From: Microbispora bryophytorum
GTDB lineage: Bacteria > Actinomycetota > Actinomycetes > Streptosporangiales > Streptosporangiaceae
NCBI RefSeq assembly: GCF_006874465.1
Contig: NZ_VIRL01000020.1
Span: 1-64,000, forward strand
Direction of reading: 5' to 3'
Length of the DNA stretch: 64,000 nt
Shown here: positions 1 to 64,000 of the stretch, piece by piece
Layout of the letters: the number at the start of each line of letters is the position of its first letter
Position numbering within the stretch: position 1 is the stretch's first letter
Notes under the pieces: generated by a model
The model's input: only the letters and a program-made list of their open reading frames with translations
The model's database searches: none
Told to the model about the DNA's origin: nothing
Made by a program: the position numbers and the translations under genes

Positions 1-197
1 CACTCCCGAAGATCATCCAACCCGCCCCCGACCCCCAGCCCCGCAACTGGCCCGACACCCCGCCCGGACACCTGCCCGCCAACCCCGCCGGAACACCGGA
101 CACCATCATGACTCCATCCCGACCTCAGACAACTCCCAGTCACAGCGGCGGACGTCACGACACGACCAGTGGCGAGGCGGACAGCGAAACCAGACAG

Positions 198-329
198 GGC
201 GCCAGACACGGTGCCGGACACAGTGCCATACACGGTGCCGGACACGGCGCCAGAAGCGGTGCCGGACACGGCGCCAGAAGCGGTGCCGGACACGGCGCCG
301 GACATGGCGCCGGACATGGTGCCAGTGAG
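198..329. repeat. 12-bp degenerate tandem repeat, 11 units
   Basis: Eleven consecutive 12-base units of the form GGYGCCRGAMRY fill this stretch; typical units are GGTGCCGGACAC and GGCGCCAGAAGC. One reading frame would give a Gly-Ala-Gly-His four-residue repeat and another a Val-Pro-Asp-Thr repeat, so the ORFs crossing it look like by-products of the repeat rather than genes. The remainder of bases 1-448, downstream of the Dyp peroxidase gene, holds no convincing gene, promoter or terminator. Confidence 0.85.
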
Positions 330-448
330 CAGGCCGACGACGAAACCGGAGGAGCTTCCTTCAGAAGCGACCTCGAAGTGCCGCCGTTCTGAAGGGGGGC
401 GCGATCCCCGTGACAGGAACCGGGCCGGTCCGTCAGGATGCGCCGGGG

Positions 449-1660
449 TCAGGACAGGATGGTCTCCCCGATCCAGCCGTCTGGCGAACACCCGGGCGGT
501 ATGGCGAAAACAGCCGACCCGATGGGTGTGATCCACTGGTTGAGCAGGTCCACCTCGGCGAGGCGCTGCTGAATCGGGACGAACTGCCGTGCCACGTCGG
601 CCTGATAGGACGCGAACAACAGACCCGCGTCGGGCCGGCCCTCCGGGCTGAGGCCGTACTCGTAGTTGTAGGCCCGCCGCAGGATCCGCAGGCCCGGGTC
701 GGCGACCCGGGCGCGGCGGATGTGCGCGTACTCCGAGATGATCGGCAGGCCCGACGGGCCGAGCGCGGCGAAGTCGGGCTCGTCGGTCTCGGCCCGGCCG
801 GTCAGCGGCGCACCGGTGTCCAGCCGCCGCCCGACGCTGAACTCCTTGGCCGACCGGTCCGCGGCGTCCCACTTCTCCAGGTCCATTCGGATGCGGCGAA
901 GCACCAGTGTCGTGCCGCCGCGCAGCCACCCGTCGCGCACCCACACGGCCCGCTCGAAGTCCGCCGACCCGGGCCGGGGGTTGACGGTGCCGTCGAGCTG
1001 GCCCATCAGGTTACGCTGGGTCGTCCCCGGCGCGCGCACCTGCGGGCTCTGCCGGAACCCGTGCTGGGTCCAGCGCACGGTGGCGAAGGAGCGGGCGTCC
1101 CTGACGAGCACGCGCAGCGCGTGCGCCAGCGTGACGCGGTCGTCCGCGCACACCTGGACCAGCAGGTCCCCGCCGCTCCAGCGGGGCTGGAGGGCGTCGA
1201 CCTTGAACGGCGGCAGCGCTTGCGGCGCGAGATGCCCGGCCCCTGCCGCCTGGAACAGCCCAGAGCCGAATCCGAAGGTGACGGTGAGCCGCGCGGACAG
1301 GAGCGCGAGTTCGGCGTCGGTGTCGGCGAGGGCGGGCTCGCCCCGGGTCAGCCGCCGTGCGTCGTCGGTGAGCAGCCGCATCAGGCGCGCGAGCGCCACA
1401 CGGCCGGTCCCCGTCCGCAGGTCGAACCCGGCGAACACCGCGAACGTCTGCGGAGACGTCGCGACGCCCGCCTGGTGGGCGCCGTGGAAGGGTTCGACGG
1501 CGTCGCCGCCGGGGAGGGGCGCCGGTCCGGCCGATGCGCGTCCTGGAGTGTCCGGTACGGCGGAGACCGGGGCGCAGGCCGCCGCCGCGGCGGCGGCCCC
1601 TCCCGTGAGAAGGCCGCGCCGGGTCAGTCGCAGTCCCGCCGCGTATCCGCCCTCACTCAT
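449..1660 (-). CDS. Tat-exported Dyp-type haem peroxidase (EfeB/DtpA-like)
   Basis: A 403-residue dye-decolourising peroxidase, a haem enzyme using hydrogen peroxide. The N-terminus has a twin-arginine signal (TRRGLLTG at residues 13-20, then an alanine-rich segment ending in a cysteine), so it should be exported folded with haem bound. The family signature GxxDG appears as MGQLDGT near residue 219. I start at the ATG at 1660 because it overlaps the stop of the PCuAC gene as ATGAGTGA; a longer upstream extension would read back through that gene. It is the last gene of a three-gene minus-strand set with a PCuAC copper chaperone and a membrane protein. In Streptomyces, Dyp peroxidases (DtpA) sit in comparable copper-handling loci, so a role in copper-linked extracellular oxidation is inferred. 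EfeB-type iron uptake is less likely because no EfeU or EfeO is nearby. Confidence 0.88.
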   Translation of the reverse strand: MSEGGYAAGLRLTRRGLLTGGAAAAAAACAPVSAVPDTPGRASAGPAPLPGGDAVEPFHGAHQAGVATSPQTFAVFAGFDLRTGTGRVALARLMRLLTDDARRLTRGEPALADTDAELALLSARLTVTFGFGSGLFQAAGAGHLAPQALPPFKVDALQPRWSGGDLLVQVCADDRVTLAHALRVLVRDARSFATVRWTQHGFRQSPQVRAPGTTQRNLMGQLDGTVNPRPGSADFERAVWVRDGWLRGGTTLVLRRIRMDLEKWDAADRSAKEFSVGRRLDTGAPLTGRAETDEPDFAALGPSGLPIISEYAHIRRARVADPGLRILRRAYNYEYGLSPEGRPDAGLLFASYQADVARQFVPIQQRLAEVDLLNQWITPIGSAVFAIPPGCSPDGWIGETILS

Positions 1661-2270
1661 GAGAGGCGTAGGACTCGTTGGCGCCGGCGAAGTCCTTGGC
1701 CACCGCAATGAAGGACACCGTCCTGCCGTCCTTCAGGGTGAGCGTGAAGGGCACCTCCACACCCGGCTCGACGGCTGTGCGCACGCCTATGAGCATGATG
1801 TGGTCGCCGCCGGGCTGCAGCACGTGCCTGCCGCCGGCGGGGATCACGAACCCGCCCTGCTTGCGGCGCATGGTCGTGGTGCCGCCGTCTCCGACGACCT
1901 CGTGCAGCTCCACGGACGAGGAGACGGGAGTGCTCGCCGCGACGACGGTCACCGCCTCGCCGGTGGTGTTGACCAGCGTGGCGAAGGCGGCGCTCATGCC
2001 GGAGCGGGCCGTCTTCACCCACGGGTCGCTGATCGACAGCGGGGCGGCGGCCGAAGAGGCGGGGGCCGGCGAGGCCGCGGTAGCCGTAGCGGCCGCGATG
2101 GTGGTGGCCGCGGTGGTGGTGGCGGTGCCGGCCACGGTGTGGGGAGTGGCGCCGGTCACGGTGTGGGGGATGGCGCCGGTCACTGTGCCGGACGGCGCGG
2201 AACAGGCCCCGGCGGCCAGGAGTGCGGTCAGCGCCGCCGGGAGCACGCGGGTAACGGTCGTGATGGGCAT
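1653..2270 (-). CDS. PCuAC-type periplasmic/extracellular copper chaperone lipoprotein
   Basis: A 205-residue protein of the PCu(A)C family, which binds Cu(I) outside the membrane and delivers it to cuproproteins. The start at 2270 follows an AGAAGG ribosome site and gives a short lipoprotein-type signal ending in AAGAC. After a low-complexity Ala/Thr/Ser linker the folded domain starts near ISDPWVK. The family's histidine/methionine ligands are visible: VELHEV, TTTM, GRHVL and GDHIML. The linker contains a duplicated 24-base unit (2134-2181) giving the eight-residue TGAIPHTV / TGATPHTV repeat. It overlaps the downstream Dyp peroxidase start by eight bases, so the two are translationally coupled. 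Confidence 0.88.
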   Translation of the reverse strand: MPITTVTRVLPAALTALLAAGACSAPSGTVTGAIPHTVTGATPHTVAGTATTTAATTIAAATATAASPAPASSAAAPLSISDPWVKTARSGMSAAFATLVNTTGEAVTVVAASTPVSSSVELHEVVGDGGTTTMRRKQGGFVIPAGGRHVLQPGGDHIMLIGVRTAVEPGVEVPFTLTLKDGRTVSFIAVAKDFAGANESYASHE

Positions 2271-2504
2271 GCGAAAGCCTTCTCTCGGTCGTCCGGCGGG
2301 CACGCGGATGGCGTTCCTGGGCATGCGAGGCAGACCCTGTGGGCCGTCCCCTGCGGGCCGTCCGCTGCAGGCCGTCCCGGCGGCGCGGCGGGGACTGGCC
2401 GCCACGGCCGAAGATCGGGCATACGCGCGGCATGCTCCGCCGGAAAAAGCATCGACAACGCTCCCGGGGCCCTATGCGGCCGGGAGCGGGTGAGGAGAGC
2501 CGTC

Positions 2505-3119
2505 TCAGATGGACGGCTGGAGAAGGCGAGGGGGGCCGCGCCGGGTGACGCAGTGACGTGGCGCGACGGAGCGCGGCAGGCACGGCTCGTCCGGGTGCGG
2601 CGACGCCGGCGGCGTGAACACCGGCGGTGCCGGATCGGCCGCGATCCTCGTGAGCCGTACGGCGAGCCGCCGCAGCAGCGCCCACAGGGCGGCCTCGCCC
2701 CTGGCCAGCCACAGCGCCGTCAGCACCACCGCCCAGCCGTGCCCGGCCAGCATTCCGAAGCCCGGCCCGGCATGCGCGTGCCCGGCCATGGCGAGCCCGG
2801 TCGGGACATGCTGCGCGAGGACATGCTGCGCGAGGGCATGCTCAGCCAGGACATGAACGGCGGACGACGACGGGGACGACAGGGCGAACAACACGTGCAG
2901 CGCGACCTGCAGGGCCGCGAGGAGGGGCAGGATCGCGCGCAGCGTCCGTTCCCTGCCCGACAGCGGCAGCGCGGCGGCGAAGACCGCCGGCAGGCCCAGC
3001 GCCAGCGCGCCGGGGGCGACCTCACCACCGCTGACCAGGTGCGCCACCATGCCCAGGCCGAGGCACACCGCGGTGAAGGCGGCGGCTCGGGCGAGGCGGA
3101 GAGGCGATGTCACCGGCAT
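2505..3119 (-). CDS. Small integral membrane protein of the copper/Dyp locus
   Basis: A 204-residue membrane protein with four or five hydrophobic segments, starting MPVTSPLRLARAAAF. Its loop is rich in histidine and methionine, including His-Val-Leu-Ala-Gln repeats from a 15-base unit copied three times (2805-2849), and a further HAHAGPGFGM segment. Such residues could bind metal, which fits the neighbouring copper chaperone, but this is inference. It reads toward the PCuAC gene with a 234-base gap holding no other gene. I do not recognise a named family. Confidence 0.65.
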   Translation of the reverse strand: MPVTSPLRLARAAAFTAVCLGLGMVAHLVSGGEVAPGALALGLPAVFAAALPLSGRERTLRAILPLLAALQVALHVLFALSSPSSSAVHVLAEHALAQHVLAQHVPTGLAMAGHAHAGPGFGMLAGHGWAVVLTALWLARGEAALWALLRRLAVRLTRIAADPAPPVFTPPASPHPDEPCLPRSVAPRHCVTRRGPPRLLQPSI

Positions 3120-3228
3120 GGCACAGCCAATATGGCATGCCGGGTGCCCGGTTCCCGGTCCGGGACGCCGTGTCGCTCGCGGCGCGGACGTCCGGTTTCT
3201 TATCCGCCGTCCCTGCGGCGATGCCGGT

Positions 3229-4188
3229 TCAGCCGGCGGGCTGCGGTGCCGGGCTCGGGGACGCGACGACGGCCGGAGCATCCGCCCGCTGCCGTCGATA
3301 CTCGCGCGGTGAGCTGCCGGTGATCCGCTTGAACGCGGTGCTGAGGGCGCTTTCCGAGCCGTAGCCGACGGCGAGGGCGATCGTGGCGAGCGTGTCGTCG
3401 CCGATGCGCAGACGCTGGGAGGCGAGCTCGATCCGCCACCGGGTGAGGTAGTCGAGGGGGCCGAGACCGACCGTGTCCTTGAACCGCGCGGCGAGGGTGG
3501 ATCGGGACACCGCACCGGCCCGTGCCAGCTCCGCGACGGTCCACGGGTGGGCGGGCCGGGCGTGAATGGACCGCAGCGCCGCCGCGACCACGGGGTCGGC
3601 GAGACCGGCGAGCCACCCCGACACCGCGTGGGGCTCGCGGGCGAGATGCAGACGCAGGACGTGGATGAGCATGACCACGGCGAGATGCTCGGCCACGAGC
3701 GTCGAGCCGATCGGACGCCCCCGCAGCTCGGCGTCGATCTGACCGAGGGCCCACCGCACCGCGCTCGCCTCGTCGGTGTCCGCGGGCACGTGGATGACCG
3801 GGGGCAGCCCGTCGAGCAGGAGCCCGCGCGCGCGGTCGCCGAACGAGAAGCGGCCGCCGACGAGGAAGGTGTCGACACCGTCGCCGACGTGGGGGAGGCG
3901 GTCCCCTGCGGCCGTCCACAAGGGCCCGGCGTCGACCGGGACGGCGTCGGGGTCGCTGAAGAGCGTGAAGGCGAGGGGGTGCGTGAGCAGGAAGCAGTCG
4001 CCCTCCGCCAGAGGGATCGGCGCGGTGAGGCCCTCGACGTCCAGGAGGCACCGGCCGCGCCGGAGGGTGTTGAACTTCACGCCGTCCGGCGGTTCGAAGC
4101 GCACCGCCCAGCTGCCGCCCGCCGTCATTCCCGTGGACAGGTGCGCCCTGGTGCCCAGCAGCGCGAGCACGTCTTCGAGCGGATCCAT
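3229..4188 (-). CDS. AraC-family transcriptional regulator with cupin sensor
   Basis: A 319-residue regulator. Residues 1 to about 190 form a cupin-type ligand-binding domain (MDPLEDVLALLGTRAHL start), and the last 100 residues carry the two helix-turn-helix motifs of the AraC family, including the conserved ending IALAVGYGSESALSTAFKR and SPREYRR. The start at 4188 follows a strong GGGGGAAG ribosome site. It is divergent from the SDR gene at 4288 across 99 bases, so that SDR is the probable target. A minus-strand TATAAT lies at 4249-4254 and could serve as its -10 box. Confidence 0.9.
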   Translation of the reverse strand: MDPLEDVLALLGTRAHLSTGMTAGGSWAVRFEPPDGVKFNTLRRGRCLLDVEGLTAPIPLAEGDCFLLTHPLAFTLFSDPDAVPVDAGPLWTAAGDRLPHVGDGVDTFLVGGRFSFGDRARGLLLDGLPPVIHVPADTDEASAVRWALGQIDAELRGRPIGSTLVAEHLAVVMLIHVLRLHLAREPHAVSGWLAGLADPVVAAALRSIHARPAHPWTVAELARAGAVSRSTLAARFKDTVGLGPLDYLTRWRIELASQRLRIGDDTLATIALAVGYGSESALSTAFKRITGSSPREYRRQRADAPAVVASPSPAPQPAG

Positions 4189-4287
4189 CTGCTTCCCCCG
4201 CGGCGATTCGAGTCGATTGGACGTACAATGAAGTTCTGTGGACTTTCTATTATAGATAGTCTGAGTCGTGGCTTCTAGCGTGGCCTC

Positions 4288-5244
4288 ATGAACAGCAACC
4301 AGACTCGTCTCACGACTCCGTTCCACTCCCACGCCACCGCTGCGGAGGTCATCGAGGGGGTGGATCTGACCGGGCGGCGCGTCGTCGTCACCGGCGGCGC
4401 CTCCGGCATCGGCACCGAAACCGTCCGCGTCCTGGCCGCGGCCGGCGCGGAGGTCACCATCGCCACCCGCGACCAGGCCGCCGCGGCGAAGGTCGCCGCG
4501 ACCTTCGCCGACCTGCCCGGAACCGTGCGGTCCGCCGCGCTCGACCTGGCCGATCTGTCGTCGGTCGCGGCGTTCGTGCGGGACTGGCGCGGCCCGCTCG
4601 ACGTGCTGGTCGCCAACGCCGGGGTCATGGCCATCCCGGTGCGGGAGGTGACCGCACAAGGCTGGGAGATGCAGCTCGCGACGAACTATCTCGGACATTT
4701 CGCTCTGACCATGGGCCTGTACAGCAGTCTGCGGGCGGCGGGCCGGGCGCGGATCGTCGTCGTCAGCTCCGGGGCCCATCGCGACGCGCCCTTCAACTTC
4801 GACGACCCGCAGTTCGAGCGCCGGCCGTACCACCCGTGGGCGGCCTACGGGCAGTCCAAGACGGCGGACGTCCTGCTCGCGGTGGGTGCGCGCCGGTGGG
4901 CGGCCGACGGAATCACGGCGAACGCGCTCAACCCCGGCTGGATCATCACGAACCTCCAGCGTTACATGGACGAAGCGACCATGCGGGAGATGGGCGCGAT
5001 CGACGAGAACGGCGAGATCATCCCGCAGCCCTACCTCAAGACGCTCGCCCAGGGCGCGGCGGCATCGGTGCTGCTGGCGGCCTCGCCCCTGGTGGAAGGC
5101 GTGACCGGCCGCTACTTCGAGGACAACCAGGAGGCCCCGCCCGCCACCCCCGAAGTTCCGGGCGGCGTGGCGGCCCACGCGCTCGATCCGGACGCGGCGG
5201 ACCGCCTGTGGGACTACGCGAGTTCGGTGCTCGCAACGGCATAG
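4288..5244 (+). CDS. Short-chain dehydrogenase/reductase (SDR), AraC-linked copy
   Basis: A 318-residue classical SDR with the NAD(P)-binding motif VTGGASGIGTET near residue 35, the structural LVANAGVMA motif and the catalytic AAYGQSKTAD (Tyr-x-x-x-Lys). It belongs to the retinol-dehydrogenase/WWOX-like SDR group common in actinobacteria. The substrate cannot be read from sequence. A paralogue sits at 19812-20756 sharing the same N-terminal TAAEVxEGVDLxGRR block, yet that copy is paired with a TetR regulator instead of AraC. No strong ribosome site precedes the ATG. Confidence 0.9.
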   Translation: MNSNQTRLTTPFHSHATAAEVIEGVDLTGRRVVVTGGASGIGTETVRVLAAAGAEVTIATRDQAAAAKVAATFADLPGTVRSAALDLADLSSVAAFVRDWRGPLDVLVANAGVMAIPVREVTAQGWEMQLATNYLGHFALTMGLYSSLRAAGRARIVVVSSGAHRDAPFNFDDPQFERRPYHPWAAYGQSKTADVLLAVGARRWAADGITANALNPGWIITNLQRYMDEATMREMGAIDENGEIIPQPYLKTLAQGAAASVLLAASPLVEGVTGRYFEDNQEAPPATPEVPGGVAAHALDPDAADRLWDYASSVLATA

Positions 5245-5302
5245 GAAATGTGCCGTTTGGGCACTTCAAGAGATATCGGCGGCGTGTTCGATGGGGGGAA
5301 CC

Positions 5303-5527
5303 ATGGCTGTATCGGCAGACCTGGCGAAGCTGCTCGACCGCGAGTACGAGGACAAGACCCTGGACGAGATCATCAAGGCGCCGGTGGACGCGCTGGCCGG
5401 TGTGAGCGCGGAGGACGCGGAGCTGTTGAAGAAGGCCTTCCACGTCAAGACCGTCGGGGATCTCGGACGCAACAAGTTCTTCCGGGCGGCCACCGCGCTC
5501 GTCGATCTCACCGACAGCAAGAAATAG
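5303..5527 (+). CDS. Small helical protein, possible helix-hairpin-helix fold
   Basis: A 74-residue protein starting MAVSADLAKLL. I chose the ATG at 5303 because GGGGGG lies four bases upstream; an in-frame ATG at 5291 lacks a ribosome site. The central block ALAGVSAEDAELLKKAF followed by VGDLGRNKFFRAA resembles small actinobacterial proteins with a helix-hairpin-helix-like pattern. No function is known to me. Confidence 0.7.
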   Translation: MAVSADLAKLLDREYEDKTLDEIIKAPVDALAGVSAEDAELLKKAFHVKTVGDLGRNKFFRAATALVDLTDSKK

Positions 5528-5556
5528 CCGGATATCTCGCCCGACCGGTGGCCGTT

Positions 5557-5600
5557 GTAGAAGATTTCCATCGCCTTATAGGTTGATGGAAGGTATCTAC
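5557..5600. promoter_or_regulatory. Imperfect 16-bp inverted repeat before the sugar kinase (candidate operator)
   Basis: Left arm GTAGAAGATTTCCATC (5557-5572) and right arm GATGGAAGGTATCTAC (5585-5600) pair at 12 of 16 positions around a 12-base centre. TTGTAG (5555-5560) and TATAGG (5577-5582), 16 bases apart, could be a weak -35/-10 pair inside it. The site ends 12 bases before the preferred kinase start, so a repressor bound here would block the murK-like/nagZ pair. Confidence 0.45.
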
Positions 5601-5612
5601 AAGGGGGCGGCC

Positions 5613-6623
5613 GTGGGGGCTCTGTTCGTCGGCGTGGACGGGGGCGGCACCAGCACGCGCTGCGTCGTGGTCACCGCGTCGGGCGAGATCGCCGGGCGGG
5701 GACGGGCCGGCGGTGCCAACGCGATCTCGGTCCCCGACCCGGTCGCCAACCTGCGCGCCGCGCTACTCGGCGCGCTGGAGGGCCTGGACCCCACACGGGT
5801 CGCCGGGGGCGTGTTCGGTCTGGCCGGGTCCGCCCGCGCCGCCGAGCCCGCCGAGCGGGCCTGGCGGGAGGCCGGGCTCGCCGGGCGCCCGGCGGTGGTC
5901 GCGGACGTGCTCGTCGCCTTCACCGGCGCGACCGATCAGCCCGACGGCGCGGTCCTGGTGGCCGGCACCGGCGCGATCGGCGCCCGCGTCCGCGACCGCC
6001 GCGTCGTACGGCGGGCCGACGGCCTGGGCTGGCTCCTGGGCGACGAGGGCTCGGGCGTGTGGCTGGGCCGCCGGGCCGCCGCCGCGGCGCTGCACGCGAT
6101 CGACGGCCGGGGCGCGCCCACGGTGCTGGTCGCCCGGGTGGCCGAGGCCGTCCTGGGAACGGGGGCGCCCGGCGAGGACGACGGGCCCGCGCTCACCCAG
6201 GCCCTGGTCGCGGCCGTGTACGCGCGGGTCGCCGAGTCGGGGCCCGCCTGGCTGGGCACGCTCGCGCCCGTGGTGGACGCCGCCGCCCGCGAGGGCGACG
6301 AGGTGGCGCGCGGCATCGTCGCCGAGGCGGCACGCAGGCTGTGCCGTACGGCAGGGGTCGTCGTGGGGGAGGGCACTCCTGCACGGGGAGTCCGGGCGGG
6401 GGGTGGCGGAGGGCCGCTGGTGCTCGCGGGGTCGCTGCTGACCGAGCCGACCGAGCTCGCCCATCTGGTCCGGGCCGAGCTGGGCAGGCGGGCCGTGCTG
6501 ATGCGCGCGGGAGACAACGCGGCGGGGGCCGCCGCGCTCGCGGTGCGGTCCGCCCTGCCCGGCGATCCACGCGCCGACGAGGCGCACCGCGTGCTGATCG
6601 AGCAGGGGGGCCCATGGGGCTGA
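5613..6623 (+). CDS. BadF/BadG-type amino-sugar kinase, MurNAc/GlcNAc kinase (MurK/NagK-like)
   Basis: A 336-residue sugar kinase of the BadF/BadG/BcrA ATPase family. Visible motifs are the phosphate-binding GVDGGGTSTRC at residues 7-17, VLVAGTGAIGARV, and LLGDEGSGVWLG, the pattern of GlcNAc kinases and of clostridial MurK, which phosphorylates both MurNAc and GlcNAc at O6. I chose the GTG at 5613 because AAGGGGG lies five bases upstream; the in-frame ATG at 5586 falls inside the upstream inverted repeat and has no ribosome site. It overlaps nagZ by ten bases, the same murK-nagZ pairing known in Clostridium. In a cluster with MurQ and an ABC importer, phosphorylation of imported MurNAc to MurNAc-6-phosphate is the expected job; GlcNAc alone remains possible. 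Confidence 0.82.
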   Translation: MGALFVGVDGGGTSTRCVVVTASGEIAGRGRAGGANAISVPDPVANLRAALLGALEGLDPTRVAGGVFGLAGSARAAEPAERAWREAGLAGRPAVVADVLVAFTGATDQPDGAVLVAGTGAIGARVRDRRVVRRADGLGWLLGDEGSGVWLGRRAAAAALHAIDGRGAPTVLVARVAEAVLGTGAPGEDDGPALTQALVAAVYARVAESGPAWLGTLAPVVDAAAREGDEVARGIVAEAARRLCRTAGVVVGEGTPARGVRAGGGGGPLVLAGSLLTEPTELAHLVRAELGRRAVLMRAGDNAAGAAALAVRSALPGDPRADEAHRVLIEQGGPWG

Positions 6624-8149
6624 GCGGCGGCGAGCTGGACCGGATGGCGATGGCCGTGCTCCAGCCCGGTTTCGAGGGCACGGAACCGCCCGACTGGTTG
6701 CGGCGGGCGCTCGGCGAGGGCCTGGGCGGGGTGGTCCTGTTCGCCCGCAACATCGCCCGCAACATCGCCCGCAACATCGCCCGCGACGTCGCGCGCGACG
6801 TCGCCCGTAACAACGCCCGCGGCTCGGTGGCCGCCCTGGTCGCCGATCTGCGCCGGGAACGGCCGGACGTGGTCGTCGCCGTGGACGAGGAGGGCGGCGC
6901 CGTCACCCGGCTGGAGGCCGCCACCGGCAGCTCCTGGCCGGGCAACCTGGCGCTCGGCGTCGCCGGCGACGAGTCGCTGACCCGCCGGGTGGCGCGGCAG
7001 ATCGGCCGCATGGTCGCCGCCGCCGGCATCACCCTCGACTACGCCCCGGTGGTGGACGTCAACGCCGACCCCCGCAACCCCGTCATCGGCGTGCGTTCCT
7101 TCGGCTCCGACCCCGACGAGGTCGGCCGCCACGGCGCCGCGTGGATCGAGGGGCTGCAGAGCGCGGGGGTGGCCGCCTGCGCCAAGCACTTCCCCGGCCA
7201 CGGGGACACCGTGACCGACTCCCACCTGGCGCTGCCCGCCGTACGCGCCTCCCGCGAGGTGATAGAACGGCGCGACCTGCCGCCGTTCCGGGCGGCCATC
7301 GCGGCGGGCGTGCGCGCCGTGATGTGCGGCCACCTGCTCGTCCCCGCCGTCGACGCGCTCCCCGCGACGCTGAGCCGTGCGGTGCTGACCGGCCTGCTGC
7401 GCGAGGAGCTGGGGTTCGACGGGCTCGTGGTGACCGACGCGATCGAGATGCGCGCGGTCTCCGCCCTGCACGAGCCGGGCGAGATCGCGGTCCGCGCGCT
7501 GGCCGCGGGGGCCGACGCGATCTGCGTCGGCGTGTCCTCGGCCCAGGGGGAGAGCGTCTACGCGCTGCGCGACGCGATCACCGGCGCGGTCCGAGACGGA
7601 CGGCTGACGGACGAACGCCTGGCCGAGGCGGCGGGCCGGGTGCGGGACCTGGCCGCGTGGTACGACGCTCGGGCCGAGGCCAGGGCCGCGGTGGCCCGCG
7701 ACGCCGACGAGGGCCTCGGCCTGGCGGCGGCGACGGCCGCCCTGCGCGCGACCCCGGCGGAGCAGGCGGCGGCGCCGCTGACGAAGGCGCCGCTGGTGGT
7801 GCACCTGGCGGCGCGGCCCAGCCAGGCCGTCGGCCGCGCGACCCCGCTGAAAGTCGGTCAGGCGATCGAGGAGATCCTGCCCGGGACGGCGACGGCCGAA
7901 GTGGACGGCGACGGGCACCTGCCGGATCTGAGCGAGGCGGGGCGCCCGCTCGTGATCGTCGTCCACGACGCCGTACGGCACGCCTGGATGCGGCGGCTCC
8001 TGGAGGAGGCGCTGCGGGCCCGCCCGGACGCGGTCGTGGTCGAGACGGGGATGCCGGGGCCGCCCGCCGGGCGGCTGTATCTCACCACCCACGGTAACTC
8101 CACGGCCTCCGCGCGGGCGGCGGCCCGCTGGCTCACCGGCGGCGCCTGA
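6614..8149 (+). CDS. Beta-N-acetylglucosaminidase, GH3 (NagZ)
   Basis: A 511-residue GH3 enzyme that removes GlcNAc from GlcNAc-MurNAc fragments. The signature KHFPGHG starts at residue 191, the catalytic-loop Asp-Ser-His has His204, and the nucleophile Asp275 lies in VVTDAIEM. A second domain of about 150 residues follows, as in Gram-positive two-domain NagZ. There is no signal peptide, so it should work in the cytoplasm, unlike Bacillus subtilis NagZ, which is secreted. The ATG at 6614 follows AGGGGGG and overlaps the kinase gene. A run of six 12-base repeats inserts Asn-Ile-Ala-Arg-type tetrapeptides after VVLFAR, lengthening a loop near residue 45. Confidence 0.93.
   Translation: MGLSGGELDRMAMAVLQPGFEGTEPPDWLRRALGEGLGGVVLFARNIARNIARNIARDVARDVARNNARGSVAALVADLRRERPDVVVAVDEEGGAVTRLEAATGSSWPGNLALGVAGDESLTRRVARQIGRMVAAAGITLDYAPVVDVNADPRNPVIGVRSFGSDPDEVGRHGAAWIEGLQSAGVAACAKHFPGHGDTVTDSHLALPAVRASREVIERRDLPPFRAAIAAGVRAVMCGHLLVPAVDALPATLSRAVLTGLLREELGFDGLVVTDAIEMRAVSALHEPGEIAVRALAAGADAICVGVSSAQGESVYALRDAITGAVRDGRLTDERLAEAAGRVRDLAAWYDARAEARAAVARDADEGLGLAAATAALRATPAEQAAAPLTKAPLVVHLAARPSQAVGRATPLKVGQAIEEILPGTATAEVDGDGHLPDLSEAGRPLVIVVHDAVRHAWMRRLLEEALRARPDAVVVETGMPGPPAGRLYLTTHGNSTASARAAARWLTGGA
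6746..6817 (+). repeat. Six in-frame 12-bp repeats inside nagZ
   Basis: Units CGCAACATCGCC (three identical copies), CGCGACGTCGCG, CGCGACGTCGCC and CGTAACAACGCC follow without gaps, encoding Arg-Asn-Ile-Ala and Arg-Asp-Val-Ala tetrapeptides. Other NagZ proteins have about one unit at this loop, so roughly 20 residues appear to have been added by tandem duplication. The reading frame is kept. Confidence 0.85.
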
Positions 8150-8197
8150 CCGGTTCGCCGGTCGCTCACGTGAGACGTCTTCGCAGGTAGTGGCCTC

Positions 8198-8244
8198 GGT
8201 AAAAATTAACTCCATCTCCACGTCTGCTCGTGGAAAAAATTGAC
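8198..8244. promoter_or_regulatory. Two direct 13-bp AT-rich boxes, candidate repressor sites
   Basis: GGTAAAAATTAAC (8198-8210) and GGAAAAAATTGAC (8232-8244) match at 11 of 13 positions and lie 34 bases apart, about three helical turns. Each is roughly palindromic around AAWTT and stands out in very GC-rich DNA. The second overlaps the -35 hexamer of the promoter for the transporter operon. RpiR-type regulators such as MurR use AT-rich palindromes, but no regulator gene of that type is in the window. Confidence 0.6.
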
Positions 8245-8269
8245 GGCATCGCGAGCGCGCCCGTATTGT
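8240..8269 (+). promoter_or_regulatory. Sigma70-type promoter for the ABC importer operon
   Basis: TTGACG at 8240-8245, an 18-base spacer and TATTGT at 8264-8269 form a good housekeeping promoter, giving transcription start near 8276 and a leader of about 20 bases with AGGAG before the ATG at 8298. Confidence 0.65.
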
Positions 8270-8297
8270 CCAGGCAATCGGGAACCAGGAGCAGCCC

Positions 8298-10118
8298 ATG
8301 AAGCGACTCGCAGCGATCATGGCGGTGGCGTCCATCGTCACCGTGACCGCCTGCGGCACTACCGGGACGACGGACACCGCCCAGCGGGGCGGCGGCGTGT
8401 ACACCACGATCGACGGCAGCAAGCAGATCAACGCGAGCGCGCCGATCAACCCGTTCAACCCCGTCGGATCGGTCTTCTCGGGATACAACGGCATGGCGCT
8501 GGCGTGGCCCAAGAACGACCCCACCGACCCCAACCAGTTCTACCCGGCCATCGCCAGGAGCTGGAGCATCTCCCCTGACCGGTCGGAGGTCGTCATCCGC
8601 CTGCAGCCGAACGCCAGGTGGTCCGACGGCGTGCCGGTGACCAGCGAGGACGTGCGTGTCTCGATCGGTCTCGCCTACACCCAGGGCGGCACGGCGTACG
8701 CGCTGGACCCGAAGGCGGCCGGCGCCGCCGCCGACATCCAGGTCGTCGACCCCAAGACGATCAGGGTGACACAGGGCGCCAACCGCAGCTCGACGTTCCT
8801 CGCCAACCTGCTGTCGACGGTGGTCGTGCCCGCGCACGTCTTCGGGAAGCTGCTGCCCGCGAACTTCTGGCAGACGCTCAAGGTCGCCCAGCACGGCCAG
8901 GGCGCGGCGGCCGAGAAGGCGAAGAGCCAGATCACCGGGCTGGCGGAGAATGTCATCGCCTTCGACCCCGGCCACGACGTGTCCGCCGGGCCGTTCGTGC
9001 TGGAGCGGGTGAACCCCGGCGCGGCGCTGCTCACGCGCAACCCCTACTTCTACGCCCGGCAGAACATCGTGCCGGACAAGGTGAAGCTCCTGAACTACAC
9101 CGGCAACGAGCAGATCTGGAACTACCTGATCGCCGGCCGGCTGGACAACGCTCCCTTCACCTCCGTGCCCACCGCCGTCCTGGACCGAATCCGCGACGCG
9201 AAGGGCAGCGAGGTGATCAAGGGCTACTCTCCCGTGGCGGTCTCCCTCGCGTTCAACCAGTCGCACAAGCCGTACGACAACGTGCACGTGCGGCGGGCGA
9301 TCGCCTACCTGATCGACCGCGCCCAGGTCACGAAGATCGCCTCTCCGGAGGGCGGCACGCCCGCCGTCACCACCTCCGGCATCCACGCCAAGGCGGCCCG
9401 GGCCTGGCTGGGCGACGCGTTCGACAGCCTGAATCAGTACCGCGTGAGCCCCGCCAAGGCCGACGCCGAGCTGAAGGCGGCCGGCATGACCAAGCGGGGC
9501 GGCCACTGGACCCTGCCCGACGGCAGCCCGTGGAAGGTCCGCATCCACGTGCCCGCGTCGTTCTCCGACTGGGTCGCCGCGGCCAAGTCGATCACCAGCC
9601 AGCTCGGCGACCACGGCATCGACGCGAGCGTGGTCACCGCCGCCGACTACACCCTTTATCTCGGAGAGCTGGCCGACGGCAAGTACGACCTCGGGTTCTG
9701 GCTGATCGGCCTCGGACCCTCGCCGTACAACATCTTCCAGCGGCTGTACGGGCAGGCGAACGGCTGGCAGATGTTCGGCGGCCGGCTGCGGCACGTCGCG
9801 CCGGGCACCGAGGGCAACTGGATGGGCGGGCCGGAGAAGGCCGACGCCGGCGCCGCCGGCACGGTCGACCCCGGCGAGCTGACCAGCAAGCTGAACTTCG
9901 CGTCCCACGACGAGCAGCAGCGCATCGTCGGCGTCCTGGCCAAGGTCGCCAACGAACAGCTCCCGGTCGTCCAGCTCTGGGACTACGTGAACACCCAGTT
10001 CGTGAACACCTCCCGGTACACCGCGTTCCCGCCGGACGACGACGAGTCCCTGCGGCTGTCGTCCGGGGTGTGGATGCAGCTCGGGATGATCAAAAAAGCG
10101 GAGAAGGGGCAGGCATGA
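8298..10118 (+). CDS. ABC importer substrate-binding lipoprotein (peptide/muropeptide type)
   Basis: A 606-residue extracytoplasmic solute receptor of the SBP_bac_5 family (oligopeptide/dipeptide/nickel group). The lipoprotein signal is short and clear: MKRLAAIMAVASIVTVTACG, with the lipidated cysteine at residue 19. It is longer than most family members (500-550). Conserved stretches include PDRSEVVIRLQPNARWSDG, VSAGPFVLERV and RRAIAYLIDRAQV. The gene starts a five-gene transporter operon and overlaps the first permease as ATGA. Its setting among muropeptide enzymes suggests peptidyl-amino-sugar fragments as ligand; this is inference, since the family mainly binds peptides. Confidence 0.85.
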   Translation: MKRLAAIMAVASIVTVTACGTTGTTDTAQRGGGVYTTIDGSKQINASAPINPFNPVGSVFSGYNGMALAWPKNDPTDPNQFYPAIARSWSISPDRSEVVIRLQPNARWSDGVPVTSEDVRVSIGLAYTQGGTAYALDPKAAGAAADIQVVDPKTIRVTQGANRSSTFLANLLSTVVVPAHVFGKLLPANFWQTLKVAQHGQGAAAEKAKSQITGLAENVIAFDPGHDVSAGPFVLERVNPGAALLTRNPYFYARQNIVPDKVKLLNYTGNEQIWNYLIAGRLDNAPFTSVPTAVLDRIRDAKGSEVIKGYSPVAVSLAFNQSHKPYDNVHVRRAIAYLIDRAQVTKIASPEGGTPAVTTSGIHAKAARAWLGDAFDSLNQYRVSPAKADAELKAAGMTKRGGHWTLPDGSPWKVRIHVPASFSDWVAAAKSITSQLGDHGIDASVVTAADYTLYLGELADGKYDLGFWLIGLGPSPYNIFQRLYGQANGWQMFGGRLRHVAPGTEGNWMGGPEKADAGAAGTVDPGELTSKLNFASHDEQQRIVGVLAKVANEQLPVVQLWDYVNTQFVNTSRYTAFPPDDDESLRLSSGVWMQLGMIKKAEKGQA

Positions 10119-11149
10119 CGCACGCCGTTCCGGGGCGTCCCCGGCTGGGCGCGGTCGCCAGGAAGATCGGCGGCCATCTGGGCCGCGGCCTGGCCATGAT
10201 CTGGGTCGTCGCCACGATCAGCTTCGTCATCATCCGGGAGATCCCCGGCGATCCCGTGCTCGGGCAGTACGAGAGCCTGATCCAGAAGGGCATGTCGCCC
10301 GAGCAGGCCGAACGGGCCACCGCCGTCCTGTACGGCTTCCTGCCGACCGGCAACCTGTGGCAGCAGTACGTCGGCTACATGGGCTCGCTGCTCCACCTCG
10401 ACCTCGGGCGGTCACTCAGCACACCAGGCGTGGAGGTGACCACGCTCATCGGCCACGCGGCCCGGTGGACCGTGCTCCCGGTCCTCGCCGGCACGCTGCT
10501 GAGCTTCCTGCTCGGCGTCACCATGGGCGTCTACGCCGCGATCAAGCGGTCGGGCAAGCTGGGCGACGTGCTCGCGCTGTCCGGCTCGCTGCTGCACGGC
10601 GTGCCGGTGTACGTCATCGGCCTGCTGCTCACCGCGATCTTCGCCACGCTGTGGCCGATCATGCCGTCGGGCGGGCCGGTGGACGTCGAGTTCGTCCCCG
10701 GCTTCAACGCCGGCTACATCGGCTCGCTGGTGCACCACGCCGTGCTGCCGGTCGTCACGTACACGCTGGCCAGCTACGGCGGGTGGATCCTCGCGATGAA
10801 GTCGAACGTCGTCGCCGTGCTCGGCGACGACTTCATCCTCGCGGCCGAACTACGCGGCCTGCGGCGCGGCTTCGTGTTCCGGTATCTCGCGCGCAACGCG
10901 ATCCTGCCGCTGTTCACGATCCTCGCCCTGTCGATCGGCATGCTGTTCGGCGGCTCGATCTTCATCGAGGAGATCTTCAACTACCCGGGCCTCGGCCTGC
11001 TGCTCGTCAACAGCATCAGCAGTCGCGACTACGCGCTGATGGGAGGCACGTTCCTGGTGATCACGGTGGGCATCGTCGTCGCCAACATCGCCGCCGACCT
11101 GCTGTACACGGCGATCGACCCCCGGGTCAGGAGCGGAGGCGCGGCATGA
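10115..11149 (+). CDS. ABC importer permease 1 (DppB/OppB-like)
   Basis: A 344-residue inner-membrane permease with six hydrophobic segments. It has the DppB-family ISFVIIREIPGDPV at the first membrane segment and the ATPase-coupling loop EAA-type sequence near AAELRGLRRGFVFRYLARNA. It overlaps the receptor gene upstream and permease 2 downstream by four bases each (ATGA), so the importer is made as one translationally coupled set. Confidence 0.88.
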   Translation: MTHAVPGRPRLGAVARKIGGHLGRGLAMIWVVATISFVIIREIPGDPVLGQYESLIQKGMSPEQAERATAVLYGFLPTGNLWQQYVGYMGSLLHLDLGRSLSTPGVEVTTLIGHAARWTVLPVLAGTLLSFLLGVTMGVYAAIKRSGKLGDVLALSGSLLHGVPVYVIGLLLTAIFATLWPIMPSGGPVDVEFVPGFNAGYIGSLVHHAVLPVVTYTLASYGGWILAMKSNVVAVLGDDFILAAELRGLRRGFVFRYLARNAILPLFTILALSIGMLFGGSIFIEEIFNYPGLGLLLVNSISSRDYALMGGTFLVITVGIVVANIAADLLYTAIDPRVRSGGAA

Positions 11150-12078
11150 CCGTCATCGTCAACCCGGAGGGGGCGATCAGCCCCGGGGCCGTGCCGGCCG
11201 GGACGACGCGGGCCACGCTGCGGCGCAACTTCTGGCGCGGGGTGTGGCGGGTGCTGCGGCGCAAGCCCAGCCGCATGGCCGGGGTGGGCATCGTCGTGCT
11301 GTTCGCGGTCATCGGTGTGGCCGGGCCGCTGCTCTACCCCGCGCAGCTGCCGCGCGACGACAACGCGCTGTACGCGCCGCCGAGCCTGGCCCACCCCTTC
11401 GGCACCGACTTCGAGGGCACCGACGTGCTCGCACTGGTCGTCACCGGCGCGCGCTACGTGCTGCTCACCGGCCTGGCCACGGCCGTCATCACGGTCGCGC
11501 TCGGCACGCTCATCGGGCTGGTCGCGGGCTTCCACCGCGGCCGGTGGGACACGCTGCTGATGCGCCTGACCGACATGAACCTCGCGATTCCCGGCCTGCC
11601 GCTGCTGCTCGTGCTGTCCACGGTGTGGAAGTTCGAGAGCCCGCTGGAGATGGGCCTGGTGCTCGGGGTGCTCGGCTGGGGCGGCATCGCCCGCGCCGTG
11701 CGGTCGCAGACGCTGTCGTTGCGCGAGCGCGGCTTCATCGAGGCCGCCCGCGGCCTCGGCCTGCCCACCCGGCACATCATCGGCCGCGAACTGCTGCCGA
11801 GCATGGCGCCCTACATCGCGATGAACATGCTCATCGCCGTCACCGGCGCGGTGTACGCCCAGGTGGGCCTGTTCTTCCTCGGCGTGCTGCCGTTCGAGTC
11901 GAACAACTGGGGCGTGATGCTGAACCTCGCGGTGTTCAACGGCGGGGCGCTCACCACTCCCGCCGCGCTGCCGTACCTGCTGGCCCCGCTGATCGCGATC
12001 CTGCTGCTCACTCTGGGCATCGTGCTGATCGTGGACGCGATGGACGAGATCTTCAATCCCCGCCTGCGGGAGGAGTAG
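11146..12078 (+). CDS. ABC importer permease 2 (DppC/OppC-like)
   Basis: A 310-residue permease. The N-terminus carries the cytoplasmic stretch and first membrane segment typical of DppC (RRKPSRMAGVGIVVLFAVIG), and the coupling loop reads LRERGFIEAARGLGLPTRHI. Its hydrophobic profile gives six membrane segments. It pairs with permease 1 to form the channel. The next gene starts six bases after its stop. Confidence 0.88.
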   Translation: MTVIVNPEGAISPGAVPAGTTRATLRRNFWRGVWRVLRRKPSRMAGVGIVVLFAVIGVAGPLLYPAQLPRDDNALYAPPSLAHPFGTDFEGTDVLALVVTGARYVLLTGLATAVITVALGTLIGLVAGFHRGRWDTLLMRLTDMNLAIPGLPLLLVLSTVWKFESPLEMGLVLGVLGWGGIARAVRSQTLSLRERGFIEAARGLGLPTRHIIGRELLPSMAPYIAMNMLIAVTGAVYAQVGLFFLGVLPFESNNWGVMLNLAVFNGGALTTPAALPYLLAPLIAILLLTLGIVLIVDAMDEIFNPRLREE

Positions 12079-12083
12079 CCCCC

Positions 12084-13115
12084 ATGACCGCTCACACGGC
12101 CGCACGTCACACGGCCGCACCGGGGGTCCGGATCCGGGACCTCACGGTCGTCTACAAGACGCCCGCCGGCGAGCTGCCCGCCGTACGCGGCGTCGACCTC
12201 GCCCTGGCCCCCGGCACGATCACCGGCGTCGTCGGCGAGTCGGGTTCGGGCAAGTCGACGCTCGCGTTGTCGCTGCTCAACGCGGTGCAGCCGCCCGGCA
12301 GGATCGCGGCGGGCAGCGTCGAGATCGACGGCCTCGGCGACGTGCTGACGCTGCGGGGCGAGGACCTGCGCCGCACCCGCGGCCGCCAGGTCGGATACGT
12401 CTTCCAGGCCGCGCAGAACTCGCTGAACCCGCTGAAGACCATCGGCAAGCAGCTGCTCGACCTCGGCCGCTCCCACGACGTGGAGGACCTGCGGGGGCTG
12501 GTGCGCGACGCCAAGGACCTGCTGGCCCGCATGGGCATGGACGGCGCCCGGGTGCTCGACTCCTACCAGCACGAGCTGTCCGGCGGCATGCGCCAGCGGG
12601 TCGGCATCATGCTCGCGCTCGTCCTGAACGCCAAGGTCGTCGTTCTGGACGAGCCGACCACCGCCCTCGACATGATCACGCAGGCCACGATCCTGCGGAT
12701 CATCCGCGAGGTCCACGAGGAGCGGGCGCTCACCACGCTCGTCATCACCCACGACGTCGGCGCGGTGGCCGAGGTCGCCGACAGCCTCGCCGTCATGTAC
12801 GGCGGCCGGGTGGTCGAGCACGGCCCGGTGACCGAGGTGCTCGGGAGCGCCCGGCACCCGTACACCCAGGGCCTGATCAGGGCGATCCCGCGGCTGTCCG
12901 GCGATCTGTCGCTGGCCCGGGCGCTGCCCGGCCGCCCGCCGACGCTCGGGACGCTGCCCACGCAGGGCTGCGTGTTCCGCGAGCGCTGCGAGCGGCGGAT
13001 GGAGGTGTGCGAGACCGACGAGCCCATGTCCGTCACGCAGGACGGCCGCACCGTCGCCTGTCACGCCGCCGACCGCCACCTCACCCTGGTCAAGCGGAAG
13101 GAGGAGTTCGTGTGA
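12084..13115 (+). CDS. ABC importer ATPase 1 (DppD-like)
   Basis: A 343-residue ATPase with Walker A GESGSGKST, the oligopeptide-type QNSLNPLKT Q-loop region, signature LSGGMRQRVG, Walker B VVVLDEPTTALD and H-loop VITHD. The C-terminal extension has cysteines in GCVFRERCERRMEVC, the iron-sulphur-type motif common in Dpp/Opp ATPases. Energises import with ATPase 2. The N-terminus contains a short THTAARHTAA duplication. Confidence 0.9.
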   Translation: MTAHTAARHTAAPGVRIRDLTVVYKTPAGELPAVRGVDLALAPGTITGVVGESGSGKSTLALSLLNAVQPPGRIAAGSVEIDGLGDVLTLRGEDLRRTRGRQVGYVFQAAQNSLNPLKTIGKQLLDLGRSHDVEDLRGLVRDAKDLLARMGMDGARVLDSYQHELSGGMRQRVGIMLALVLNAKVVVLDEPTTALDMITQATILRIIREVHEERALTTLVITHDVGAVAEVADSLAVMYGGRVVEHGPVTEVLGSARHPYTQGLIRAIPRLSGDLSLARALPGRPPTLGTLPTQGCVFRERCERRMEVCETDEPMSVTQDGRTVACHAADRHLTLVKRKEEFV

Positions 13116-14143
13116 TCACGGGGACCGGCATCACCAAGATCTTCAAGCAGCGTGGCAGCGTGCTCGGCGCCCGCGAGGTGCCCGCGCTGCGCGGCGTGGA
13201 CTTCGCCGTCGCCAAGGGCGGCGCCGTCTCGTTCATCGGAGAGTCGGGCAGCGGCAAGACCACGCTCGGCCGGATCGTCGCCGGCCTGGAGACCCACGAC
13301 GCGGGCGAGATCGTCATCGACGGCGTGCCGATGTCCACGCTGAGCCACCGCAGGCGGCAGCCGTACTTCCGCCGGATCCAGCTCATCCACCAGGACCCCT
13401 ACTCGGCGCTCAACCCCACCCGGACGATTCACCAGACGCTGGAGGCGCCGCTGCGGCTGCGCGCCCGGCAGGCGGGCCGCCCGCGCTCGTGGGTCGACGG
13501 GCGGGCCGCGGAGCTGCTGGCGATGGTCGGCATCGACCCCGGCTACGTGCTCCCGCGCTACCCTCACCAGCTGTCGGGCGGCATGCGCCAGCGCGTGGTG
13601 ATCGCCCGCGCGCTCACCATGGACCCCGAGGTGCTCGTCGCCGACGAGGCCGTCTCGATGATCGACGTGTCGCTGCGCCTGGGCATCCTCGCCCTGCTGA
13701 AGGACCTGCGCGAGCGCCTCGGCGTGGGCGTGCTGTTCATCACCCACGACATCGCCACCGCCCGCTACATCGGCGACGACGGCGAGCTGTACGTGCTCTA
13801 CCGCGGCCAGGTCGTCGAGCGGGGCGCCACAGAGAAGATCATCTCGGACCCGGTCCATCCGTACACGCAGTCGCTGCTGTCGGCGATCCCGGTGCTGCAC
13901 GGCCTGGAACGGCCGGGCGCCGAGCGGGTCGTGCCGAGGGAGATGCAGCGGGAGGGCGAGCCCGACGGCGGCTGCCTGTTCGCCCGGCGCTGCCCGTTCA
14001 GCACCGAGCGCTGCGAGAACGAGATGCCCGTGCTGGGCCGCGACGGAGGGCCGGAACAGGAGGCCGGGCAGGAGGGTGGGCAGGAGTACGCCTGCTTCCA
14101 CCCCAGGCGGCGCAGCGTGATCCCGGTGGGGGTGGGCGAGTGA
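13112..14143 (+). CDS. ABC importer ATPase 2 (DppF-like)
   Basis: A 343-residue ATPase with Walker A GESGSGKTT, Q-loop region QLIHQDPYSALNP, signature LSGGMRQRVV, Walker B VLVADEAVSMID and H-loop FITHD. Walker B ends in DEAVSMID where DEPTSALD is usual, a common DppF variant in actinobacteria. The C-terminal cysteine cluster (CLFARRCPFSTERC) is present. Near the end a 12-base repeat (14057-14086) gives Gln-Glu-Ala-Gly/Gln-Glu-Gly-Gly. The GTG start overlaps ATPase 1 and follows GGAAGGAGG. Confidence 0.9.
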   Translation: MITGTGITKIFKQRGSVLGAREVPALRGVDFAVAKGGAVSFIGESGSGKTTLGRIVAGLETHDAGEIVIDGVPMSTLSHRRRQPYFRRIQLIHQDPYSALNPTRTIHQTLEAPLRLRARQAGRPRSWVDGRAAELLAMVGIDPGYVLPRYPHQLSGGMRQRVVIARALTMDPEVLVADEAVSMIDVSLRLGILALLKDLRERLGVGVLFITHDIATARYIGDDGELYVLYRGQVVERGATEKIISDPVHPYTQSLLSAIPVLHGLERPGAERVVPREMQREGEPDGGCLFARRCPFSTERCENEMPVLGRDGGPEQEAGQEGGQEYACFHPRRRSVIPVGVGE

Positions 14144-15036
14144 CGGACATCCTTCCGGTCGAGGCGGACGGGGCGCTGGAGCGCCTGGCCGCCGCCGCGC
14201 TGTGGGCCGACGCCGACGACGCCGCGCTGGTCGTACGGCGGCTGGCCGACCCGCCGGGGGAGCGGGCGTGGACGGTCCTGGCCACCCCGGACCGGGACGG
14301 CGCCGTGTTCACCTCGATCGGCGCGGACGGCGCCGGTCACATCGACCTGATCGCCGTGGATCCCGCCGCCCGGGGCCGGGGGATCGGGCGGGCGCTCGTG
14401 GGCGCGGCCGAGGAGTGGATGCGGGCGCGCGGCGCGGCCGAGGCGAGGTTCGCCGGCAACCCGCCCTGCTACGCCTGGCCCGGGATCGACGTGCGCTACA
14501 CCCCGGCCGCCTGCCTGGCCGAGAGCCTGGGTTACGAGCGCTACCGCGTGGCCTGGAACATGACGGCCGACCTGCCCGCCCGCTACGACGAGGCCGAGCA
14601 CGAGGCCGACCTGGCCCGGCTCGCCGCGGCCGGGGTCACCGTCGCCGCGGCGCCTGCTCACGGTGACCCGGCCGGAGAGCGGGCGCAGGTCGCGGCCTTC
14701 GTCCGCGAGCAGTGGAACGACAAATGGGCCTGGGAGGCCGAGCAGGCGACCGGTCTGCATTACGCCTTCCGCGACGGGGCGGCGCGCGACGGGGAGATCC
14801 TCGGCTTCGCCGCCTGGGGCGCCCGGCCGCTGTGGTTCGGGCCGATGGGCACGGCCGAGGCCGCCCGTGGGCTCGGCGTGGGCCGGGTGCTGCTGCGCCG
14901 CTGCCTCGACGAGCAGGCCGCCGCCGGGCAGACGTCCGCGCAGATCGGCTGGGTGGGCCCGCTCCGCTTCTACTCCCGGGCGGTGGGCGCCCGCGCCGAG
15001 CGGGTGTTCTGGCTCTACCGCCGCGCGCTGGGCTGA
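14140..15036 (+). CDS. Double-domain GNAT acetyltransferase of the muropeptide cluster
   Basis: A 298-residue protein with two GNAT folds. The first has the acetyl-CoA motif VDPAARGRGIGRALV near residue 75; the second has EAARGLGVGRVLLRRCL near residue 245. The GTG start overlaps the stop of ATPase 2 by four bases, so it belongs to the importer operon, and its stop lies two bases from the convergent namZ stop. The acceptor is unknown. In this setting an amino sugar or peptide amine released from cell-wall fragments is a reasonable guess, not shown by sequence. Confidence 0.82.
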   Translation: MTDILPVEADGALERLAAAALWADADDAALVVRRLADPPGERAWTVLATPDRDGAVFTSIGADGAGHIDLIAVDPAARGRGIGRALVGAAEEWMRARGAAEARFAGNPPCYAWPGIDVRYTPAACLAESLGYERYRVAWNMTADLPARYDEAEHEADLARLAAAGVTVAAAPAHGDPAGERAQVAAFVREQWNDKWAWEAEQATGLHYAFRDGAARDGEILGFAAWGARPLWFGPMGTAEAARGLGVGRVLLRRCLDEQAAAGQTSAQIGWVGPLRFYSRAVGARAERVFWLYRRALG

Positions 15037-15038
15037 TG

Positions 15039-16145
15039 TCAGCCGTACAGCAGTTCACCCTGGGGCGGGCCCGGCGGGGGGCACAGCCCGCGGGGGTCGC
15101 GGCCCGCCTCCAGGTGCTCGCGCAGCGAGGCCGAGCCCCACAGCAGGTCGAGGAACGGCTCGCAGGCGAAGTCGCCCGGATACAGGCTGCGCAGCACGTG
15201 CAGGACGGACACACCCGTCAGCACCGGCGGGAAGGCCTCCCGGTCGGTCACGTGCAGCTGCACGCCGCGCACCACGACGCCCGCGTGCCTGCCGAACGTC
15301 GGGGTGAACCACGTGTCGCGGAAGCGCACCCCGGGAAGGCCGAGATCGTTCAGCGCGGCGGCGAACCGGCCGTCCGCGTACGGCGCGCCGACCAGCTCGA
15401 ACGGCCGGGTCGTGCCCCGGCCCTCGGCGGCGTTCACCCCCTCCAGCAGCCCGGTGCCGGGGTAGACCAGGGCGGTGTCGAGGGTCGGCATGTTGGCCGA
15501 CGGCAGCACCCAGGGCAGCCCGGTGCGGTCGAAGTGCCACTGCCTGCGCCAGCCCTCCACGCACACCACGTCCAGCTCGGCGCCGATCGCGCGGTTGGCG
15601 AACACGGCGATCTCGCCCGGCGTGAGGCCGTGCCGTACGGGCAGGGCGGCGCGGCCGACGAAGCTCGCGTAGGCCGGGTCGAGCACCGGGCCCTCGGCCA
15701 CCGCGCCGCCGATCGGATTGGGCCGGTCGAGCACGGTGAACCGCAGCCCGAGCCGGGCGGCCGATCCCATCAGGTCGTACATCGTCCAGACGTAGGTGTA
15801 GAAGCGCGCGCCCACGTCGCACACGTCGAAGACGAGCGCCTCCACCCCGGACGACGCGACCAGCGCGTCCAGGTCGCCGCCGGTCCGCCGGTAGGTGTCG
15901 AGCACGGGCAGGCCGGTGACCGGGTCGGCGGTGTCGCCCTCGCCGCCGCCCGCCTGGGCCGTGCCGCGCAGGCCGTGCTCGGGGCTGAACAACGTGGTCA
16001 CGGGCACTCCGGCGGCCAGCAGGGCCGGTGCGGCGTGGGTCAGATCGGGCAGGACTCCGGTGGGGTTGGTGATGAGCCCGACCCGCACCCGTCCGGTTCC
16101 CGGCGTGCTCGTCAGCCGCTCCAGCCCCGTACGCACACGATTCAT
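15039..16145 (-). CDS. Exo-beta-N-acetylmuramidase NamZ (DUF1343, GH171)
   Basis: A 368-residue member of the DUF1343 family, whose Bacillus subtilis member YbbC/NamZ cleaves MurNAc from the non-reducing end of peptidoglycan fragments. The family block FSPEHGLRG is present with the likely catalytic Glu56, followed by LVFDVCDVGARFYTYVWTM, VLDRPNPIGG and YPGTGLLEGVNAAEGRGTT. No signal peptide is visible, so it is probably cytoplasmic, in contrast to the secreted Bacillus enzyme. It is the only cluster gene on the minus strand, convergent with the GNAT gene and divergent from murQ with only 24 bases between the starts. Confidence 0.9.
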   Translation of the reverse strand: MNRVRTGLERLTSTPGTGRVRVGLITNPTGVLPDLTHAAPALLAAGVPVTTLFSPEHGLRGTAQAGGGEGDTADPVTGLPVLDTYRRTGGDLDALVASSGVEALVFDVCDVGARFYTYVWTMYDLMGSAARLGLRFTVLDRPNPIGGAVAEGPVLDPAYASFVGRAALPVRHGLTPGEIAVFANRAIGAELDVVCVEGWRRQWHFDRTGLPWVLPSANMPTLDTALVYPGTGLLEGVNAAEGRGTTRPFELVGAPYADGRFAAALNDLGLPGVRFRDTWFTPTFGRHAGVVVRGVQLHVTDREAFPPVLTGVSVLHVLRSLYPGDFACEPFLDLLWGSASLREHLEAGRDPRGLCPPPGPPQGELLYG

Positions 16146-16169
16146 CTAGCACTCCGAAGCTGAGGAACC

Positions 16170-17072
16170 ATGACCCACTCACTCGCCGCTCTCGCCACCG
16201 AACAGAGCGATCCCCGCTTCAGCGGGATCGACACGCTGCCCACGGAGGAGATCGCCCGGCTCATGAACGCCGCCGACGCCGCCGTCCCGGCCGCCGTGGG
16301 CCGGGCCGTCCCGGCGATCGCCGCGGCCGTCGACGCGATCGCCGCGCGGATGGCCGACGGGGGCAGGCTCCTCTACGTGGGCGCGGGCACCTCCGGGCGG
16401 CTCGCGGTGCTCGACGCCTCCGAGTGCCCGCCGACATTCGGCACGCACCCCGACCTGGTCCAGGGCATCATCGCGGGCGGCGAGGCCGCGCTGGTGCGCT
16501 CGGTCGAGGGCGCCGAGGACGACGCGGAGGCGGGCGCAGCCGTGATCCGCGGCAAGCACGTCGGCCCGCTCGACTCCGTGGTGGGCATCTCCGCCAGCGG
16601 GCGCGCGCCGTACGTCGTCGCGGCGGTCGAGCAGGCCCGGCGGCTCGGCGCGCTGACCGTGGGCCTGGCCTGCAACACCGGCACCCCGCTCGCACGCGCC
16701 GCCGACCACGCCGTCGAGGTCATCGTGGGGCCGGAGGTGGTCACCGGCTCGACCCGCCTCAAGGCGGGCACGGCCCAGAAGCTGGTCCTCAACATGATCT
16801 CGACGATCACGATGATCAGGTCGGGGCGGACGTACGGGAACTTCATGGTCGACGTCGTGGCCAGCAACTCCAAGCTCGTCGACCGGGCGGCCCGCATCGT
16901 CTCCGACATCACCGGCACGCAGGTGCCGCGGGCCCGGGAGGTCCTGGAGAGCGCGGGACGGGACGTGAAGACGGCCGTCGTGATGATCGAGCGCGGGGTG
17001 GGCGCCGACGACGCGCGGGCGCTGCTCGCGGCCCACGGCAACCGGCTCGGCCCGGCGCTGCACAGTGCATGA
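16170..17072 (+). CDS. N-acetylmuramic acid 6-phosphate etherase MurQ
   Basis: A 300-residue SIS-domain lyase that removes D-lactate from MurNAc-6-phosphate to give GlcNAc-6-phosphate. The family motifs are intact: LLYVGAGTSGRLAVLD, the catalytic Glu85 in ASECPPTFG and Glu116 in EGAEDD, and NTGTPLA. Its length matches the family. A GAGGAA ribosome site precedes the ATG. MurQ needs a phosphorylated substrate, so the BadF-type kinase upstream is a natural partner. It overlaps the amidase-like gene by eight bases. Confidence 0.94.
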   Translation: MTHSLAALATEQSDPRFSGIDTLPTEEIARLMNAADAAVPAAVGRAVPAIAAAVDAIAARMADGGRLLYVGAGTSGRLAVLDASECPPTFGTHPDLVQGIIAGGEAALVRSVEGAEDDAEAGAAVIRGKHVGPLDSVVGISASGRAPYVVAAVEQARRLGALTVGLACNTGTPLARAADHAVEVIVGPEVVTGSTRLKAGTAQKLVLNMISTITMIRSGRTYGNFMVDVVASNSKLVDRAARIVSDITGTQVPRAREVLESAGRDVKTAVVMIERGVGADDARALLAAHGNRLGPALHSA

Positions 17073-18126
17073 CCAGATGCCCGGGCCTGACCAGACGCCT
17101 CAGCACATGCTGGAGGACGTCCTGCGGGCGGCCGTGCCCGAGGTCGCCTCGGCGGCGGTCGCCGCGATCGCCGTGGACGGGCGTACGGTCGCCGCGGCCG
17201 CCGTGGGCGAAGCCCTGCGGTACGCCGGTCCGTCCGGGGGGCTGCGGGCGCGGCGGCCGGCCGTGGCGATGGACGCGCTCTTCGACATCGCCTCCCTGAC
17301 CAAGATGTTCACGGCCGCGGTGCTCGTCTCACTGGCCCAGCAGGGCGCGCTCGACCTCGACGAGCCGGTGGCCGCCCGGCTGCCCCGGTTCTACGGGGAC
17401 CGGCCCGAGATCACGGTACGGCACCTGCTGACGCATTCGGCGGGCCTGCCCGCGAGCCGCCGGGTGGAAAAGGAGCCGGAGGAGGCCCGCTGGGACCTGG
17501 TGCTGTCCACTCCGGTGCAGGGGCCGCCGGGGACGCACCTCTACTCGGACGTCGGCATGATCACGGCCGGGCGGCTGGCGGAGGCCGCCGGCGGTGCGCC
17601 GCTGGACGTGCTCGTGCGCGAGCGGGTCACCGGGCCGCTCGGGCTCGGCGCCACGACGTACGGGCCGGTCGAGCCGGGCCGGGCCGTCGCCACCGAGTTC
17701 AAGCGCGGCATCTGCGTGCGGGGTGAGGTGCACGACGAGACGGCCCACGCGCTGGGCGGCGTGGCCGGGCACGCCGGGCTGTTCTCCACCGCCGCCGACC
17801 TCGTGCGTTTCGGCGAGGCGCTGCGCACCGGCGGCGGCCCGGTGCTGTCTCCCGCCTGGACCGCCGAGATGCTGCGTGACCAGGGCGTGCCGGGCGCCGC
17901 CTTCCGCCAGGGGCTCGGCGTGCGCATCGACGACCCGGCGATCGTGGGGCCGCTCGCGGGCGCGTTCGGCCACTCGGGCTTCACCGGCACGTCGCTGGTC
18001 GTCGATCCCGCCCGCCGGCTGACCGTCGTGCTGCTCACCAACAACGTCCACCCGCTGCGGGGCCGCCCCGGCATCCGCGACCTCCGGCACGCCGTCGCGG
18101 CCGAGGCCCTGCGCCTGGCCGGCTGA
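17065..18126 (+). CDS. Serine beta-lactamase-fold hydrolase, AmiE/YbbE-like muramyl amidase
   Basis: A 353-residue class C beta-lactamase-fold protein with the Ser77-x-x-Lys80 motif in IASLTKMF, Tyr160 in LYSDVG and HSGFTG near residue 303. In Bacillus subtilis the equivalent gene beside murQ, nagZ and namZ is amiE (ybbE), a member of this fold that cuts the MurNAc-L-alanine amide bond; position and fold make that the best call here. No signal peptide is seen. It overlaps murQ; an ATG at 17077 is an alternative start. A D,D-peptidase or esterase role cannot be ruled out. Confidence 0.78.
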   Translation: MHDQMPGPDQTPQHMLEDVLRAAVPEVASAAVAAIAVDGRTVAAAAVGEALRYAGPSGGLRARRPAVAMDALFDIASLTKMFTAAVLVSLAQQGALDLDEPVAARLPRFYGDRPEITVRHLLTHSAGLPASRRVEKEPEEARWDLVLSTPVQGPPGTHLYSDVGMITAGRLAEAAGGAPLDVLVRERVTGPLGLGATTYGPVEPGRAVATEFKRGICVRGEVHDETAHALGGVAGHAGLFSTAADLVRFGEALRTGGGPVLSPAWTAEMLRDQGVPGAAFRQGLGVRIDDPAIVGPLAGAFGHSGFTGTSLVVDPARRLTVVLLTNNVHPLRGRPGIRDLRHAVAAEALRLAG

Positions 18127-18184
18127 GCCCGGCGGATGTTTGATCCTCCTCGTCCGGGTCAGTAGGCGGTCAGTCCGGCAGACG

Positions 18185-18220
18185 GACCGATCCACCGACC
18201 GATCCACCGACCGATCCACC
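18185..18220. repeat. Three perfect 12-bp tandem repeats
   Basis: GACCGATCCACC occurs three times in succession just before the ribosome site (GAGGAGAGGAG) of the DUF1206 gene, in the gap after the salvage cluster. The unit itself has no obvious palindrome. Confidence 0.9.
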
Positions 18221-18236
18221 GAGGAGAGGAGCCGCG

Positions 18237-19049
18237 ATGACGACCGCCCACCAGGCCGGCCGCCGTCTCGAAGGGGCGGCCCGCAAAGCGGCCGACCACC
18301 CTGTCCTGGAGAAGCTCGCCAAGGTCGGGTTCGCCGCCCGGGGCGTCCTGTACGCGATCATCGGCCTGGTCGCCCTCCAGATCGCCTTCGGCGGGGGAGG
18401 GGAGGCCGACAAGAGCAGCGCGCTCCAGATCGTCCGCGACGCGCCCCTGGGCGACCCCCTGCTGTGGGTCATGGCCGTCGGCCTGGCCGCACTGACGATC
18501 TGGCAGGTCTCCGAGGCCGTCTGGGGCCGGCCGGGGGTCAAGGAGCGCGTGGAGGCCGTGGCCAAGGCCGTCGTCTACGCCGCCCTGGTGTTCTCGATGG
18601 TGGCGCTGCTCACGCGCAACAAGGCCGCCTCCTCGTCCGACAGCCAGTCGCAGGACGTCACCAAGACGCTGTTCGAGCTGCCCGGCGGCCAGTTCCTGGT
18701 CGGCCTGATGGCGCTGGGCGTGATCGCCCTCGGCGTCTTCTGGATCTACGAGGGCTGGACCGAGAAGTTCATGAAGGACATGTACGTGACCGGGCCCCGT
18801 GCCCGCGGTGTCGTCGTCAAGCTCGGCAAGGCCGGCTACATCGCCCGCGGCGTCATCGCGCTGGCCGCCGGCGCCCTGATCGGCCAGGCCGCCCTCACCT
18901 ACGACCCCGACAAGGCGGCCGGCATCGACGGCGCGCTCAAGGCGCTCGCCGACACCCCGGCCGGGCCGTGGCTGCTCGTCGTGGTCGCCGTCGGTCTGGT
19001 GCTGTTCGCCGTCTACTGCTTCGCGGAGGCCCGCTGGCACCGGGTGTGA
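18237..19049 (+). CDS. DUF1206 six-helix membrane protein
   Basis: A 270-residue membrane protein with three repeats of a two-helix unit, each starting with a Gly-Phe-Ala-Ala-Arg-Gly-like pattern (KVGFAARGVLYAIIGLVAL is the first, KAGYIARGVIALAAGALIG the third). This is the DUF1206 family of unknown function, common in actinobacteria. It is preceded by a strong ribosome site and is convergent with the TetR gene. Confidence 0.88.
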   Translation: MTTAHQAGRRLEGAARKAADHPVLEKLAKVGFAARGVLYAIIGLVALQIAFGGGGEADKSSALQIVRDAPLGDPLLWVMAVGLAALTIWQVSEAVWGRPGVKERVEAVAKAVVYAALVFSMVALLTRNKAASSSDSQSQDVTKTLFELPGGQFLVGLMALGVIALGVFWIYEGWTEKFMKDMYVTGPRARGVVVKLGKAGYIARGVIALAAGALIGQAALTYDPDKAAGIDGALKALADTPAGPWLLVVVAVGLVLFAVYCFAEARWHRV

Positions 19050-19071
19050 GCGGGCCCGCCGGAGTCCCGCC

Positions 19072-19671
19072 TCAGGCAGGCGCGCCCGGCGCTCCGTGGC
19101 GCAGGCCGTCCATCAGCAGGTCGAGCAGGCGCCCGGCCTGCTCGCGCTGCGCGGGTTCGCCGGCGGCCAGGCAGATGCCGTTCACGCCGGTGAGCACGTC
19201 CTCGGCCGCCACTTCCCGCCGCAGCGTCCCGGCCGCGCCGCCCGCGTCGAGCAGCGTGCCGATCGCCCCGATGAGCCGGTCGCGGCTGTGCGCGTACGGG
19301 TTGGCGCCGGAGGCGATCACGGCGCGCAACGCGTCGGCCATGCCCCGCTTGGTCGCCAGGTAGTCGACGAAACGGTCCATCCAGGCGCGCATCGCCACGT
19401 CGGGCGGCAACGTGTCCGCGAGCTCGGCCGCCGCGTCGCACAGCTTCGCCAGCTCGTTGCGGTAGGCCGCCTCGATCAGCGCCTCCCTGGTGGGGAAGTG
19501 GCGGTAGAGCGTGCCGATGCCGACGCCCGCCTCCTTCGCGATCGCGTCGAGCGTGACGTCCGGCCCGTCCTGGGAGAACGCCCGCACGGCGACGTCGAGC
19601 AACCGCTCGCGGTTGCGCCGGGCGTCGGCGCGCAGGGGCTTGGCTCCGGATGGTCGAGCGGGGGTGGACAC
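19072..19671 (-). CDS. TetR-family repressor of the adjacent SDR
   Basis: A 199-residue TetR regulator. The helix-turn-helix covers about residues 25-70 (VTLDAIAKEAGVGIGTLYRHFPTREALIEA) and the rest is the ligand/dimer domain. The GTG start at 19671 follows GGAGGAG. It is divergent from the SDR gene at 19812, and two good palindromes lie between them, so it very likely represses both itself and the SDR. Confidence 0.93.
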   Translation of the reverse strand: MSTPARPSGAKPLRADARRNRERLLDVAVRAFSQDGPDVTLDAIAKEAGVGIGTLYRHFPTREALIEAAYRNELAKLCDAAAELADTLPPDVAMRAWMDRFVDYLATKRGMADALRAVIASGANPYAHSRDRLIGAIGTLLDAGGAAGTLRREVAAEDVLTGVNGICLAAGEPAQREQAGRLLDLLMDGLRHGAPGAPA

Positions 19672-19698
19672 GGCTCCTCCACGACGCGAGTTGCTAAC

Positions 19699-19712
19699 CG
19701 GAGGATCCTCCG
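19699..19712. promoter_or_regulatory. TetR operator 1, perfect palindrome
   Basis: CGGAGGATCCTCCG is a perfect 14-base palindrome in the TetR-SDR gap. It shares the CGGAGG half-site with the second operator 33 bases away. Confidence 0.8.
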
Positions 19713-19729
19713 ATTAGTGTTACAGGCGT

Positions 19730-19747
19730 ACCGGAGGTTCCTCCGGT
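19730..19747. promoter_or_regulatory. TetR operator 2, 8-bp arms
   Basis: ACCGGAGG-TT-CCTCCGGT has perfect 8-base arms around two bases. Centre-to-centre spacing to operator 1 is 33 bases, close to three helical turns, so two dimers would bind the same face of the DNA. Confidence 0.85.
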
Positions 19748-19811
19748 TTTCCTTGATTGTAGCGGCCGGGCTCCCGAGGGGCGCCTGCCGCCGTACGGGA
19801 CGGGGACGACC

Positions 19812-20756
19812 ATGACTCAGACCACGCCTATCACCACTCCGTTCACCGGGCAGTCCACCGCGGCCGAGGTCCTGGAGGGCGTCGACCTGCGCGGGCGGCG
19901 GGCGATCGTGACCGGAGGGGCGTCGGGAATCGGCGTCGAGACCGCCCGGGCGCTGGCCGCGGCGGGCGCGGAGGTGACGATCGCGGTCCGCGACCTCGAC
20001 GCGGGAAAGCGGACCGCTGAGGCCATCGCCGCCACCACCGCGGGCGCGCCCGTCCTCGTCGCGCCGCTGGACCTCGCCGACCGGGCCTCCGTCGCCTCGT
20101 TCGCCGCCGCGTGGGAGGGGCCGCTGCACATCCTGGTCAACAACGCCGGAGTGATGGCGTGCCCGGAGGCGCGGACGCCGGAGGGCTGGGAGCTGCAGTT
20201 CGCCACCAATCACCTCGGTCACTTCGCGCTGACCACGGGACTGCACCCGGCGCTCGCGGCGGCCGGCGGCGCGCGCGTCGTGTCGGTCAGCTCCAGCGCC
20301 CACCTGCGGTCGGCGGTCGTCTTCGACGACATCCACTTCCGGGAGCGCCCGTACGACCCGTGGCTGGCGTACGGGCAGTCGAAGACGGCCAACGTGCTCT
20401 TCGCGGTCGAGGCAGGCAGGCGGTGGGCCGGCGACGGCATCACGGTCAACGCGCTCATGCCCGGCGGCATCCGCACCAACCTCCAGCGGCACCTGGACCC
20501 CGACTACATCGAGCGTCGTCGCGCGCTGGGCAACTCGACCGGCGTGACGTGGAAGAACACCGAGCAGGGCGCGGCCACTTCCGTGCTGCTCGCCGCGTCG
20601 CCGCTGGTCGAGGGCGTCAGCGGACGCTACTTCGAGGACAACCAGGAGGCGGAGCCGAATCGGGAGGGGGCCGGCCGGGGCGTCGCGGCGTACGCGCTCG
20701 ACCCGGAGGCGGCTACCCTCCTCTGGCAGGTGTCGGTGGACCTGCTCGCCCTCTAG
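19812..20756 (+). CDS. Short-chain dehydrogenase/reductase (SDR), TetR-linked copy
   Basis: A 314-residue SDR with VTGGASGIGVET, LVNNAGVMA and LAYGQSKTAN catalytic motifs. It is paralogous to the protein at 4288-5244, sharing the TTPF...TAAEVLEGVDLRGRR N-terminus and the GRYFEDNQEA C-terminal block. Here the structural motif is NNAG rather than ANAG. Expression should be controlled by the divergent TetR through the two operators at 19699-19747. Substrate unknown; a xenobiotic or reactive aldehyde response fits TetR control but is a guess. Confidence 0.9.
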   Translation: MTQTTPITTPFTGQSTAAEVLEGVDLRGRRAIVTGGASGIGVETARALAAAGAEVTIAVRDLDAGKRTAEAIAATTAGAPVLVAPLDLADRASVASFAAAWEGPLHILVNNAGVMACPEARTPEGWELQFATNHLGHFALTTGLHPALAAAGGARVVSVSSSAHLRSAVVFDDIHFRERPYDPWLAYGQSKTANVLFAVEAGRRWAGDGITVNALMPGGIRTNLQRHLDPDYIERRRALGNSTGVTWKNTEQGAATSVLLAASPLVEGVSGRYFEDNQEAEPNREGAGRGVAAYALDPEAATLLWQVSVDLLAL

Positions 20757-20815
20757 CCAGGGCCTGTCTCACAGCCTGGCGGTTTGGCAGCGGTCGGACA
20801 ACGTTGGATCCGCGC

Positions 20816-21715
20816 CTAACCGAGTGCCGGCGGCTGCTCGGCTGGACGGCGTCCCCAGGCCGAGATCAGCGGCGCGAGTGTCAGGTCGAGTTCGCCCGCG
20901 TGGATGGCGGCCAAGTGCGCGTCGATCTCGGCGTCGTCGGCAAGGCCGGCCGCGAGCAGCTCGCCGCGCACGTGCCGGATGGTCGCCGCCTCCAGCCGGT
21001 CGCAGGCCGGCCCGCCGACCGGGAAAGAGCCCGCCGCGGCGACATCCACCAAGCCGGCCTCACGCAATGCCCGCGGCAGTGTCCGGCCGTAGCGCAGGTC
21101 CGCGCCGCGGCGCGTCAGCAGCTCCCGGACCGCGTCACGCAGCCGGTTGGCCCGCCGCTGCGCCGGGCCGCTGTCGTCCAGGCATGCCAGTGGCTGCAGA
21201 GCGGTGTCGGCGTCCTCGATCAGCAGCCAGCCGCCGGGCCGCAGCGCCGCCGCCATCGTGGCCAACGCCCGAGCCCGGTCGGGCACATGGACCAGCACGA
21301 GCCGGGCGTGCACCAGATCGAACGTTCCCGGCTCCGGGGGCGGATCAAGGGCGACGTCGTGCCGGCGCACCTCGTATCCGCCGCCTGCCTCCAGCCACGA
21401 CGGGTCGATGTCCGTGGCCAGCACGTGCCCGGTCGGACCGACGGCCGCCGCGAGCGCCTCCGGGATGCTGCGGCCACCGGCCCCCACCTCCCAGCAGCGC
21501 GAGCCGGCCCCGACCCCCAGCCGATCGAAGTGCCCCCGCGTCACACCGTCGAACAGCTCGGCCAGCCAAACGAATCGCTCGCCCGCCTCGGCGCGTGCGT
21601 TGTCCAGCAGGTACCCGCGGGCGGGAGCGGGCTCTCCACCGAGCGCGGTGGTCCCGCCCGTCGGATCCGGTCGGTCACTGTCGCGCGGCGGGCGGGGCGA
21701 GGAGGTCATCACCAC
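20816..21715 (-). CDS. Class I SAM-dependent methyltransferase
   Basis: A 299-residue methyltransferase with the SAM-binding glycine motif CWEVGAGGRSIPEAL, motif II LATDIDPSWLE, and FDLVHARLVLVHVPDR. GGAGGTGA lies ahead of three consecutive possible starts (GTG 21715, GTG 21712, ATG 21709); spacing favours the first. The N-terminal 25 residues are low-complexity. The acceptor cannot be read. It is divergent from the ECF42 operon. Confidence 0.82.
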   Translation of the reverse strand: MVMTSSPRPPRDSDRPDPTGGTTALGGEPAPARGYLLDNARAEAGERFVWLAELFDGVTRGHFDRLGVGAGSRCWEVGAGGRSIPEALAAAVGPTGHVLATDIDPSWLEAGGGYEVRRHDVALDPPPEPGTFDLVHARLVLVHVPDRARALATMAAALRPGGWLLIEDADTALQPLACLDDSGPAQRRANRLRDAVRELLTRRGADLRYGRTLPRALREAGLVDVAAAGSFPVGGPACDRLEAATIRHVRGELLAAGLADDAEIDAHLAAIHAGELDLTLAPLISAWGRRPAEQPPALG

Positions 21716-21914
21716 ATGGTCACCTCCCCAGACCACCAGCGCCACGACGACGGGAGAGGGATATCTCACACAGCCATGACAGGACAGCGCGCTGACCGGA
21801 CTGCCGGCTACGGCCGGTTCGGCCTCCGCTCGCCAGGCCGTCTGTGCCTGCGGCCGGGCGCGGTGCTCCCCGGGAAGCGCCGCCGGAAAAAATCTCGAAA
21901 AAGTCCGGGAGGCG

Positions 21915-21941
21915 TGTCGATCCGGGAGCGTCCCGTTCGAG
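21915..21941 (+). promoter_or_regulatory. ECF42-type promoter for the DUF998-YCII-sigma operon
   Basis: TGTCGA (21915-21920) followed after 17 bases by CGAG (21938-21941) fits the reported ECF42 target (TGTCGA at -35, CGA/CGT-type -10). It is 54 bases before the DUF998 start, in a gap that also has an AT-rich stretch (AAAAAATCTCGAAAAAG) just upstream. The operon ends with an ECF42 gene, so this is probably autoregulation. Confidence 0.6.
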
Positions 21942-21994
21942 GAGTGGGTGAAGGGCCGGTGAGGGACCGGCCCCCGCCGGAGGGAGAACCACCC

Positions 21995-22678
21995 ATGACC
22001 ACCGCCCGCGCCGCCACCGCCCGCCCTGGCACCGCCCGCCCTGGCACCGCTCGCACCTGCGACCGGGAGACCGGCATCACCCGCAGCCTGCTCGGGTACG
22101 GCGTGATCGCCGGCCCGGTCTACGTCGGGGTGTCGCTGGCCGAGGCCCTGACCCGGGACGGCTTCGACCTGACCCGGCACGCCTGGAGCCTGCTCGCCAA
22201 CGGCGACCTCGGCTGGGTCCACATCGCCGTCTTCGTGCTGACGGGGGCGATGACCGTCGCCTTCGCCGTGGGCCTGCGCCGGGCCCACGGTCGCGGCTGG
22301 GCCCCTCGCCTGCTGGCCGTGTACGGTCTGAGCCTGCTGGCGGCCGGGGCCTTCCGGGCCGACCCGGCCGGCGGCTTCCCCCGCGGCGTGCCGGCGGGCG
22401 AGGCGAGCTGGCACGGCGTCGCGCACCTGGTCTCCGGCGGCGTCGGGTTCGCCTGCCTGGTCGCGGCCTGCTTCGTCCTCGCCCGCCGTTGCGCCCGGAG
22501 CGGGCAGGTGGTCTGGGCGTGGAGTTCGCGGGCGATCGGCGTGCTGTTCGCGGCCGGGTTCCTGGCCGTGGCCTCGGGGGCGGGTGCGACCTGGGCCAAC
22601 CTCGCCTTCACCGGCGCCGTGGTGCTCGGCTGGGCCTGGATCGGCGCCCTCGCTGTGCACGCCTACCGGAACGCCTGA
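21995..22678 (+). CDS. DUF998 family membrane protein
   Basis: A 227-residue membrane protein with six predicted helices (LLGYGVIAGPVYVGVSLAEAL is the first) and the DUF998 pattern of Arg/His residues between helices (DLTRHAWSLLANG). The N-terminus holds a 15-base repeat (22016-22045) encoding Thr-Ala-Arg-Pro-Gly twice. It is the first gene after the ECF42-type promoter and probably shares a transcript with the YCII and sigma genes. Function unknown. Confidence 0.85.
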   Translation: MTTARAATARPGTARPGTARTCDRETGITRSLLGYGVIAGPVYVGVSLAEALTRDGFDLTRHAWSLLANGDLGWVHIAVFVLTGAMTVAFAVGLRRAHGRGWAPRLLAVYGLSLLAAGAFRADPAGGFPRGVPAGEASWHGVAHLVSGGVGFACLVAACFVLARRCARSGQVVWAWSSRAIGVLFAAGFLAVASGAGATWANLAFTGAVVLGWAWIGALAVHAYRNA

Positions 22679-22726
22679 CCCGTCCCGCGTTCACCTGATA
22701 GATGATTGACCGGAAGGAGACGACCG

Positions 22727-23098
22727 ATGCGTTACATGGTTCTGCTCAGGGCCGCCCAGCCCGCCACCCCGCCGCCCGCCGACCTCATGGAGGCCATCGT
22801 CAAGCTCGGCCAGGAGGCGACCGTCGCCGGGGCGCTGCTCGACACCGCCGGGCTGGCGCCCAGCGCGTCCGCGGCGAGGGTGCGCGTGGCCGAGGGCGGG
22901 CTCAGCGTGACCGACGGCCCGTTCGCCGAATCGAAGGAGCTGATCAGCTACGCCCTGTACGACGTGCGGTCGAAGGAGGAGGCCGTCGAGTGGGCCGCGC
23001 GCTTCATGCGCCTGCACCGCGACCTGTGGGAGGGCTGGGAGGGCGAGGCCGAGGTGGTCAAGGTTCTCGGCCCCGAGGATTTCGCCCCGCCGGCCTGA
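22727..23098 (+). CDS. YCII/DGPF-domain protein, ECF42 partner
   Basis: A 123-residue YCII-related protein carrying the namesake VTDGPFAESKELI motif. DGPF proteins are the constant genetic partners of ECF42 sigma factors; their biochemical role is not established. AAGGAG precedes the ATG at 22727. The sigma gene starts 22 bases after its stop. Confidence 0.92.
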   Translation: MRYMVLLRAAQPATPPPADLMEAIVKLGQEATVAGALLDTAGLAPSASAARVRVAEGGLSVTDGPFAESKELISYALYDVRSKEEAVEWAARFMRLHRDLWEGWEGEAEVVKVLGPEDFAPPA

Positions 23099-23120
23099 AC
23101 GTTGTGAGCTGAGCACTCCG

Positions 23121-24401
23121 ATGACCGGCACCGAGGCGCTGCTCGCGGCGCACCGCGCGATCGAGGCGGTCTGGCGGATCGAGTCCGCCAGGCTCGTGGC
23201 GGGGCTGGCCCGCCTCGTCGACGATGTCGGCCTGGCCGAGGAGCTCGCCCAGGACGCGCTGCTCATCGCGCTGGAGCAGTGGCCGGAGGCGGGCGTCCCG
23301 GACAACCCGGGCGCCTGGCTCATGGCCACCGCCAAGCACCGCGCGATCGATCATCTGCGGCGGCGCAGCCGCTACGAGCGCAAGCTCCAGGAGATCGGCC
23401 GTGACGTCGGGAGCAGGCCGCAGCCGGACCCGGACGCCGACATGCACGACCACATCCGCGACGACATGCTGCGGCTCGTCTTCACCGCCTGCCATCCCGC
23501 GCTGACCACCGAGGCGCGCGTCTCGCTCACTTTGCGCCTGCTCGGCGGTCTGACCACCGGGGAGATCGCCCGGGCGTTCCTGGCCACCGAGCCGGCGGTG
23601 GCGCAGCGGATCGTCCGCGCCAAGCGCACCCTGGCCGCCAAAGGGGTCAGGTTCGAGATGCCTGCCCCCGGCGACCTGGCCGAGCGGCTGGCCTCGGTGC
23701 TGGAAGTCGTCTACCTGATCTTCAACGAGGGCTACTCGGCCACGGCGGGAGACGACTGGACCCGCCCCGACCTCTGCCACGAGGCGCTGCGCCTGGGCCG
23801 TCTCCTGGCGGGCCTGCTCCCCGGCGAACCGGAGGTGCACGGCCTGGCCGCGCTGATGGAACTGCAGGCCTCCCGCCTGCGCGCCCGAGCAGGACCGGAC
23901 GGCGCGCCGGTCCTGCTCCCCGACCAGGACCGGCGCCTGTGGGACCGGCTCCTGATCCGCCGGGGCCTGGAGGCGCTGGAGCGGGCCGAGTCGCTCGGCG
24001 GCGCCTTCGGGCCGTACGCCCTGCAGGCGGCCATCGCCGCCTGCCACGCCCGGGCCGTCCGCGGCGGTGACACCGACTGGGAGCGCGTCGCCGCGCTCTA
24101 CCGGGTGCTCGCCCACGTCTCGCCCTCTCCCGTGGTCGAACTGAACCGCGCAGTCGCGGTCGCGATGGCCGGCGACCCGGCACGCGGGCTGGAGATCGCC
24201 GACGCCGTCGCCGGTGACAAGGCCCTGCGCGGCTACCCCCAACTTCCGGCGGTACGCGGCGACCTGCTGGCCCGGCTGGGCCGCACGGACGAGGCGCGGC
24301 GGGAGTTCGAACGGGCGGCGTCCCTGACCGGCAACGAGCGGGAGCGGGCCCTGTTCCTGGCCCGCGCCCTGTTCCTGGCCCGCGCGGCCGACCGCGGGTA
24401 G
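23121..24401 (+). CDS. ECF42-type RNA polymerase sigma factor with C-terminal extension
   Basis: A 426-residue sigma factor. Residues 1-100 hold sigma2 (DVGLAEELAQDALLIALEQW, then TAKHRAIDHLRRR), residues 120-180 hold sigma4 (LTTGEIARAFLATEPAVAQRIVRAKR), and a long C-terminal domain of about 230 residues with tetratricopeptide-like helices follows. This extension and the upstream DGPF gene identify group ECF42, which lacks an anti-sigma factor and relies on the extension. The last 20 residues contain a perfect 18-base duplication (24348-24383) repeating Ala-Leu-Phe-Leu-Ala-Arg. Confidence 0.92.
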   Translation: MTGTEALLAAHRAIEAVWRIESARLVAGLARLVDDVGLAEELAQDALLIALEQWPEAGVPDNPGAWLMATAKHRAIDHLRRRSRYERKLQEIGRDVGSRPQPDPDADMHDHIRDDMLRLVFTACHPALTTEARVSLTLRLLGGLTTGEIARAFLATEPAVAQRIVRAKRTLAAKGVRFEMPAPGDLAERLASVLEVVYLIFNEGYSATAGDDWTRPDLCHEALRLGRLLAGLLPGEPEVHGLAALMELQASRLRARAGPDGAPVLLPDQDRRLWDRLLIRRGLEALERAESLGGAFGPYALQAAIAACHARAVRGGDTDWERVAALYRVLAHVSPSPVVELNRAVAVAMAGDPARGLEIADAVAGDKALRGYPQLPAVRGDLLARLGRTDEARREFERAASLTGNERERALFLARALFLARAADRG

Positions 24402-24442
24402 CCGACCCCCTTCTGGTGCCTCTTCCTCTTCCGCCAGCCCCA

Positions 24443-24474
24443 TTGACAAAGACAATTTTTACGTACAACATTGT
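24443..24474 (+). promoter_or_regulatory. Promoter and possible operator of the ArsR-SRPBCC operon
   Basis: A perfect TTGACA (24443-24448) stands in an AT-rich island. TACAAC (24464-24469) or AACATT (24467-24472) could be the -10. Inverted ACAAT (24452-24456) and ATTGT (24470-24474) flank ACGTAC and may be the ArsR site. No ribosome site precedes the ATG at 24482, so the transcript may be leaderless. Confidence 0.55.
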
Positions 24475-24481
24475 TTTTGCG

Positions 24482-25051
24482 ATGAGAGACATCCTGTACC
24501 TGGAGCAGATCGAGCAGGCCGAGGCACTGCTCAAGCCGCAGCGCATCGAGGTGCTGCGGCAGCTGGCCGAGCCCCGCACGTGCACCGAGGTGGCGGCGGT
24601 GCTCGACCAGACGCCGCAGCGGGTCTACTACCACGTCAAACGCCTCGTGGAGGCGGGTCTGGTCGACCAGGTCTCCGAGCGGCGGGTGCGCGGCATCACC
24701 GAAGGCATCTACCAGGCGAGCGCCCGCTCCTACTGGCTGGCGCCCAGCCTGGTGGGCCGCATCGGCGGGCTGCGCCGCCGGCAGGACGAGCTCAGCCTGG
24801 GCTACCTGCTCGACCTCATGGAAGAGGTGCAGGCCGACATCGCCGCGCTCGACCGGGCCGCGCCGGAGTTGCCGTCCATCGCCGTGTCCGGCGAGGTGCG
24901 CGTGCCCCCGGAACGCCGCCTGCAGTTCCTGGCCGACCTGCGCACCGCGCTGCAGGACCTGTTCACCCGCTACGGCGGCGCGGAAGGCGACGCCTTCAAA
25001 CTCGCCGTGGCCTGCTATCCCCACTACCCCCAGGGAGACGACCGTGAGTGA
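24482..25051 (+). CDS. ArsR-type winged-helix regulator
   Basis: A 189-residue regulator with an N-terminal winged helix (LLKPQRIEVLRQLAEPRTCTEVAAVL, then TPQRVYYHVKRLVEAGLVDQV). No cysteine metal site is evident, so it probably senses an organic ligand or protein. The GTG start of the downstream SRPBCC gene overlaps its stop, the standard ArsR-SRPBCC pairing. It is probably autoregulated through the inverted repeat just upstream. Confidence 0.88.
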   Translation: MRDILYLEQIEQAEALLKPQRIEVLRQLAEPRTCTEVAAVLDQTPQRVYYHVKRLVEAGLVDQVSERRVRGITEGIYQASARSYWLAPSLVGRIGGLRRRQDELSLGYLLDLMEEVQADIAALDRAAPELPSIAVSGEVRVPPERRLQFLADLRTALQDLFTRYGGAEGDAFKLAVACYPHYPQGDDRE

Positions 25052-25895
25052 ACCGATGATCGTCCGCGTCCGCCTCGCCGCCCCGGTGAAGGAGGTGCGC
25101 CACGCGCTGACCGACCCCGCCGCGATGCGGGTGTGGCTGGCCGAGCACGCCGAGGCCGACCTGCCCGGCCGCTACGCGTTCTGGGGCCGCCGCACCCCGG
25201 AGGGCGACGCCCCCCACCAGCGCCCGCTGCACGCCGACGACCACACGCTGCGCTTCGCCTGGCTGCTGGACGGCGTGGAGACGACCACCGAGATCACGCT
25301 GACGGAGGAGTCCCCGGACGCGACCGTCCTGACCCTGTCGCAGAGCCACTTCGACTTCCAGGACGTCATCACCGGAGCGAGCATCCGGGGCGTGCTGCAG
25401 ACCTTCTGGTCGCTGGCGCTGTCCAACCTGGCCGACTACGTCGAGGGACGCGAGATCGGCCCCCAGCCCGACTTCACCTCCGCCGACTTCCGCGGCGAGA
25501 CGGTCATTGACACGCCGGTCGACCAGGTGTTCGACTCCCTGGTCGACTCGGACAAGGCGAGCGACTGGTTCGGATACCCCATCGGCATCGAGCCGCACGT
25601 CGGCGGGCGCTTCGCCATGGGCGGCCTGGACGCCGATCCGCACCCCGCGAAGATCATCGACCTGGTCCCCGGCAAGACCATGTCGGCCGACTGGGGACCG
25701 GGGGGCGTCGTCACCTGGGACCTGGAGGACAGCGGCGGCAAGACCCGCCTGACGTTCGTCCAGAGCGGCTTCGACACCGCCAACCCGCCGTACGCGGCCT
25801 GGACCGGATGGCTCAGCGGCCTGGCCGCGCTGCGCCGTTACCATGAGGCGCCCGGCCGCCACCAGATCTGGCTCCCCGTCGAGCCGGCGGCCTGA
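25044..25895 (+). CDS. Tandem SRPBCC (AHSA1-like) protein, C-terminus possibly shortened
   Basis: A 283-residue protein with two SRPBCC/START-like halves; the second contains TPVDQVFDSLVDSDKASDWFGYP and RLTFVQSGFD. The GTG start overlaps the ArsR stop and follows AGGGAG. The family binds hydrophobic ligands in a deep cavity. The C-terminus ends at RHQIWLPVEPAA, where I recall relatives continuing about a dozen residues past the IWL.VE block. Because the next methyltransferase is missing its N-terminus, a deletion across the junction is suspected. Confidence 0.8.
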   Translation: MSEPMIVRVRLAAPVKEVRHALTDPAAMRVWLAEHAEADLPGRYAFWGRRTPEGDAPHQRPLHADDHTLRFAWLLDGVETTTEITLTEESPDATVLTLSQSHFDFQDVITGASIRGVLQTFWSLALSNLADYVEGREIGPQPDFTSADFRGETVIDTPVDQVFDSLVDSDKASDWFGYPIGIEPHVGGRFAMGGLDADPHPAKIIDLVPGKTMSADWGPGGVVTWDLEDSGGKTRLTFVQSGFDTANPPYAAWTGWLSGLAALRRYHEAPGRHQIWLPVEPAA

Positions 25896-26565
25896 CCCCA
25901 CCCCGCCCGCCCGGGTGCTCGACGTCGGCGGCGGCACCGGAGTGCACGCCGTGTGGCTGGCCGCCGACGGCTACGAGGTCGAACTGCTGGACCCGGTCCC
26001 GCTCCACGTCGAGCGGGCCGGGGCCCTGCCGGGGTTGACCGCGCGGCTGGGCGACGCTCGCGACCTGCCCCTGCCGGACGCGAGCGCCGACGCGGTCCTG
26101 CTGCTGGGCCCGCTCTACCACCTGGCCGACCGCGCCGACCGGGTCGCCGCCCTGGCCGAGGCGCGCCGCGTGGTGCGCCCCGGCGGGCTGGTGGCCGCCG
26201 CCACCATCAACCGCTACGCCGCCGTGCACGACATGGTCCACCTGGGGGTCTACGAGCAGGAGCAACACCGCCTGGCCGCGCGCCAGGCCTTGGAGAACGG
26301 CCGCCTGCTGGGTCCCGGGCCGGGTTTCCCGGCCTACCTGCACGAGCCCGAGGAGGTGCCCGGGGAGTTCGCCGACGCCGGGCTTCCCGGCACCGAGCGC
26401 TACGGCCTGGAGGGCGCCTTCTGGCTGTACGGCGACGTCAACGACTGGCTCGACGACCCCGGACGCCGCAGGCTCATGCTCGACGCCCAGCGCACGCTGG
26501 AACGCGTGCCGTCGCTTCTCGGGGTCAGCGGCCATCTGCTCACCCTCGCCCGCCGTCCCGCGTAG
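25843..26565 (+). CDS. SAM-dependent methyltransferase lacking its usual N-terminal cap
   Basis: A methyltransferase whose SAM motif RVLDVGGGTGVHAVWLA begins almost at once, followed by LLDPVPLHVERA and LLLGPLYHLADRADR. Relatives normally have 35-45 residues before the glycine motif, with a substrate-binding helix. Here the only upstream codons overlap the SRPBCC gene by 53 bases in another frame and give an Arg/Ser-rich stretch unlike the family. A GTG at 25915 would remove even that. The reading frame downstream is intact to 26565. It is either a recently truncated pseudogene or a protein with a new start; activity is doubtful. Confidence 0.65.
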   Translation: MRRPAATRSGSPSSRRPDPTPPARVLDVGGGTGVHAVWLAADGYEVELLDPVPLHVERAGALPGLTARLGDARDLPLPDASADAVLLLGPLYHLADRADRVAALAEARRVVRPGGLVAAATINRYAAVHDMVHLGVYEQEQHRLAARQALENGRLLGPGPGFPAYLHEPEEVPGEFADAGLPGTERYGLEGAFWLYGDVNDWLDDPGRRRLMLDAQRTLERVPSLLGVSGHLLTLARRPA

Positions 26566-26585
26566 GCTCCCGCCTCGGTCAGAGC

Positions 26586-26618
26586 TGGCCGATCGGTCAA
26601 ATGTTGGCCGATCGGTCA
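26586..26618. promoter_or_regulatory. Duplicated TetR operator TGGCCGATCGGTCA
   Basis: TGGCCGATCGGTCA occurs at 26586-26599 and again at 26605-26618, 19 bases apart; each is palindromic at 12 of 14 positions. A TAAGGT at 26621-26626 followed by six bases and the ATG at 26633 looks like a leaderless promoter, so the operators sit on it directly. A partial third half-site CGGTCA is at 26577-26582. Confidence 0.8.
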
Positions 26619-26632
26619 GCTAAGGTGTCCGT

Positions 26633-27181
26633 ATGGCACGTTCCGCAACCACCATGCGCGCGGACATCCTGGACTCGGCCGTGCGGCTGTTCGCCGCCCA
26701 CGGCTTCCGCGGCACCTCCCTGCAGGACATCGCCACGGACGCGGGCTGCTCCAAGGCGTCCTTGCTCTATCACTTCACGAACAAGGACGCGATCTTGACC
26801 GAGCTGCTGGCGCCCGTCGGGCCGGAGTTCGCCGCGCTGGAGGGGCGGCTCGCCGAACTGGACGGCGAGGAGGCCGCCCGTGCCGCCGTCGCCGGACTCG
26901 TCGATCTGTCCCTGCGCTTCCGGCTGCAGGTGAAGATCCTCCTGCAGGACGTCGACGCGCTGATCAACCGGCCGGAACTACCGGACGTGGACGGCATCAC
27001 CGAACGGCTTACGGACGCCCTGTCCGGCGGTTCGGCCGCCCCCCAGGCCCGGGTCTGGGCCTGGATGGCGATGCTGGGGATCATCCTGACCAGCGCCGGC
27101 GAGCTCACGCTCCCCGAGGAGACGCTACGCGCGGAGCTGACCCGCGGCGCGTTGCGGACGCTCGGTCTGCAGACCGACTGA
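26633..27181 (+). CDS. TetR-family repressor of the MMPL exporter
   Basis: A 182-residue TetR regulator with helix-turn-helix TSLQDIATDAGCSKASLLYHFTNKDAIL at about residues 28-55. The tandem operators immediately upstream indicate autorepression. The MMPL gene begins 23 bases after its stop and should be co-transcribed, making this a typical one-operon efflux system induced by the pump's substrate. Confidence 0.92.
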   Translation: MARSATTMRADILDSAVRLFAAHGFRGTSLQDIATDAGCSKASLLYHFTNKDAILTELLAPVGPEFAALEGRLAELDGEEAARAAVAGLVDLSLRFRLQVKILLQDVDALINRPELPDVDGITERLTDALSGGSAAPQARVWAWMAMLGIILTSAGELTLPEETLRAELTRGALRTLGLQTD

Positions 27182-27204
27182 CCTCCCGAAGAAAGAGATC
27201 TGCT

Positions 27205-29367
27205 TTGGCAACCCTGCTGTACCGGCTGGGCCGGTTCTCCTTCCGCCGACGCGGGCGCGTGGCCGCCGTGTGGCTGCTGCTGCTCGTGGTCCTGGGCCTG
27301 GCCGCCGCGGCCTTCCACGGACCGACCGGCGACAAGTTCGCCATGCCCGGCACCGAGTCGCAGCGGGCGCTGGACGCCCTGGCCAAGGAGTTCCCGCAGG
27401 CCAGCGGTGCCACCGGCACCATCGTCGTCGCCGCTGCGCAGGGCCGGAAGCTGGACCCCGCCGCGATCGCGCCGGTGGTCAAGGAGGCCGCCGGCATCCC
27501 CGGCGTCGTCGCCGCCCTCGACCCCTTCACGTCCGGCGCCGTCTCCGCCGACGGCCGCTACGCCCTGGTCCAGGTGCAGTTCGCCAACGCGCTCAAGGAT
27601 GTCACCGAGGCCCAGCGCGAGGCGTACATGAAGGCCGGCTCCTCCGTGACGGGGCTGCGGGTCGAGCACGGCGGTGAGGTGCTGAACGCCGCGCCGGAAG
27701 TGGGCGGGTCCGAAGGAATCGGCGTCGTGATCGCCGCGGTGGTGCTGATCGTCACCTTCGGCTCGCTGGTGGCCGCCGGCATGACCCTGCTGAACGCGCT
27801 GATCGGCGTGGGGGCCGGCATGGGCGGCCTGTTCGCGCTCAGCGGCGTCGTCGAGCTGACCTCCGTCACGCCGGTGCTGGCGCTGATGCTGGGCCTGGCC
27901 GTGGGCATCGACTACTCGCTGTTCATCACCTCCCGCTACCGCCAGTTCCTGGCCGAGGGCGTGGCGCCGGAGGAGGCCGCGGGCCGCGCGGTCGGCACCG
28001 CCGGATCGGCGGTCGTGTTCGCCGGTGCCACCGTGGTCATCGCCCTCGCCGGTCTGTCGGTGGTCGGCATCCCGTTCCTGAGCGTGATGGGCCTGGCCGC
28101 CGCCGGCACCGTGGCCGTCGCCGTGCTGGTCGCCCTCACGCTGCTGCCCGCCTTCCTGTCGTACGCCGGAGCCCGGGTGCTTCCCCGCAAGCAGCGCACC
28201 GGCGAGAGCGCGGGCGCGGGCGGCAGGGGCTTCGGCTACACCTGGGGACGGGTGGTCACCCGGCTGCGCGTGCCGATCCTGCTGGCCGGGGTCCTCGGCC
28301 TCGGCGCGCTCGCGCTGCCGGCCCAGGACCTGCGGCTGGCCCTGCCCGACGCCGGCACCGCCGCTCCCGGCACCCCCGCCCGCGAGGCCTACGACCTGAC
28401 CAGCGAGGGGTTCGGCGAGGGCTTCAACGCCCGCCTGATCGCCGTGGTCTCGGCCGCGGACCCGGCGGCCACGACCGCCGCCGCCGGCGAGGCCGCCAAG
28501 CTGATCCAGCAGACCCCCGGCGTGCTGGCCGTGGCCCCGCCGCAGCCCAACGCCGCGGGCACCACCGCGCTGCTGACCATCATCCCCAAGGCCGGACCCA
28601 CCGCCGCGGCCACCGAGGACGCCGTCCACGCCATCCGCGCCAAGGTCGCCAAGATCGGCGGCGCCGAGATCGCCGTCACCGGCGCGACGGCCGTGGGCAT
28701 CGACGTCTCCGACAAGCTCGCCGACGCCATGCCGGTGTACCTGCTGCTGGTGGTCGGCCTGTCGGTGCTGCTGCTCATGCTCGTCTTCCGCTCGATCCTC
28801 GTGCCGGTCAAGGCGGCGCTGGGCTTCCTGCTCACCGTCGGCTCGACCTTCGGCATCACCGTGGCGATCTTCCAGGAGGGCCACCTGGCCGATCTGCTGG
28901 GCGTGGACGTGCCGGGCCCGCTGGTGAGCTTCCTGCCGATCCTGCTCATCGGCATCCTGTTCGGCCTGGCCATGGACTACGAGGTGTTCCTGGTCTCGCG
29001 GATGCGCGAGGACTACGTGCGCGGTGACGCTCCCCGCCAGGCGACGATCAACGGTATGGGGCACAACGCGCGGGTCGTCACCGCCGCGGCGCTGATCATG
29101 ACGGCCGTGTTCGGCGGGTTCGTGTTCATGAACGACCCGATCATCAAGTCGATGGGCTTCGCGCTGGCCGTCGGCGTGCTCGTCGACGCCTTCGTGGTCC
29201 GCATGACCCTCGTCCCCGCCGTGATGTCCATGCTCGGCCGCGCCGCCTGGTGGCTGCCCCGCGCCCTGGGCCGGGCGCTGCCCGACCTGGACGTCGAGGG
29301 TGAGCGCCTGCGCCACCACCTCACCACCGGCGCCGCCGAATCCCCGGAGCGGGCCGGCGTGATGTGA
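27205..29367 (+). CDS. MMPL-family RND-type membrane exporter
   Basis: A 720-residue exporter with the MMPL layout: an N-terminal helix (GRVAAVWLLLLVVLGLAAAAF), a periplasmic domain, five helices, a central cytosolic turn, then the repeat of the same plan. The proton-relay region LALMLGLAVGIDYSLFITSRYRQ and its counterpart GLAMDYEVFLVSRMREDYVRG are both present. The TTG at 27205 follows GAAAGAG. Actinobacterial MMPL pumps move lipids, siderophores or drugs; the cargo here is unknown, and TetR control suggests a toxic small molecule. Confidence 0.92.
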   Translation: MATLLYRLGRFSFRRRGRVAAVWLLLLVVLGLAAAAFHGPTGDKFAMPGTESQRALDALAKEFPQASGATGTIVVAAAQGRKLDPAAIAPVVKEAAGIPGVVAALDPFTSGAVSADGRYALVQVQFANALKDVTEAQREAYMKAGSSVTGLRVEHGGEVLNAAPEVGGSEGIGVVIAAVVLIVTFGSLVAAGMTLLNALIGVGAGMGGLFALSGVVELTSVTPVLALMLGLAVGIDYSLFITSRYRQFLAEGVAPEEAAGRAVGTAGSAVVFAGATVVIALAGLSVVGIPFLSVMGLAAAGTVAVAVLVALTLLPAFLSYAGARVLPRKQRTGESAGAGGRGFGYTWGRVVTRLRVPILLAGVLGLGALALPAQDLRLALPDAGTAAPGTPAREAYDLTSEGFGEGFNARLIAVVSAADPAATTAAAGEAAKLIQQTPGVLAVAPPQPNAAGTTALLTIIPKAGPTAAATEDAVHAIRAKVAKIGGAEIAVTGATAVGIDVSDKLADAMPVYLLLVVGLSVLLLMLVFRSILVPVKAALGFLLTVGSTFGITVAIFQEGHLADLLGVDVPGPLVSFLPILLIGILFGLAMDYEVFLVSRMREDYVRGDAPRQATINGMGHNARVVTAAALIMTAVFGGFVFMNDPIIKSMGFALAVGVLVDAFVVRMTLVPAVMSMLGRAAWWLPRALGRALPDLDVEGERLRHHLTTGAAESPERAGVM

Positions 29368-29378
29368 CCCGGGGCCGG

Positions 29379-29400
29379 AGGTCCCGCTCCGGCGGGACCT
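29379..29400 (+). terminator. Hairpin after the MMPL gene
   Basis: AGGTCCCGC-TCCG-GCGGGACCT forms a perfect 9-base-pair stem with a four-base loop 12 bases after the MMPL stop. There is no U-run, as is usual in actinobacteria. Confidence 0.65.
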
Positions 29401-29461
29401 TCGGCGCTCGCACGCCCCGGTGGGGAGCGGTCTGATGGAAGGACCGGAGAAGGAGGGCCTC

Positions 29462-30322
29462 ATGATCGTCGTGGGTGTCGACGGCTCGGACGCCGGCATG
29501 GAGGCCGCCTGCTGGGCGGCCAGGGAGGCCGGCCTGCGCGGCGTCCCCCTGCGCATCGCCAACGCCATCCCCGCCTGGGCGTGCTCGACCGCGCAGCAGG
29601 GTGCGTACACGAAGGTCGCGGCGTGGATGCGCGACGGCGCCGCGGCCGTGCTCGGCGCCGCCACCGAGCGGGTTCTCGCGCAGGCCCCCCGGGTGCCGGT
29701 CGACACCGCGATCCTGGCCGGCGACCCGCGCCCGGCGCTCGTCGAGGCGGCGGTGGACGCCGATCTCCTGGTGGTCGGCAACCACGGGCTCGGCGGCTTC
29801 CGCGGCCTGATGCTCGGCTCGGTCGCCTACGGCGTGGCCGGTCACGCCCCGTGCGACGTGGTCGTCGTGCGGGAGGTGCCCTCGGCGCCGCGCCCGGAGA
29901 TCGTGGTGGGCATCGACGGATCGCCCGCCTGCGCCAAGGTACTCGACTTCGCCTTCGCCGAGGCGGCGCTGCGCGGGACGACCCTGCGCGTGGTGCACGC
30001 CTACAGTTCCCTGAATGCGGGCGGCGGCCTGGCGCCGCTCCCCGACGACTTCGACGACGAGAAGGCCGAGGTGCGGATGGTCAGGGAGGCTCTCGCCGGG
30101 CGGCGCGAGCGCTATCCCGACGTCAAGATCGTCGAGGAGGTCGTCCGGGGTCACCCGGTGGACGTGCTGGGGCAGGCGTCGGCGAACGCCGACCTGCTCG
30201 TCATCGGCTCCCAGGGGGCCGGCGAGTTCCGCGGCCTGGTCTTCGGATCGGTCTGCCAGGCCATGCTCCAGCACGCGACGTGCCCCATGGTCGTCGTACG
30301 CGTGCCGGCGCCGCCGGGCTGA
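29462..30322 (+). CDS. Tandem universal stress protein (two Usp domains)
   Basis: A 286-residue protein made of two Usp domains, each ending in the ATP-binding pattern: GNHGLGGFRGLMLGSV near residue 107 and GSQGAGEFRGLVFGSV near residue 250. The ATG at 29462 is chosen because AAGGAGG lies five bases upstream; an in-frame ATG at 29435 has no such site. A related tandem Usp lies at 62854. Such proteins are often induced in hypoxia or dormancy. Confidence 0.93.
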   Translation: MIVVGVDGSDAGMEAACWAAREAGLRGVPLRIANAIPAWACSTAQQGAYTKVAAWMRDGAAAVLGAATERVLAQAPRVPVDTAILAGDPRPALVEAAVDADLLVVGNHGLGGFRGLMLGSVAYGVAGHAPCDVVVVREVPSAPRPEIVVGIDGSPACAKVLDFAFAEAALRGTTLRVVHAYSSLNAGGGLAPLPDDFDDEKAEVRMVREALAGRRERYPDVKIVEEVVRGHPVDVLGQASANADLLVIGSQGAGEFRGLVFGSVCQAMLQHATCPMVVVRVPAPPG

Positions 30323-30384
30323 GCAGCCCGGATCGAGCAGTCAGCCCGGATCGAACAGCCCGGAAGATCAGTCCGGACACGCGG

Positions 30385-30429
30385 AACGCCCCCGGCGGCC
30401 GGAATTTCCTTCCGGCCGCCGGGGGCGTT
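30385..30429. terminator. Strong bidirectional hairpin between the Usp and rbpA genes
   Basis: A perfect 20-base-pair stem, left arm AACGCCCCCGGCGGCCGGAA and its complement at 30410-30429, with a five-base loop. It is placed between two convergent genes and ends nine bases before the rbpA stop. Confidence 0.9.
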
Positions 30430-30438
30430 GCCGACGTC

Positions 30439-30783
30439 CTACGCGCTCCTGCGCCGCTGCTCGCGCAGAATGGCGAGGCGCTCGTTCAGCACCTCTTCGA
30501 GGTCCTCGATCGAGCGACGCTCCAGCAGCATGTCCCAGTGGGTCCGCGGGGGCTTCGCCTTCTTCTGCTGGGGCTGCTCCGCGTCCACCCGCAACGCCGG
30601 GCTGCCGCAGTGACGGCACTCCCAGGTCGTGGGAATCTCGGCCTCGACGGCGAGCGGGACGGTGGTGAGATGGCCCTTGGGACACGTGTAGGACACCTCC
30701 TGGCGCGGGGCCAGATCGGTGTTGCGGTCGTTCTCGTAGCTGGTCGCGCCGAGCCGGGTACCGCGAAGTGCACGCTCGCCCAT
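30439..30783 (-). CDS. RNA polymerase-binding protein RbpA
   Basis: A 114-residue RbpA, the actinobacterial protein that binds core polymerase and the principal sigma factor and stabilises the open complex. The zinc-ribbon-like core (VSYTCPKGHLTTVPL and WECRHCG), the basic linker (KKAKPPRTHWDMLLERRS) and the sigma-interaction helix LEEVLNERLAILRE are all seen. The ATG at 30783 follows AGGAGG and gives the usual length. A SigR-type promoter lies about 55 bases upstream. Confidence 0.97.
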   Translation of the reverse strand: MGERALRGTRLGATSYENDRNTDLAPRQEVSYTCPKGHLTTVPLAVEAEIPTTWECRHCGSPALRVDAEQPQQKKAKPPRTHWDMLLERRSIEDLEEVLNERLAILREQRRRSA

Positions 30784-30838
30784 GTCTTTAAGCCTCCTGA
30801 GGTCCCCGCCTTCGAGGGGTTCGTTCGCCACCGCGTAC

Positions 30839-30865
30839 AACGCCTGATACCGTGTGTGGATTCCC
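30839..30865 (-). promoter_or_regulatory. SigR-type promoter of rbpA (GGGAAT-N18-GTT)
   Basis: On the minus strand GGGAAT (30865-30860), exactly 18 bases, then GTT (30841-30839) matches the thiol-stress sigma R consensus. In Streptomyces coelicolor rbpA is a known SigR target, which supports the call. Confidence 0.85.
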
Positions 30866-30908
30866 AGCCGAGACCTGATCCAATCGCGCTTTTTCCGTCC
30901 CACTGGTC

Positions 30909-32258
30909 TCAGATGTGGTCGGGCACCTCGTTCCCCGCCTCACGGATGGCCTGAGGCAGGTTGACAACGGTGAGCAGTACGAACCCGATGACGAAGAACA
31001 CGATCAGCGAGACGATCGCGGTGCGGTAGCTGTCGGTGAGCTGGAGCGCCAGCGTGAGCACCAGCGAGCCGAGGAACGCCGAGCCCTTGTCGCTGATCTG
31101 GTAGAGGCTGAAATACTCCGCCTCCCGGCCGGGTGGGATCACCAAAGAGTACAGCGAGCGCGACAGCGCCTGCGTGCCACCCATGACGATCGCGATGGCG
31201 AAGGCGATCGCGTAGAACTGGACCGCCGCTCCCTTCTGCAGGAAGTAGGCCACCGCCACCACCACCGTCCACACGACCAGGCTGGCCAGGACCGTGCGCT
31301 TGGTCCCGATCCTGGCCGCGATCCACGCGAGCCCGAGCGCGCCGCCGACGGCGATGAACTGCACCATGAGGATCGCCCCGATCTGGTGCGTCTGACTGAG
31401 CCCCAGCTCCTGGTCGGCGTACGTCGCGGAGAACCCGATCACCGTCTGCACGCCGTCGTTGTAGATCAGGTAGGCCGCGAGGAACAGCAGCGTGCGGGGA
31501 TAGCGCCGCAGGTCCATGAGGGTCCGGCCGAGCTGGCGGACGCTGCCGGCCGCGACCCGGGCGGCGGTCGCCTCGTGGACCGGCACCCGCCGGTTGCGCA
31601 GGCGCAGCATCGGGATCAGGGTGAACGCGCCCCACCACAGGCCGGCCGACGCCAGGCTCACGCGGACCGCCAGGCCCTCCTCGACCGCGCCGGACAGGTA
31701 GAGCACCAGGTTGAGCGCGAGCAGCAGGCCGCCGCCGAGGTAGCCGAAGCCCCAGCCCCTGCTGGAGATCGCGTCGCGTTCCTCCGCGCCGGAGATCTGC
31801 GGCAGGAAGGAGTCGTAGACCACGCGCGCCGAGCCGAAGGTCACGTTGGCGACCAGGAACAGCACGCCGCCGAGCAGGTAGCCGCCGCCGGAGACGAGGT
31901 AGAAGCCGAGCGTGGCCGCCGCGCCCACATAGGCGAAGGCCCCCAGGATCTGCTTCTTGCGGCCGGTGTGGTCGGCCAGGGCGCCGACGATCGGCATGAT
32001 CACGATCTGCAGCAGCACCGAGATCGTCACCAGTGCCGTGAAGTACGCCTTCGGCCGCAGGTCGAGGCCCAGGAACGCGACGAAGCCGTCCTCGCCGCCC
32101 GCCGCCGTCGTGGCGACCGAGGTCAGGTACGGCCCGAGGAAGACGGTCAGGACGGTCGTCTGGAACGCCGAGTCCGCCCAGTCGTACCAGTACCAGCCGC
32201 GTTGCTCGCGCCGCCGGGCGCCGGGGATCTCCTCCTGAACGACCTGGGGAGCGGTCAT
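30909..32258 (-). CDS. MFS transporter, Atg22/UMF1 family
   Basis: A 449-residue transporter with 12 hydrophobic segments. The N-terminal RGWYWYDWADSAFQTTVLT is the signature of the Atg22 (vacuole effluxer-like, UMF1) branch, and ALADHTGRKKQILG is the MFS loop between helices 2 and 3. Bacterial members are common but their substrates are not known. Start follows GAGGAGAG. Followed downstream by rbpA in the same direction, 125 bases away. Confidence 0.92.
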   Translation of the reverse strand: MTAPQVVQEEIPGARRREQRGWYWYDWADSAFQTTVLTVFLGPYLTSVATTAAGGEDGFVAFLGLDLRPKAYFTALVTISVLLQIVIMPIVGALADHTGRKKQILGAFAYVGAAATLGFYLVSGGGYLLGGVLFLVANVTFGSARVVYDSFLPQISGAEERDAISSRGWGFGYLGGGLLLALNLVLYLSGAVEEGLAVRVSLASAGLWWGAFTLIPMLRLRNRRVPVHEATAARVAAGSVRQLGRTLMDLRRYPRTLLFLAAYLIYNDGVQTVIGFSATYADQELGLSQTHQIGAILMVQFIAVGGALGLAWIAARIGTKRTVLASLVVWTVVVAVAYFLQKGAAVQFYAIAFAIAIVMGGTQALSRSLYSLVIPPGREAEYFSLYQISDKGSAFLGSLVLTLALQLTDSYRTAIVSLIVFFVIGFVLLTVVNLPQAIREAGNEVPDHI

Positions 32259-32375
32259 GGTCTCTCCTCACGGGGGTGGAGCGTCGCCGGGGGCCCGGGG
32301 CTCGCAGGGGTTCGGCGGGGGCAGAGGCTCAGCGGCTTCGGCGGGGCGTTCCCGGCCGGGCGTGACGGTCCGGAG

Positions 32376-33173
32376 TCACGGCTCGGCCGGGCGGGGGTGC
32401 CACTGCCCGCGTGACTTGAGCACGTCGCGCAGGCCGCTGATGTTGTCCGTCATGATCCCGTCGACGCCGAGATCGAGCAGATGCGCCATCGTCACCGGGT
32501 CGTTCACCGTCCACACGTGCACCTGCATGCCGATCGCGTGCGCGGTCCGCACGAGGGCGCGGGTGGTCACCCGCAGGCCACGGAACCCGATCGGCGCCTG
32601 CGCGCACGGCACTCCCGACCGGGCCAGCCCGGACAGCAGCCTGCCGTACCCGCCTCCCATCGCCGCCGTGCGCAGGGCGGCCAGGCCGCGCGGGCCGAGC
32701 GAGAAGCAGACCTCCCGGTCGATCGCGCGCCGGGCGCGCGCCAGCCGCGCGTCGGAGAAGGAGGTCAGGCACACGCGGTCGTAGGCGCGGGTGCGGCGGA
32801 TCGCCCGGGCCAGCGGCGCGATGGCGGCGCTCTCCTTGACGTCGATGTTGAGCCGCACGTCCGGCCAGGCGCCGAGCAGGTCCTCCATCAGCGGGATCTC
32901 GTGCCGGCCGCCGATCCTGGCGCTGCGCACCTCGCGGTAGGGCAGCCGTGAGATGCGGCCGGTGCGGTCGGTGACGCGGTCGAGAGTGTGGTCGTGGAAC
33001 GCGAGCAGGACGCCGTCGGCGGTCGCGTGCGCGTCGGTCTCCAGATAGGTGTAACCGAGCTCGACCGCCCGGGAGAAGGCGGCCATGGTGTTCTCGCGAG
33101 CCTCCGCCGCCCCGCCTCGATGCGCGAAGGCGAGCGGTCCGGGATGGTCGAGGAACGCGAAACGGCGATGCAC
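32376..33173 (-). CDS. Glycerophosphodiester phosphodiesterase (GDPD)
   Basis: A 265-residue TIM-barrel phosphodiesterase that hydrolyses glycerophosphodiesters to glycerol-3-phosphate and alcohol. Catalytic motifs: LAFAHRGG...ARENT, YLETDAHATADGVLLAFHDHTLDR, and VDGIMTDN near the end. No signal peptide, so cytoplasmic. I place the start at the GTG at 33173 because a -10-like CATACT ends six bases before it, implying a leaderless transcript; a TTG at 33200 would lie across that promoter. Confidence 0.9.
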   Translation of the reverse strand: MHRRFAFLDHPGPLAFAHRGGAAEARENTMAAFSRAVELGYTYLETDAHATADGVLLAFHDHTLDRVTDRTGRISRLPYREVRSARIGGRHEIPLMEDLLGAWPDVRLNIDVKESAAIAPLARAIRRTRAYDRVCLTSFSDARLARARRAIDREVCFSLGPRGLAALRTAAMGGGYGRLLSGLARSGVPCAQAPIGFRGLRVTTRALVRTAHAIGMQVHVWTVNDPVTMAHLLDLGVDGIMTDNISGLRDVLKSRGQWHPRPAEP

Positions 33174-33179
33174 GAGAGG

Positions 33180-33208
33180 AGTATGCCGGGTTCCGGCCAA
33201 ACAGTCAG
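33180..33208 (-). promoter_or_regulatory. Leaderless promoter of the GDPD gene
   Basis: On the minus strand CTGACT (33208-33203), a 17-base spacer and CATACT (33185-33180) precede the GTG start at 33173 by six bases. No ribosome site is present, consistent with leaderless translation. Confidence 0.55.
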
Positions 33209-33230
33209 CGCACCAAGATGAACATTTGCG

Positions 33231-33536
33231 TCACAAGAGTCCCTTGTCATCCATGTCCGACGCTCCTTGTCCGGTCCGGTCGCGCGCCACGAGGCCGGCC
33301 AGGTGGGCGGCGATGTCGTCGATCGTGGGGTGATCCCAGGCCAGGGTCGGCTCGACCAGGAGGCCGACGGCCTCCTCCACGTCGACGCACAGACTGAGCG
33401 CGTGGATCGAGTCCAGGCCGTAGGAGCGGAGCTTGACCGACGGGTCGATCTCCGCGGGTGGCCGCCCGACATAGACGGCCACCCGCTCGATCAGCCATCG
33501 GCGCAGGTCGTCGTGGGGCCCGGGGGCGGTGTTCAT
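33231..33536 (-). CDS. Acyl carrier protein of the FAAL operon
   Basis: A 101-residue carrier protein. The phosphopantetheine attachment serine lies in SYGLDSIHAL, followed by the conserved WDHPTIDDIAAHLA. The ATG overlaps the stop of the fatty acyl-AMP ligase gene (ATGA), so it is the natural acceptor for the acyl-adenylate. It is the last gene of the three-gene operon. Confidence 0.92.
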   Translation of the reverse strand: MNTAPGPHDDLRRWLIERVAVYVGRPPAEIDPSVKLRSYGLDSIHALSLCVDVEEAVGLLVEPTLAWDHPTIDDIAAHLAGLVARDRTGQGASDMDDKGLL

Positions 33537-35203
33537 GCGACGGTCTCCAGCAGGTCGTTGAGCGCGGGTTCCAGCTCGGCGTGCAGCGGGGTGAGGGTTC
33601 CGCTGAGGAACAGCTCCCGCATGTGGCGGCGGCGAAGCTTGCCGCTGGTGGTCTGCCGCACCGCGCCACGGGCCACCAGCATCAGGCTCAGCGGGATGCC
33701 GAACTCCCGCGTCACCTGGTCCATGACCCGGTCGGCCGTCTCGCCGAGGTCTCCCTGTCCCCGCCGCATCTCCTGCACCACAACGACGTGCTCCCCGCCG
33801 TCCGCGCGGCGGACGCCGAAGGCGGCGCTGCGCCCCGCGGCCGGGTTGGCCCGCGCGGCCGCCTCCTCCAGGTCCTGCGGATAGAGGTTGCGGCCGTTGA
33901 CGATGATCACATCCTTGATCCGCCCCGTCACGTAGAGCTGGCCGTCGAGCAGGAACCCCAGATCCCCGGTGCGCAGCCAGCGCCCGTGCTGTGCGGAATC
34001 GCCGGCCCGGAAGGTCGCGCGGGTCTCCGCCGGGCGGCCCCGGTAGCCGAGGGCGACGCTGGGGCCCGAGACCCAGATCTCCCCGATCTCGCCGTCGGCG
34101 AGGGAGCGCGAGCCGTCCGGTTCGACGATCCGCAGGTCGAGCCCGGAGACCGGGCCGCACGCGACCAGGGGAGTCCCCTCGGGCGCCGGGACCGCCCGAT
34201 GCCGTTCCAGCGCGGAAGGGTCGAACCGCCGCACGGTCACGCCCTGCCCCTGGGGCACGCAGGTGACCATCAAGGTGCATTCGGCCAGGCCGTAGCCGGG
34301 GTTCCAGGCGGTCGGGCGGAAGCCGGCGGGAGCGAACCGCCGCTCGAACTCGGCGAGCGTGCCGGCGCGGATCGGCTCGGCTCCGCTCACGGCCATGGTC
34401 AGTGAGGACAGGTCGAGGCCGGCGAGTTGCTCGTCGGTGATCCTGCGCGTGCACCAGGCGTATCCGAAGTCCGGCGACACGGTCCAGTCCGCGCCGTACC
34501 GGCTGATCAGCTCCAGCCAGCGCACCGGCCGCGCGACGAATGAGGCCGGTGACATGAACACCAGGTCGGCGCCCGTATGGAGCGCCTGCAACTGGAGGCC
34601 GACCAGGCCCATGTCGTGATAGTGGGGCAGCCACCCGGCCAGCCGCCGCACCGGCCTGTCCCGGGCGAGCAACCGGAAGAGCTCCAGGTTGTGCAGCAGG
34701 TTGCCGTGCGAGACCTCGACTCCGCGCGGGTCGCTCGTGGAGCCGGAGGTGTACTGCAGATAGGCGATGGTGGCGCCGGTCATGGCCGGCGGGGTCCAGG
34801 CGTCCGGATCGGCGGCGGCGTGATCGGCCACACAGGCCGAAAAGGCGGACAGCTCGGACACGTGCCCGGAATCGGTCAGGACCAGCCGCGCGCCCGCGTC
34901 CCGCATCAGTGTCCGTACGCGGCTCCCGTGCGCCGCGCCCGTGTCCGGCAGGGGAGCGGGGATCGCCGGCACCCGGGCGTAGAGACAGCCGAGGAACGCG
35001 ACGGTGAAGTCGAGCCCCGCCGGGTAGAGCAGCAGCACCGGCTGATCGGTCAGGCCGCGTCCGGCGAGCCACACGGCGGTGGCGCGTGCCCGCCTGTCCA
35101 GCTCGGTGAAGGGGAGCCGGACCGGGCTGCCGTCGTCCCGCACGAAGACGAACTCCCGATCGTCGGCGAGGCGGGCCCGTATGTGTGCGACGAAGTCGGT
35201 CAT
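33533..35203 (-). CDS. Fatty acyl-AMP ligase (FAAL)
   Basis: A 556-residue adenylate-forming enzyme. The ATP-binding P-loop reads YLQYTSGSTSDPRGVEVSHGNL, a FAAL-type version; WLPHYHDMGLVG, GYGLAECTL and the hinge LRTGDLGFLLDGQLYVTGRIKDVIIVNGRN follow, and GKLRRRH holds the C-terminal lysine. FAALs make acyl-AMP and hand the acyl chain to a carrier protein rather than CoA. Both neighbours overlap it by four bases: the reductase-like SDR upstream and the ACP downstream. Confidence 0.93.
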   Translation of the reverse strand: MTDFVAHIRARLADDREFVFVRDDGSPVRLPFTELDRRARATAVWLAGRGLTDQPVLLLYPAGLDFTVAFLGCLYARVPAIPAPLPDTGAAHGSRVRTLMRDAGARLVLTDSGHVSELSAFSACVADHAAADPDAWTPPAMTGATIAYLQYTSGSTSDPRGVEVSHGNLLHNLELFRLLARDRPVRRLAGWLPHYHDMGLVGLQLQALHTGADLVFMSPASFVARPVRWLELISRYGADWTVSPDFGYAWCTRRITDEQLAGLDLSSLTMAVSGAEPIRAGTLAEFERRFAPAGFRPTAWNPGYGLAECTLMVTCVPQGQGVTVRRFDPSALERHRAVPAPEGTPLVACGPVSGLDLRIVEPDGSRSLADGEIGEIWVSGPSVALGYRGRPAETRATFRAGDSAQHGRWLRTGDLGFLLDGQLYVTGRIKDVIIVNGRNLYPQDLEEAAARANPAAGRSAAFGVRRADGGEHVVVVQEMRRGQGDLGETADRVMDQVTREFGIPLSLMLVARGAVRQTTSGKLRRRHMRELFLSGTLTPLHAELEPALNDLLETVA

Positions 35204-36261
35204 TCGGGCAGTCCCTCTCGTACGTACCAGGAGATCAGCCGGTCGAGGGTCGAGCGGGTGACGGCGGGCGGGGCCGTCGCGTCCCGCCACGCGAATTCGT
35301 AGTGGTGCCGGAAGTAGACCGCGGTGTACTTGGCCCGCATGTTGACCACCGCCTCGAACCGGCTGAACGGCCTGTCGCGGATCTCTTCGAGCGTGGCGGG
35401 AACCAGTTCGATCGGCAGGTGGGCGTTGATCACGTCGAACAGGTCGCGCACCGGCACGGTGGCTCCGTTCACCACGTGGGAGACCGGACGCACCCGGTCC
35501 GCGGCGGCGAGCGAGACCAGCCGGGAGACCGTGGTGTCGACGGGGGTCAGGTGGAGGTTGGCGTCCGGATGGCAGGGGATGCGGACCCGCTCCCCGGGCG
35601 TGCGCCGGGCGAAGAAGGAGATCACGCGGAGGAAGTCGTACAGGCCGTAGTCGGTCAGCGCCCGACCCGTGCGGGAGTGCCCGACCATCACGCCGAGCCG
35701 GGCCACCAGGGCGGTGCCCTCGCGGACGGACCGCGACCGTGCCAGCGCGATCTCCGCCTGGCGTTTGGAGTATTCGTAGAAGTTGCGGAACCGGTCCGGC
35801 GGATCGTGCGACGGCCAGTCCTCGGGCACGGGGCCCTCGGTGTCGAGCCCGCACTGATAGGCCGTCCCGACGAGGATGTAACGCGAGCCGGGCCGGGCGT
35901 GCCGCTCGTAGGCAGACAGCGTGTTCGCCGATCCCGTCACGTTCACGTCCAGGAGCTCCTCCTCGCGGCGGGGGAAGAAGGTGACGAGCGCGGCGACATG
36001 CCAGTAGGTGCAGGGCTCGGCGAACACCTCGGCGAACGGAAGACCGAGGTCCGGCTCGTCCAGCGCCAGCCCGCGCACCCGGAGGCGTCCCGCCGGGGAC
36101 TCGTCGAGGCCGAGGCAGCCCAGCGCGTCCGCGACCCGGCGGCGCACCACCTCCGCGGAGGCGCGGGCGAGGGCGATCACCTCGTCGCCTTGGGCCAGCA
36201 GTGTGCCGATGAGATGAGAGGCCACGAAGCCGTTGGCCCCGTCGATCACGTGAATCCGCAC
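35200..36261 (-). CDS. Thioester-reductase-like extended SDR (NAD_binding_4)
   Basis: A 353-residue extended SDR of the type found as R-domains of carboxylic acid reductases, NRPS terminal reductases and fatty acyl reductases. Visible are the nucleotide-binding IHVIDGANGFVASHL, HVAALVTFFPRREEELLDVNVTG split over two strands, the active-site region LVGTAYQCG and the catalytic YEYSK. The GTG at 36261 follows GGGAAGG at suitable spacing; another GTG is three bases upstream. It is first in the operon with FAAL and ACP, so reductive release of the ACP-bound acyl chain as aldehyde or alcohol is the likely role. Confidence 0.85.
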   Translation of the reverse strand: MRIHVIDGANGFVASHLIGTLLAQGDEVIALARASAEVVRRRVADALGCLGLDESPAGRLRVRGLALDEPDLGLPFAEVFAEPCTYWHVAALVTFFPRREEELLDVNVTGSANTLSAYERHARPGSRYILVGTAYQCGLDTEGPVPEDWPSHDPPDRFRNFYEYSKRQAEIALARSRSVREGTALVARLGVMVGHSRTGRALTDYGLYDFLRVISFFARRTPGERVRIPCHPDANLHLTPVDTTVSRLVSLAAADRVRPVSHVVNGATVPVRDLFDVINAHLPIELVPATLEEIRDRPFSRFEAVVNMRAKYTAVYFRHHYEFAWRDATAPPAVTRSTLDRLISWYVREGLPE

Positions 36262-36336
36262 CACGGCACCTTCCCACAAGTGGTCGCGGAAGGTAAAGTC
36301 ACGGTCGCTCACGGTAACGGAACTCGGGAGGGGTCC

Positions 36337-36900
36337 ATGCTCAACGACCTGCAGCAGCGCAAGCTGACCCATCTGTTCACGCTTCTGGACGTGGACGACG
36401 ACGGGACCATCGACAAGATGGACTACACCGCCTCGGCCGACCGGCTGGTCAACGCCTTCGGGTTCGCGCCGGGCTCCACGCAGTCGCAGCGGGTCCGGGA
36501 CCGGTACGCGCGGCTGTGGGACGAGGTCACCCTGCCCATGGACGCCGACGGGGACGAGCGCGTCGAGCTGAAGGAGTTCATGGCCGGGTTCTACCGGTTC
36601 GTCACTCAGCCCGAGGCGGGCTACCACACCCACGTCGCACCGGTCGCCGACGCCTTCTACGACCTCATGGACACGGACGGAGACGGGAGGATCACCCGGA
36701 CCGAGTACCTGCGGATGGCCGCGAGCGCCTTCCGCATGTCGGAGGCGAACGCCGCCGCCGCGTTCGAGCGACTCGACCTGGACGGCAACGGCTCACTGAG
36801 CCGGCAGGAGCTGCACATGGCCAACGAGCAGTTCTTCCGCAGCCCGGACGCGGAGTCCCACGGCAACTGGCTGTTCGGCCCGCTCCACACGCAGAACTGA
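36337..36900 (+). CDS. Four-EF-hand calcium-binding protein (calerythrin-like)
   Basis: A 187-residue soluble protein with four EF-hand loops: DVDDDGTIDKMDY, DADGDERVELKEF, DTDGDGRITRTEY and DLDGNGSLSRQEL. All keep Asp at positions 1 and 3 and the acidic position 12 is Glu or Asp-Tyr adjusted in the first. It resembles the actinobacterial calerythrin/Cab proteins, thought to buffer or sense calcium. Divergent from the FAAL operon over 75 bases, where TTCCCA-N16-TAAAGT (36271-36298) may be its promoter. Confidence 0.92.
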   Translation: MLNDLQQRKLTHLFTLLDVDDDGTIDKMDYTASADRLVNAFGFAPGSTQSQRVRDRYARLWDEVTLPMDADGDERVELKEFMAGFYRFVTQPEAGYHTHVAPVADAFYDLMDTDGDGRITRTEYLRMAASAFRMSEANAAAAFERLDLDGNGSLSRQELHMANEQFFRSPDAESHGNWLFGPLHTQN

Positions 36901-37008
36901 CCCGCGCAGAACTGACCCCGCGCGGGCTGAGCCAGTGCGGGCAGAGGGCTCGCGGCGCGGCCGTTCCGCGAGCCCCTGTGTGGTCCCGTTGATCGTTTCA
37001 GTGGGCGG

Positions 37009-37560
37009 CTACCCGCGGGACGGCGCCCATTCCTGCCGCCGGCTCTCCGCCATCGCGATGGCCGCGGCGATGGCCACGTTGACCGAGCCCACCCGGCCGA
37101 CCTGGGGGATGTAGGCCACCGAGTCGGCCGCCTCCAGGCAGGCGGGGGAGCAGCCGTGGTCCTCGCTGCCGAGCACCAGGCAGACGTCACCGTCGAGCTT
37201 GGCCTCGTGCAGGGGGGCGGCGTCGCCGGTCAGCTCGACGGCGACCACCCGGAACCCCGCCTCCCTCGCCGCGCGTACGGCCTCGGTCACCGGGACGGGC
37301 TCGTGCCACTCGACCAGACGATCGGTGCCGAGTGCCGTCTTCTGGGCCTTGGGGTTGGTGGGCGGAGTGGCGTTGCCGGCCAGCCAGATCGTCTCCGCGC
37401 CGAAGGCGGCGGCCGTACGGAAGATCGAGCCGATGTTGAAGGGGCCGGTCACCGACTCGAGGATCAGCGCGAGACGCCCCTCGGTGTTGCGGCGCCAGGT
37501 GCGGTTGAGCCGCTTGACGTCGGTCGGCTTGAGCTGCCTGCGCGGGTTGGGAGTGCTCAT
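37009..37560 (-). CDS. SpoU/TrmH-family RNA 2'-O-methyltransferase
   Basis: A 183-residue SPOUT enzyme with the three family motifs: GPFNIGSIFRTAAAFGAETIW, CLVLGSEDHGCSP and YIPQVGRVGSVNVAIAAAIAM, which form the SAM-binding knot. It methylates ribose 2'-OH in rRNA or tRNA; short length and motif 1 are close to TrmH (tRNA Gm18). The ATG overlaps the stop of the upstream methyltransferase gene, so the two are co-expressed. Confidence 0.92.
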   Translation of the reverse strand: MSTPNPRRQLKPTDVKRLNRTWRRNTEGRLALILESVTGPFNIGSIFRTAAAFGAETIWLAGNATPPTNPKAQKTALGTDRLVEWHEPVPVTEAVRAAREAGFRVVAVELTGDAAPLHEAKLDGDVCLVLGSEDHGCSPACLEAADSVAYIPQVGRVGSVNVAIAAAIAMAESRRQEWAPSRG

Positions 37561-38201
37561 CGCTCCTTGCTCTCTCGCTCCTGGAGGTCTCGCTCCAGGA
37601 TCTCGGCGGGGCGGGCGTCGACCCGCAGCACACGGTAGGCGGACCGGGAGGCCAGCCGTGAGGTGGGCAGGCCCTGGTCGCTCAGCCAGCGCTGCAGCGA
37701 GTCGGAGCCCAGATGCTTCTGCACGACCAGGTACGCGCTGCCGTCGGGGGTGAGCCGGCCGAGCCACCGGGTGAGCATCTCGTGGAGCGCGGCCTTGCCG
37801 ATCCGGATGGCCGGGTTCGACCAGATGGCCCGGAACCTGACGTCCTCCGGCATCTCGTCGACATGAACCGACCTTACTTTGTCAAGGCCGGCGCTCTTGG
37901 CGTTCCGCGCGCACAGCTCCACCGAGCGGCGATTGACGTCGACGGCCCACACCGTGGCCTTCGGCGCCCGCGACGCCATCGTCAGCGCGACGGGCCCGTA
38001 TCCGCACCCGAGGTCGAGCAGGTCGCCCTCGGCCGGGGGCGGGGGCACGGTCTCCAGCAGCACCCGGGTTCCCGGGTCGATCCGTTCGGGGGAGAACACC
38101 CCGCGGTCGGTCTCCAGCCGCAGGTGCAGATCCGGGAGGACCAGGGCGACCGAAGCGGGCCGGCTGGCCGCCTGGGGGCTCTCCTCGAAGTAATGGGCCA
38201 C
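37557..38201 (-). CDS. Small-domain (RsmC-like) SAM methyltransferase
   Basis: A 214-residue methyltransferase of the MTS group, with DLLDLGCGYGPVALTMASRAP, WAVDVNRRSVELCARNA and the catalytic-type SNPAIRIGK. The usual NPP[FYW] motif reads NPAI, as seen in the actinobacterial branch. Related enzymes methylate guanine N2 in 16S rRNA, and coupling to a SpoU gene favours an RNA substrate. The GTG at 38201 has no good ribosome site; TACGTT ends seven bases before it, suggesting a leaderless message. Confidence 0.82.
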   Translation of the reverse strand: MAHYFEESPQAASRPASVALVLPDLHLRLETDRGVFSPERIDPGTRVLLETVPPPPAEGDLLDLGCGYGPVALTMASRAPKATVWAVDVNRRSVELCARNAKSAGLDKVRSVHVDEMPEDVRFRAIWSNPAIRIGKAALHEMLTRWLGRLTPDGSAYLVVQKHLGSDSLQRWLSDQGLPTSRLASRSAYRVLRVDARPAEILERDLQERESKER

Positions 38202-38264
38202 GTGCCCAAACGTACCAACGCCGCGGACCTGTGATCTCCGCGCGTGCGAGGACCGGGGACAGGC

Positions 38265-38293
38265 TGAAACACTTCCGGCCTTCCGGACACGTA
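38265..38293 (+). promoter_or_regulatory. Candidate ECF promoter for the sigma/anti-sigma pair
   Basis: TGAAAC (38265-38270) and CGTACGAG beginning at 38290 resemble GAAC-type -35 and CGTA-type -10 elements of ECF sigma factors, with a 19-base gap, slightly long. Autoregulation of the sigma gene at 38330 would be typical. Confidence 0.4.
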
Positions 38294-38329
38294 CGAGATG
38301 ACGGAGAAAGCGGTGAAAGGGGAGTATCG

Positions 38330-38890
38330 GTGGCCCGCTCGGACCTGAGGCGTCGTTTCGAGGAGATCTACCTGGCGCATTACGCGGATCTCCTCGGATA
38401 CGTGCGCCGCCGCACCGAGTCCCCCGAGGACGCGGCCGACACTCTCGCCGAGACCTTCGCCACCGCATGGCGCCGCATCGGCGACGTCCCGGCCGGCCCG
38501 TCGGCCCGATTATGGCTGTACGGAGTGGCCCGGAGGGTGCTGGCCAACGGGCGCAGGGCCGAGACCCGCAGGAGCGCGCTCGTGGAGCGGCTCGGCGCGG
38601 AACTCGGCCAAGGGGACGACCGCGATTGGACACCGGACCACGAGGATCTCGACGCCGTACGTGCGGCGTTCCGGCGCCTCGGTCCCGACGACCGTGAGGT
38701 GCTGGCGCTGGTGAGCTGGGAGGGGCTGGGATCGGCGGAGATCGCCACCGTGCTGGGCTGCTCGCGCGGAGCCGCCCGCCTCCGGCTGCACCGGGCCCGC
38801 AAGCGACTGACCAAGGAGCTGACCCGCGCGGGAGTGGACGTGGCCCGGTACGGCGTCCGGATGCCCGCAATGGCGCGAGGAGAGGCATGA
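38330..38890 (+). CDS. ECF RNA polymerase sigma factor
   Basis: A 186-residue sigma factor with sigma2 (DLRRRFEEIYLAHYADLLGYVRRRT split, then AADTLAETFATAWRRI and the promoter-contact region RLWLYGVARRVLANGRR) and sigma4 (LGPDDREVLALVSWEGLGSAEIATVLG, then SRGAARLRLHRARKRL). The GTG at 38330 follows AGGGGAG. It overlaps the next gene, a membrane protein that may be its regulator. Confidence 0.92.
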   Translation: MARSDLRRRFEEIYLAHYADLLGYVRRRTESPEDAADTLAETFATAWRRIGDVPAGPSARLWLYGVARRVLANGRRAETRRSALVERLGAELGQGDDRDWTPDHEDLDAVRAAFRRLGPDDREVLALVSWEGLGSAEIATVLGCSRGAARLRLHRARKRLTKELTRAGVDVARYGVRMPAMARGEA

Positions 38891-39765
38891 TGACCTACGA
38901 CCGCGATGACCTGCACCGGCTCGTCGCCGGCATCGCTCCTGCCCCCGGCCCGGGGATGACGCCGGCCGCCCTGGACCTGCTGGAGGAGATCGTCTCCGGC
39001 CCGGTTCCGGCGGACCGGCGCCGTGTGAGGGCAGCGGTCACCGGGGCCGCCGGGACCATCCTGCGCAGCCGTCGGCTGGTTCCCGCGATCGTCTCGCTCA
39101 CCGCCGTTCTGCTCGCCGTGGGCTGGCTCGTGCCCGGGGCGGCCGGTCTCGGCCCCGCACCCGCCTCCGCCGCGCTCGACATCAGGCCGGAGGGCGACCA
39201 CTACGTCGTCAAGGTGCGGGACCTTTTCGCCGCTCCCGCGATGTACCAGCGCGAACTGCGCGAACGCGGCCTGGACGTGGAGGTGCGCCTCGTGCCGGTA
39301 TCGCCCGCCTCGGCCGGGCAGGTGTTCTACCTCGACGGCACCACGGACCACAGCGCCATCACCGCGATCGAGAAACCCGGCGAGTGCGCCCGCTTCGGCG
39401 GCTGCCCCATCGGCTTTCGCATCCCGGTCCGGTTCCGGGGGCACGCGACCGTGTACCTCGGCCGCGCCGCACGGGCGGGGGAGCGCTACGGAATCCTGGA
39501 GTCCTTCGACCTGGAGGGCCAGCCCTTCCACTGCGTGGACTACGTCAACAAGACCGTCGCCCAGGTCCTGCCCCTGCTCCGGGAGCGCGGCCTGCGGGCG
39601 GAGTTCACTTCCTACATCACCAAGGGGCCGAGGCCGACCGCCCCCGCCGGCTGGTACGTCCACGGAGGGGTCATGGTCGCCGACGGGCAGGCGCTCGTGC
39701 TGGTCAACCCCACTCCGAACCCCCAGCCGCGCCCCACGGACGCCTTCTGCTCCGACGGTCCCTGA
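38887..39765 (+). CDS. Single-pass membrane protein, probable partner of the ECF sigma factor
   Basis: A 292-residue protein coupled to the sigma gene by an ATGA overlap. Residues 1-60 are cytosolic (DDLHRLVAGIAPAPGPGMTP), one membrane helix follows near residues 65-85 (LVPAIVSLTAVLLAVGWLVPG), and the rest should be outside. This layout and position fit the CU044_5270-like proteins that accompany actinobacterial ECF genes and are presumed regulators. I see no zinc-binding HxxxCxxC motif, so an anti-sigma role is not proven. Confidence 0.75.
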   Translation: MMTYDRDDLHRLVAGIAPAPGPGMTPAALDLLEEIVSGPVPADRRRVRAAVTGAAGTILRSRRLVPAIVSLTAVLLAVGWLVPGAAGLGPAPASAALDIRPEGDHYVVKVRDLFAAPAMYQRELRERGLDVEVRLVPVSPASAGQVFYLDGTTDHSAITAIEKPGECARFGGCPIGFRIPVRFRGHATVYLGRAARAGERYGILESFDLEGQPFHCVDYVNKTVAQVLPLLRERGLRAEFTSYITKGPRPTAPAGWYVHGGVMVADGQALVLVNPTPNPQPRPTDAFCSDGP

Positions 39766-39787
39766 GACCCCGGCGTCCCTGAGACCC

Positions 39788-39838
39788 ATGCCCACAGCCA
39801 TGCCCACAGCCATGCCCACAGCCATGCCCACAGTCATG
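39788..39838. repeat. Four-and-a-bit 12-bp tandem repeats
   Basis: ATGCCCACAGCC three times, then ATGCCCACAGTC and ATG, in the gap between the sigma-partner gene and the glycosyltransferase-like gene. Every unit carries an ATG, but none opens a credible gene. Confidence 0.9.
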
Positions 39839-39897
39839 CCCGGCTGTCGCGTGCGAGCGCCGCCCTGCCGGATCTCCCCTCAACGAATGGGTTTTTC

Positions 39898-41322
39898 ATG
39901 CCCGCATACGTCCGTGCCCTGCTCCCGGTTCTCGCGGGGATCAGGCGTCACCGGGTCTTCACGGTCGCGCTCGTCGCCGCAGCCGCACTCAGGGTGATCA
40001 CCATGCTCGGTTATCCGCCCGCCCGGATGTACTGGTACGACTCGTTCGCCTACCTGCACAACGCCGTCCATCTGCAGCCGGATCAGGGGTTCCACCCGAT
40101 CGGGTACCCCCTGCTGCTGCGCGCCCTGCTGCCCTTCCACAGCGTCGGGGTGGTCGTCGCCGTGCAGCACGCGATGGGCCTCGCGACCGGTGTGGTCGTC
40201 TACGCGGCGCTGCGCGGCAGGGGACTGCCCGGCTGGGCCGCCGTGGCCGCCTCGGCGCCGGTGCTGCTCGACGCGTCGTTCCTCCGCCTTGAGCACGCCG
40301 TGGTGTCCGACACGCTGTTCATCCTGCTGGTGGTCGCCGCCACGGCCCTGCTGGTCCGCCGCCCGGTGCCGTCCGCGCGTGCCGCCGCGACCGTGGGCCT
40401 GCTGCTCGCGGGCGCCACCCTCACCCGGACGATCGCGCTGCCGCTGATCCTGCTCGTCCTGCTGGTGCTCGCCGTCCGCCGCGTGCCCTGGCGCCGGCCG
40501 GCCGTGCTCGCGCTGGCCGGGCTGCTGCCGGTCGCCGCGTACGCGGCGTGGTACGGCGGGGTTCACGGCCGCGTCGGCGTCAGCGGCTCGGACGGGGTGG
40601 CGTTGTGGGCCCGTTCGATGACCTTCGCGGACTGCGCGGTCATCCAGCCTCCGCAGGACCTCGCGCCGCTGTGCCCGAACGGGACCGTCCTCGACGCCGC
40701 GGGGGAGTACGTGTGGGCGAAGGAGTCCTCCCTCAACCGGCTTCCCGGCGGACACGTCGCGCTCAACGACCGGGCGCGTGCCTTCGCGCTGCGCGCCGTC
40801 GCCGCCCAGCCGTTGGACTACCTGCGCGAGGTGGTGAAGGACACGGCGCTCGCGTTCCCCTGGACCCCCGTCGCCCACCCGGCGCGCACCGTCCCCGCGT
40901 TCGGCTTCGCCCTCGGCACCTGGCCGCTGCCCGCCGGCCAGCCGCTGGCCGACCAGGTCAGGCGGGAGTACGACCCGGATCTCACCGGCATGCGCTCGGT
41001 CCGGCCGTACGCCGACCTGCTGATCGCCTACCAGTATCCGGCCTACCTGCGCGGGCCGTTGCTGGCCGCCGTCCTGCTGCTGGGTTCGATAGGGGCGCTG
41101 CGGCGATCGGGGCGGGCGGCGGCGCTGCCGTGGGCGGTCGCCGTGACGTTGCTGGTCGCGCCGGTGGCCGTGCTCGACTTCGACCACCGCTACGTGCTTC
41201 CCGTCGTGCCCGTGGCGTGCCTGGCGGCCGGGCTGACCTTCGCCCGGCCTCCTCGCCGCGCGGCGGTGCGGAAGGCCGGTGAGACGCCCCGCGAGGTGCC
41301 GTCTGCTGAACGCGGCGGGTGA
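39898..41322 (+). CDS. Polytopic glycosyltransferase-like membrane protein (GT39/GT87-like)
   Basis: A 474-residue protein with about ten hydrophobic segments. The first outside loop contains MYWYDSFAYLHNAV followed by GFHPIGYPLLLRALL, the acidic-residue loop seen in polyprenyl-phosphate-sugar dependent glycosyltransferases of the GT-C fold. A large C-terminal half includes soluble loops (AREYVWAKESSLNRLPGG-like). Such enzymes add mannose or other sugars to lipids or proteins. The donor and acceptor are unknown. Ribosome site is weak. Confidence 0.7.
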   Translation: MPAYVRALLPVLAGIRRHRVFTVALVAAAALRVITMLGYPPARMYWYDSFAYLHNAVHLQPDQGFHPIGYPLLLRALLPFHSVGVVVAVQHAMGLATGVVVYAALRGRGLPGWAAVAASAPVLLDASFLRLEHAVVSDTLFILLVVAATALLVRRPVPSARAAATVGLLLAGATLTRTIALPLILLVLLVLAVRRVPWRRPAVLALAGLLPVAAYAAWYGGVHGRVGVSGSDGVALWARSMTFADCAVIQPPQDLAPLCPNGTVLDAAGEYVWAKESSLNRLPGGHVALNDRARAFALRAVAAQPLDYLREVVKDTALAFPWTPVAHPARTVPAFGFALGTWPLPAGQPLADQVRREYDPDLTGMRSVRPYADLLIAYQYPAYLRGPLLAAVLLLGSIGALRRSGRAAALPWAVAVTLLVAPVAVLDFDHRYVLPVVPVACLAAGLTFARPPRRAAVRKAGETPREVPSAERGG

Positions 41323-41327
41323 CGGGC

Positions 41328-42275
41328 TCAGGGGATGCGGGCGCCCAGCAGCATCGCCGCCGCGGCGGCCAGCAGGCCCGCGACGATCGCCGCGACGAGG
41401 AACCGCTGGGTGATCTCCTGGTGCACGACCTTGTAGCCGAGCGAGGTGCCGATCTGCGTGTACACGTCGCGCAGTTCGCTGCCCGACTCCGCGGTGTACG
41501 CCCGGCCTCCGGTGCCGTCCGACAGCGACTTCAGCGTGGTCTTGTTGACCGGCACCTGCACCGCCCGGCTGTCGATCGTCACTGTTCCGTCGGGCGTGCC
41601 GTACGCGATCGTGGAGACCGGCACCTTGGCGCCGACCGACGCCTCGATGGCCTCGTTGACCGACCGCCCGGAGGTGTTGTCGCCGTCCGACAGCAGCACG
41701 ATGGCGGAGGGGGGCGGATCGCTGACGGCCCGCTGGTCGAACGACCTGATCGAGTCGAGTGAGTTGAACACGGCCTCACCGATCGCCGTGCCGGGCCGGG
41801 TGGTGAGGCTGGAGATCGCGGTGTTCACGGCGGCGTGGTCGGTGGTGGGGGAGACCACGACGGAGGCCGATCTGGCGAAGGCCACCACTCCGACGTTGAA
41901 CCGCTCGGGCAGGTCTTTCACGAACTGCTGGGCGGCCTGCTTGGCCGCGACGAGCCGGGTGGGCGGGACGTCGGCCGACTCCATCGACAGCGACACGTCC
42001 ACGGCGACCATGATGGTGGCGCGGTCGCGGGGCACCCGCACCTCGCCCGCGGGCCGGGCGGCGCCGAGGACCAGCAGGCTCATCATGACGAGGAACAGCA
42101 CCGCCGGCACGTGCCGCCGCCAGGTGGGCCGCTCGGGCGCCACCAGCGACAGCAGCGCGAGGTTCGTGAAGCGCACGGTGTAGCGGCGGCGCGCGAACTG
42201 CACCGCGACGTACGCCGCGATAAGCGCGGTGACCAGGACGAACAGCCAGAGCCAGCCGGGGGCGAGGAAGGTCAT
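41328..42275 (-). CDS. VWA-domain membrane protein (BatA-like)
   Basis: A 315-residue protein with two N-terminal membrane helices, a von Willebrand A domain and a C-terminal helix. The metal-ion site motif DxSxS is present as [10 protein letters not shown] near residue 92, with later Thr and Asp ([19 protein letters not shown]). It is the third gene of a MoxR-DUF58-VWA operon, joined by an ATGA overlap. Such sets assist assembly or metal insertion of other proteins. Confidence 0.92.
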
Positions 42276-43192
42276 GCGCCCGCCTTCCTGTTCGCGGCCC
42301 GGCGCAGCAGGTGGGAGGCCCGCCGCTGGCGCAGCACGAACTCGGCGATGTCGAACACCCAGTCGCGGTCGGTGCGCAGCACCAGGTGGGCCGCCCCGGC
42401 CCGGCGCAGCGCCGCCCGGGTCGCCAGGCGCTGCTCGGCCGCCGCCTCGGCGTACCGCTCCCTGAGCGCGTGCGACAGGTGGACGCCGCGCGAGCGCCCG
42501 GTCTCGGGGTCGGAGAGGGTGACGAACCCGACATCGGGCAGCTCCAGCTCGCGCGGATCGATGATCTCCACGGCGAGCACCTGATGCCGCGCGGCCAGGC
42601 GGCGCAGCGGCGGCTCCCAGGAGTCGGGCGAGTCGAGGAAGTCGGAGACGACCACCCGCAGCCCGCGTTTGCGGTGCGCCGTCGCCATCATCTCCAGAGC
42701 CTCCCCGAGGTCCACCGCGCCCTGCGCCGGCGGCGCGCTGAGCAGCGAGTGCAGCAGAGCGTACAGCCGGGGCCGGCCGGGCTTGGCCGGAAAGCGGTGC
42801 ACGTCGTCGCCGTGCAGGATGTAGGCGCCGAACCGGTCGCCCACCCGGCCGGCCAGGATCCCGATCGCTCCGACGGCGCTGATGGCCAGGTCGCGCTTGG
42901 ACATGTCGGCCGTGCCGAACTCCATGCTGGCCGACAGGTCGGCCACCGCCCAGGTCTCCAGCTCCCGGTCGGCGATCAGGTCGCGCACGTGCGGGACCGT
43001 CGTGCGCGCCGTCACCGCCCAGTCCATGCGGCGCACGTCGTCCTCGCCGGGCACGTACACCCGGGTGTCGCCGTGCTCGCTGCCGGGCCCGGGGATCAGC
43101 CCCTGGTGGCGGCCCTGCAGCAGCCCGTCCAGGCGCCGCACCACCGTCAGCTCCAGCCGCCGCAGCGCCTGGTCGGGGTTGGCCCCGCTCAT
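42272..43192 (-). CDS. DUF58 protein of the MoxR operon
   Basis: A 306-residue DUF58 protein with the family motif [26 protein letters not shown] and an adjoining VWA-like core ([14 protein letters not shown]). I start at the ATG at 43192, which overlaps the MoxR stop (ATGA), rather than an ATG 18 bases upstream. DUF58 proteins regularly bridge MoxR ATPases and VWA proteins. Confidence 0.92.
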
Positions 43193-44232
43193 CGCATGCC
43201 CTGGTTCCACACGACGAGCGGCGGCGGCACCGCCTGCAGGACCCGGCGTACGACGTCGTCGGGGTCCACCTCGTCGGCCAGGGCGTCGAAGGTGAGCATC
43301 AGCCGGTGTGACATGACGTCGACCGCCACGTCGCGGACGTCGTCGGGCAGCAGGTAGTCGCGTCCGCGCAGCAGGGCCAGGGCCCGTCCGGCGGCGATCA
43401 GGCCCAGCGTCGCCCGGGGGCTCACCCCGATCTCGATCGTGTCCTGCAGGTCGGCCAGGCCGTAGTCCGCCGGGGTGCGGGTGGCCATGACCAGCCGTAC
43501 GACGTAGTCGGCCACGAGCTGGTGGACCGAGACCTCCTCGGCCATGTCCTGCAGCCGTACCAGTGTGGCCGGGTCGAGCACCGGCCTGGGCACGGGCGGG
43601 CGCACGCTCATCCGCTGCAGGATCTCCAGCTCCTCGTGCGCGCTCGGATGGGACACGCGCACCTTGAACAGGAACCGGTCGCGCTGCACCTCGGGCAGCG
43701 GGTAGACGCCTTCCGACTCGATCGGGTTCTGCGTGGCCAGCACGACGAACGGCCGGGGCAGCGGATGCGTGCGCCCCGCGAGCGTCACCTGCCGCTCGGC
43801 CATCACCTCCAGCAGGGCCGACTGCACCTTCGCCGGAGCGCGGTTGATCTCGTCGGTGAGCAGGAAGTTGACGAACACCGGCCCGAGCTCGACGTCGAAC
43901 CGCTCCGAGCTCGGGTGGTAGACCCGGGTGCCGACGATGTCGCTGGGCACCAGGTCGGGGGTGAACTGGATGCGGGCGAACGTGCCGCCCACGACGGTGG
44001 CCAGCGTGGAGGCGGCCAGCGTCTTGGCGACCCCCGGGACGCCCTCGAGCAGGCAGTGTCCCCGGGCGAGCAGCGCCACCAGCAGCCGCTCGACCATGTG
44101 CTCCTGTCCGACGATCACACGCCGGACCTCGGCCAGCGCCTCCCGCAGGGCGTCCAGCCGGACCTCGCTCTCCTCCTGCTCCGTCACGCCCTTGCCGGGC
44201 TCCGGGTCACTGCGTTCATCGGCAACGGTCAT
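43189..44232 (-). CDS. MoxR-family AAA+ ATPase
   Basis: A 347-residue AAA+ chaperone ATPase with Walker [12 protein letters not shown], Walker [13 protein letters not shown], sensor 1 [24 protein letters not shown] (in two parts) and a C-terminal lid. It heads the operon with DUF58 and VWA partners. The start is preceded by little ribosome-site sequence. It is divergent from the kinase-lobe protein gene across 116 bases. Confidence 0.94.
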
Positions 44233-44348
44233 GCTCGTTATTCAATCGTGACTCGGCTGGAGAATCCATTTCTCTCCCATTTGCCCGTCCCGGCGCGTGC
44301 CACACCCCTTGACGCGCCCGCGTGTTCCGCCGGAGGGGGTGTGTTTTG

Positions 44349-45110
44349 ATGTGGGGGATGGTCACTCCCCTGCAGTACGGCGACCCGCCCCACGTGGGGC
44401 CGTTCGCGCTGCAGGCGCGTCTGCAGACGGCCCCGGCCGGGCTGGTCTACCTGGGCCAGGCGCCCGACGGCCGGGTGGTGTCGGTGGCCGTCCTGTCCAG
44501 CGGCGCCGCACTCGACGCCGCCGCGAGGGACCGGTTCGTCACCGCGATCAAGGAGGCCCAGAGCCGTACGGGTGTACGCGGGTGGGGCGCCTCCCTGGTC
44601 GACCGGGTGCGCGGCCGGGTGCCTCCCGACACGCCTCCCGTCCTGGCGATGCAGGGCGGCCCCGCGCCCTGGGTGGCCGTGCCGTACCTGCCGAACGGAC
44701 CAGGGGCCGAGCGGTTCCTCGACCCGGTCACCGTGTCCGGCACGCTGATCGGGCAGCGGCACGGGCCCGACTTCGCGCACTACTGGCTGGGAGACCGCAC
44801 CCCGGCGCTGCCGGCCCCGCCCGCGCCGCCCCCGCCGCCGGTGGCCACCCGTCGCTCGGTCGTGCTCGCCTCGACGCTGCTGGCCACGCTCGTGCTCGCG
44901 CTGCTGCTGGTCGTCTGGATGCTGCTGTTCCGCGGCGAGGACGAGCCGGAGCCGCCCCGGCCGCTGCCGAACACGCAGTTCGTGCCCACCCCGCCGCCCG
45001 AGCCCGCCTCGCCCGAGCCGCAGCAGCCCACCCCCGGCCCGTCCGGCGGCGGCGACGGCAGCGAGAGCCCCTGGCCGGACGACCTCTTCGACGGCCGCGG
45101 CCCGATCTGA
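44349..45110 (+). CDS. Membrane protein with a degenerate protein-kinase N-lobe
   Basis: A 253-residue protein. Residues 12-60 look like the N-lobe of a Hanks-type kinase (VGPFALQARLQTAPAGLVYLGQ, then DGRVVSVAVL), but the glycine loop is eroded, the VAVK lysine is replaced (VAVL) and no catalytic HRD or DFG segment follows. A single membrane helix lies near 178-198, then a Pro/Glu-rich tail. So it cannot be an active kinase; a binding or scaffold role is possible. ATG 44349 has GGAGGGGG nine bases upstream; ATG 44358 is an alternative. Confidence 0.75.
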   Translation: MWGMVTPLQYGDPPHVGPFALQARLQTAPAGLVYLGQAPDGRVVSVAVLSSGAALDAAARDRFVTAIKEAQSRTGVRGWGASLVDRVRGRVPPDTPPVLAMQGGPAPWVAVPYLPNGPGAERFLDPVTVSGTLIGQRHGPDFAHYWLGDRTPALPAPPAPPPPPVATRRSVVLASTLLATLVLALLLVVWMLLFRGEDEPEPPRPLPNTQFVPTPPPEPASPEPQQPTPGPSGGGDGSESPWPDDLFDGRGPI

Positions 45111-45118
45111 CGCACACG

Positions 45119-46342
45119 TCAGGCACCGGCGAAGACCAGCGAGGCGTTGTGGCCGCCGAAGCCGAAGGAGTTGACCAGCCCGGCGCTCCAGCGGCCGCTG
45201 CGCGGCGCTCCGGCCACCAGGTCGAGCTTCACCTCCGGGTCCATTTCGCCGAGGTTGCGGATCGCGGGGATCACCCCGTCGCGCAGGGCGAGGACGGTGG
45301 CGATCGCGCCCAGCGACCCGGCGGCGCCACACAGGTGACCGGTCATCGACTTGATCGCGGTGACCGCGGGATGCGTCCCGATCGCCTCGGCGATCGAGGC
45401 GTTCTCGGTCAGGTCGCCCGTGGGGGTCGAGGTGGCGTGGGCGTTCACGAGCCCCACGTCGAGCGCGTCCAGACCGGCGTCGGCCAGGGCGAGCCGAATC
45501 GCCCGCGCCTGTCCGGCCGCGTCGGCGGCGGTGATGTGGTGGGCGTCGGAGGTGACCCCGGAGCCGGCGAGGGCGGCGTGCACCCGTGCGCCGCGGGCGG
45601 CGGCGAACTCCTCGCGCTCCAGCACCACCAGCGCGGCCCCCTCGCCCAGCACGAAGCCGTCGCGACCCACGTCGAACGGCCGCGACGCCTCCTGCGGGGC
45701 GTCGTTGCGCGTGGAGACGGCCTTGGCCTGCGCGAACCCGGCCAGGGTCAGCGGATGGACGCACGCCTCCGCCCCGCCGGCGATCACCACGTCCGCGCGG
45801 CCCAGGCGGATGAGGTCCAGACCCATCCCGATCGCCTCCGCGCCGGTGGCGCACGCGCTCACCGGCGTGTGCGCGCCCGCGCGCGCGCCGAGCTCGATGC
45901 TGACCACCGCCGCCGGCCCGTTGGGCATCAGCATGGGCACCGTGTAGGGCGAGATCCTGCGCGGGCCGGACCGTTCGAGGATCTCGTTCTGCGTCAGCGT
46001 GGTCAGGACGCCGCCGACTCCCGTGCCGATCACCACGGCGAGGCGCTCGGGTTCGACGCCGGGCGCCCCCGCGTCCGCCCACGCCTCCCGCGCGGCGATC
46101 AGCGCCGCCTGCTGGCAGCGGTCGAGCCGCCGCGCCGTCACCCGGCCCAGCACCTCGGCGGGGTCCACCGGCAGCCGGCCGGCGATCCGCACGGGCAGGT
46201 CCTCGGCCCAGTCCTCCTCGATCAGGCCGATGCCGGACCGTCCTTCCAGCAGGCCCGCCCAGGTGGTGGCCACGTCCGCGCCCAGCGGTGTTATCGCGCC
46301 CAGCCCGGTGACCGACACCCGCGCCCTGATCCCGTCTCCCAT
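45119..46342 (-). CDS. 3-oxoacyl-ACP synthase II-type ketosynthase (FabF-like), orphan
   Basis: A 407-residue condensing enzyme with the catalytic Cys in VSACATGAEAIG, His in NAHATSTPTGD and the Lys/His block KSMTGHLCGAAGS. Length and motifs match FabF. No acyltransferase, ACP or ketoreductase adjoins it, so it is separate from the main fatty acid genes; a second FabF for chain-length control or a specialised lipid is possible. AAGGGG precedes the ATG. Confidence 0.92.
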   Translation of the reverse strand: MGDGIRARVSVTGLGAITPLGADVATTWAGLLEGRSGIGLIEEDWAEDLPVRIAGRLPVDPAEVLGRVTARRLDRCQQAALIAAREAWADAGAPGVEPERLAVVIGTGVGGVLTTLTQNEILERSGPRRISPYTVPMLMPNGPAAVVSIELGARAGAHTPVSACATGAEAIGMGLDLIRLGRADVVIAGGAEACVHPLTLAGFAQAKAVSTRNDAPQEASRPFDVGRDGFVLGEGAALVVLEREEFAAARGARVHAALAGSGVTSDAHHITAADAAGQARAIRLALADAGLDALDVGLVNAHATSTPTGDLTENASIAEAIGTHPAVTAIKSMTGHLCGAAGSLGAIATVLALRDGVIPAIRNLGEMDPEVKLDLVAGAPRSGRWSAGLVNSFGFGGHNASLVFAGA

Positions 46343-46696
46343 CGACGACCCCTTTTCTGTGACGGCCGCACCGACCCGTTTGTACGGCGGTGGGCGAGTC
46401 GCGCCGGATTCTTCCGGTTCTCACGCTCCCAAAGCACCCACATCTCAGGCAGGCGTGCCGATCAACCAAAAAGCCGCGGAAGATTTGTCGGTGCCGCGCA
46501 GCCCGCCGCCTGTCACCGGTCCGTGGTTCGCCTGCCGGCCACCTGCCGCGCCAGGGCGAGCTGGTCGGCCGCGGACGGCTCGAGGAACGCGGGGGCCAGA
46601 CGGGCGAGCAGCGCCCCGCCGACGATCAGGCAGGTCCACCTACGGTTCAGCACGGTCCGACGGTCCCGCGCTCGCGGTGCTTGCCGTGCCGTCGGG
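46343..46696. other. 354-base gap without a clear gene
   Basis: This stretch separates the ketosynthase start from the amylase stop. It holds a minus-strand ORF of 46 codons (GTG at about 46650 to 46513) with one hydrophobic patch, too weak to call, and a minus-strand TACAAA (46379-46384) that might be the ketosynthase -10. No terminator or repeat was found. Confidence 0.5.
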
Positions 46697-48010
46697 TCAC
46701 GGTCCGGGGACGAGCACCCGCCACCCGTGGGCGGGCACGAGAGCTGGATCCTCGTCCGGGCCGCCCGCCCCGGCACAGCTTTCTGCGACGGTCAGCTTGG
46801 AGACGTCCACGGGGAAGCGGTAGGCGTCGTCGCCGATGTTGAGGAGCGTGACGACCTCTCCCGTCCCCGCCCGGCTGCGCAGCGCGAGGGCCCTGTTGGC
46901 GACGTGCTCGGCCTCCGTACGAGCCCGGACCAGCCAGGGGTGCCGGCGGCGCAGCCCGGCCAGCCGCTGGTGGAGCCGGTAGACGGGCATGCCGTGCGAC
47001 GCCAGGTCGTCCGGGCCGTCGGGGAAGGCGGGCCGGATCGCGTCGTCGCCCCCGGCCCGTTCCTCCTTGACCCCGAGGAAAGCCTGCTCGTCGCCGTAGT
47101 AGAGGCTCGGCACCCCGCCCACGGTCATCAGGACGGCCAGCGCGTGCCCCAGGTGCCGCGGATCGGCGAGCCTGCTGGCCAGGCGCGTCACGTCGTGGTT
47201 GCCGACGAACGTCATGGGCGCGAACACCTCCAGCAGCCCGTTGTGCCGGTCGAGCGCCCAGGCGAGTTCGAAGAAGTTGCCGTCGTTGAGCGAGCTCCAG
47301 ATGGCCTTCCACAGCTCGTACTGCGTCACCGAGTCGAGCCCGCCCTCGGTCACGTACGCCGCGTAGTCGCCGTGGATCACCTCGCCGGCGAACCAGGCGT
47401 CCGGATGCTCCCGCCGCACCCGGGTGACGGCCTCCCGCCAGAACGCGCGCGGCACCGCGTACGCCGCGTCGAGCCGCCAGCCGGACGCGCCACGGCCGAG
47501 CCAGTGGCCCATCACCCGTACGACGTGGTCGAGGACGGCGGGCTCCGCGTGGTTCAGCGCGACCAGGTGGTCATGGCCCTCGAACACGGCGAAGCCGCCA
47601 GCGCCGTCACCGGGCCGGAACCAGCGGGCGGCGGGGGAGCCCGGCCCTTCCGCGAGTGCCCGCGTGAACATCGGGAACCCCCTGCCCACGTGGTTGAACA
47701 CCCCGTCGAGCAGCACCCGCAGCCCGCGCCGCCGCGCCTGCGCCACCAGGTGGTCGAAGTCGTCGTCGTCCCCGAGCCGGGGATCGACCCGGAAGTGATC
47801 CACCGTGTCGTACCCGTGCGTCTCGGACGCGAAGATCGGGCCGAGCTGGAGACCCGAACAGCCGAGGTCCACGGCGTAGTCGAGCCAGCTCTCCAGACGC
47901 CGCAGCCGGTGCGGGACCGGCGCTTCCCCGGGTGTCGCCGTCGGCGGGGCGCCGGTGAAACCCAGCGGGTAGACATGCCACCAGATCGCGTGGTCGCTCC
48001 ACGACGTCAC
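46697..48010 (-). CDS. Cytoplasmic GH13 alpha-amylase-family glucosidase
   Basis: A 437-residue GH13 enzyme. The conserved regions are DGVFNHVG, the nucleophile Asp in GWRLDAAYAVP, the acid/base Glu in AGEVIHGDY and FVGNHDVTR. There is no signal peptide and it starts directly with the barrel (AIWWHVYPLGF), so it acts on intracellular maltodextrin or trehalose-type glucans. Length is short for the family, with a compact C-terminal beta-domain. Confidence 0.92.
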   Translation of the reverse strand: MTSWSDHAIWWHVYPLGFTGAPPTATPGEAPVPHRLRRLESWLDYAVDLGCSGLQLGPIFASETHGYDTVDHFRVDPRLGDDDDFDHLVAQARRRGLRVLLDGVFNHVGRGFPMFTRALAEGPGSPAARWFRPGDGAGGFAVFEGHDHLVALNHAEPAVLDHVVRVMGHWLGRGASGWRLDAAYAVPRAFWREAVTRVRREHPDAWFAGEVIHGDYAAYVTEGGLDSVTQYELWKAIWSSLNDGNFFELAWALDRHNGLLEVFAPMTFVGNHDVTRLASRLADPRHLGHALAVLMTVGGVPSLYYGDEQAFLGVKEERAGGDDAIRPAFPDGPDDLASHGMPVYRLHQRLAGLRRRHPWLVRARTEAEHVANRALALRSRAGTGEVVTLLNIGDDAYRFPVDVSKLTVAESCAGAGGPDEDPALVPAHGWRVLVPGP

Positions 48011-48053
48011 ATCTGCTCCTCATCGTCGGGCTGTCCGGTCGTCGGTCTGTCTC

Positions 48054-48117
48054 GTCACAGTGTCGTCGTCCTGGTCACAGTGTCGTCCTGGTTACGGTGT
48101 CGTCCTGTCACAGTGTC
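48054..48117. repeat. Degenerate 16-20 bp tandem repeats upstream of the amylase gene
   Basis: About four copies of GTCACAGTGTCGTCCTG (variants GTCGTCGTCCTG and GTTACGGTG) run in the gap between the amylase start and the TSUP gene. Other sequence between 48011 and 48287 shows no gene; AGGGGG serves the TSUP gene. Confidence 0.8.
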
Positions 48118-48287
48118 TCGTCGCGGCCCGCCGCGGCGCTCCCCGGCGTGTGCGGCCGAAGCCTGACCGCCGCCGAGAGCACGGCGTTGCCCGCAGAGGT
48201 GAGCCTGGCCAATACCGGGCTGCCCACCGCCCGCTAGGCTCGCTCGTCGGGTCACGGACAAACGGGTGTATAGGGGGACGAAGTCGC

Positions 48288-49055
48288 ATGGGTGTCGGAC
48301 AGGTGGTGCTCCTGCTCCTCGCCGCCATGGCCGCCGGATGGGTGGACGCCGTCGTCGGCGGGGGAGGGCTGCTTCAGCTTCCGGTGCTGCTCCTGGCCGG
48401 GCTCACGCCGGTCCAGGCGCTGGCGACGAACAAGTCCGCCGCGATCTTCGGGACGGGCTCGGCCGCCATCACCTACGCGAGCAAGACGAAGCTCGACCGG
48501 GCGGTGGCCGTGCCGGCCGCGGCGCTCGCGGTCGCCTTCGCCGGCCTCGGCGCCGCGTCGGCGGCGCTGCTCGACGCGGACGTGCTGAAGCCGCTGGTGA
48601 TGGTCGTGCTGCTGGGCGTGGGGGCGTTCGTGACCCTGCGGCCGGGTTTCGGCCGCCTGCCCCACCCGCAGCTGCGTACGCCCGCCCGGGTGGTGACGGG
48701 GGTCGCGGTGGCGGGCGTCGGCATCGCCTACTACGACGGCATCGTGGGGCCGGGCACCGGCACGTTCCTGCTCATCGCGTTCACCTCGATCCTCGGGATG
48801 GACTTCGTTCAGGCCTCCGCCACCGCGAAGGTCGTCAACACCGGCACCAACCTCGGAGCGCTCGTCGTCTTCGCCGCGCAGGGCCACGTGGTGTGGGCGC
48901 TCGGCCTGGCCATGGCCGCCTGCAACATCGCCGGGGCGCAGATCGGCGCGCGAATGGCGCTCAACCGGGGTGCGGGGTTCGTCCGCGTCGTCCTGCTGTG
49001 CGTGGTGGCCGCCCTGGTCGCCAAGCTCGGGTACGACCAGTTCCTCGCTCGATGA
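48288..49055 (+). CDS. TSUP-family membrane transporter (TauE/SafE)
   Basis: A 255-residue membrane protein with eight hydrophobic segments and the two-fold TSUP motif: GWVDAVVGGGGLLQLPVLLLAGLTPVQALATNK (in parts) and its counterpart GIVGPGTGTFLLIAF with ASATAKVVNTGTN. TSUP proteins export or import sulphite, sulphoacetate or related organic anions. A second TSUP gene lies at 58800. Confidence 0.9.
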   Translation: MGVGQVVLLLLAAMAAGWVDAVVGGGGLLQLPVLLLAGLTPVQALATNKSAAIFGTGSAAITYASKTKLDRAVAVPAAALAVAFAGLGAASAALLDADVLKPLVMVVLLGVGAFVTLRPGFGRLPHPQLRTPARVVTGVAVAGVGIAYYDGIVGPGTGTFLLIAFTSILGMDFVQASATAKVVNTGTNLGALVVFAAQGHVVWALGLAMAACNIAGAQIGARMALNRGAGFVRVVLLCVVAALVAKLGYDQFLAR

Positions 49056-49085
49056 GATCGCACCGGCCGGGGCCGGGTCGGCGCC

Positions 49086-50102
49086 TCAGCTGTGGGGTTC
49101 CACCACGACCTTGAGCCCGCGCCGGGAGACGGCGGCGGCGAATGCGTCCGCCGTGGCCGCGAGCGGGAAACGGTCGGTGACCAGCGACGACACGTCCACC
49201 GACCCGGTTTCGACGAGGCGGATCGCCCGGGGATAGGTGAGGTTCATCCGCCGGACCAACGCGAGCGTGAGGCCCTTGCGCCGGGCCAGCGACGCGGGAA
49301 ACGACGTGCGGTCCTCGTCGGGGATGCCGGCCAGGACGACCCGGCCGCCGGGCCGGGCCGCGGTCATGGCGACGCGGACCGCGTCGTCGTCACCCGCCAC
49401 CTCGAAGGCCACCCGTACGCCGAGGCCATCGAGCCCGTCGATCCTGGTCCACGCGGCGGGTCCCGCCTCCTCCGGGGACAGGGCGTGGTCGGCGCCGTAC
49501 CGCAGGGCGGCGGCGCGGCGGTGCGGCAGGGGATCGACGGCGACCACCGTCGAGGCGCCGGCGAGCCGGGCGAGCCGGACCACCAGCAGCCCGATCGGCC
49601 CGCAGCCGACGACGGCGACGGGCGCCCCGAGCCCCAGATGCCCCAGGTCCACGGCGTGGATCGCTACACCGAGCGGTTCGAGCATGGCCCCGTCGCCGTC
49701 GGAGAGCGAGTCGGGCAGCGGATGCAGCAGGTCGTCGGGCCAGGCGAGCCACTCGCACAGGCCGCCGTCGAGCCTGCCGTGCCCGGCGAAGCGGACATCC
49801 GGGCACAGGTTGCCGTATCCCGTCGCGCACACCCCGCACGTGCCGCAGGGGATGGCGGGGTCGACCGCGACCCGGGTGCCGTGGCGCGGGCCGCCCTCGA
49901 TCACTCCGGCGATCTCGTGCCCCACGACGAGCGGATCGTCCAGCACCGCGTCGCCGATGCCGCCTTCGGTGTACCAGTGCAGGTCGGAGCCGCACAGGCC
50001 GACCGCGGTGACGCGCACCAGGCTCTCGCCGGGCCCGGGAACGGGGCGAGGCTCCTCGGACAGCCGGATGTCGCCCACCTTGTGCAGCCGGGCGGCCCTC
50101 AC
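49086..50102 (-). CDS. Zinc-dependent alcohol/polyol dehydrogenase (MDR family)
   Basis: A 338-residue medium-chain dehydrogenase. Catalytic zinc ligands are in GLCGSDLHWY and VVGHEIAGVIE; the structural zinc site PAIPCGTCGVCATGYGNLC has four cysteines; the Rossmann motif is VVGCGPIGLL. It resembles sorbitol/L-iditol dehydrogenases. The GTG at 50102 gives the family-typical start (VRAARLHKVGDIRL); a GTG at 50150 would add 16 unrelated residues. Confidence 0.9.
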   Translation of the reverse strand: MRAARLHKVGDIRLSEEPRPVPGPGESLVRVTAVGLCGSDLHWYTEGGIGDAVLDDPLVVGHEIAGVIEGGPRHGTRVAVDPAIPCGTCGVCATGYGNLCPDVRFAGHGRLDGGLCEWLAWPDDLLHPLPDSLSDGDGAMLEPLGVAIHAVDLGHLGLGAPVAVVGCGPIGLLVVRLARLAGASTVVAVDPLPHRRAAALRYGADHALSPEEAGPAAWTRIDGLDGLGVRVAFEVAGDDDAVRVAMTAARPGGRVVLAGIPDEDRTSFPASLARRKGLTLALVRRMNLTYPRAIRLVETGSVDVSSLVTDRFPLAATADAFAAAVSRRGLKVVVEPHS

Positions 50103-50192
50103 CGTCTGGTCCCTCGCGCCATCGCCGCTCCCCCTTGATCCGTCCTTCACCTTGATCGTAACCCCGCGCCCGAACGGGGGTTCCGGCGCCCG

Positions 50193-51014
50193 TCAGAAGC
50201 GATAACGCAGGATCCAGCCGGCGTTCCTCCACGCGGGGACCAGGCCGATCAGGGCCACCAGCAGACGGTAGTGCAGCGGGGAGCGTCTGAGCAGGGAGGC
50301 GTCACCCGGGCTGCCGACCTCCGCGAGACGAAGCCGGTGATGGAATCCTTCGACGTCGCGCGGGTCGTCGGGAAACCACTGTTCGGCGATCCCGAATTTC
50401 GTGAAAAGCGCCACGGGCCGTTTCTCGCGCTGCTTCCGCACCACGGGGGAGGTGATGTTGAAGCAGATCTCGCCACTGGGAAAGTGCTCGACGATCTGGG
50501 TGAGGATCCGCCGTACGTCGTGTTCGGGGAGGAAGTTCAGCAGGCCGTCGGCGACCACGATCGCGGGCCTGCCCCGGGGGATCGAATCGAGCCAGCCGGG
50601 CTCGGTGACGGACGCGCCGACGGCGGTGTGACCGGGCCGTGGGGAGTACAGCCGGCCGGCGATCTCGACGATGTCCGGGAAGTCCACGTCGTACCAATGG
50701 TGGCCGTCTCCCGGGTCGACGCGCCGGACACGGCTGTCGAACCCGCAGCCGATGTCGAGGACGACCGCGCCGGGCGTCCGGCCGAGAAACGCCCTGACCC
50801 AGTCGTCCATCATCCTCGAACGCACCCCGACCGCGAAGCGTCCGAGGCCGAGCGGCTTGAACTGGTCGAAGTCGAAGTCCAGCAGGGCGATCGCCTGCTG
50901 GGCCCACTCGTCGCCGAGGATCGGGTGCCGGTCCCGGCTGTCGAGCCAGCGCAGGTAGAGCTCCAGAAGCGCGGTGACGCGCACTCCCGTGAAGTTGACG
51001 GGGATCTTTCCCAT
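50193..51014 (-). CDS. PPM1/LCMT-type (TcmP-like) O-methyltransferase
   Basis: A 273-residue methyltransferase with the LCMT-family glycine motif VVLDIGCGFDSRVRRV and WYDVDFPDIVEIAGRLY. This group includes leucine carboxyl methyltransferases and the tetracenomycin enzyme TcmP. The upstream TetR gene ends 16 bases before its start and GGGAGGA precedes the ATG, so the two form one operon. Substrate unknown. Confidence 0.88.
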   Translation of the reverse strand: MGKIPVNFTGVRVTALLELYLRWLDSRDRHPILGDEWAQQAIALLDFDFDQFKPLGLGRFAVGVRSRMMDDWVRAFLGRTPGAVVLDIGCGFDSRVRRVDPGDGHHWYDVDFPDIVEIAGRLYSPRPGHTAVGASVTEPGWLDSIPRGRPAIVVADGLLNFLPEHDVRRILTQIVEHFPSGEICFNITSPVVRKQREKRPVALFTKFGIAEQWFPDDPRDVEGFHHRLRLAEVGSPGDASLLRRSPLHYRLLVALIGLVPAWRNAGWILRYRF

Positions 51015-51030
51015 TCGGTCCTCCCGGTGG

Positions 51031-51633
51031 TCACACCGGTCGCTCGCTGCTGCGGTAACCGGTCTGGTGGAGCACGGCCAGCAGGAAGTCGCGGATCTCG
51101 TCCTCGCTGCTGGTGTCGGGCTGGGTGGTGAGGTGCGTGCCGACCGCGCCGGTGAGAATCGTCTGGATGACGCCGAGGTCGGCGGAGGGGGGGAACCTCC
51201 CGCGGTCGCGCGCGTGCTCCAGGCTGGCGCGGATCGCCTCCTCGCGCCGCCGGATGCTTGCGTTCCAGTACGCCTCCCGCAGGGCGGGATAGTCGTGGAG
51301 CGATGTCATCAGCCGGCGGGTGAGCTTGCGTAGCCGGGGCAGGGCCAGGTGGCGGGCCCATATGGCGAGCATCTGCTCGATGTCGACCGGCTCCGGCGGC
51401 GGAGGCGACGCGTCCTGGCCCGCGCCGATCGCGGCGACGAGCAGCCGGATCTTGTCGGGGAACCGCCGGTACACCGTCGCCCGGGTCACCCCCGCGCGGC
51501 GGGCGACCTGCTCGATCGTGACCGCGTCGATCCCGCGCTCGATCAGCAGATCCACGGCTGCCGCGAGGATGGCCGCGTCGATGTCCGCGCTTCGCGGACG
51601 TCCCGGCGGCCGCTCCCGTTCCGCTTCCTTCAC
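51031..51633 (-). CDS. TetR-family repressor, self-regulated, paired with a methyltransferase
   Basis: A 200-residue TetR regulator with helix-turn-helix VTIEQVARRAGVTRATVYRRFPDKIRLL. The start is the GTG at 51633, placed by a leaderless-type promoter: TATTGT ends seven bases before it, with TTTACG 16 bases further up. A very long palindrome covers the whole promoter, so autorepression of this gene and the methyltransferase downstream is expected. Confidence 0.88.
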   Translation of the reverse strand: MKEAERERPPGRPRSADIDAAILAAAVDLLIERGIDAVTIEQVARRAGVTRATVYRRFPDKIRLLVAAIGAGQDASPPPPEPVDIEQMLAIWARHLALPRLRKLTRRLMTSLHDYPALREAYWNASIRRREEAIRASLEHARDRGRFPPSADLGVIQTILTGAVGTHLTTQPDTSSEDEIRDFLLAVLHQTGYRSSERPV

Positions 51634-51672
51634 GGCATTTACAATACAGTGCAGATCTGTATCGTAAATGCC
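51634..51672. promoter_or_regulatory. 39-bp palindromic operator over the tetR promoter
   Basis: GGCATTTACAATACAG (51634-51649) and CTGTATCGTAAATGCC (51657-51672) pair at 15 of 16 positions around seven bases. It contains both promoter hexamers of the TetR gene and begins directly against its GTG, so binding would block initiation. Confidence 0.88.
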
Positions 51673-51830
51673 TCGGTGGAGTCGGCCGGGGCTCCGGTGG
51701 CTGGTCGGCGCGTACGACGCGCGAGGCCGTCCGGCTGTGTGGGAGCCCGCCCGGTGGAAACCCGGGGACGTGCCCGGCATGCGGTGGGGAGCATGGCGGC
51801 CTTTCTTCGGCAGGGTGTGGGCAGCGGGTT

Positions 51831-51844
51831 GGAGAGCGCTTTCC
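51831..51844. promoter_or_regulatory. LacI-type operator O1 (GGAGAGCGCTTTCC)
   Basis: One mismatch from the perfect palindrome at 52005. It lies in the 419-base gap 51634-52052, which otherwise holds no gene, and is 174 bases from O2, so looping is possible. Confidence 0.65.
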
Positions 51845-52004
51845 TGAAGCCCGGGGCCTCGGTGATCTGCCCTGTCAATACCGGCCCTCAGCGCCCGGGA
51901 ACCCGCAGGTAAATGAGGCAGGGCTGAGTCGGAGCGGCCGGCTGCGCGGGCGCGGAGGAGGATCTCCCCTTGACACGCCTCGTCTTCCGCGACACTCTCT
52001 CTCC

Positions 52005-52018
52005 GGAGAGCGCTCTCC
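52005..52018. promoter_or_regulatory. LacI-type operator O2 (GGAGAGCGCTCTCC) with upstream TTGACA
   Basis: A perfect 14-base palindrome of the CebR/LacI class (central GCGC). TTGACA at 51970-51975 may be the -35 of the former sugar-uptake promoter; no good -10 is visible. The operator sits 35 bases before the permease stub. Confidence 0.8.
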
Positions 52019-52052
52019 AAGCCGTACGCCGACGAGGAGAGCCGGTGCTCGC

Positions 52053-52310
52053 GTGGCAGACGTCTGTCAGATGGCCGTTGCGATCTACGCGTTCATGACC
52101 GCGTGGGGGGAGGTGCTGTTCGCCTCGGTCATGACCGACAAGTCGAGCCGCACGCTCGCCGTCGGCCTTCGGGGATACGCCACCGAGAACGACGTCTACT
52201 GGAACCAGATCATGGCGGCCTCCCTGGTCGTCGGCGTCCCCGTGGTGGCCGGGTTCCTGCTGCTGCAGCGCTACCTCGTGCAAGGACTCACCGCGGGCGC
52301 CGTGAAGTGA
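52053..52310 (+). pseudogene. C-terminal stub of a sugar ABC permease (MalG-like)
   Basis: From about 52070 the ORF encodes only the last 80 residues of a CUT1-type carbohydrate permease: [18 protein letters not shown], then [19 protein letters not shown], a final membrane helix and [12 protein letters not shown]. About 200 N-terminal residues, and the receptor and first permease genes normally upstream, are missing. The promoter/operator region joins directly to the stub, so one deletion probably removed them. It is followed 47 bases later by the beta-glucosidase gene. Confidence 0.85.
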
Positions 52311-52357
52311 ACGCTCACGATCACCGCCACCACCATCGAACCAAGGAGAACCAGCGA

Positions 52358-53721
<1,364 letters not shown>

Positions 53722-53728
<7 letters not shown>

Positions 53729-53758
53729 AAAGACACGGCGCCGGTGGTCTGTCAGGCC
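53722..53758. terminator. Hairpin spanning both convergent stops
   Basis: GGCCTG (53722-53727) pairs with CAGGCC (53753-53758), and inner AGAC with GTCT, across the 23 bases separating the beta-glucosidase and LacI stops. A modest bidirectional terminator. Confidence 0.5.
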
Positions 53759-54801
53759 GATTCGCGGACCACCAGCGTCGGCCGCATGATGACCGAGGTG
53801 ACCTGGAAGTCCGGGTCCGCGGCATGCGCGAGCAGCAGACGGGCCATCTCGGCCGCCATGTCCTCCATCGGCTGGCGCACGGTCGTCAGCGGCGGGCGGC
53901 AGGTGACCGCGGCGCTGTCGTCGAACCCGATCACCGCGATGTCCTCGGGCACCCGGCGCCCGAGATCGCGCAGCGCGAGCAGCGCGCCCTGCGCCATGAG
54001 GTCGTTGGCGACGAAGACGCCGTCGATGTCCGGGTGCTCCTTGATGAGCCGGTGCATGCCGGCCTCTCCGCTCGCGGGCATGAAGTCGCCCTCCACGGCC
54101 GGCACGTACGGGTGGCCGTGCCCGGCCATGGCCTCCTGGAATCCCGACAGCCGGTCCTGGGCGGCGGGCACGTCGAAGGGGCCGCTGATGGTGGCCACTC
54201 GCCGGCAGCCGCGCGCCACCAGGCGGTCGGCCGCCAGCGCCGCGCCGGCCCGGTGGGCGAGGTCGACGTAGCTGATCGGGATCGGGCGGGCGGGCCGCGC
54301 CCACAGCACGGCGGGCAGCCCGGCGTCCACCAGCAGCTTCGGCAGCGGGTCCTCGCCGTGCGTCGAGACCACCAGGGCGCCGTCGGCGCTGCCCTGGCGG
54401 AGGAAGGACACCACGTCGTCGCGGGTCTGCGCCGAGTCCGCCAGCATCAGCACCGGGTGGATGCCGCGCGGTCGCAGATAGCCCACCACCCCGCCGGCGA
54501 CCCGGCCGAAGAACGGGTCGGCGAAGACGCGCGACTCGAACGGCTCGCCGCCCTCCGCGTCGCCCGCGCCCGACACGACCAGCGCGACCGCTCCCGTACG
54601 GCGGGTGACGAGCGAGCGGGCGGCCCGGTTCGGCACGTAGCCGGTCGCGGCGATGGCGCGGTGCACCGCCTCCTGGATGTCCGGCGCGACGTTGCGGATT
54701 CCGTTGATCACGCGGGAGACGGTCGCCCGGGACACTCCCGCCAGACGGGCCACGTCCTCCAGCGTGGGGGCTCCCGACGTATGCGGGAGGTCGGTGCTCA
54801 T
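53752..54801 (-). CDS. LacI-family repressor of the beta-glucosidase locus
   Basis: A 349-residue LacI regulator. The N-terminal helix-turn-helix is PTLEDVARLAGVSRATVSRV with hinge helix near NRAARSLVTRR, followed by a periplasmic-binding-protein-like sugar domain. It is close to actinobacterial CebR/BglR regulators. TATAAA (minus strand, 54814-54809) ends seven bases before the ATG, suggesting a leaderless message, and an operator lies over the -35 position, indicating autorepression. Confidence 0.94.
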   Translation of the reverse strand: MSTDLPHTSGAPTLEDVARLAGVSRATVSRVINGIRNVAPDIQEAVHRAIAATGYVPNRAARSLVTRRTGAVALVVSGAGDAEGGEPFESRVFADPFFGRVAGGVVGYLRPRGIHPVLMLADSAQTRDDVVSFLRQGSADGALVVSTHGEDPLPKLLVDAGLPAVLWARPARPIPISYVDLAHRAGAALAADRLVARGCRRVATISGPFDVPAAQDRLSGFQEAMAGHGHPYVPAVEGDFMPASGEAGMHRLIKEHPDIDGVFVANDLMAQGALLALRDLGRRVPEDIAVIGFDDSAAVTCRPPLTTVRQPMEDMAAEMARLLLAHAADPDFQVTSVIMRPTLVVRESA

Positions 54802-54823
54802 GCAGCCATTTATAGCACGAGGT

Positions 54824-54837
54824 GGAGAGCGCTCTCC
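54824..54837. promoter_or_regulatory. LacI-type operator O3 (GGAGAGCGCTCTCC)
   Basis: Identical to the perfect palindrome O2 at 52005. It covers the -35 region of the lacI promoter, ten bases upstream of the TATAAA box. Confidence 0.85.
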
Positions 54838-54895
54838 GGCGTCGCGGGGGCGGCCCGCGGGCTGCAGGCAGCCCGGACTCCGTCTGGTTCGAGTC

Positions 54896-54941
54896 GTCTC
54901 CGGCCGCCGGGCGTGACGACGTCCGCCCGGCGGCCGGAGAC
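54896..54941 (-). terminator. Strong hairpin after the amine oxidase gene
   Basis: GTCTCCGGCCGCCGGGCG (54896-54913) pairs perfectly over 18 bases with 54924-54941, loop of ten. It begins 11 bases after the amine oxidase stop. A second, smaller stem (CGGGCTGC/GCAGCCCG, 54858-54875) lies just beyond. Confidence 0.88.
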
Positions 54942-54951
54942 GCCTTCCGAG

Positions 54952-56553
54952 TCAGTTCGCCAGGACCCGCTGATGGATGTCGGTGACCGTCTTGCGGGCG
55001 GACTCCAGCGCACCCGCCTGCCAGGCGATCATGTAGCTGAGCCAGTCACCCGCGAAGTGGACGTGGCCGGCCGGTCTGTTGAGCAGTTGGTAGCCGCCGA
55101 GGCGGGACGGCCAGCTGACCCAGGCGCCCTCGATGTTCGGCTGGAGCTTCCAGGAGACCGAGGCGGAGCTCACCAGCTCGTCGCGGTACTTCGCGCCGTG
55201 GATCTTCATGCCCTGCTCGATCGCGCGCTTCTCCCTCTGCGGGTGGGTGAGCGCGGCGTAGGCGTCCGCGTTGGCGCCGTTGTTGTAGTAGCCGACGACG
55301 AGCCCGCGCCGCCCGCCGTACCCGTAGGAGGGATACCAGAGGACGGATAGGTCAAGGTCGGTGTTGGTGATGCCGCCGTAGATGTTCTCGTCGGTCTCCC
55401 ACCAGCGCCGGCGGTACTCCAGGCCGATCTTGCCGGATGACGTGACGACCGGCGTGGACAGCGCGGCCTGCACGTCGGGCCCGAGGTTGTGCGGCGTCCT
55501 CGCCAGGATGTGCGGCGGCATCGCGGCCACGCAGAGATCGGCCTTGATCGTGCGTGTCCTGCCGTGACTGTCCTGGTATTCGACCTCGACCCCGTCCGCC
55601 AGGTCGGTGATCTTCGTGACCTTCGAGCGCAGCAAGATCTTGTGCTTGCCGACGGCTTCGGCGAACGCCTTGGGGATGGCGTCCATGCCGCCGACCGGCT
55701 GGAACATCAGCATCGCCTGGTCATAGCCGAACTCGAAGGAGAACCGCTGGCCGACGCCGCTGGCGAGCACCTCCGACAGGGACGGCACTGGGCCCAGTTC
55801 CGTGCCCGGCTGCTCGCCCGCGCCCGGGTCGGTGCTGTATCCCCGGCGTTCGCCGCCCGTGTAGGCGAAACCGCTCGCCTTGGTGCCGATCGAGCCGAAC
55901 CCGCGCAGGAAGGTCAGGAGGCGCTCCTTGTCGTCCGCGGTCAGCTTGCCGTTCAGCGCGCCGGCGTCGGTGGCGGTCGACAGCAGCTCGGAGATGTAGC
56001 CGTACACGTCGGCCTTCGCCGTGCGCCAGCGGACCGGCGCGGTCATTCCGGCGGCCTCGTTGAAGATGTACGCCTGGGCGTTGGAGTTGGTGAAGACCTC
56101 CAGATCGACGCCGAGCTCGCGGCAGTAGTCGACGGTGACCATCCACTGGGCGAGCCGGGCCGGCCCGGCGTTGAGGTAGAGACCGTCGGAGAACCGAGCG
56201 ATCTGGGTGGAGCCGTCGATCTCGGTGATCCTGTCGCCGCCCCTGATCGTCCAGTTACGGCCGCCGACCCGGTCGAGGGCCTCGATGACGGTGCAGTCGT
56301 AGCCCGCCTTGCCAAGCTCGTACGCCGTGGCCAGGCCGGCGATCCCGGCGCCGAGCACGACAACCTTCTTGGCGCCTCTGCCGGTGAGTGTGAAGTCGGA
56401 CGGCTGCGGGGGGACGAATGAAGCACCGGTCGCCGCCTCCGCGGTGGGCGCGAGACCGAGCGCGCCCATCGTCGCCAGGAGTGCTCCAGCGCCTCCAGTG
56501 GCACCCACCGCGGTCAGGAATCCGCGCCTGCTGTAGCTCACAGCCACCTCCAT
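54952..56553 (-). CDS. Tat-exported flavin monoamine / L-amino acid oxidase
   Basis: A 533-residue FAD oxidase. The N-terminus is a twin-arginine signal (SYSRRGFLTAVGATG, ending near TAEAA). The FAD-binding motif is KVVVLGAGIAGLATAYELGK, followed by ALDRVGGRNWT, and the C-terminal flavin-contact region is HFAGDWLSYMIAWQAGALESA. Secreted members include L-amino acid oxidases that generate hydrogen peroxide and ammonia. Substrate unknown. It stands alone, with a strong terminator downstream. Confidence 0.92.
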   Translation of the reverse strand: MEVAVSYSRRGFLTAVGATGGAGALLATMGALGLAPTAEAATGASFVPPQPSDFTLTGRGAKKVVVLGAGIAGLATAYELGKAGYDCTVIEALDRVGGRNWTIRGGDRITEIDGSTQIARFSDGLYLNAGPARLAQWMVTVDYCRELGVDLEVFTNSNAQAYIFNEAAGMTAPVRWRTAKADVYGYISELLSTATDAGALNGKLTADDKERLLTFLRGFGSIGTKASGFAYTGGERRGYSTDPGAGEQPGTELGPVPSLSEVLASGVGQRFSFEFGYDQAMLMFQPVGGMDAIPKAFAEAVGKHKILLRSKVTKITDLADGVEVEYQDSHGRTRTIKADLCVAAMPPHILARTPHNLGPDVQAALSTPVVTSSGKIGLEYRRRWWETDENIYGGITNTDLDLSVLWYPSYGYGGRRGLVVGYYNNGANADAYAALTHPQREKRAIEQGMKIHGAKYRDELVSSASVSWKLQPNIEGAWVSWPSRLGGYQLLNRPAGHVHFAGDWLSYMIAWQAGALESARKTVTDIHQRVLAN

Positions 56554-56638
56554 GATCTTTGGAGGCCAGTGTCAGCACGATCTGTTGCCGTAGATCAACG
56601 ATCACGTTCCGGCAGGATTTCTCACGATTTCCTCAGGA

Positions 56639-56911
56639 ATGGCGGCGCTCTGGGCGTGCCTCCTGGGCTCCGCCCGGGTCGACGTCGTCAGGGATGCGCG
56701 GGCTCCGACCCCAGCCGATTCCGGCCCGCGCTCTCCAGCTCGCGGGGCCATCTGCGAGACCGTCGTCGGGCTCCGTGAGGCCGTTGCCGCAGTGATGGCA
56801 CGCGAGCGTGAGCATCCCCTCGGCTTCGTCGACGAGGGCCGGCTGACCCACGCTGGACTGAACGCAGCGGTCGCATTACTCGGCATGGCGCCCGTGACTG
56901 ACGAAGAGTGA
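56639..56911 (+). CDS. Weak ORF in a low-density stretch, function unknown
   Basis: A 90-codon ORF with an AGGA before the ATG. The second half (ICETVVGLREAVAAVMARER, then FVDEGRLTHAGLNAAVALLGM) reads like a helical protein, but the first half is low-complexity. Third-position GC is lower than in neighbours. It may be a remnant. Opposite-strand ORFs here are no better. Bases 56554-56638 hold nothing recognisable. Confidence 0.3.
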   Translation: MAALWACLLGSARVDVVRDARAPTPADSGPRSPARGAICETVVGLREAVAAVMAREREHPLGFVDEGRLTHAGLNAAVALLGMAPVTDEE

Positions 56912-56993
56912 CGGCAGATCAGCGCGCAGCCGTAGGCCACAACGACGGATGATCTATCAGCTCATGCGACGCCCGTTGGGGAACGGTGTCCGC

Positions 56994-57176
56994 ATGACTG
57001 CCAAGGCACGCGACTGGCGAGACCGCCGGTCCGCAGGACTCGACGACACGACTGTGAACGCTTTGAACAAGCTGTCCGACGCGCTGGGCAAGGTTCATCA
57101 AGCACGCGGCCACCTGTACGCCTTCCACCAACTCACCGGAAGCGCTCACCAGGAGCGCTCGCGATCATACCGCTGA
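56994..57176 (+). CDS. Short, probably truncated conserved actinobacterial protein
   Basis: A 60-residue ORF starting MTAKARDWRDRRSAGLDD. The block LSDALGKVHQARGHLYAFHQLTG resembles the N-terminal part of hypothetical actinobacterial proteins I recall as about 150 residues long, so the gene is likely cut short after HQLTGSAHQE. Codon use is less GC-biased than the surroundings. It adjoins the transposase remnant. Confidence 0.45.
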   Translation: MTAKARDWRDRRSAGLDDTTVNALNKLSDALGKVHQARGHLYAFHQLTGSAHQERSRSYR

Positions 57177-57335
57177 CCTGCGGTTTCTCCATTGCGCCTC
57201 CCTCAAGTCGAGACGTTGATCTCAATTGATCGCTCGTTGTTCGCTCGCGTGTTGCCGGCCTGGTCCCCAACCAGCGGACTTCGGTATCGGATTCCTGGGA
57301 CGATCCGCGCAACCTTGTGGTCACCAGCTACGCCG

Positions 57336-57731
57336 TCACCTACGCCGGGTACTGGACGCAAGCAAGCCGAATGCCTGCGCCGACGGGGGTGCCGCACCTG
57401 CGCGCCTACCAGGCCCGCGCCGCACTTGCCGCGCCGTGGCGCAGGTCGTGTAGCCGGATCGGCGGCAACTCTGCCTGCCGCATGCTCCGGCCCCGAGCAC
57501 GATCGCCACCGCGAGCTGGACCAGCACCACACCCCGGTCCCACAGTGGACAGGCTCCCAGCCGGGCGAACACCGCCCCGAGTTCGCTGGTCAGGCCGGTC
57601 TGATCAGCGCATTTACGCAGGAGGATGGCTCCTGCGTGGCCGACGAGTCCTTGATCGGCTACTGCGCCCACCGCCCGGAGCGGACCGACGACCGTGAGGA
57701 AGAGCGACAGGAATGCCCGATCACCTGGCAC
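57336..57731 (-). pseudogene. Remnant of an IS1380-type transposase (N-terminal part)
   Basis: The minus-strand frame reads QGLVGHAGAILLRKCADQTG, then LWDRGVVLVQLAVAIVLGA (about 57656-57489), the characteristic N-terminal block of IS1380-family transposases. The similarity stops abruptly after VLGA and no DDE region, inverted repeats or target duplication are present. The ORF's first 25 codons overlap the GNAT start and are not transposase-like. Bases 57177-57488 hold no recognisable gene and are probably further decayed sequence. Confidence 0.6.
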
Positions 57732-58246
57732 TTCGACCCGTCACCGAAGCCGACCTGGACGCCTTCGACTCGGCCTTCCAGAGCGAGAGCGGCGCGACTC
57801 CGTACCAGTGGTTCGGATTCACCCCGACCATCGCGCTGCGGGAGGTGCTGCGCACCCGCGGGCTCCTGGCCGGAGCCGACAACATGCTCGCCGTCACCGT
57901 GGACGGCGAACTCGCGGGGCGCGTCGAGTGGCTGGAGCGGCGCTGGGGCCGCCGTGACACGTCGCTGTGCTGGGAGATCGCCGCCGGCCTGCTGCCGGAC
58001 TGGCGGGGCAGGGGAATCGGGACCCGGGCCCAGCGGGAACTCGTCCGTTACCTGTTCACGCACACGCGGGTGGAACGCGTCCAGGCGACCACCGACCCGG
58101 AGAACATTGCCGAGACACGGTGCCTGGAGAAGATCGGGTTCCGGCTCGAAGGCGTGGTCCGGCGTGCACAGTGGCGAGGCGGGCGCTGGCACGACCAGCT
58201 CCTGTTCTCCATCCTGCGGGACGAGTTCGACCTCGCGTCCGGGTGA
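57713..58246 (+). CDS. GNAT acetyltransferase (RimJ/RimL type)
   Basis: A 177-residue GNAT. The acetyl-CoA loop is LPDWRGRGIGTRAQRELVRYL, and the C-terminal pattern NIAETRCLEKIGFRLEGVVRRAQWRGGRWHDQ in pieces is typical of RimJ/RimL-like enzymes that acetylate protein N-termini or small amines. Substrate unknown. Starts just at the edge of the decayed transposase stretch. Confidence 0.9.
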   Translation: MPDHLALRPVTEADLDAFDSAFQSESGATPYQWFGFTPTIALREVLRTRGLLAGADNMLAVTVDGELAGRVEWLERRWGRRDTSLCWEIAAGLLPDWRGRGIGTRAQRELVRYLFTHTRVERVQATTDPENIAETRCLEKIGFRLEGVVRRAQWRGGRWHDQLLFSILRDEFDLASG

Positions 58247-58294
58247 GTCGGAAAAGCGGCTGCCCGGGCGGCACTCCAGGAGGCAGGATGAGGC

Positions 58295-58738
58295 ATGGCC
58301 ATCGATGATCTTCCTGGTGCCATCCGGCTTCCCGACGGCACCCTGGTGCGGGGCCGCGGCCTGAGACGTCCCATGCCGCCGGGCGTCCTGCCCGACCACG
58401 GCCTCTACCTGGGCGGCCGGCGGCTCAGGCACAAGCACGACCACGGCCTCACCTGGCCGCACGAGTGGATCGAGTGGCCCGACTTCCTCCTGCCCCGCGA
58501 CGAGGAGCACGCGATCGGCCGCATCCGGGCGCTGTACGCGCACGCGCGTGCGGGCCGCCGGGTCGAGGTCGCCTGCGGCGGGGGAGTCGGGCGCACCGGC
58601 ACCGTGATCGCGTGCCTGGCCGTCCTGTCGGGCCTGCCCGCCGACCGCGCCGTCGCCTGGACCCGCGCCGAATATCATCCGCGGGCCGTGGAGACGCCCT
58701 GGCAGCGTCGCTGGGTGCTGCGCTTTCCCGCGTCCTGA
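58295..58738 (+). CDS. Protein-tyrosine phosphatase-like (Cys-x5-Arg) protein
   Basis: A 147-residue phosphatase-fold protein with the signature VACGGGVGRTGTVIACL, containing the catalytic Cys and Arg of the CX5R loop followed by Thr. A general-acid Asp could be in EWPDFLLP. Such small actinobacterial enzymes dephosphorylate protein tyrosine or small phosphates. It starts 48 bases after the GNAT gene and may share its transcript. Confidence 0.85.
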   Translation: MAIDDLPGAIRLPDGTLVRGRGLRRPMPPGVLPDHGLYLGGRRLRHKHDHGLTWPHEWIEWPDFLLPRDEEHAIGRIRALYAHARAGRRVEVACGGGVGRTGTVIACLAVLSGLPADRAVAWTRAEYHPRAVETPWQRRWVLRFPAS

Positions 58739-58799
58739 TCTACCGGCCGGGGGAAGCCGGGCGCCGGGGAAGGAGGCCGGGCACGGCCGTCCGGAACCC

Positions 58800-59570
58800 G
58801 TGTGGTTGGGTGCCCTTGTGCTTGTGGACGTGCTGGGACTGGCCGGGATCGGCCTGGTCGCCGGGGTGGTCAGCACGGTTGTGAGCCTGGCCTCGATCGT
58901 GTCGTACCCCGCGCTGCTGGCCCTCGGCCTGCCGCCGCTGGCGGCGAACGTCACCAACACCGTCGCGCTGCTGTTCACCGGCGTGGGAGCGGCGGCCGGG
59001 TCGCGGCCCGAACTGGCAGACCAGGGACGTCTCATCGGCCGTCTCGGCTTCGCCGCCGCGCTGGGCGGCGCGGCCGGCGCCGGGCTGCTCCTGGTCACGC
59101 CGTCGCGGATGTTCGAGATGGTCGCCCCCTTGCTGGTCGCGGGCGCCTCGCTGCTGCTGTTGCTGCGCCCGCCACGCCCCGGCCAGGTGGGCCTCGGCGG
59201 GGAAAGCGGCCTGCGGCTGCGCCTGGGGGTCTTCTGCGTCGCCGTCTACACGGGCTACTTCGGCGCCGCCGGCGGGATCATCATGTTCGCCGTGCTCGCG
59301 GCGGCGCTCGACCGGCCCGCCGCGCGCGTGAACGCGGTCAAGAACGTCATCTCGGCGCTCGCCAACGCCGTCGCCGCCGTCGGGTTCGCCGTCTTCGGTC
59401 CGGTCGACTGGGCGGCGGTGGGCCCGCTGGCCGCGGGGTTCCTGGTGGGCGGCTGGATCGGCCCGGCGGTCGCGCGCCGCCTGCCCGGCCAGACTCTGCG
59501 CCTCGCCGCGGCCCTGTGCGGCCTCGCGGTCGCGGTCAAGCTCGGTGTCGACGCCTATCGCGGTGGCTGA
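58800..59570 (+). CDS. TSUP-family membrane transporter (second copy)
   Basis: A 256-residue membrane protein with eight hydrophobic segments. The first TSUP motif is VSTVVSLASIVSYPALLALG, followed by AANVTNTVALLF; the second half has GYFGAAGGIIMFAVLAAAL and NAVKNVISALANAV. Probably transports a sulphur-containing or organic anion. The GTG at 58800 is uncertain; no ribosome site lies close. Its last 16 bases overlap the convergent gene. Confidence 0.88.
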   Translation: MWLGALVLVDVLGLAGIGLVAGVVSTVVSLASIVSYPALLALGLPPLAANVTNTVALLFTGVGAAAGSRPELADQGRLIGRLGFAAALGGAAGAGLLLVTPSRMFEMVAPLLVAGASLLLLLRPPRPGQVGLGGESGLRLRLGVFCVAVYTGYFGAAGGIIMFAVLAAALDRPAARVNAVKNVISALANAVAAVGFAVFGPVDWAAVGPLAAGFLVGGWIGPAVARRLPGQTLRLAAALCGLAVAVKLGVDAYRGG

Positions 59571-59782
59571 TCGGCGGCCCCGGGTGGCTCCGTTTTGGTG
59601 TCGGCCCCGGTGACGGCCCCGGTGTCGGCTCCGGCGACGGCCTCGGCGTGCCGGATCCGCAGGCGCTCCCGGATCTCCTCGGGTGTGTACGCACGCCGCC
59701 GGCGCTCGGCCCGGGCGATCACCACACCGGTCGCCGCCACACCCGCGAAGGCCGCCAGACCGAGTATCTTCCACCAGCGCAT
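59555..59782 (-). CDS. Small N-terminally anchored membrane protein
   Basis: A 75-residue protein with one N-terminal membrane helix (MRWWKILGLAAFAGVAATGVV), a basic stretch (RAERRRRAYTPEEIRERLRIRH) and a tail of Gly-Ala-Asp-Thr repeats from four 12-base units (59597-59644). Divergent from the gene at 59800 with 17 bases between starts. Its transcript looks leaderless. Function unknown. Confidence 0.7.
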   Translation of the reverse strand: MRWWKILGLAAFAGVAATGVVIARAERRRRAYTPEEIRERLRIRHAEAVAGADTGAVTGADTKTEPPGAADQPPR

Positions 59783-59787
59783 GTGCC

Positions 59788-59794
59788 TAGGCTA
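59788..59794. promoter_or_regulatory. Symmetric, overlapping -10 boxes of two divergent leaderless genes
   Basis: Plus strand TAGGCT (59788-59793) ends six bases before the GTG at 59800; minus strand TAGCCT (59794-59789) ends six bases before the ATG at 59782. The two hexamers share five base pairs around the palindrome GCCTAGGC. Neither gene has a ribosome site. Confidence 0.6.
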
Positions 59795-59799
59795 CTGCT

Positions 59800-60507
59800 G
59801 TGCCTCACACGCGGATAAGTCTCGACAAAGCGCTCGAACTAGCCCGTACTGGCGACGTCTGGGTGTTCCGCGGACGTACGGTGCCGGACCGCGCCATCCA
59901 GGTCACCACCAACAGCCCGGTGAACCATGTCGGCATGGCCGTCGTCATCGAGGACCTGCCGCCGCTCATGTGGCACGCCGAACTGGGCCGGTCGCTGCCC
60001 GACATGTGGTCGGGCACGCATCAGCGCGGCGTCCAGTTGCACGACATGCGTGACGCGGTCTGCGTCTGGGCGGCCAGGTACGGCCAGCGCGCCTGGCTGC
60101 GGCAGTTGGAGCCGTCCGCCGGCAGGGAGATGGAGGACGCCGTCCTACGGACGATCGCGCGGCTGGACGGCACGCCGTTCCCGTCCACGGCCCGACTGGC
60201 CGGGCGCTGGCTGCGCGGGCGGCTGCCCTCGCTCCGACGCGAAGCACGGGACGGCACACAGGACGGCGTTCGAGACAGCGTGCTGGACGGCGTTCGGGAC
60301 GGCGTTCGGGACGGCGCGCTGGAGACGGCGTATTGCGCCGAGGTTGTCGCGGTGACGTACGAGGCGATGGGCCTGCTGCCCGCCGGTCGCCGCCCGAACT
60401 GGTACGACCCCGGAAGGTTCTGGAGCGGCGACAACCTCGTCCTCGGCGAGGGGCGCCGGCTGGGCGGAGAGATCGCGGTCGACGTCCCGGGCGGCCAGGC
60501 GCCCTGA
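59800..60507 (+). CDS. Permuted NlpC/P60 (YiiX/YaeF-like) papain-fold protein
   Basis: A 235-residue protein with the permuted NlpC/P60 order: catalytic His43 in NSPVNHVGMAVV early and Cys179 in ETAYCAEVVAVTYEAMG late. This group comprises amidases or lipid-acyl hydrolases. No signal peptide is seen. Between the two catalytic residues, residues 150-173 are six tetrapeptide repeats (Arg-Asp-Gly-Val type) encoded by 12-base units at 60247-60318. Leaderless GTG start. Confidence 0.8.
   Translation: MPHTRISLDKALELARTGDVWVFRGRTVPDRAIQVTTNSPVNHVGMAVVIEDLPPLMWHAELGRSLPDMWSGTHQRGVQLHDMRDAVCVWAARYGQRAWLRQLEPSAGREMEDAVLRTIARLDGTPFPSTARLAGRWLRGRLPSLRREARDGTQDGVRDSVLDGVRDGVRDGALETAYCAEVVAVTYEAMGLLPAGRRPNWYDPGRFWSGDNLVLGEGRRLGGEIAVDVPGGQAP
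60247..60318 (+). repeat. Six in-frame 12-bp repeats in the permuted NlpC/P60 gene
   Basis: Units such as CTGGACGGCGTT and CGGGACGGCGTT repeat six times without breaking the frame, adding about 24 hydrophilic residues between the catalytic His and Cys. Confidence 0.85.
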
Positions 60508-60642
60508 CGCATCGGGGGGACCGGTCACACCTACCCGCCGGTACATGCTCGTTGTGAAGTTTTTCTGGCGGCGGTCAACCTAAGGCCATCGAGGCGCGTC
60601 AGGTGTAGACACCGTTCGTCCAGACCCGGAGGGCAGAGCCCC

Positions 60643-60867
60643 ATGCCTACTCCTGAGATGAGACGCGAGGATCTCGCCGGGACCACCGACCGAGAGCGGC
60701 GGGCGCGGCTCGCGCTCGACGCCATACGCCGCCAGGGTCCAGAGGCGGTGCAGGAGGAGACGCTCCGTATGAAATCCGAGTTGTTCCGGTTGTACGGCTG
60801 GGAGGGGTACCAGCGGCTCATCGCCAAGATGGAGAGCGACCTGGCGCGGCTGCACGAGTCGCGCTGA
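60643..60867 (+). CDS. Small charged helical protein
   Basis: A 74-residue soluble protein, highly charged (RREDLAGTTDRERRARLALDA, then LFRLYGWEGYQRLIAKMESDL). GGAGGGC lies nine bases before the ATG. I do not recognise a family; helical pattern suggests a small regulator or binding protein. Confidence 0.65.
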   Translation: MPTPEMRREDLAGTTDRERRARLALDAIRRQGPEAVQEETLRMKSELFRLYGWEGYQRLIAKMESDLARLHESR

Positions 60868-61174
60868 GCGCCGCCGCCGGGGCTCGGCCCCTATGCCCTG
60901 CCAAGGGGGGAAAGTCCGCTCCACCTCCCCTGGAGGCCGGAGCTCTGCGGGACGAATCCGGTGGCCGCTCCCCGGTCGATGAGTGTTTTCGTGTCCTGTG
61001 CTCTGAAAGTCGGCTTACGCCCGTCTCTGGTTTGGCATGGTGATGAAAGTTACAGGCATTCACCGAAGGATTCCCAGCTCACCGTGATCGTCCGCCAGGA
61101 CGCCTTGACCGCCTCACCGCCCCGCAGCCACGATCTCGGCGTTCCGAGCATGACCGTGACCGCAGGGGAGCCCG
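60868..61174 (+). other. 307-base leader region before the expansin-like gene
   Basis: No ORF is credible. Several GC-rich hairpins are possible (for example CCGGA...TCCGG around 60932-60961), and an AT-richer segment with TTGGCA (61035-61040) lies about 135 bases before the start. Cell-wall genes of this kind often carry a cyclic-di-AMP riboswitch, but I do not see its conserved 3' segment. Confidence 0.35.
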
Positions 61175-62587
61175 ATGACCGGCCGCGCAAACTCCGTCCG
61201 ACGCCGCATCTGGGCGTCCGCCGCCGCCGCGGTGCTGCTCACCGTCTGGCCCGCCGCGACACCGGCAGGCGCGGTCGACGACCCGCCCGCACCGGTGACC
61301 GGCAGCGCGACCTACTTCGACGGGCTCGGCTCACCGTACGGCGGCTGTGGCATGCCGCAGTCGGAGCTGGATTCGCAGGACTTCGTCGCGCTCAACGTGT
61401 ACGACACGCCCGGCGACTACTCCTTCTACCCCCGGCCGCTGACCGGCGCGAACGCGTCCAAGGCCGGGCTGTGGAACAACGGCCTCAACTGCGGCCGGTA
61501 CGTGAAGGTGACCGTCTCCGACTACTGCACCGGCGTCAACGACGGCGCGCCCGGCCAGGCGTTCTGCCGCAACGGCTCGTGGGTCTCCGACGCCTACAAC
61601 GGCGCCACGCTCACGATGCTCGTCGCCGACAGTTGCGGCGACTCCAACGGCTGGTGCCGCGACGACCCGTATCACCTGGACCTGTCGAAGCCGTCGCTCA
61701 ACAGGTTCGCCAAGAACGGGACGCCGGTCGGGGACATGTACCCGAACCACTGGAACAACCGCCACATGACCTGGTCGTTCGTCCCGGCGCCCGGCTACAG
61801 CGGCGACATCAGGATCGGGTTCATGAAGGGCGCGCAGGCATGGTGGCCCGCGATCGCGGTCTCCCACCTGCCCAACGGCATTCATGGGGTGGAGTACTAC
61901 GCCGACGGCGCCTGGAAGCAGGCCCAGACGAACTCCGACATGGGCCAGTCGTACATCATCGGCGGGGTCACGCAGGGCGCGACGCGGTTCCAGATCCGGG
62001 TGCGCGACGTGTCCGACGCGCTGGTGAACGGCGGCCGGGTCTACAGCTTCGCCCTGCCCGCCTCCTGCGGGTCGCAGTGCGGCGCGGACTACACCGAGGC
62101 GAGCTACACCACGACGACGCCCAGCGGCTCGCCGTCGCCGTCGCCGTCCGCTTCGCCCTCGGCGTCCCCGTCCGCATCCCCGTCTCCGTCCGCATCCCCG
62201 TCGGCGTCCCCGTCTGCGTCTCCGTCTGTGTCTCCGTCCCCGTCCCCGTCCGCGTCGCCCAGCCCCAGCGCTTCGCCGTCGGCGAAGCCCGGGACCTGCC
62301 AGGTGACCTACCAGGTGGCCAGCTCGTGGCAGGGCGGGTTCACGGCGAACGTCACGGTCAAGAACACCGGCACGGCGGCCTGGCCGAACTGGACGGTCAC
62401 CTGGGACATGCCGTCCGGAGTGGGCCTCGTCAGCGGCTGGTCCGCGACCGTGACCTCCAGCGGCACCCGCTGGACGGCCAAGGCGCCCTCGTGGGCGACG
62501 AGCCTCGCGCCCGGCGCGTCGGCGAGCTTCGGCTTCCAGGGGTCCGGTTCCTCCTCGCCGGGGGCGAGTGGGTTCGCCTGCTCCTGA
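61175..62587 (+). CDS. Secreted expansin-like protein with CBM2
   Basis: A 470-residue exported protein. Signal peptide residues 1-33 (ending PAGA), then an expansin-like module: a double-psi beta-barrel (ATYFDGLGSPYGGCGMP, VTVSDYC, LVADSCGDSNGWC, HLDLSKPSLNRFA) and a second beta-domain. A Pro-Ser/Ala-Ser linker of about 55 residues made of six-base repeats (62125-62285) leads to a CBM2 cellulose-binding domain (CQVTYQVASSWQGGFTANV). Expansins loosen cellulose or peptidoglycan without hydrolysis; CBM2 favours plant-wall binding. Confidence 0.9.
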   Translation: MTGRANSVRRRIWASAAAAVLLTVWPAATPAGAVDDPPAPVTGSATYFDGLGSPYGGCGMPQSELDSQDFVALNVYDTPGDYSFYPRPLTGANASKAGLWNNGLNCGRYVKVTVSDYCTGVNDGAPGQAFCRNGSWVSDAYNGATLTMLVADSCGDSNGWCRDDPYHLDLSKPSLNRFAKNGTPVGDMYPNHWNNRHMTWSFVPAPGYSGDIRIGFMKGAQAWWPAIAVSHLPNGIHGVEYYADGAWKQAQTNSDMGQSYIIGGVTQGATRFQIRVRDVSDALVNGGRVYSFALPASCGSQCGADYTEASYTTTTPSGSPSPSPSASPSASPSASPSPSASPSASPSASPSVSPSPSPSASPSPSASPSAKPGTCQVTYQVASSWQGGFTANVTVKNTGTAAWPNWTVTWDMPSGVGLVSGWSATVTSSGTRWTAKAPSWATSLAPGASASFGFQGSGSSSPGASGFACS

Positions 62588-62853
62588 CCCTCCAACCCGC
62601 TTCTGTCCTCAGACCCGCCTCTGCCCTCCACCCTGCTCCCGACCTCCGGCCGGCTCGCGCGCCTCGGCGCCACGCGAGCCGGCCGCTCCGCGTGAGCACC
62701 TCCGCACGATCTCTGCCTGGGACCTCTGCTCTGGGACCCTGCCCTGAAATGTCTGCACTGGGAGGCGGAAGGTCCCCCGGGGCAGGGACCAGCGGCCCTG
62801 CCCCGGACGAGGTGGAGGCGGTCGGATAGGAGGCAGGAGCAGAAGGAGGAGCC

Positions 62854-63711
62854 ATGACCCAACCCGTCATCGTGGGCACCGACGGATCGCGCGCCGCGGC
62901 CGCCGCGGTGGAATGGGCCGCGGGCGACGCGGCACGCAAGGGCCTGCCGCTGCGGATCGTCCACGCGGTGGACCGCCTGCCGTACGAGATCGCGCGCTAT
63001 CCGGTCCCGATCGAGGACCAGCTCGATCGGGCCGGCCGGCGGATCCTGGAGGAGGCCGAGCAGGCCGTACGGGAGAACCATCCGGCGGTCCGGGTGACCA
63101 CCACCATGATCGAGGGCGACCCGTCCCGGGTGCTGCGGCAGAGCGCCGGGAACGCAGCGGAGATCGTGATCGGCAGCAGGGGACACGGCGGGTTCGCCGG
63201 CATGCTGCTCGGGTCGGTGGGCATGCACGTCGCCGGGCAGGTCGACGTCCCCGTCGTCGTGGTGCGGGCCGGGGTGTCTGCGCTCCACGGGCTGGTCGTC
63301 GTCGGGATCGACGGCTCCGACGAGGCCGGAGCCGCCCTGACCTACGCGTTCGAGGAAGCGCGGCTGCGCGACTGCCGCCTGCTCGCCGTGTACGCCTGGC
63401 AGCTTCCGGTGCACCCCTTCGCGCCCGAGATCAGCTATGACCTCGACGAGGTGCGCAAGGCACAGGAGGACTACGTGGCGGGCGCACTGCGGACCCACCG
63501 CGACCGGTATCCCGACGTCACCGCAGAGATGCAGGCCGTCTGCACGCATCCGGTCGCCGCGCTGGTCGAGGCGGGGGAGAAGGCCGACCTGCTCGTCGTG
63601 GGATCACGAGGGCGCGGCGCCGTCGGCGCGGCGGTGCTCGGCTCGGTGAGCCGTGGGGTCCTGCACCACGCGCACTGCCCCGTCGCGGTGGTGCGGCCTC
63701 CCCGGGGCTGA
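62854..63711 (+). CDS. Tandem universal stress protein (second copy)
   Basis: A 285-residue two-domain Usp with ATP-binding motifs GSRGHGGFAGMLLGSV and GSRGRGAVGAAVLGSV. AGAAGGAGGAG precedes the ATG. Paralogue of the protein at 29462. Alone in its transcription unit. Confidence 0.93.
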   Translation: MTQPVIVGTDGSRAAAAAVEWAAGDAARKGLPLRIVHAVDRLPYEIARYPVPIEDQLDRAGRRILEEAEQAVRENHPAVRVTTTMIEGDPSRVLRQSAGNAAEIVIGSRGHGGFAGMLLGSVGMHVAGQVDVPVVVVRAGVSALHGLVVVGIDGSDEAGAALTYAFEEARLRDCRLLAVYAWQLPVHPFAPEISYDLDEVRKAQEDYVAGALRTHRDRYPDVTAEMQAVCTHPVAALVEAGEKADLLVVGSRGRGAVGAAVLGSVSRGVLHHAHCPVAVVRPPRG

Positions 63712-63844
63712 GGCCGAGCGCATGCGTTCGCATCCGCGAGTTGAGAGTTGGCAAGGGACCTCCAGCGGGAGTTGCGGCAAAAGTCTCACATAGGACTTGA
63801 ATGAGAAGCTTGAAGGAGGAAATCGGACGAGAAAGGGACCTCGT

Positions 63845-64000
63845 GTGACCGAGAACGACGTCATCGAATTCGTGACCGGCCTGCCGGGTGTCGTCGCCTT
63901 CACCGCCGCGCAGGACAACGGCGCCCCGCAGGCGGCATGGGGAGACACCTTCTTCTACTGCGATCCCGACGGCGAACCGGCCAACCGGAAGATGCCCTTC
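63845..64000 (+). CDS. DUF6194 family protein, 3' end beyond the window
   Basis: The first 52 codons of a gene running past base 64000. GTG at 63845 follows AAAGGGA. The text MTENDVIEFVTGLPGVVAFT and GDTFFYCDPDG matches the N-terminus of DUF6194 proteins, small cytosolic proteins of unknown role in actinobacteria. An AT-richer segment before it (63770-63815) may hold the promoter. Confidence 0.7.
   Translation, partial: MTENDVIEFVTGLPGVVAFTAAQDNGAPQAAWGDTFFYCDPDGEPANRKMPF

What the first reader, a model, noticed from the sequence alone, without database searches (positions are those of the whole stretch)
5557..18126. Complete cytoplasmic muropeptide salvage cluster built around a peptide-type ABC importer
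Seen: murK-like kinase, nagZ, five-part Dpp-like importer, double GNAT, namZ, murQ and an AmiE/YbbE-like serine hydrolase in one 12.5-kb block. Known: in Bacillus the same enzymes (NagZ, AmiE, NamZ) are secreted and MurNAc enters by the MurP PTS, which phosphorylates it. Inference: here none of the enzymes has a signal peptide and there is no PTS, so larger peptidyl-muropeptides are imported whole, digested inside, and the BadF-type kinase replaces the PTS step before MurQ. I know of no described actinobacterial system with this set in one locus.
Basis: partly seen in the sequence, partly recalled or inferred. Interest (0 to 1): 0.82.

Follow-up and report, generated by a model that had tools for sequence, protein, structure and literature searches.

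The report
Actinobacterial cell-wall sugar salvage cluster
A soil actinobacterium carries, side by side, a membrane importer and the enzymes needed to break down and reuse cell-wall sugars inside the cell, a plausible candidate for the still unknown route by which such bacteria take these sugars back in.

Summary
The cluster is real: eleven genes at 5613-18126 (BadF-type kinase, NagZ, five-part Opp/Dpp-type ABC importer, tandem GNAT, NamZ, MurQ, class-C serine hydrolase) in a Microbispora-like genome. The enzymes have no leaders; all 15 NamZ rows under 55% identity have Tat-like ones. In 48 named cluster-type loci the GNAT and five importer genes occur in 48 of 48, MurQ in 46 of 46 and hydrolase in 44 of 44 with room; NagZ and kinase are looser (16 and 15 of 48). 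The genome holds a second importer-MurQ block beside MurR. The kinase's best solved relative by profile is Clostridium MurK. Correction: the receptor is nearest to chitobiose and mannobiose receptors, not peptide receptors, so a GlcNAc-MurNAc disaccharide, with or without peptide, is likelier cargo than large peptidyl-muropeptides. Cargo and substrates are inferred. Against: one kinase residue disfavours free MurNAc, and in a wider sample only 1 of 11 importer-type murQ loci has the kinase near. New variant of a known kind; it bears on the unknown MurNAc transporter of actinobacteria.

The parts
5613..6623 (+). BadF-type sugar kinase, MurK/NagK-like (start GTG 5613 conserved in relatives; 5583/5586 possible)
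   Evidence: PF01869 94.7 bits; best PDB profile match 8zo3 MurK of C. acetobutylicum; DGGGT, AD97-98, GDEGSG motifs
6614..8149 (+). NagZ-type GH3 beta-N-acetylglucosaminidase, no signal peptide, overlaps the kinase stop
   Evidence: PF00933 247.9 bits; KHFPGHGDTVTDSH loop and VVTDAIEM motif; best PDB match GH3 beta-N-acetylglucosaminidase 6k5j
8145..8297 (+). conserved promoter/operator region of the importer operon (GTAAAAATTAACT, GGAAAAAATTGACG, CCCGTATTGTCCAGGCA)
   Evidence: blocks conserved in 12 sequences of 3 genera; element in 15 of 51 sbp upstream rows; one place in the genome at up to 2 mismatches; the one sigma-70-like site found in 5200-18400, shuffles mean 0.2
8298..10118 (+). 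SBP_bac_5 receptor lipoprotein
   Evidence: PF00496 175.5 bits; lipobox VTAC; nearest solved relatives sugar receptors (on a weak model)
10115..11149 (+). Opp/DppB-type permease
   Evidence: PF00528
11146..12078 (+). Opp/DppC-type permease
   Evidence: PF00528, PF12911
12084..13115 (+). DppD/OppD-type ATPase
   Evidence: PF00005, PF08352
13112..14143 (+). DppF/OppF-type ATPase
   Evidence: PF00005, PF08352
14140..15036 (+). tandem GNAT N-acetyltransferase, possibly glucosamine/glucosaminide acetyltransferase
   Evidence: two GNAT stretches; weak match to RmNag 4zm6, E 0.0012, no stretch significant on its own; 48 of 48 named loci
15039..16145 (-). NamZ-type exo-N-acetylmuramidase, no signal peptide, antisense within the gene row
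   Evidence: PF07075 225.2 and PF20732 145.7 bits; in-frame TAG directly before ATG
16170..17072 (+). MurQ, MurNAc-6-phosphate etherase
   Evidence: TIGR00274 369.4 bits, cut-off 302; NF003915 401.3 bits, cut-off 168
17065..18126 (+). class-C serine hydrolase, AmiE- or PBP4B-like, no signal peptide
   Evidence: PF00144 197.2 bits; first NCBIfam match PBP4B, below cut-off; SLTK, YSD, HSG motifs

Best explanation
A cell-wall sugar salvage cluster. The lipoprotein receptor captures a small peptidoglycan fragment outside, most likely a GlcNAc/MurNAc disaccharide with or without a short peptide, and the Opp/Dpp-type permeases and ATPases import it unphosphorylated. Inside, the tandem GNAT re-acetylates glucosamine units, NagZ removes non-reducing GlcNAc, NamZ removes non-reducing MurNAc, and the serine hydrolase cuts the lactyl-peptide amide (or trims the peptide). 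The BadF kinase makes the 6-phosphates of MurNAc and/or GlcNAc, replacing the phosphorylation that a MurP PTS would do on entry. MurQ turns MurNAc-6-P into GlcNAc-6-P and D-lactate; GlcNAc-6-P goes to NagA. Shown here: gene content, lack of leaders, conservation, relatedness of each protein. Inferred: cargo, kinase substrate, GNAT substrate, hydrolase bond.
For: Families confirmed. Cytoplasmic location: no leaders here; a Tat-like start (RR/RK then a hydrophobic stretch, most upstream start) is seen in 15 of 15 NamZ rows (14 genes) under 55% identity against 4 of 111 at 55% or more. Importer tied to MurQ: named loci; 36 of 48 NamZ genes of an order sample directly divergent from murQ; a second sbp-prmB-prmC-atpD-atpF-murQ block beside murR in the same genome, receptors 63% identical; ten loci without NamZ; distantly related Opp-type genes beside murQ in L139 and L171. 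Kinase: top profile match among PDB sequences is MurK 8zo3 (E 9.2e-32); kinase near 14 of 40 murQ genes, never with MurP. Receptor: the top 11 PDB sequences are TM1223, Vibrio chitin-oligosaccharide receptors (several are variants of one protein) or 8i5j, before any named Opp/Dpp receptor. N204 and D365 of VhCBP, which hold O3/O4 of the non-reducing GlcNAc, align with N270 and D424, invariant in 30 receptors, and N409, which binds O3 of the second GlcNAc, with an invariant Leu; MurNAc carries its lactyl ether at O3, so this pattern suits GlcNAc-MurNAc. NagA is present.
Against: NagZ and kinase are adjacent in only 16 and 15 of 48 cluster-type loci; in the 40-locus sample 1 of 11 Opp-type loci has the kinase within 8 kb and 13 of 14 kinase loci have no Opp-type importer. 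Relatives that lack NamZ keep importer, GNAT and MurQ, so NamZ is dispensable. In the kinase D136 stands where Tannerella MurK has S133 (G in C. acetobutylicum MurK and human NagK), a negative charge near the expected lactyl carboxylate; GlcNAc may be the main substrate. In the receptor W363 of VhCBP becomes F422, N409 L469, F411 Gly or Ala; the sites of F437 and W513 did not align. The receptor model is poor (pLDDT 59). The GNAT matches RmNag only weakly, and in its first GNAT domain, which the authors think is not catalytic.
Confidence: 0.68

Rival explanations
1. One reading: the importer brings in large peptidyl-muropeptides (GlcNAc-MurNAc-tetrapeptide or longer) whole, and the peptide part is what the receptor recognises.
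For: Transporter class is Opp/Dpp; a serine hydrolase of the AmiE/PBP4B kind is conserved in 44 of 44 testable named loci; an ABC importer, YejBEF-YepA, imports muropeptides in Agrobacterium (PMC9790009 abstract); the two Nonomuraea clusters that I read have an M20-type gene near the receptor gene (the L047 one scanned).
Against: The receptor profile ranks murein-peptide receptor MppA (E 2e-9), YejA (2e-7) and DppA (1e-11) far below the sugar receptors (1e-27 to 1e-22).
Confidence: 0.2
2. A chitin or other amino-sugar oligosaccharide importer whose products merely share kinase and NagZ with wall recycling; MurQ and NamZ are neighbours of convenience.
For: Receptor closest to chitobiose and mannobiose receptors (70 on a weak model); kinase may prefer GlcNAc.
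Against: MurQ beside NamZ and importer in 46 of 46 cluster-type loci with room (the class is defined by murQ next to namZ, so the telling part is the importer in 48 of 48) and again in a second block with MurR; MurQ and NamZ act on muramic acid (established family knowledge).
Confidence: 0.08
3. The importer carries free MurNAc (and/or released peptide) produced by other, secreted enzymes, and cytoplasmic NagZ/NamZ serve internal turnover products.
For: Several cluster-type relatives lack nearby NagZ or NamZ; a second Planotetraspora locus and one genome of our genus also have a nagZ-namZ-hydrolase set whose NamZ has a Tat-like leader.
Against: This genome has one NamZ only, the cytoplasmic one; NagZ, GNAT and NamZ make most sense if oligosaccharides reach the cytoplasm.
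Confidence: 0.12

Closest known systems
Clostridium acetobutylicum MurK (MurNAc/GlcNAc kinase) and its glucosamine/glucosaminide N-acetyltransferase
   Same: BadF-type kinase whose best profile match in the PDB is this MurK; an acetyltransferase thought to re-acetylate wall sugars before beta-N-acetylglucosaminidase (PMC4680927 passages); phosphorylation inside instead of by PTS.
   Different: About 24% identity in the fold alignment of the kinases. The clostridial gene order is recalled, not read: both 2011 papers are not held; I know their titles from reference lists. No clostridial locus was compared here.
Bacillus subtilis murQ-murR-murP-amiE-nagZ-ybbC(namZ)
   Same: MurQ, NagZ, NamZ and an AmiE-like hydrolase together (PMC5061867 section 6; that ybbC is namZ is recalled).
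   Different: There extracellular NagZ/AmiE and a MurP PTS; here no leaders, no PTS, an ABC importer and a kinase. A Bacillus-like set occurs in Kribbella, Actinopolymorpha and a second Planotetraspora locus.
Agrobacterium YejBEF-YepA muropeptide importer
   Same: ABC importer used for peptidoglycan recycling (abstract); same superfamily by recall.
   Different: Receptor is not YejA-like (YepA itself not compared); adjacent enzymes not compared.
Vibrio chitooligosaccharide-binding protein VhCBP and Thermotoga TM1223/TM1226
   Same: Same SBP family and closest solved relatives (70 on a weak model); N204 and D365 conserved.
   Different: Of five contact residues aligned with confidence, two are identical (N204, D365), one aromatic is exchanged (W363 to F) and two are lost (N409, F411); cargo unknown.
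Streptomyces coelicolor SCO4305-4308 (murQ, murR)
   Same: Actinobacterial MurQ recycling, MurNAc-6-P shown in a murQ mutant, no MurP there (PMC5061867).
   Different: In the passages read, no importer, kinase or NamZ is named there; SCO4305 and SCO4306 are called unknown.

Membership tests
MurQ (MurNAc-6-P etherase) | score above TIGR00274 cut-off | tested here: met
   369.4 bits against 302
NamZ exo-N-acetylmuramidase | both NamZ domains | tested here: met
   PF07075 and PF20732 above cut-off
NagZ-type GH3 | His-Asp dyad loop KHFPGHGD...DSH and Asp nucleophile motif | tested here: met
   positions 191 and 272
NagZ-type GH3 | NCBIfam beta-N-acetylhexosaminidase model NF003740 above cut-off | tested here: not met
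   188 bits, cut-off 207; so 'NagZ-type', not a proven equivalog
MurK (MurNAc kinase) | nearest characterised relative is a MurNAc kinase | tested here: met
   8zo3 first by profile; third by Foldseek E-value, highest TM-score of the 50 listed; single-sequence phmmer puts Sulfolobus hexokinase 2e2n first
MurK (MurNAc kinase) | space for the lactyl ether (S133-P134-L135, T94 of Tannerella MurK) | tested here: inconclusive
   A97 small like T94; G137, L138 fit; D136 does not
MurK (MurNAc kinase) | phosphorylates MurNAc | not testable with these tools
   needs enzyme assay
Bacillus-type extracellular muropeptide rescue | secreted enzymes plus MurP PTS | tested here: not met
   no leaders; no PTS in the locus
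Sugar-binding SBP of the VhCBP/TM1223 group | ranks with this group | tested here: met
Sugar-binding SBP of the VhCBP/TM1223 group | conserved sugar contacts | tested here: inconclusive
   N204, D365 kept; W363 to F; N409, F411 lost; S221 and F222 aligned with low confidence; F437, W513 not aligned
Glucosamine/glucosaminide N-acetyltransferase | tandem GNAT similar to a characterised one | tested here: inconclusive
   RmNag 4zm6 E 0.0012, short stretch in its first GNAT domain, none significant on its own
AmiE amidase versus PBP4B | nearest characterised relative | tested here: inconclusive
   PBP4B model 117 bits, below cut-off 385; AmiE sequence not compared

The most novel reading that the evidence does not exclude
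The importer is a dedicated ABC transporter for the intact GlcNAc-MurNAc disaccharide: GlcNAc sits in a chitobiose-type first site (N270, D424), MurNAc in a second site rebuilt to take its lactyl ether. It exists in two probably differently regulated copies and is the missing MurNAc uptake route of MurP-lacking actinobacteria; its resemblance to peptide transporters has hidden it.
Probability: 0.4. Interest if true: 0.75.

Novelty: new variant of a known kind. Interest (0 to 1): 0.57.

Why it matters
How actinobacteria without a MurP PTS take up muramic acid is open: MurP is missing in S. coelicolor although MurNAc is recycled through MurQ (PMC5061867), and a 2026 preprint posits an unknown MurNAc transporter in mycobacteria (PMC13041923 section 19). 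This cluster names a testable transporter with its enzymes. In a sample of 40 actinobacterial murQ loci three kinds of uptake system stand near murQ (Opp-type ABC 11, CUT1-type ABC 7, MurP-like PTS 6), and the kinase is not seen beside the PTS.

Tried and rejected
A fused receptor-permease protein in L070, L071 and L074 (1250-1251 aa) was rejected: the reading contains a stop after the receptor, an artefact of my ORF extension.

A crude hydropathy score did not show leaders in the hydrolases (the higher mean is in the cluster type), so for NagZ and hydrolase the argument rests on start positions. The length of sequence before the NamZ core overlaps between the two types and was not used. The Tat-like count depends on the start chosen: with the most upstream start 4 of 111 and 15 of 15 rows, with the start nearest to the window's own 0 of 111 and 2 of 15. 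The 111 rows (89 distinct) include the other-type Streptomyces and Kribbella genes; L007 and L156 are one gene. A looser pattern gave 15 of 111 and 13 of 15.

NCBIfam models for peptide receptors and permeases gave no family above cut-off, so they do not decide the cargo. The receptor structure was too poor (pLDDT 59, pTM 0.52) to place ligands; its Foldseek result is only a hint.

The exclusion of kinase and MurP (0 of 6) is only p about 0.06 by simple counting and the loci are related. The 80 named loci (best 80 of 223) were found with the window's own NamZ and are biased to close relatives; the cluster type was defined by murQ near namZ, or by a contig end there plus GNAT. Of the 40 murQ loci, 16 are all the other genomes with a match in a phylum sample of 149 (17 with our own) and 24 were hand-picked over genera of the order sample; 10 of the 11 Opp-type loci are from those 24. 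The percentages are not frequencies in nature. The murQ list is cut off, so weak murQ copies may be missing. Of 51 receptor rows, L066 and L154 are one gene and the window is not among them. Genome-wide counts of NagZ were not made.

Full report
What is there. The window lies in contig C50 of a 7.85-Mb genome; its NamZ is 86-93% identical to those of nine Microbispora records, so the organism is a Microbispora or very close. Eleven genes run from 5613 to 18126: kinase, nagZ, receptor, two permeases, two ATPases, tandem GNAT, namZ (opposite strand), murQ and a serine hydrolase. Most neighbours overlap by a few bases or nearly touch; 148 bases separate nagZ from the receptor gene. All carry the expected domains.

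Where the enzymes act. NamZ begins at an ATG directly after an in-frame stop, NagZ begins inside the end of the kinase gene, the hydrolase overlaps murQ, and I see no leader on them; the receptor is a lipoprotein. As a contrast, 15 of 15 NamZ rows (14 genes) under 55% identity have a Tat-like start, against 4 of 111 rows at 55% or more (most upstream starts). Sets of nagZ, namZ, hydrolase and murQ whose NamZ has such a start are seen in Kribbella (L137), Actinopolymorpha (L140), Planotetraspora (second locus, L142) and one genome of our own genus (L156). Both designs exist in these bacteria; this cluster is of the inside type.

Conservation. Of 80 named NamZ loci, 48 are of the cluster type, from six genera by title (one record is titled [Actinomadura] parvosata). 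With an identity threshold of 50% the GNAT and all five importer genes are there in 48 of 48, murQ in 46 of 46 and the hydrolase in 44 of 44 loci with enough sequence, NagZ in 16 and the kinase in 15 of 48 (flanks of at most 10 kb). The other 32 loci (mostly Streptomyces and Kribbella) have neither this receptor nor murQ, and show no permease hit of this type. In an order sample 46 of 150 genomes, ours included, have NamZ; 36 of 48 NamZ genes other than ours lie within 260 bases of a divergent murQ. Ten loci lack namZ yet keep receptor to GNAT and murQ (L174-L176, L178-L181, L183, L184, L197), the hydrolase in eight of them, MurR within 8 kb of murQ in six; one (L180) also has nagZ and kinase. 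In Planotetraspora (L041) a MurR/RpiR regulator lies between nagZ and the receptor. In the Streptosporangium (L066) and Sinosporangium (L080) genomes a 62% and a 59% identical kinase lie about 30 and 25 kb from murQ on the same contig, the first with an in-frame TGA in the match; in six Nonomuraea genomes the best kinase is only 40-45% identical and elsewhere.

A second copy. The same genome has receptor 2 (63% identical), permeases, ATPases, murQ 2 and a convergent murR in one block, and an anhydroMurNAc kinase about 6 kb on (L150). M. catharanthi has the same genes (L136). So this class of importer is paired with murQ twice.

Uptake systems near murQ. In 40 murQ loci of Actinomycetota: Opp-type ABC 11, CUT1-type ABC 7, MurP-like PTS 6, BadF kinase 14, MurR 22, NagZ 7, NamZ 1 (selection described under tried and rejected). 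Kinase and PTS never occur together there; kinase and Opp-type importer occur together once (L180), which weakens the idea of a fixed pair. Distantly related Opp-type genes (27-42% identical) stand beside murQ in L171 and, outside this sample, in Phytoactinopolyspora (L139).

The proteins. Kinase: a profile of 11 relatives finds MurK of C. acetobutylicum first in the PDB; Foldseek lists it third by E-value with the highest TM-score of the 50 shown, 0.72 (model pLDDT 74). The lactyl-ether site known from Tannerella MurK (PMC10465942 section 8 part 1) is matched at A97, G137 and L138 but not at D136. Receptor: the profile finds TM1223 and the Vibrio chitin receptors (several of them variants of one protein) at E 1e-27 to 1e-22; OppA-type receptors follow at 6e-19, DppA at 1e-11, MppA at 2e-9, YejA at 2e-7. 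In VhCBP, N204 and D365 share O4 of the non-reducing GlcNAc, N204 also binds O3, and D365 costs most binding energy when lost; N409 binds O3 of the second GlcNAc (PMC8449061 passages). These align with N270, D424 and L469, each invariant in 30 receptors. A kept first site and a second site without the O3 contact fit a GlcNAc-MurNAc ligand, whose second sugar carries the lactyl ether at O3 (chemistry recalled); this is inference. GNAT: its best PDB match is RmNag, a fungal GH3 enzyme fused to a tandem GNAT with glucosamine N-acetyltransferase activity (PMC4680927 passages), but weakly and in the domain that the authors think is not catalytic; the same chain is the third match of our NagZ.

Control elements. 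The region before the receptor is conserved in blocks over 12 sequences. Of 51 receptor rows, 15 have GTAAAAATTAWCTYC upstream, 35 have TGAAGGAAAGTTRCA, none has both and one has neither. In this genome the first element occurs once, before receptor 1; the second kind occurs twice, before receptor 2 and between murR and a GHL10 gene, which suggests a MurR operator at locus 2. The two importers are thus probably regulated differently.

Mechanism and judgement. The most likely pathway is given under best explanation. Established family knowledge: NagZ, NamZ and MurQ reactions. Tool results: presence, start positions, synteny, relatedness. Inference: cargo, kinase and GNAT substrates, hydrolase bond. 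NagA is present.

Literature. Searches listed no description of such an actinobacterial locus; most subscription papers are not held. Papers seen: PMC5061867 (passages, section 6), PMC10465942 (passages, section 8 part 1), PMC12680351 (passages), PMC13041923 (outline with abstract, passages, section 19), PMC8449061 (passages), PMC4680927 (passages), PMC9790009 (abstract and outline). The two 2011 clostridial papers are known to me only from reference lists and recall.

Noticed in passing
window 15039-16170: namZ lies antisense inside an otherwise one-directional gene row, with 24 bases between the start codons of namZ and murQ; in ten relatives without namZ gnat is followed by murQ on the same strand. 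This may be a non-contiguous operon with antisense control.
   Followed up: partly
L150 2069-15848 (own genome, contig C71): Second receptor-permease-ATPase-murQ block with murR, a GHL10 glycosidase and an anhydroMurNAc kinase; two candidate MurR sites found nowhere else in the genome at up to one mismatch.
   Followed up: partly
L079, L097, L102: Another kind of NamZ locus in Streptomyces, Kribbella and Actinocatenispora: namZ near a different tandem GNAT (30-34% identical to ours), with CUT1-type permease genes in L079 and L097 by reading, and a PIG-L type deacetylase in L097 and, by reading, L102.
   Followed up: partly
   Followed up: partly
L153 3085-14001: Nonomuraea antri genome: murQ-like gene, BadF-like kinase, a CUT1-like permease by reading and a leaderless NagZ near a 717-aa protein that looks to me like an alpha-N-acetylglucosaminidase (not tested).
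   Followed up: no
window 4288-5244 and 19812-20756: Two similar-looking short-chain dehydrogenase genes stand at some distance on either side of the cluster (by reading).
   Followed up: no
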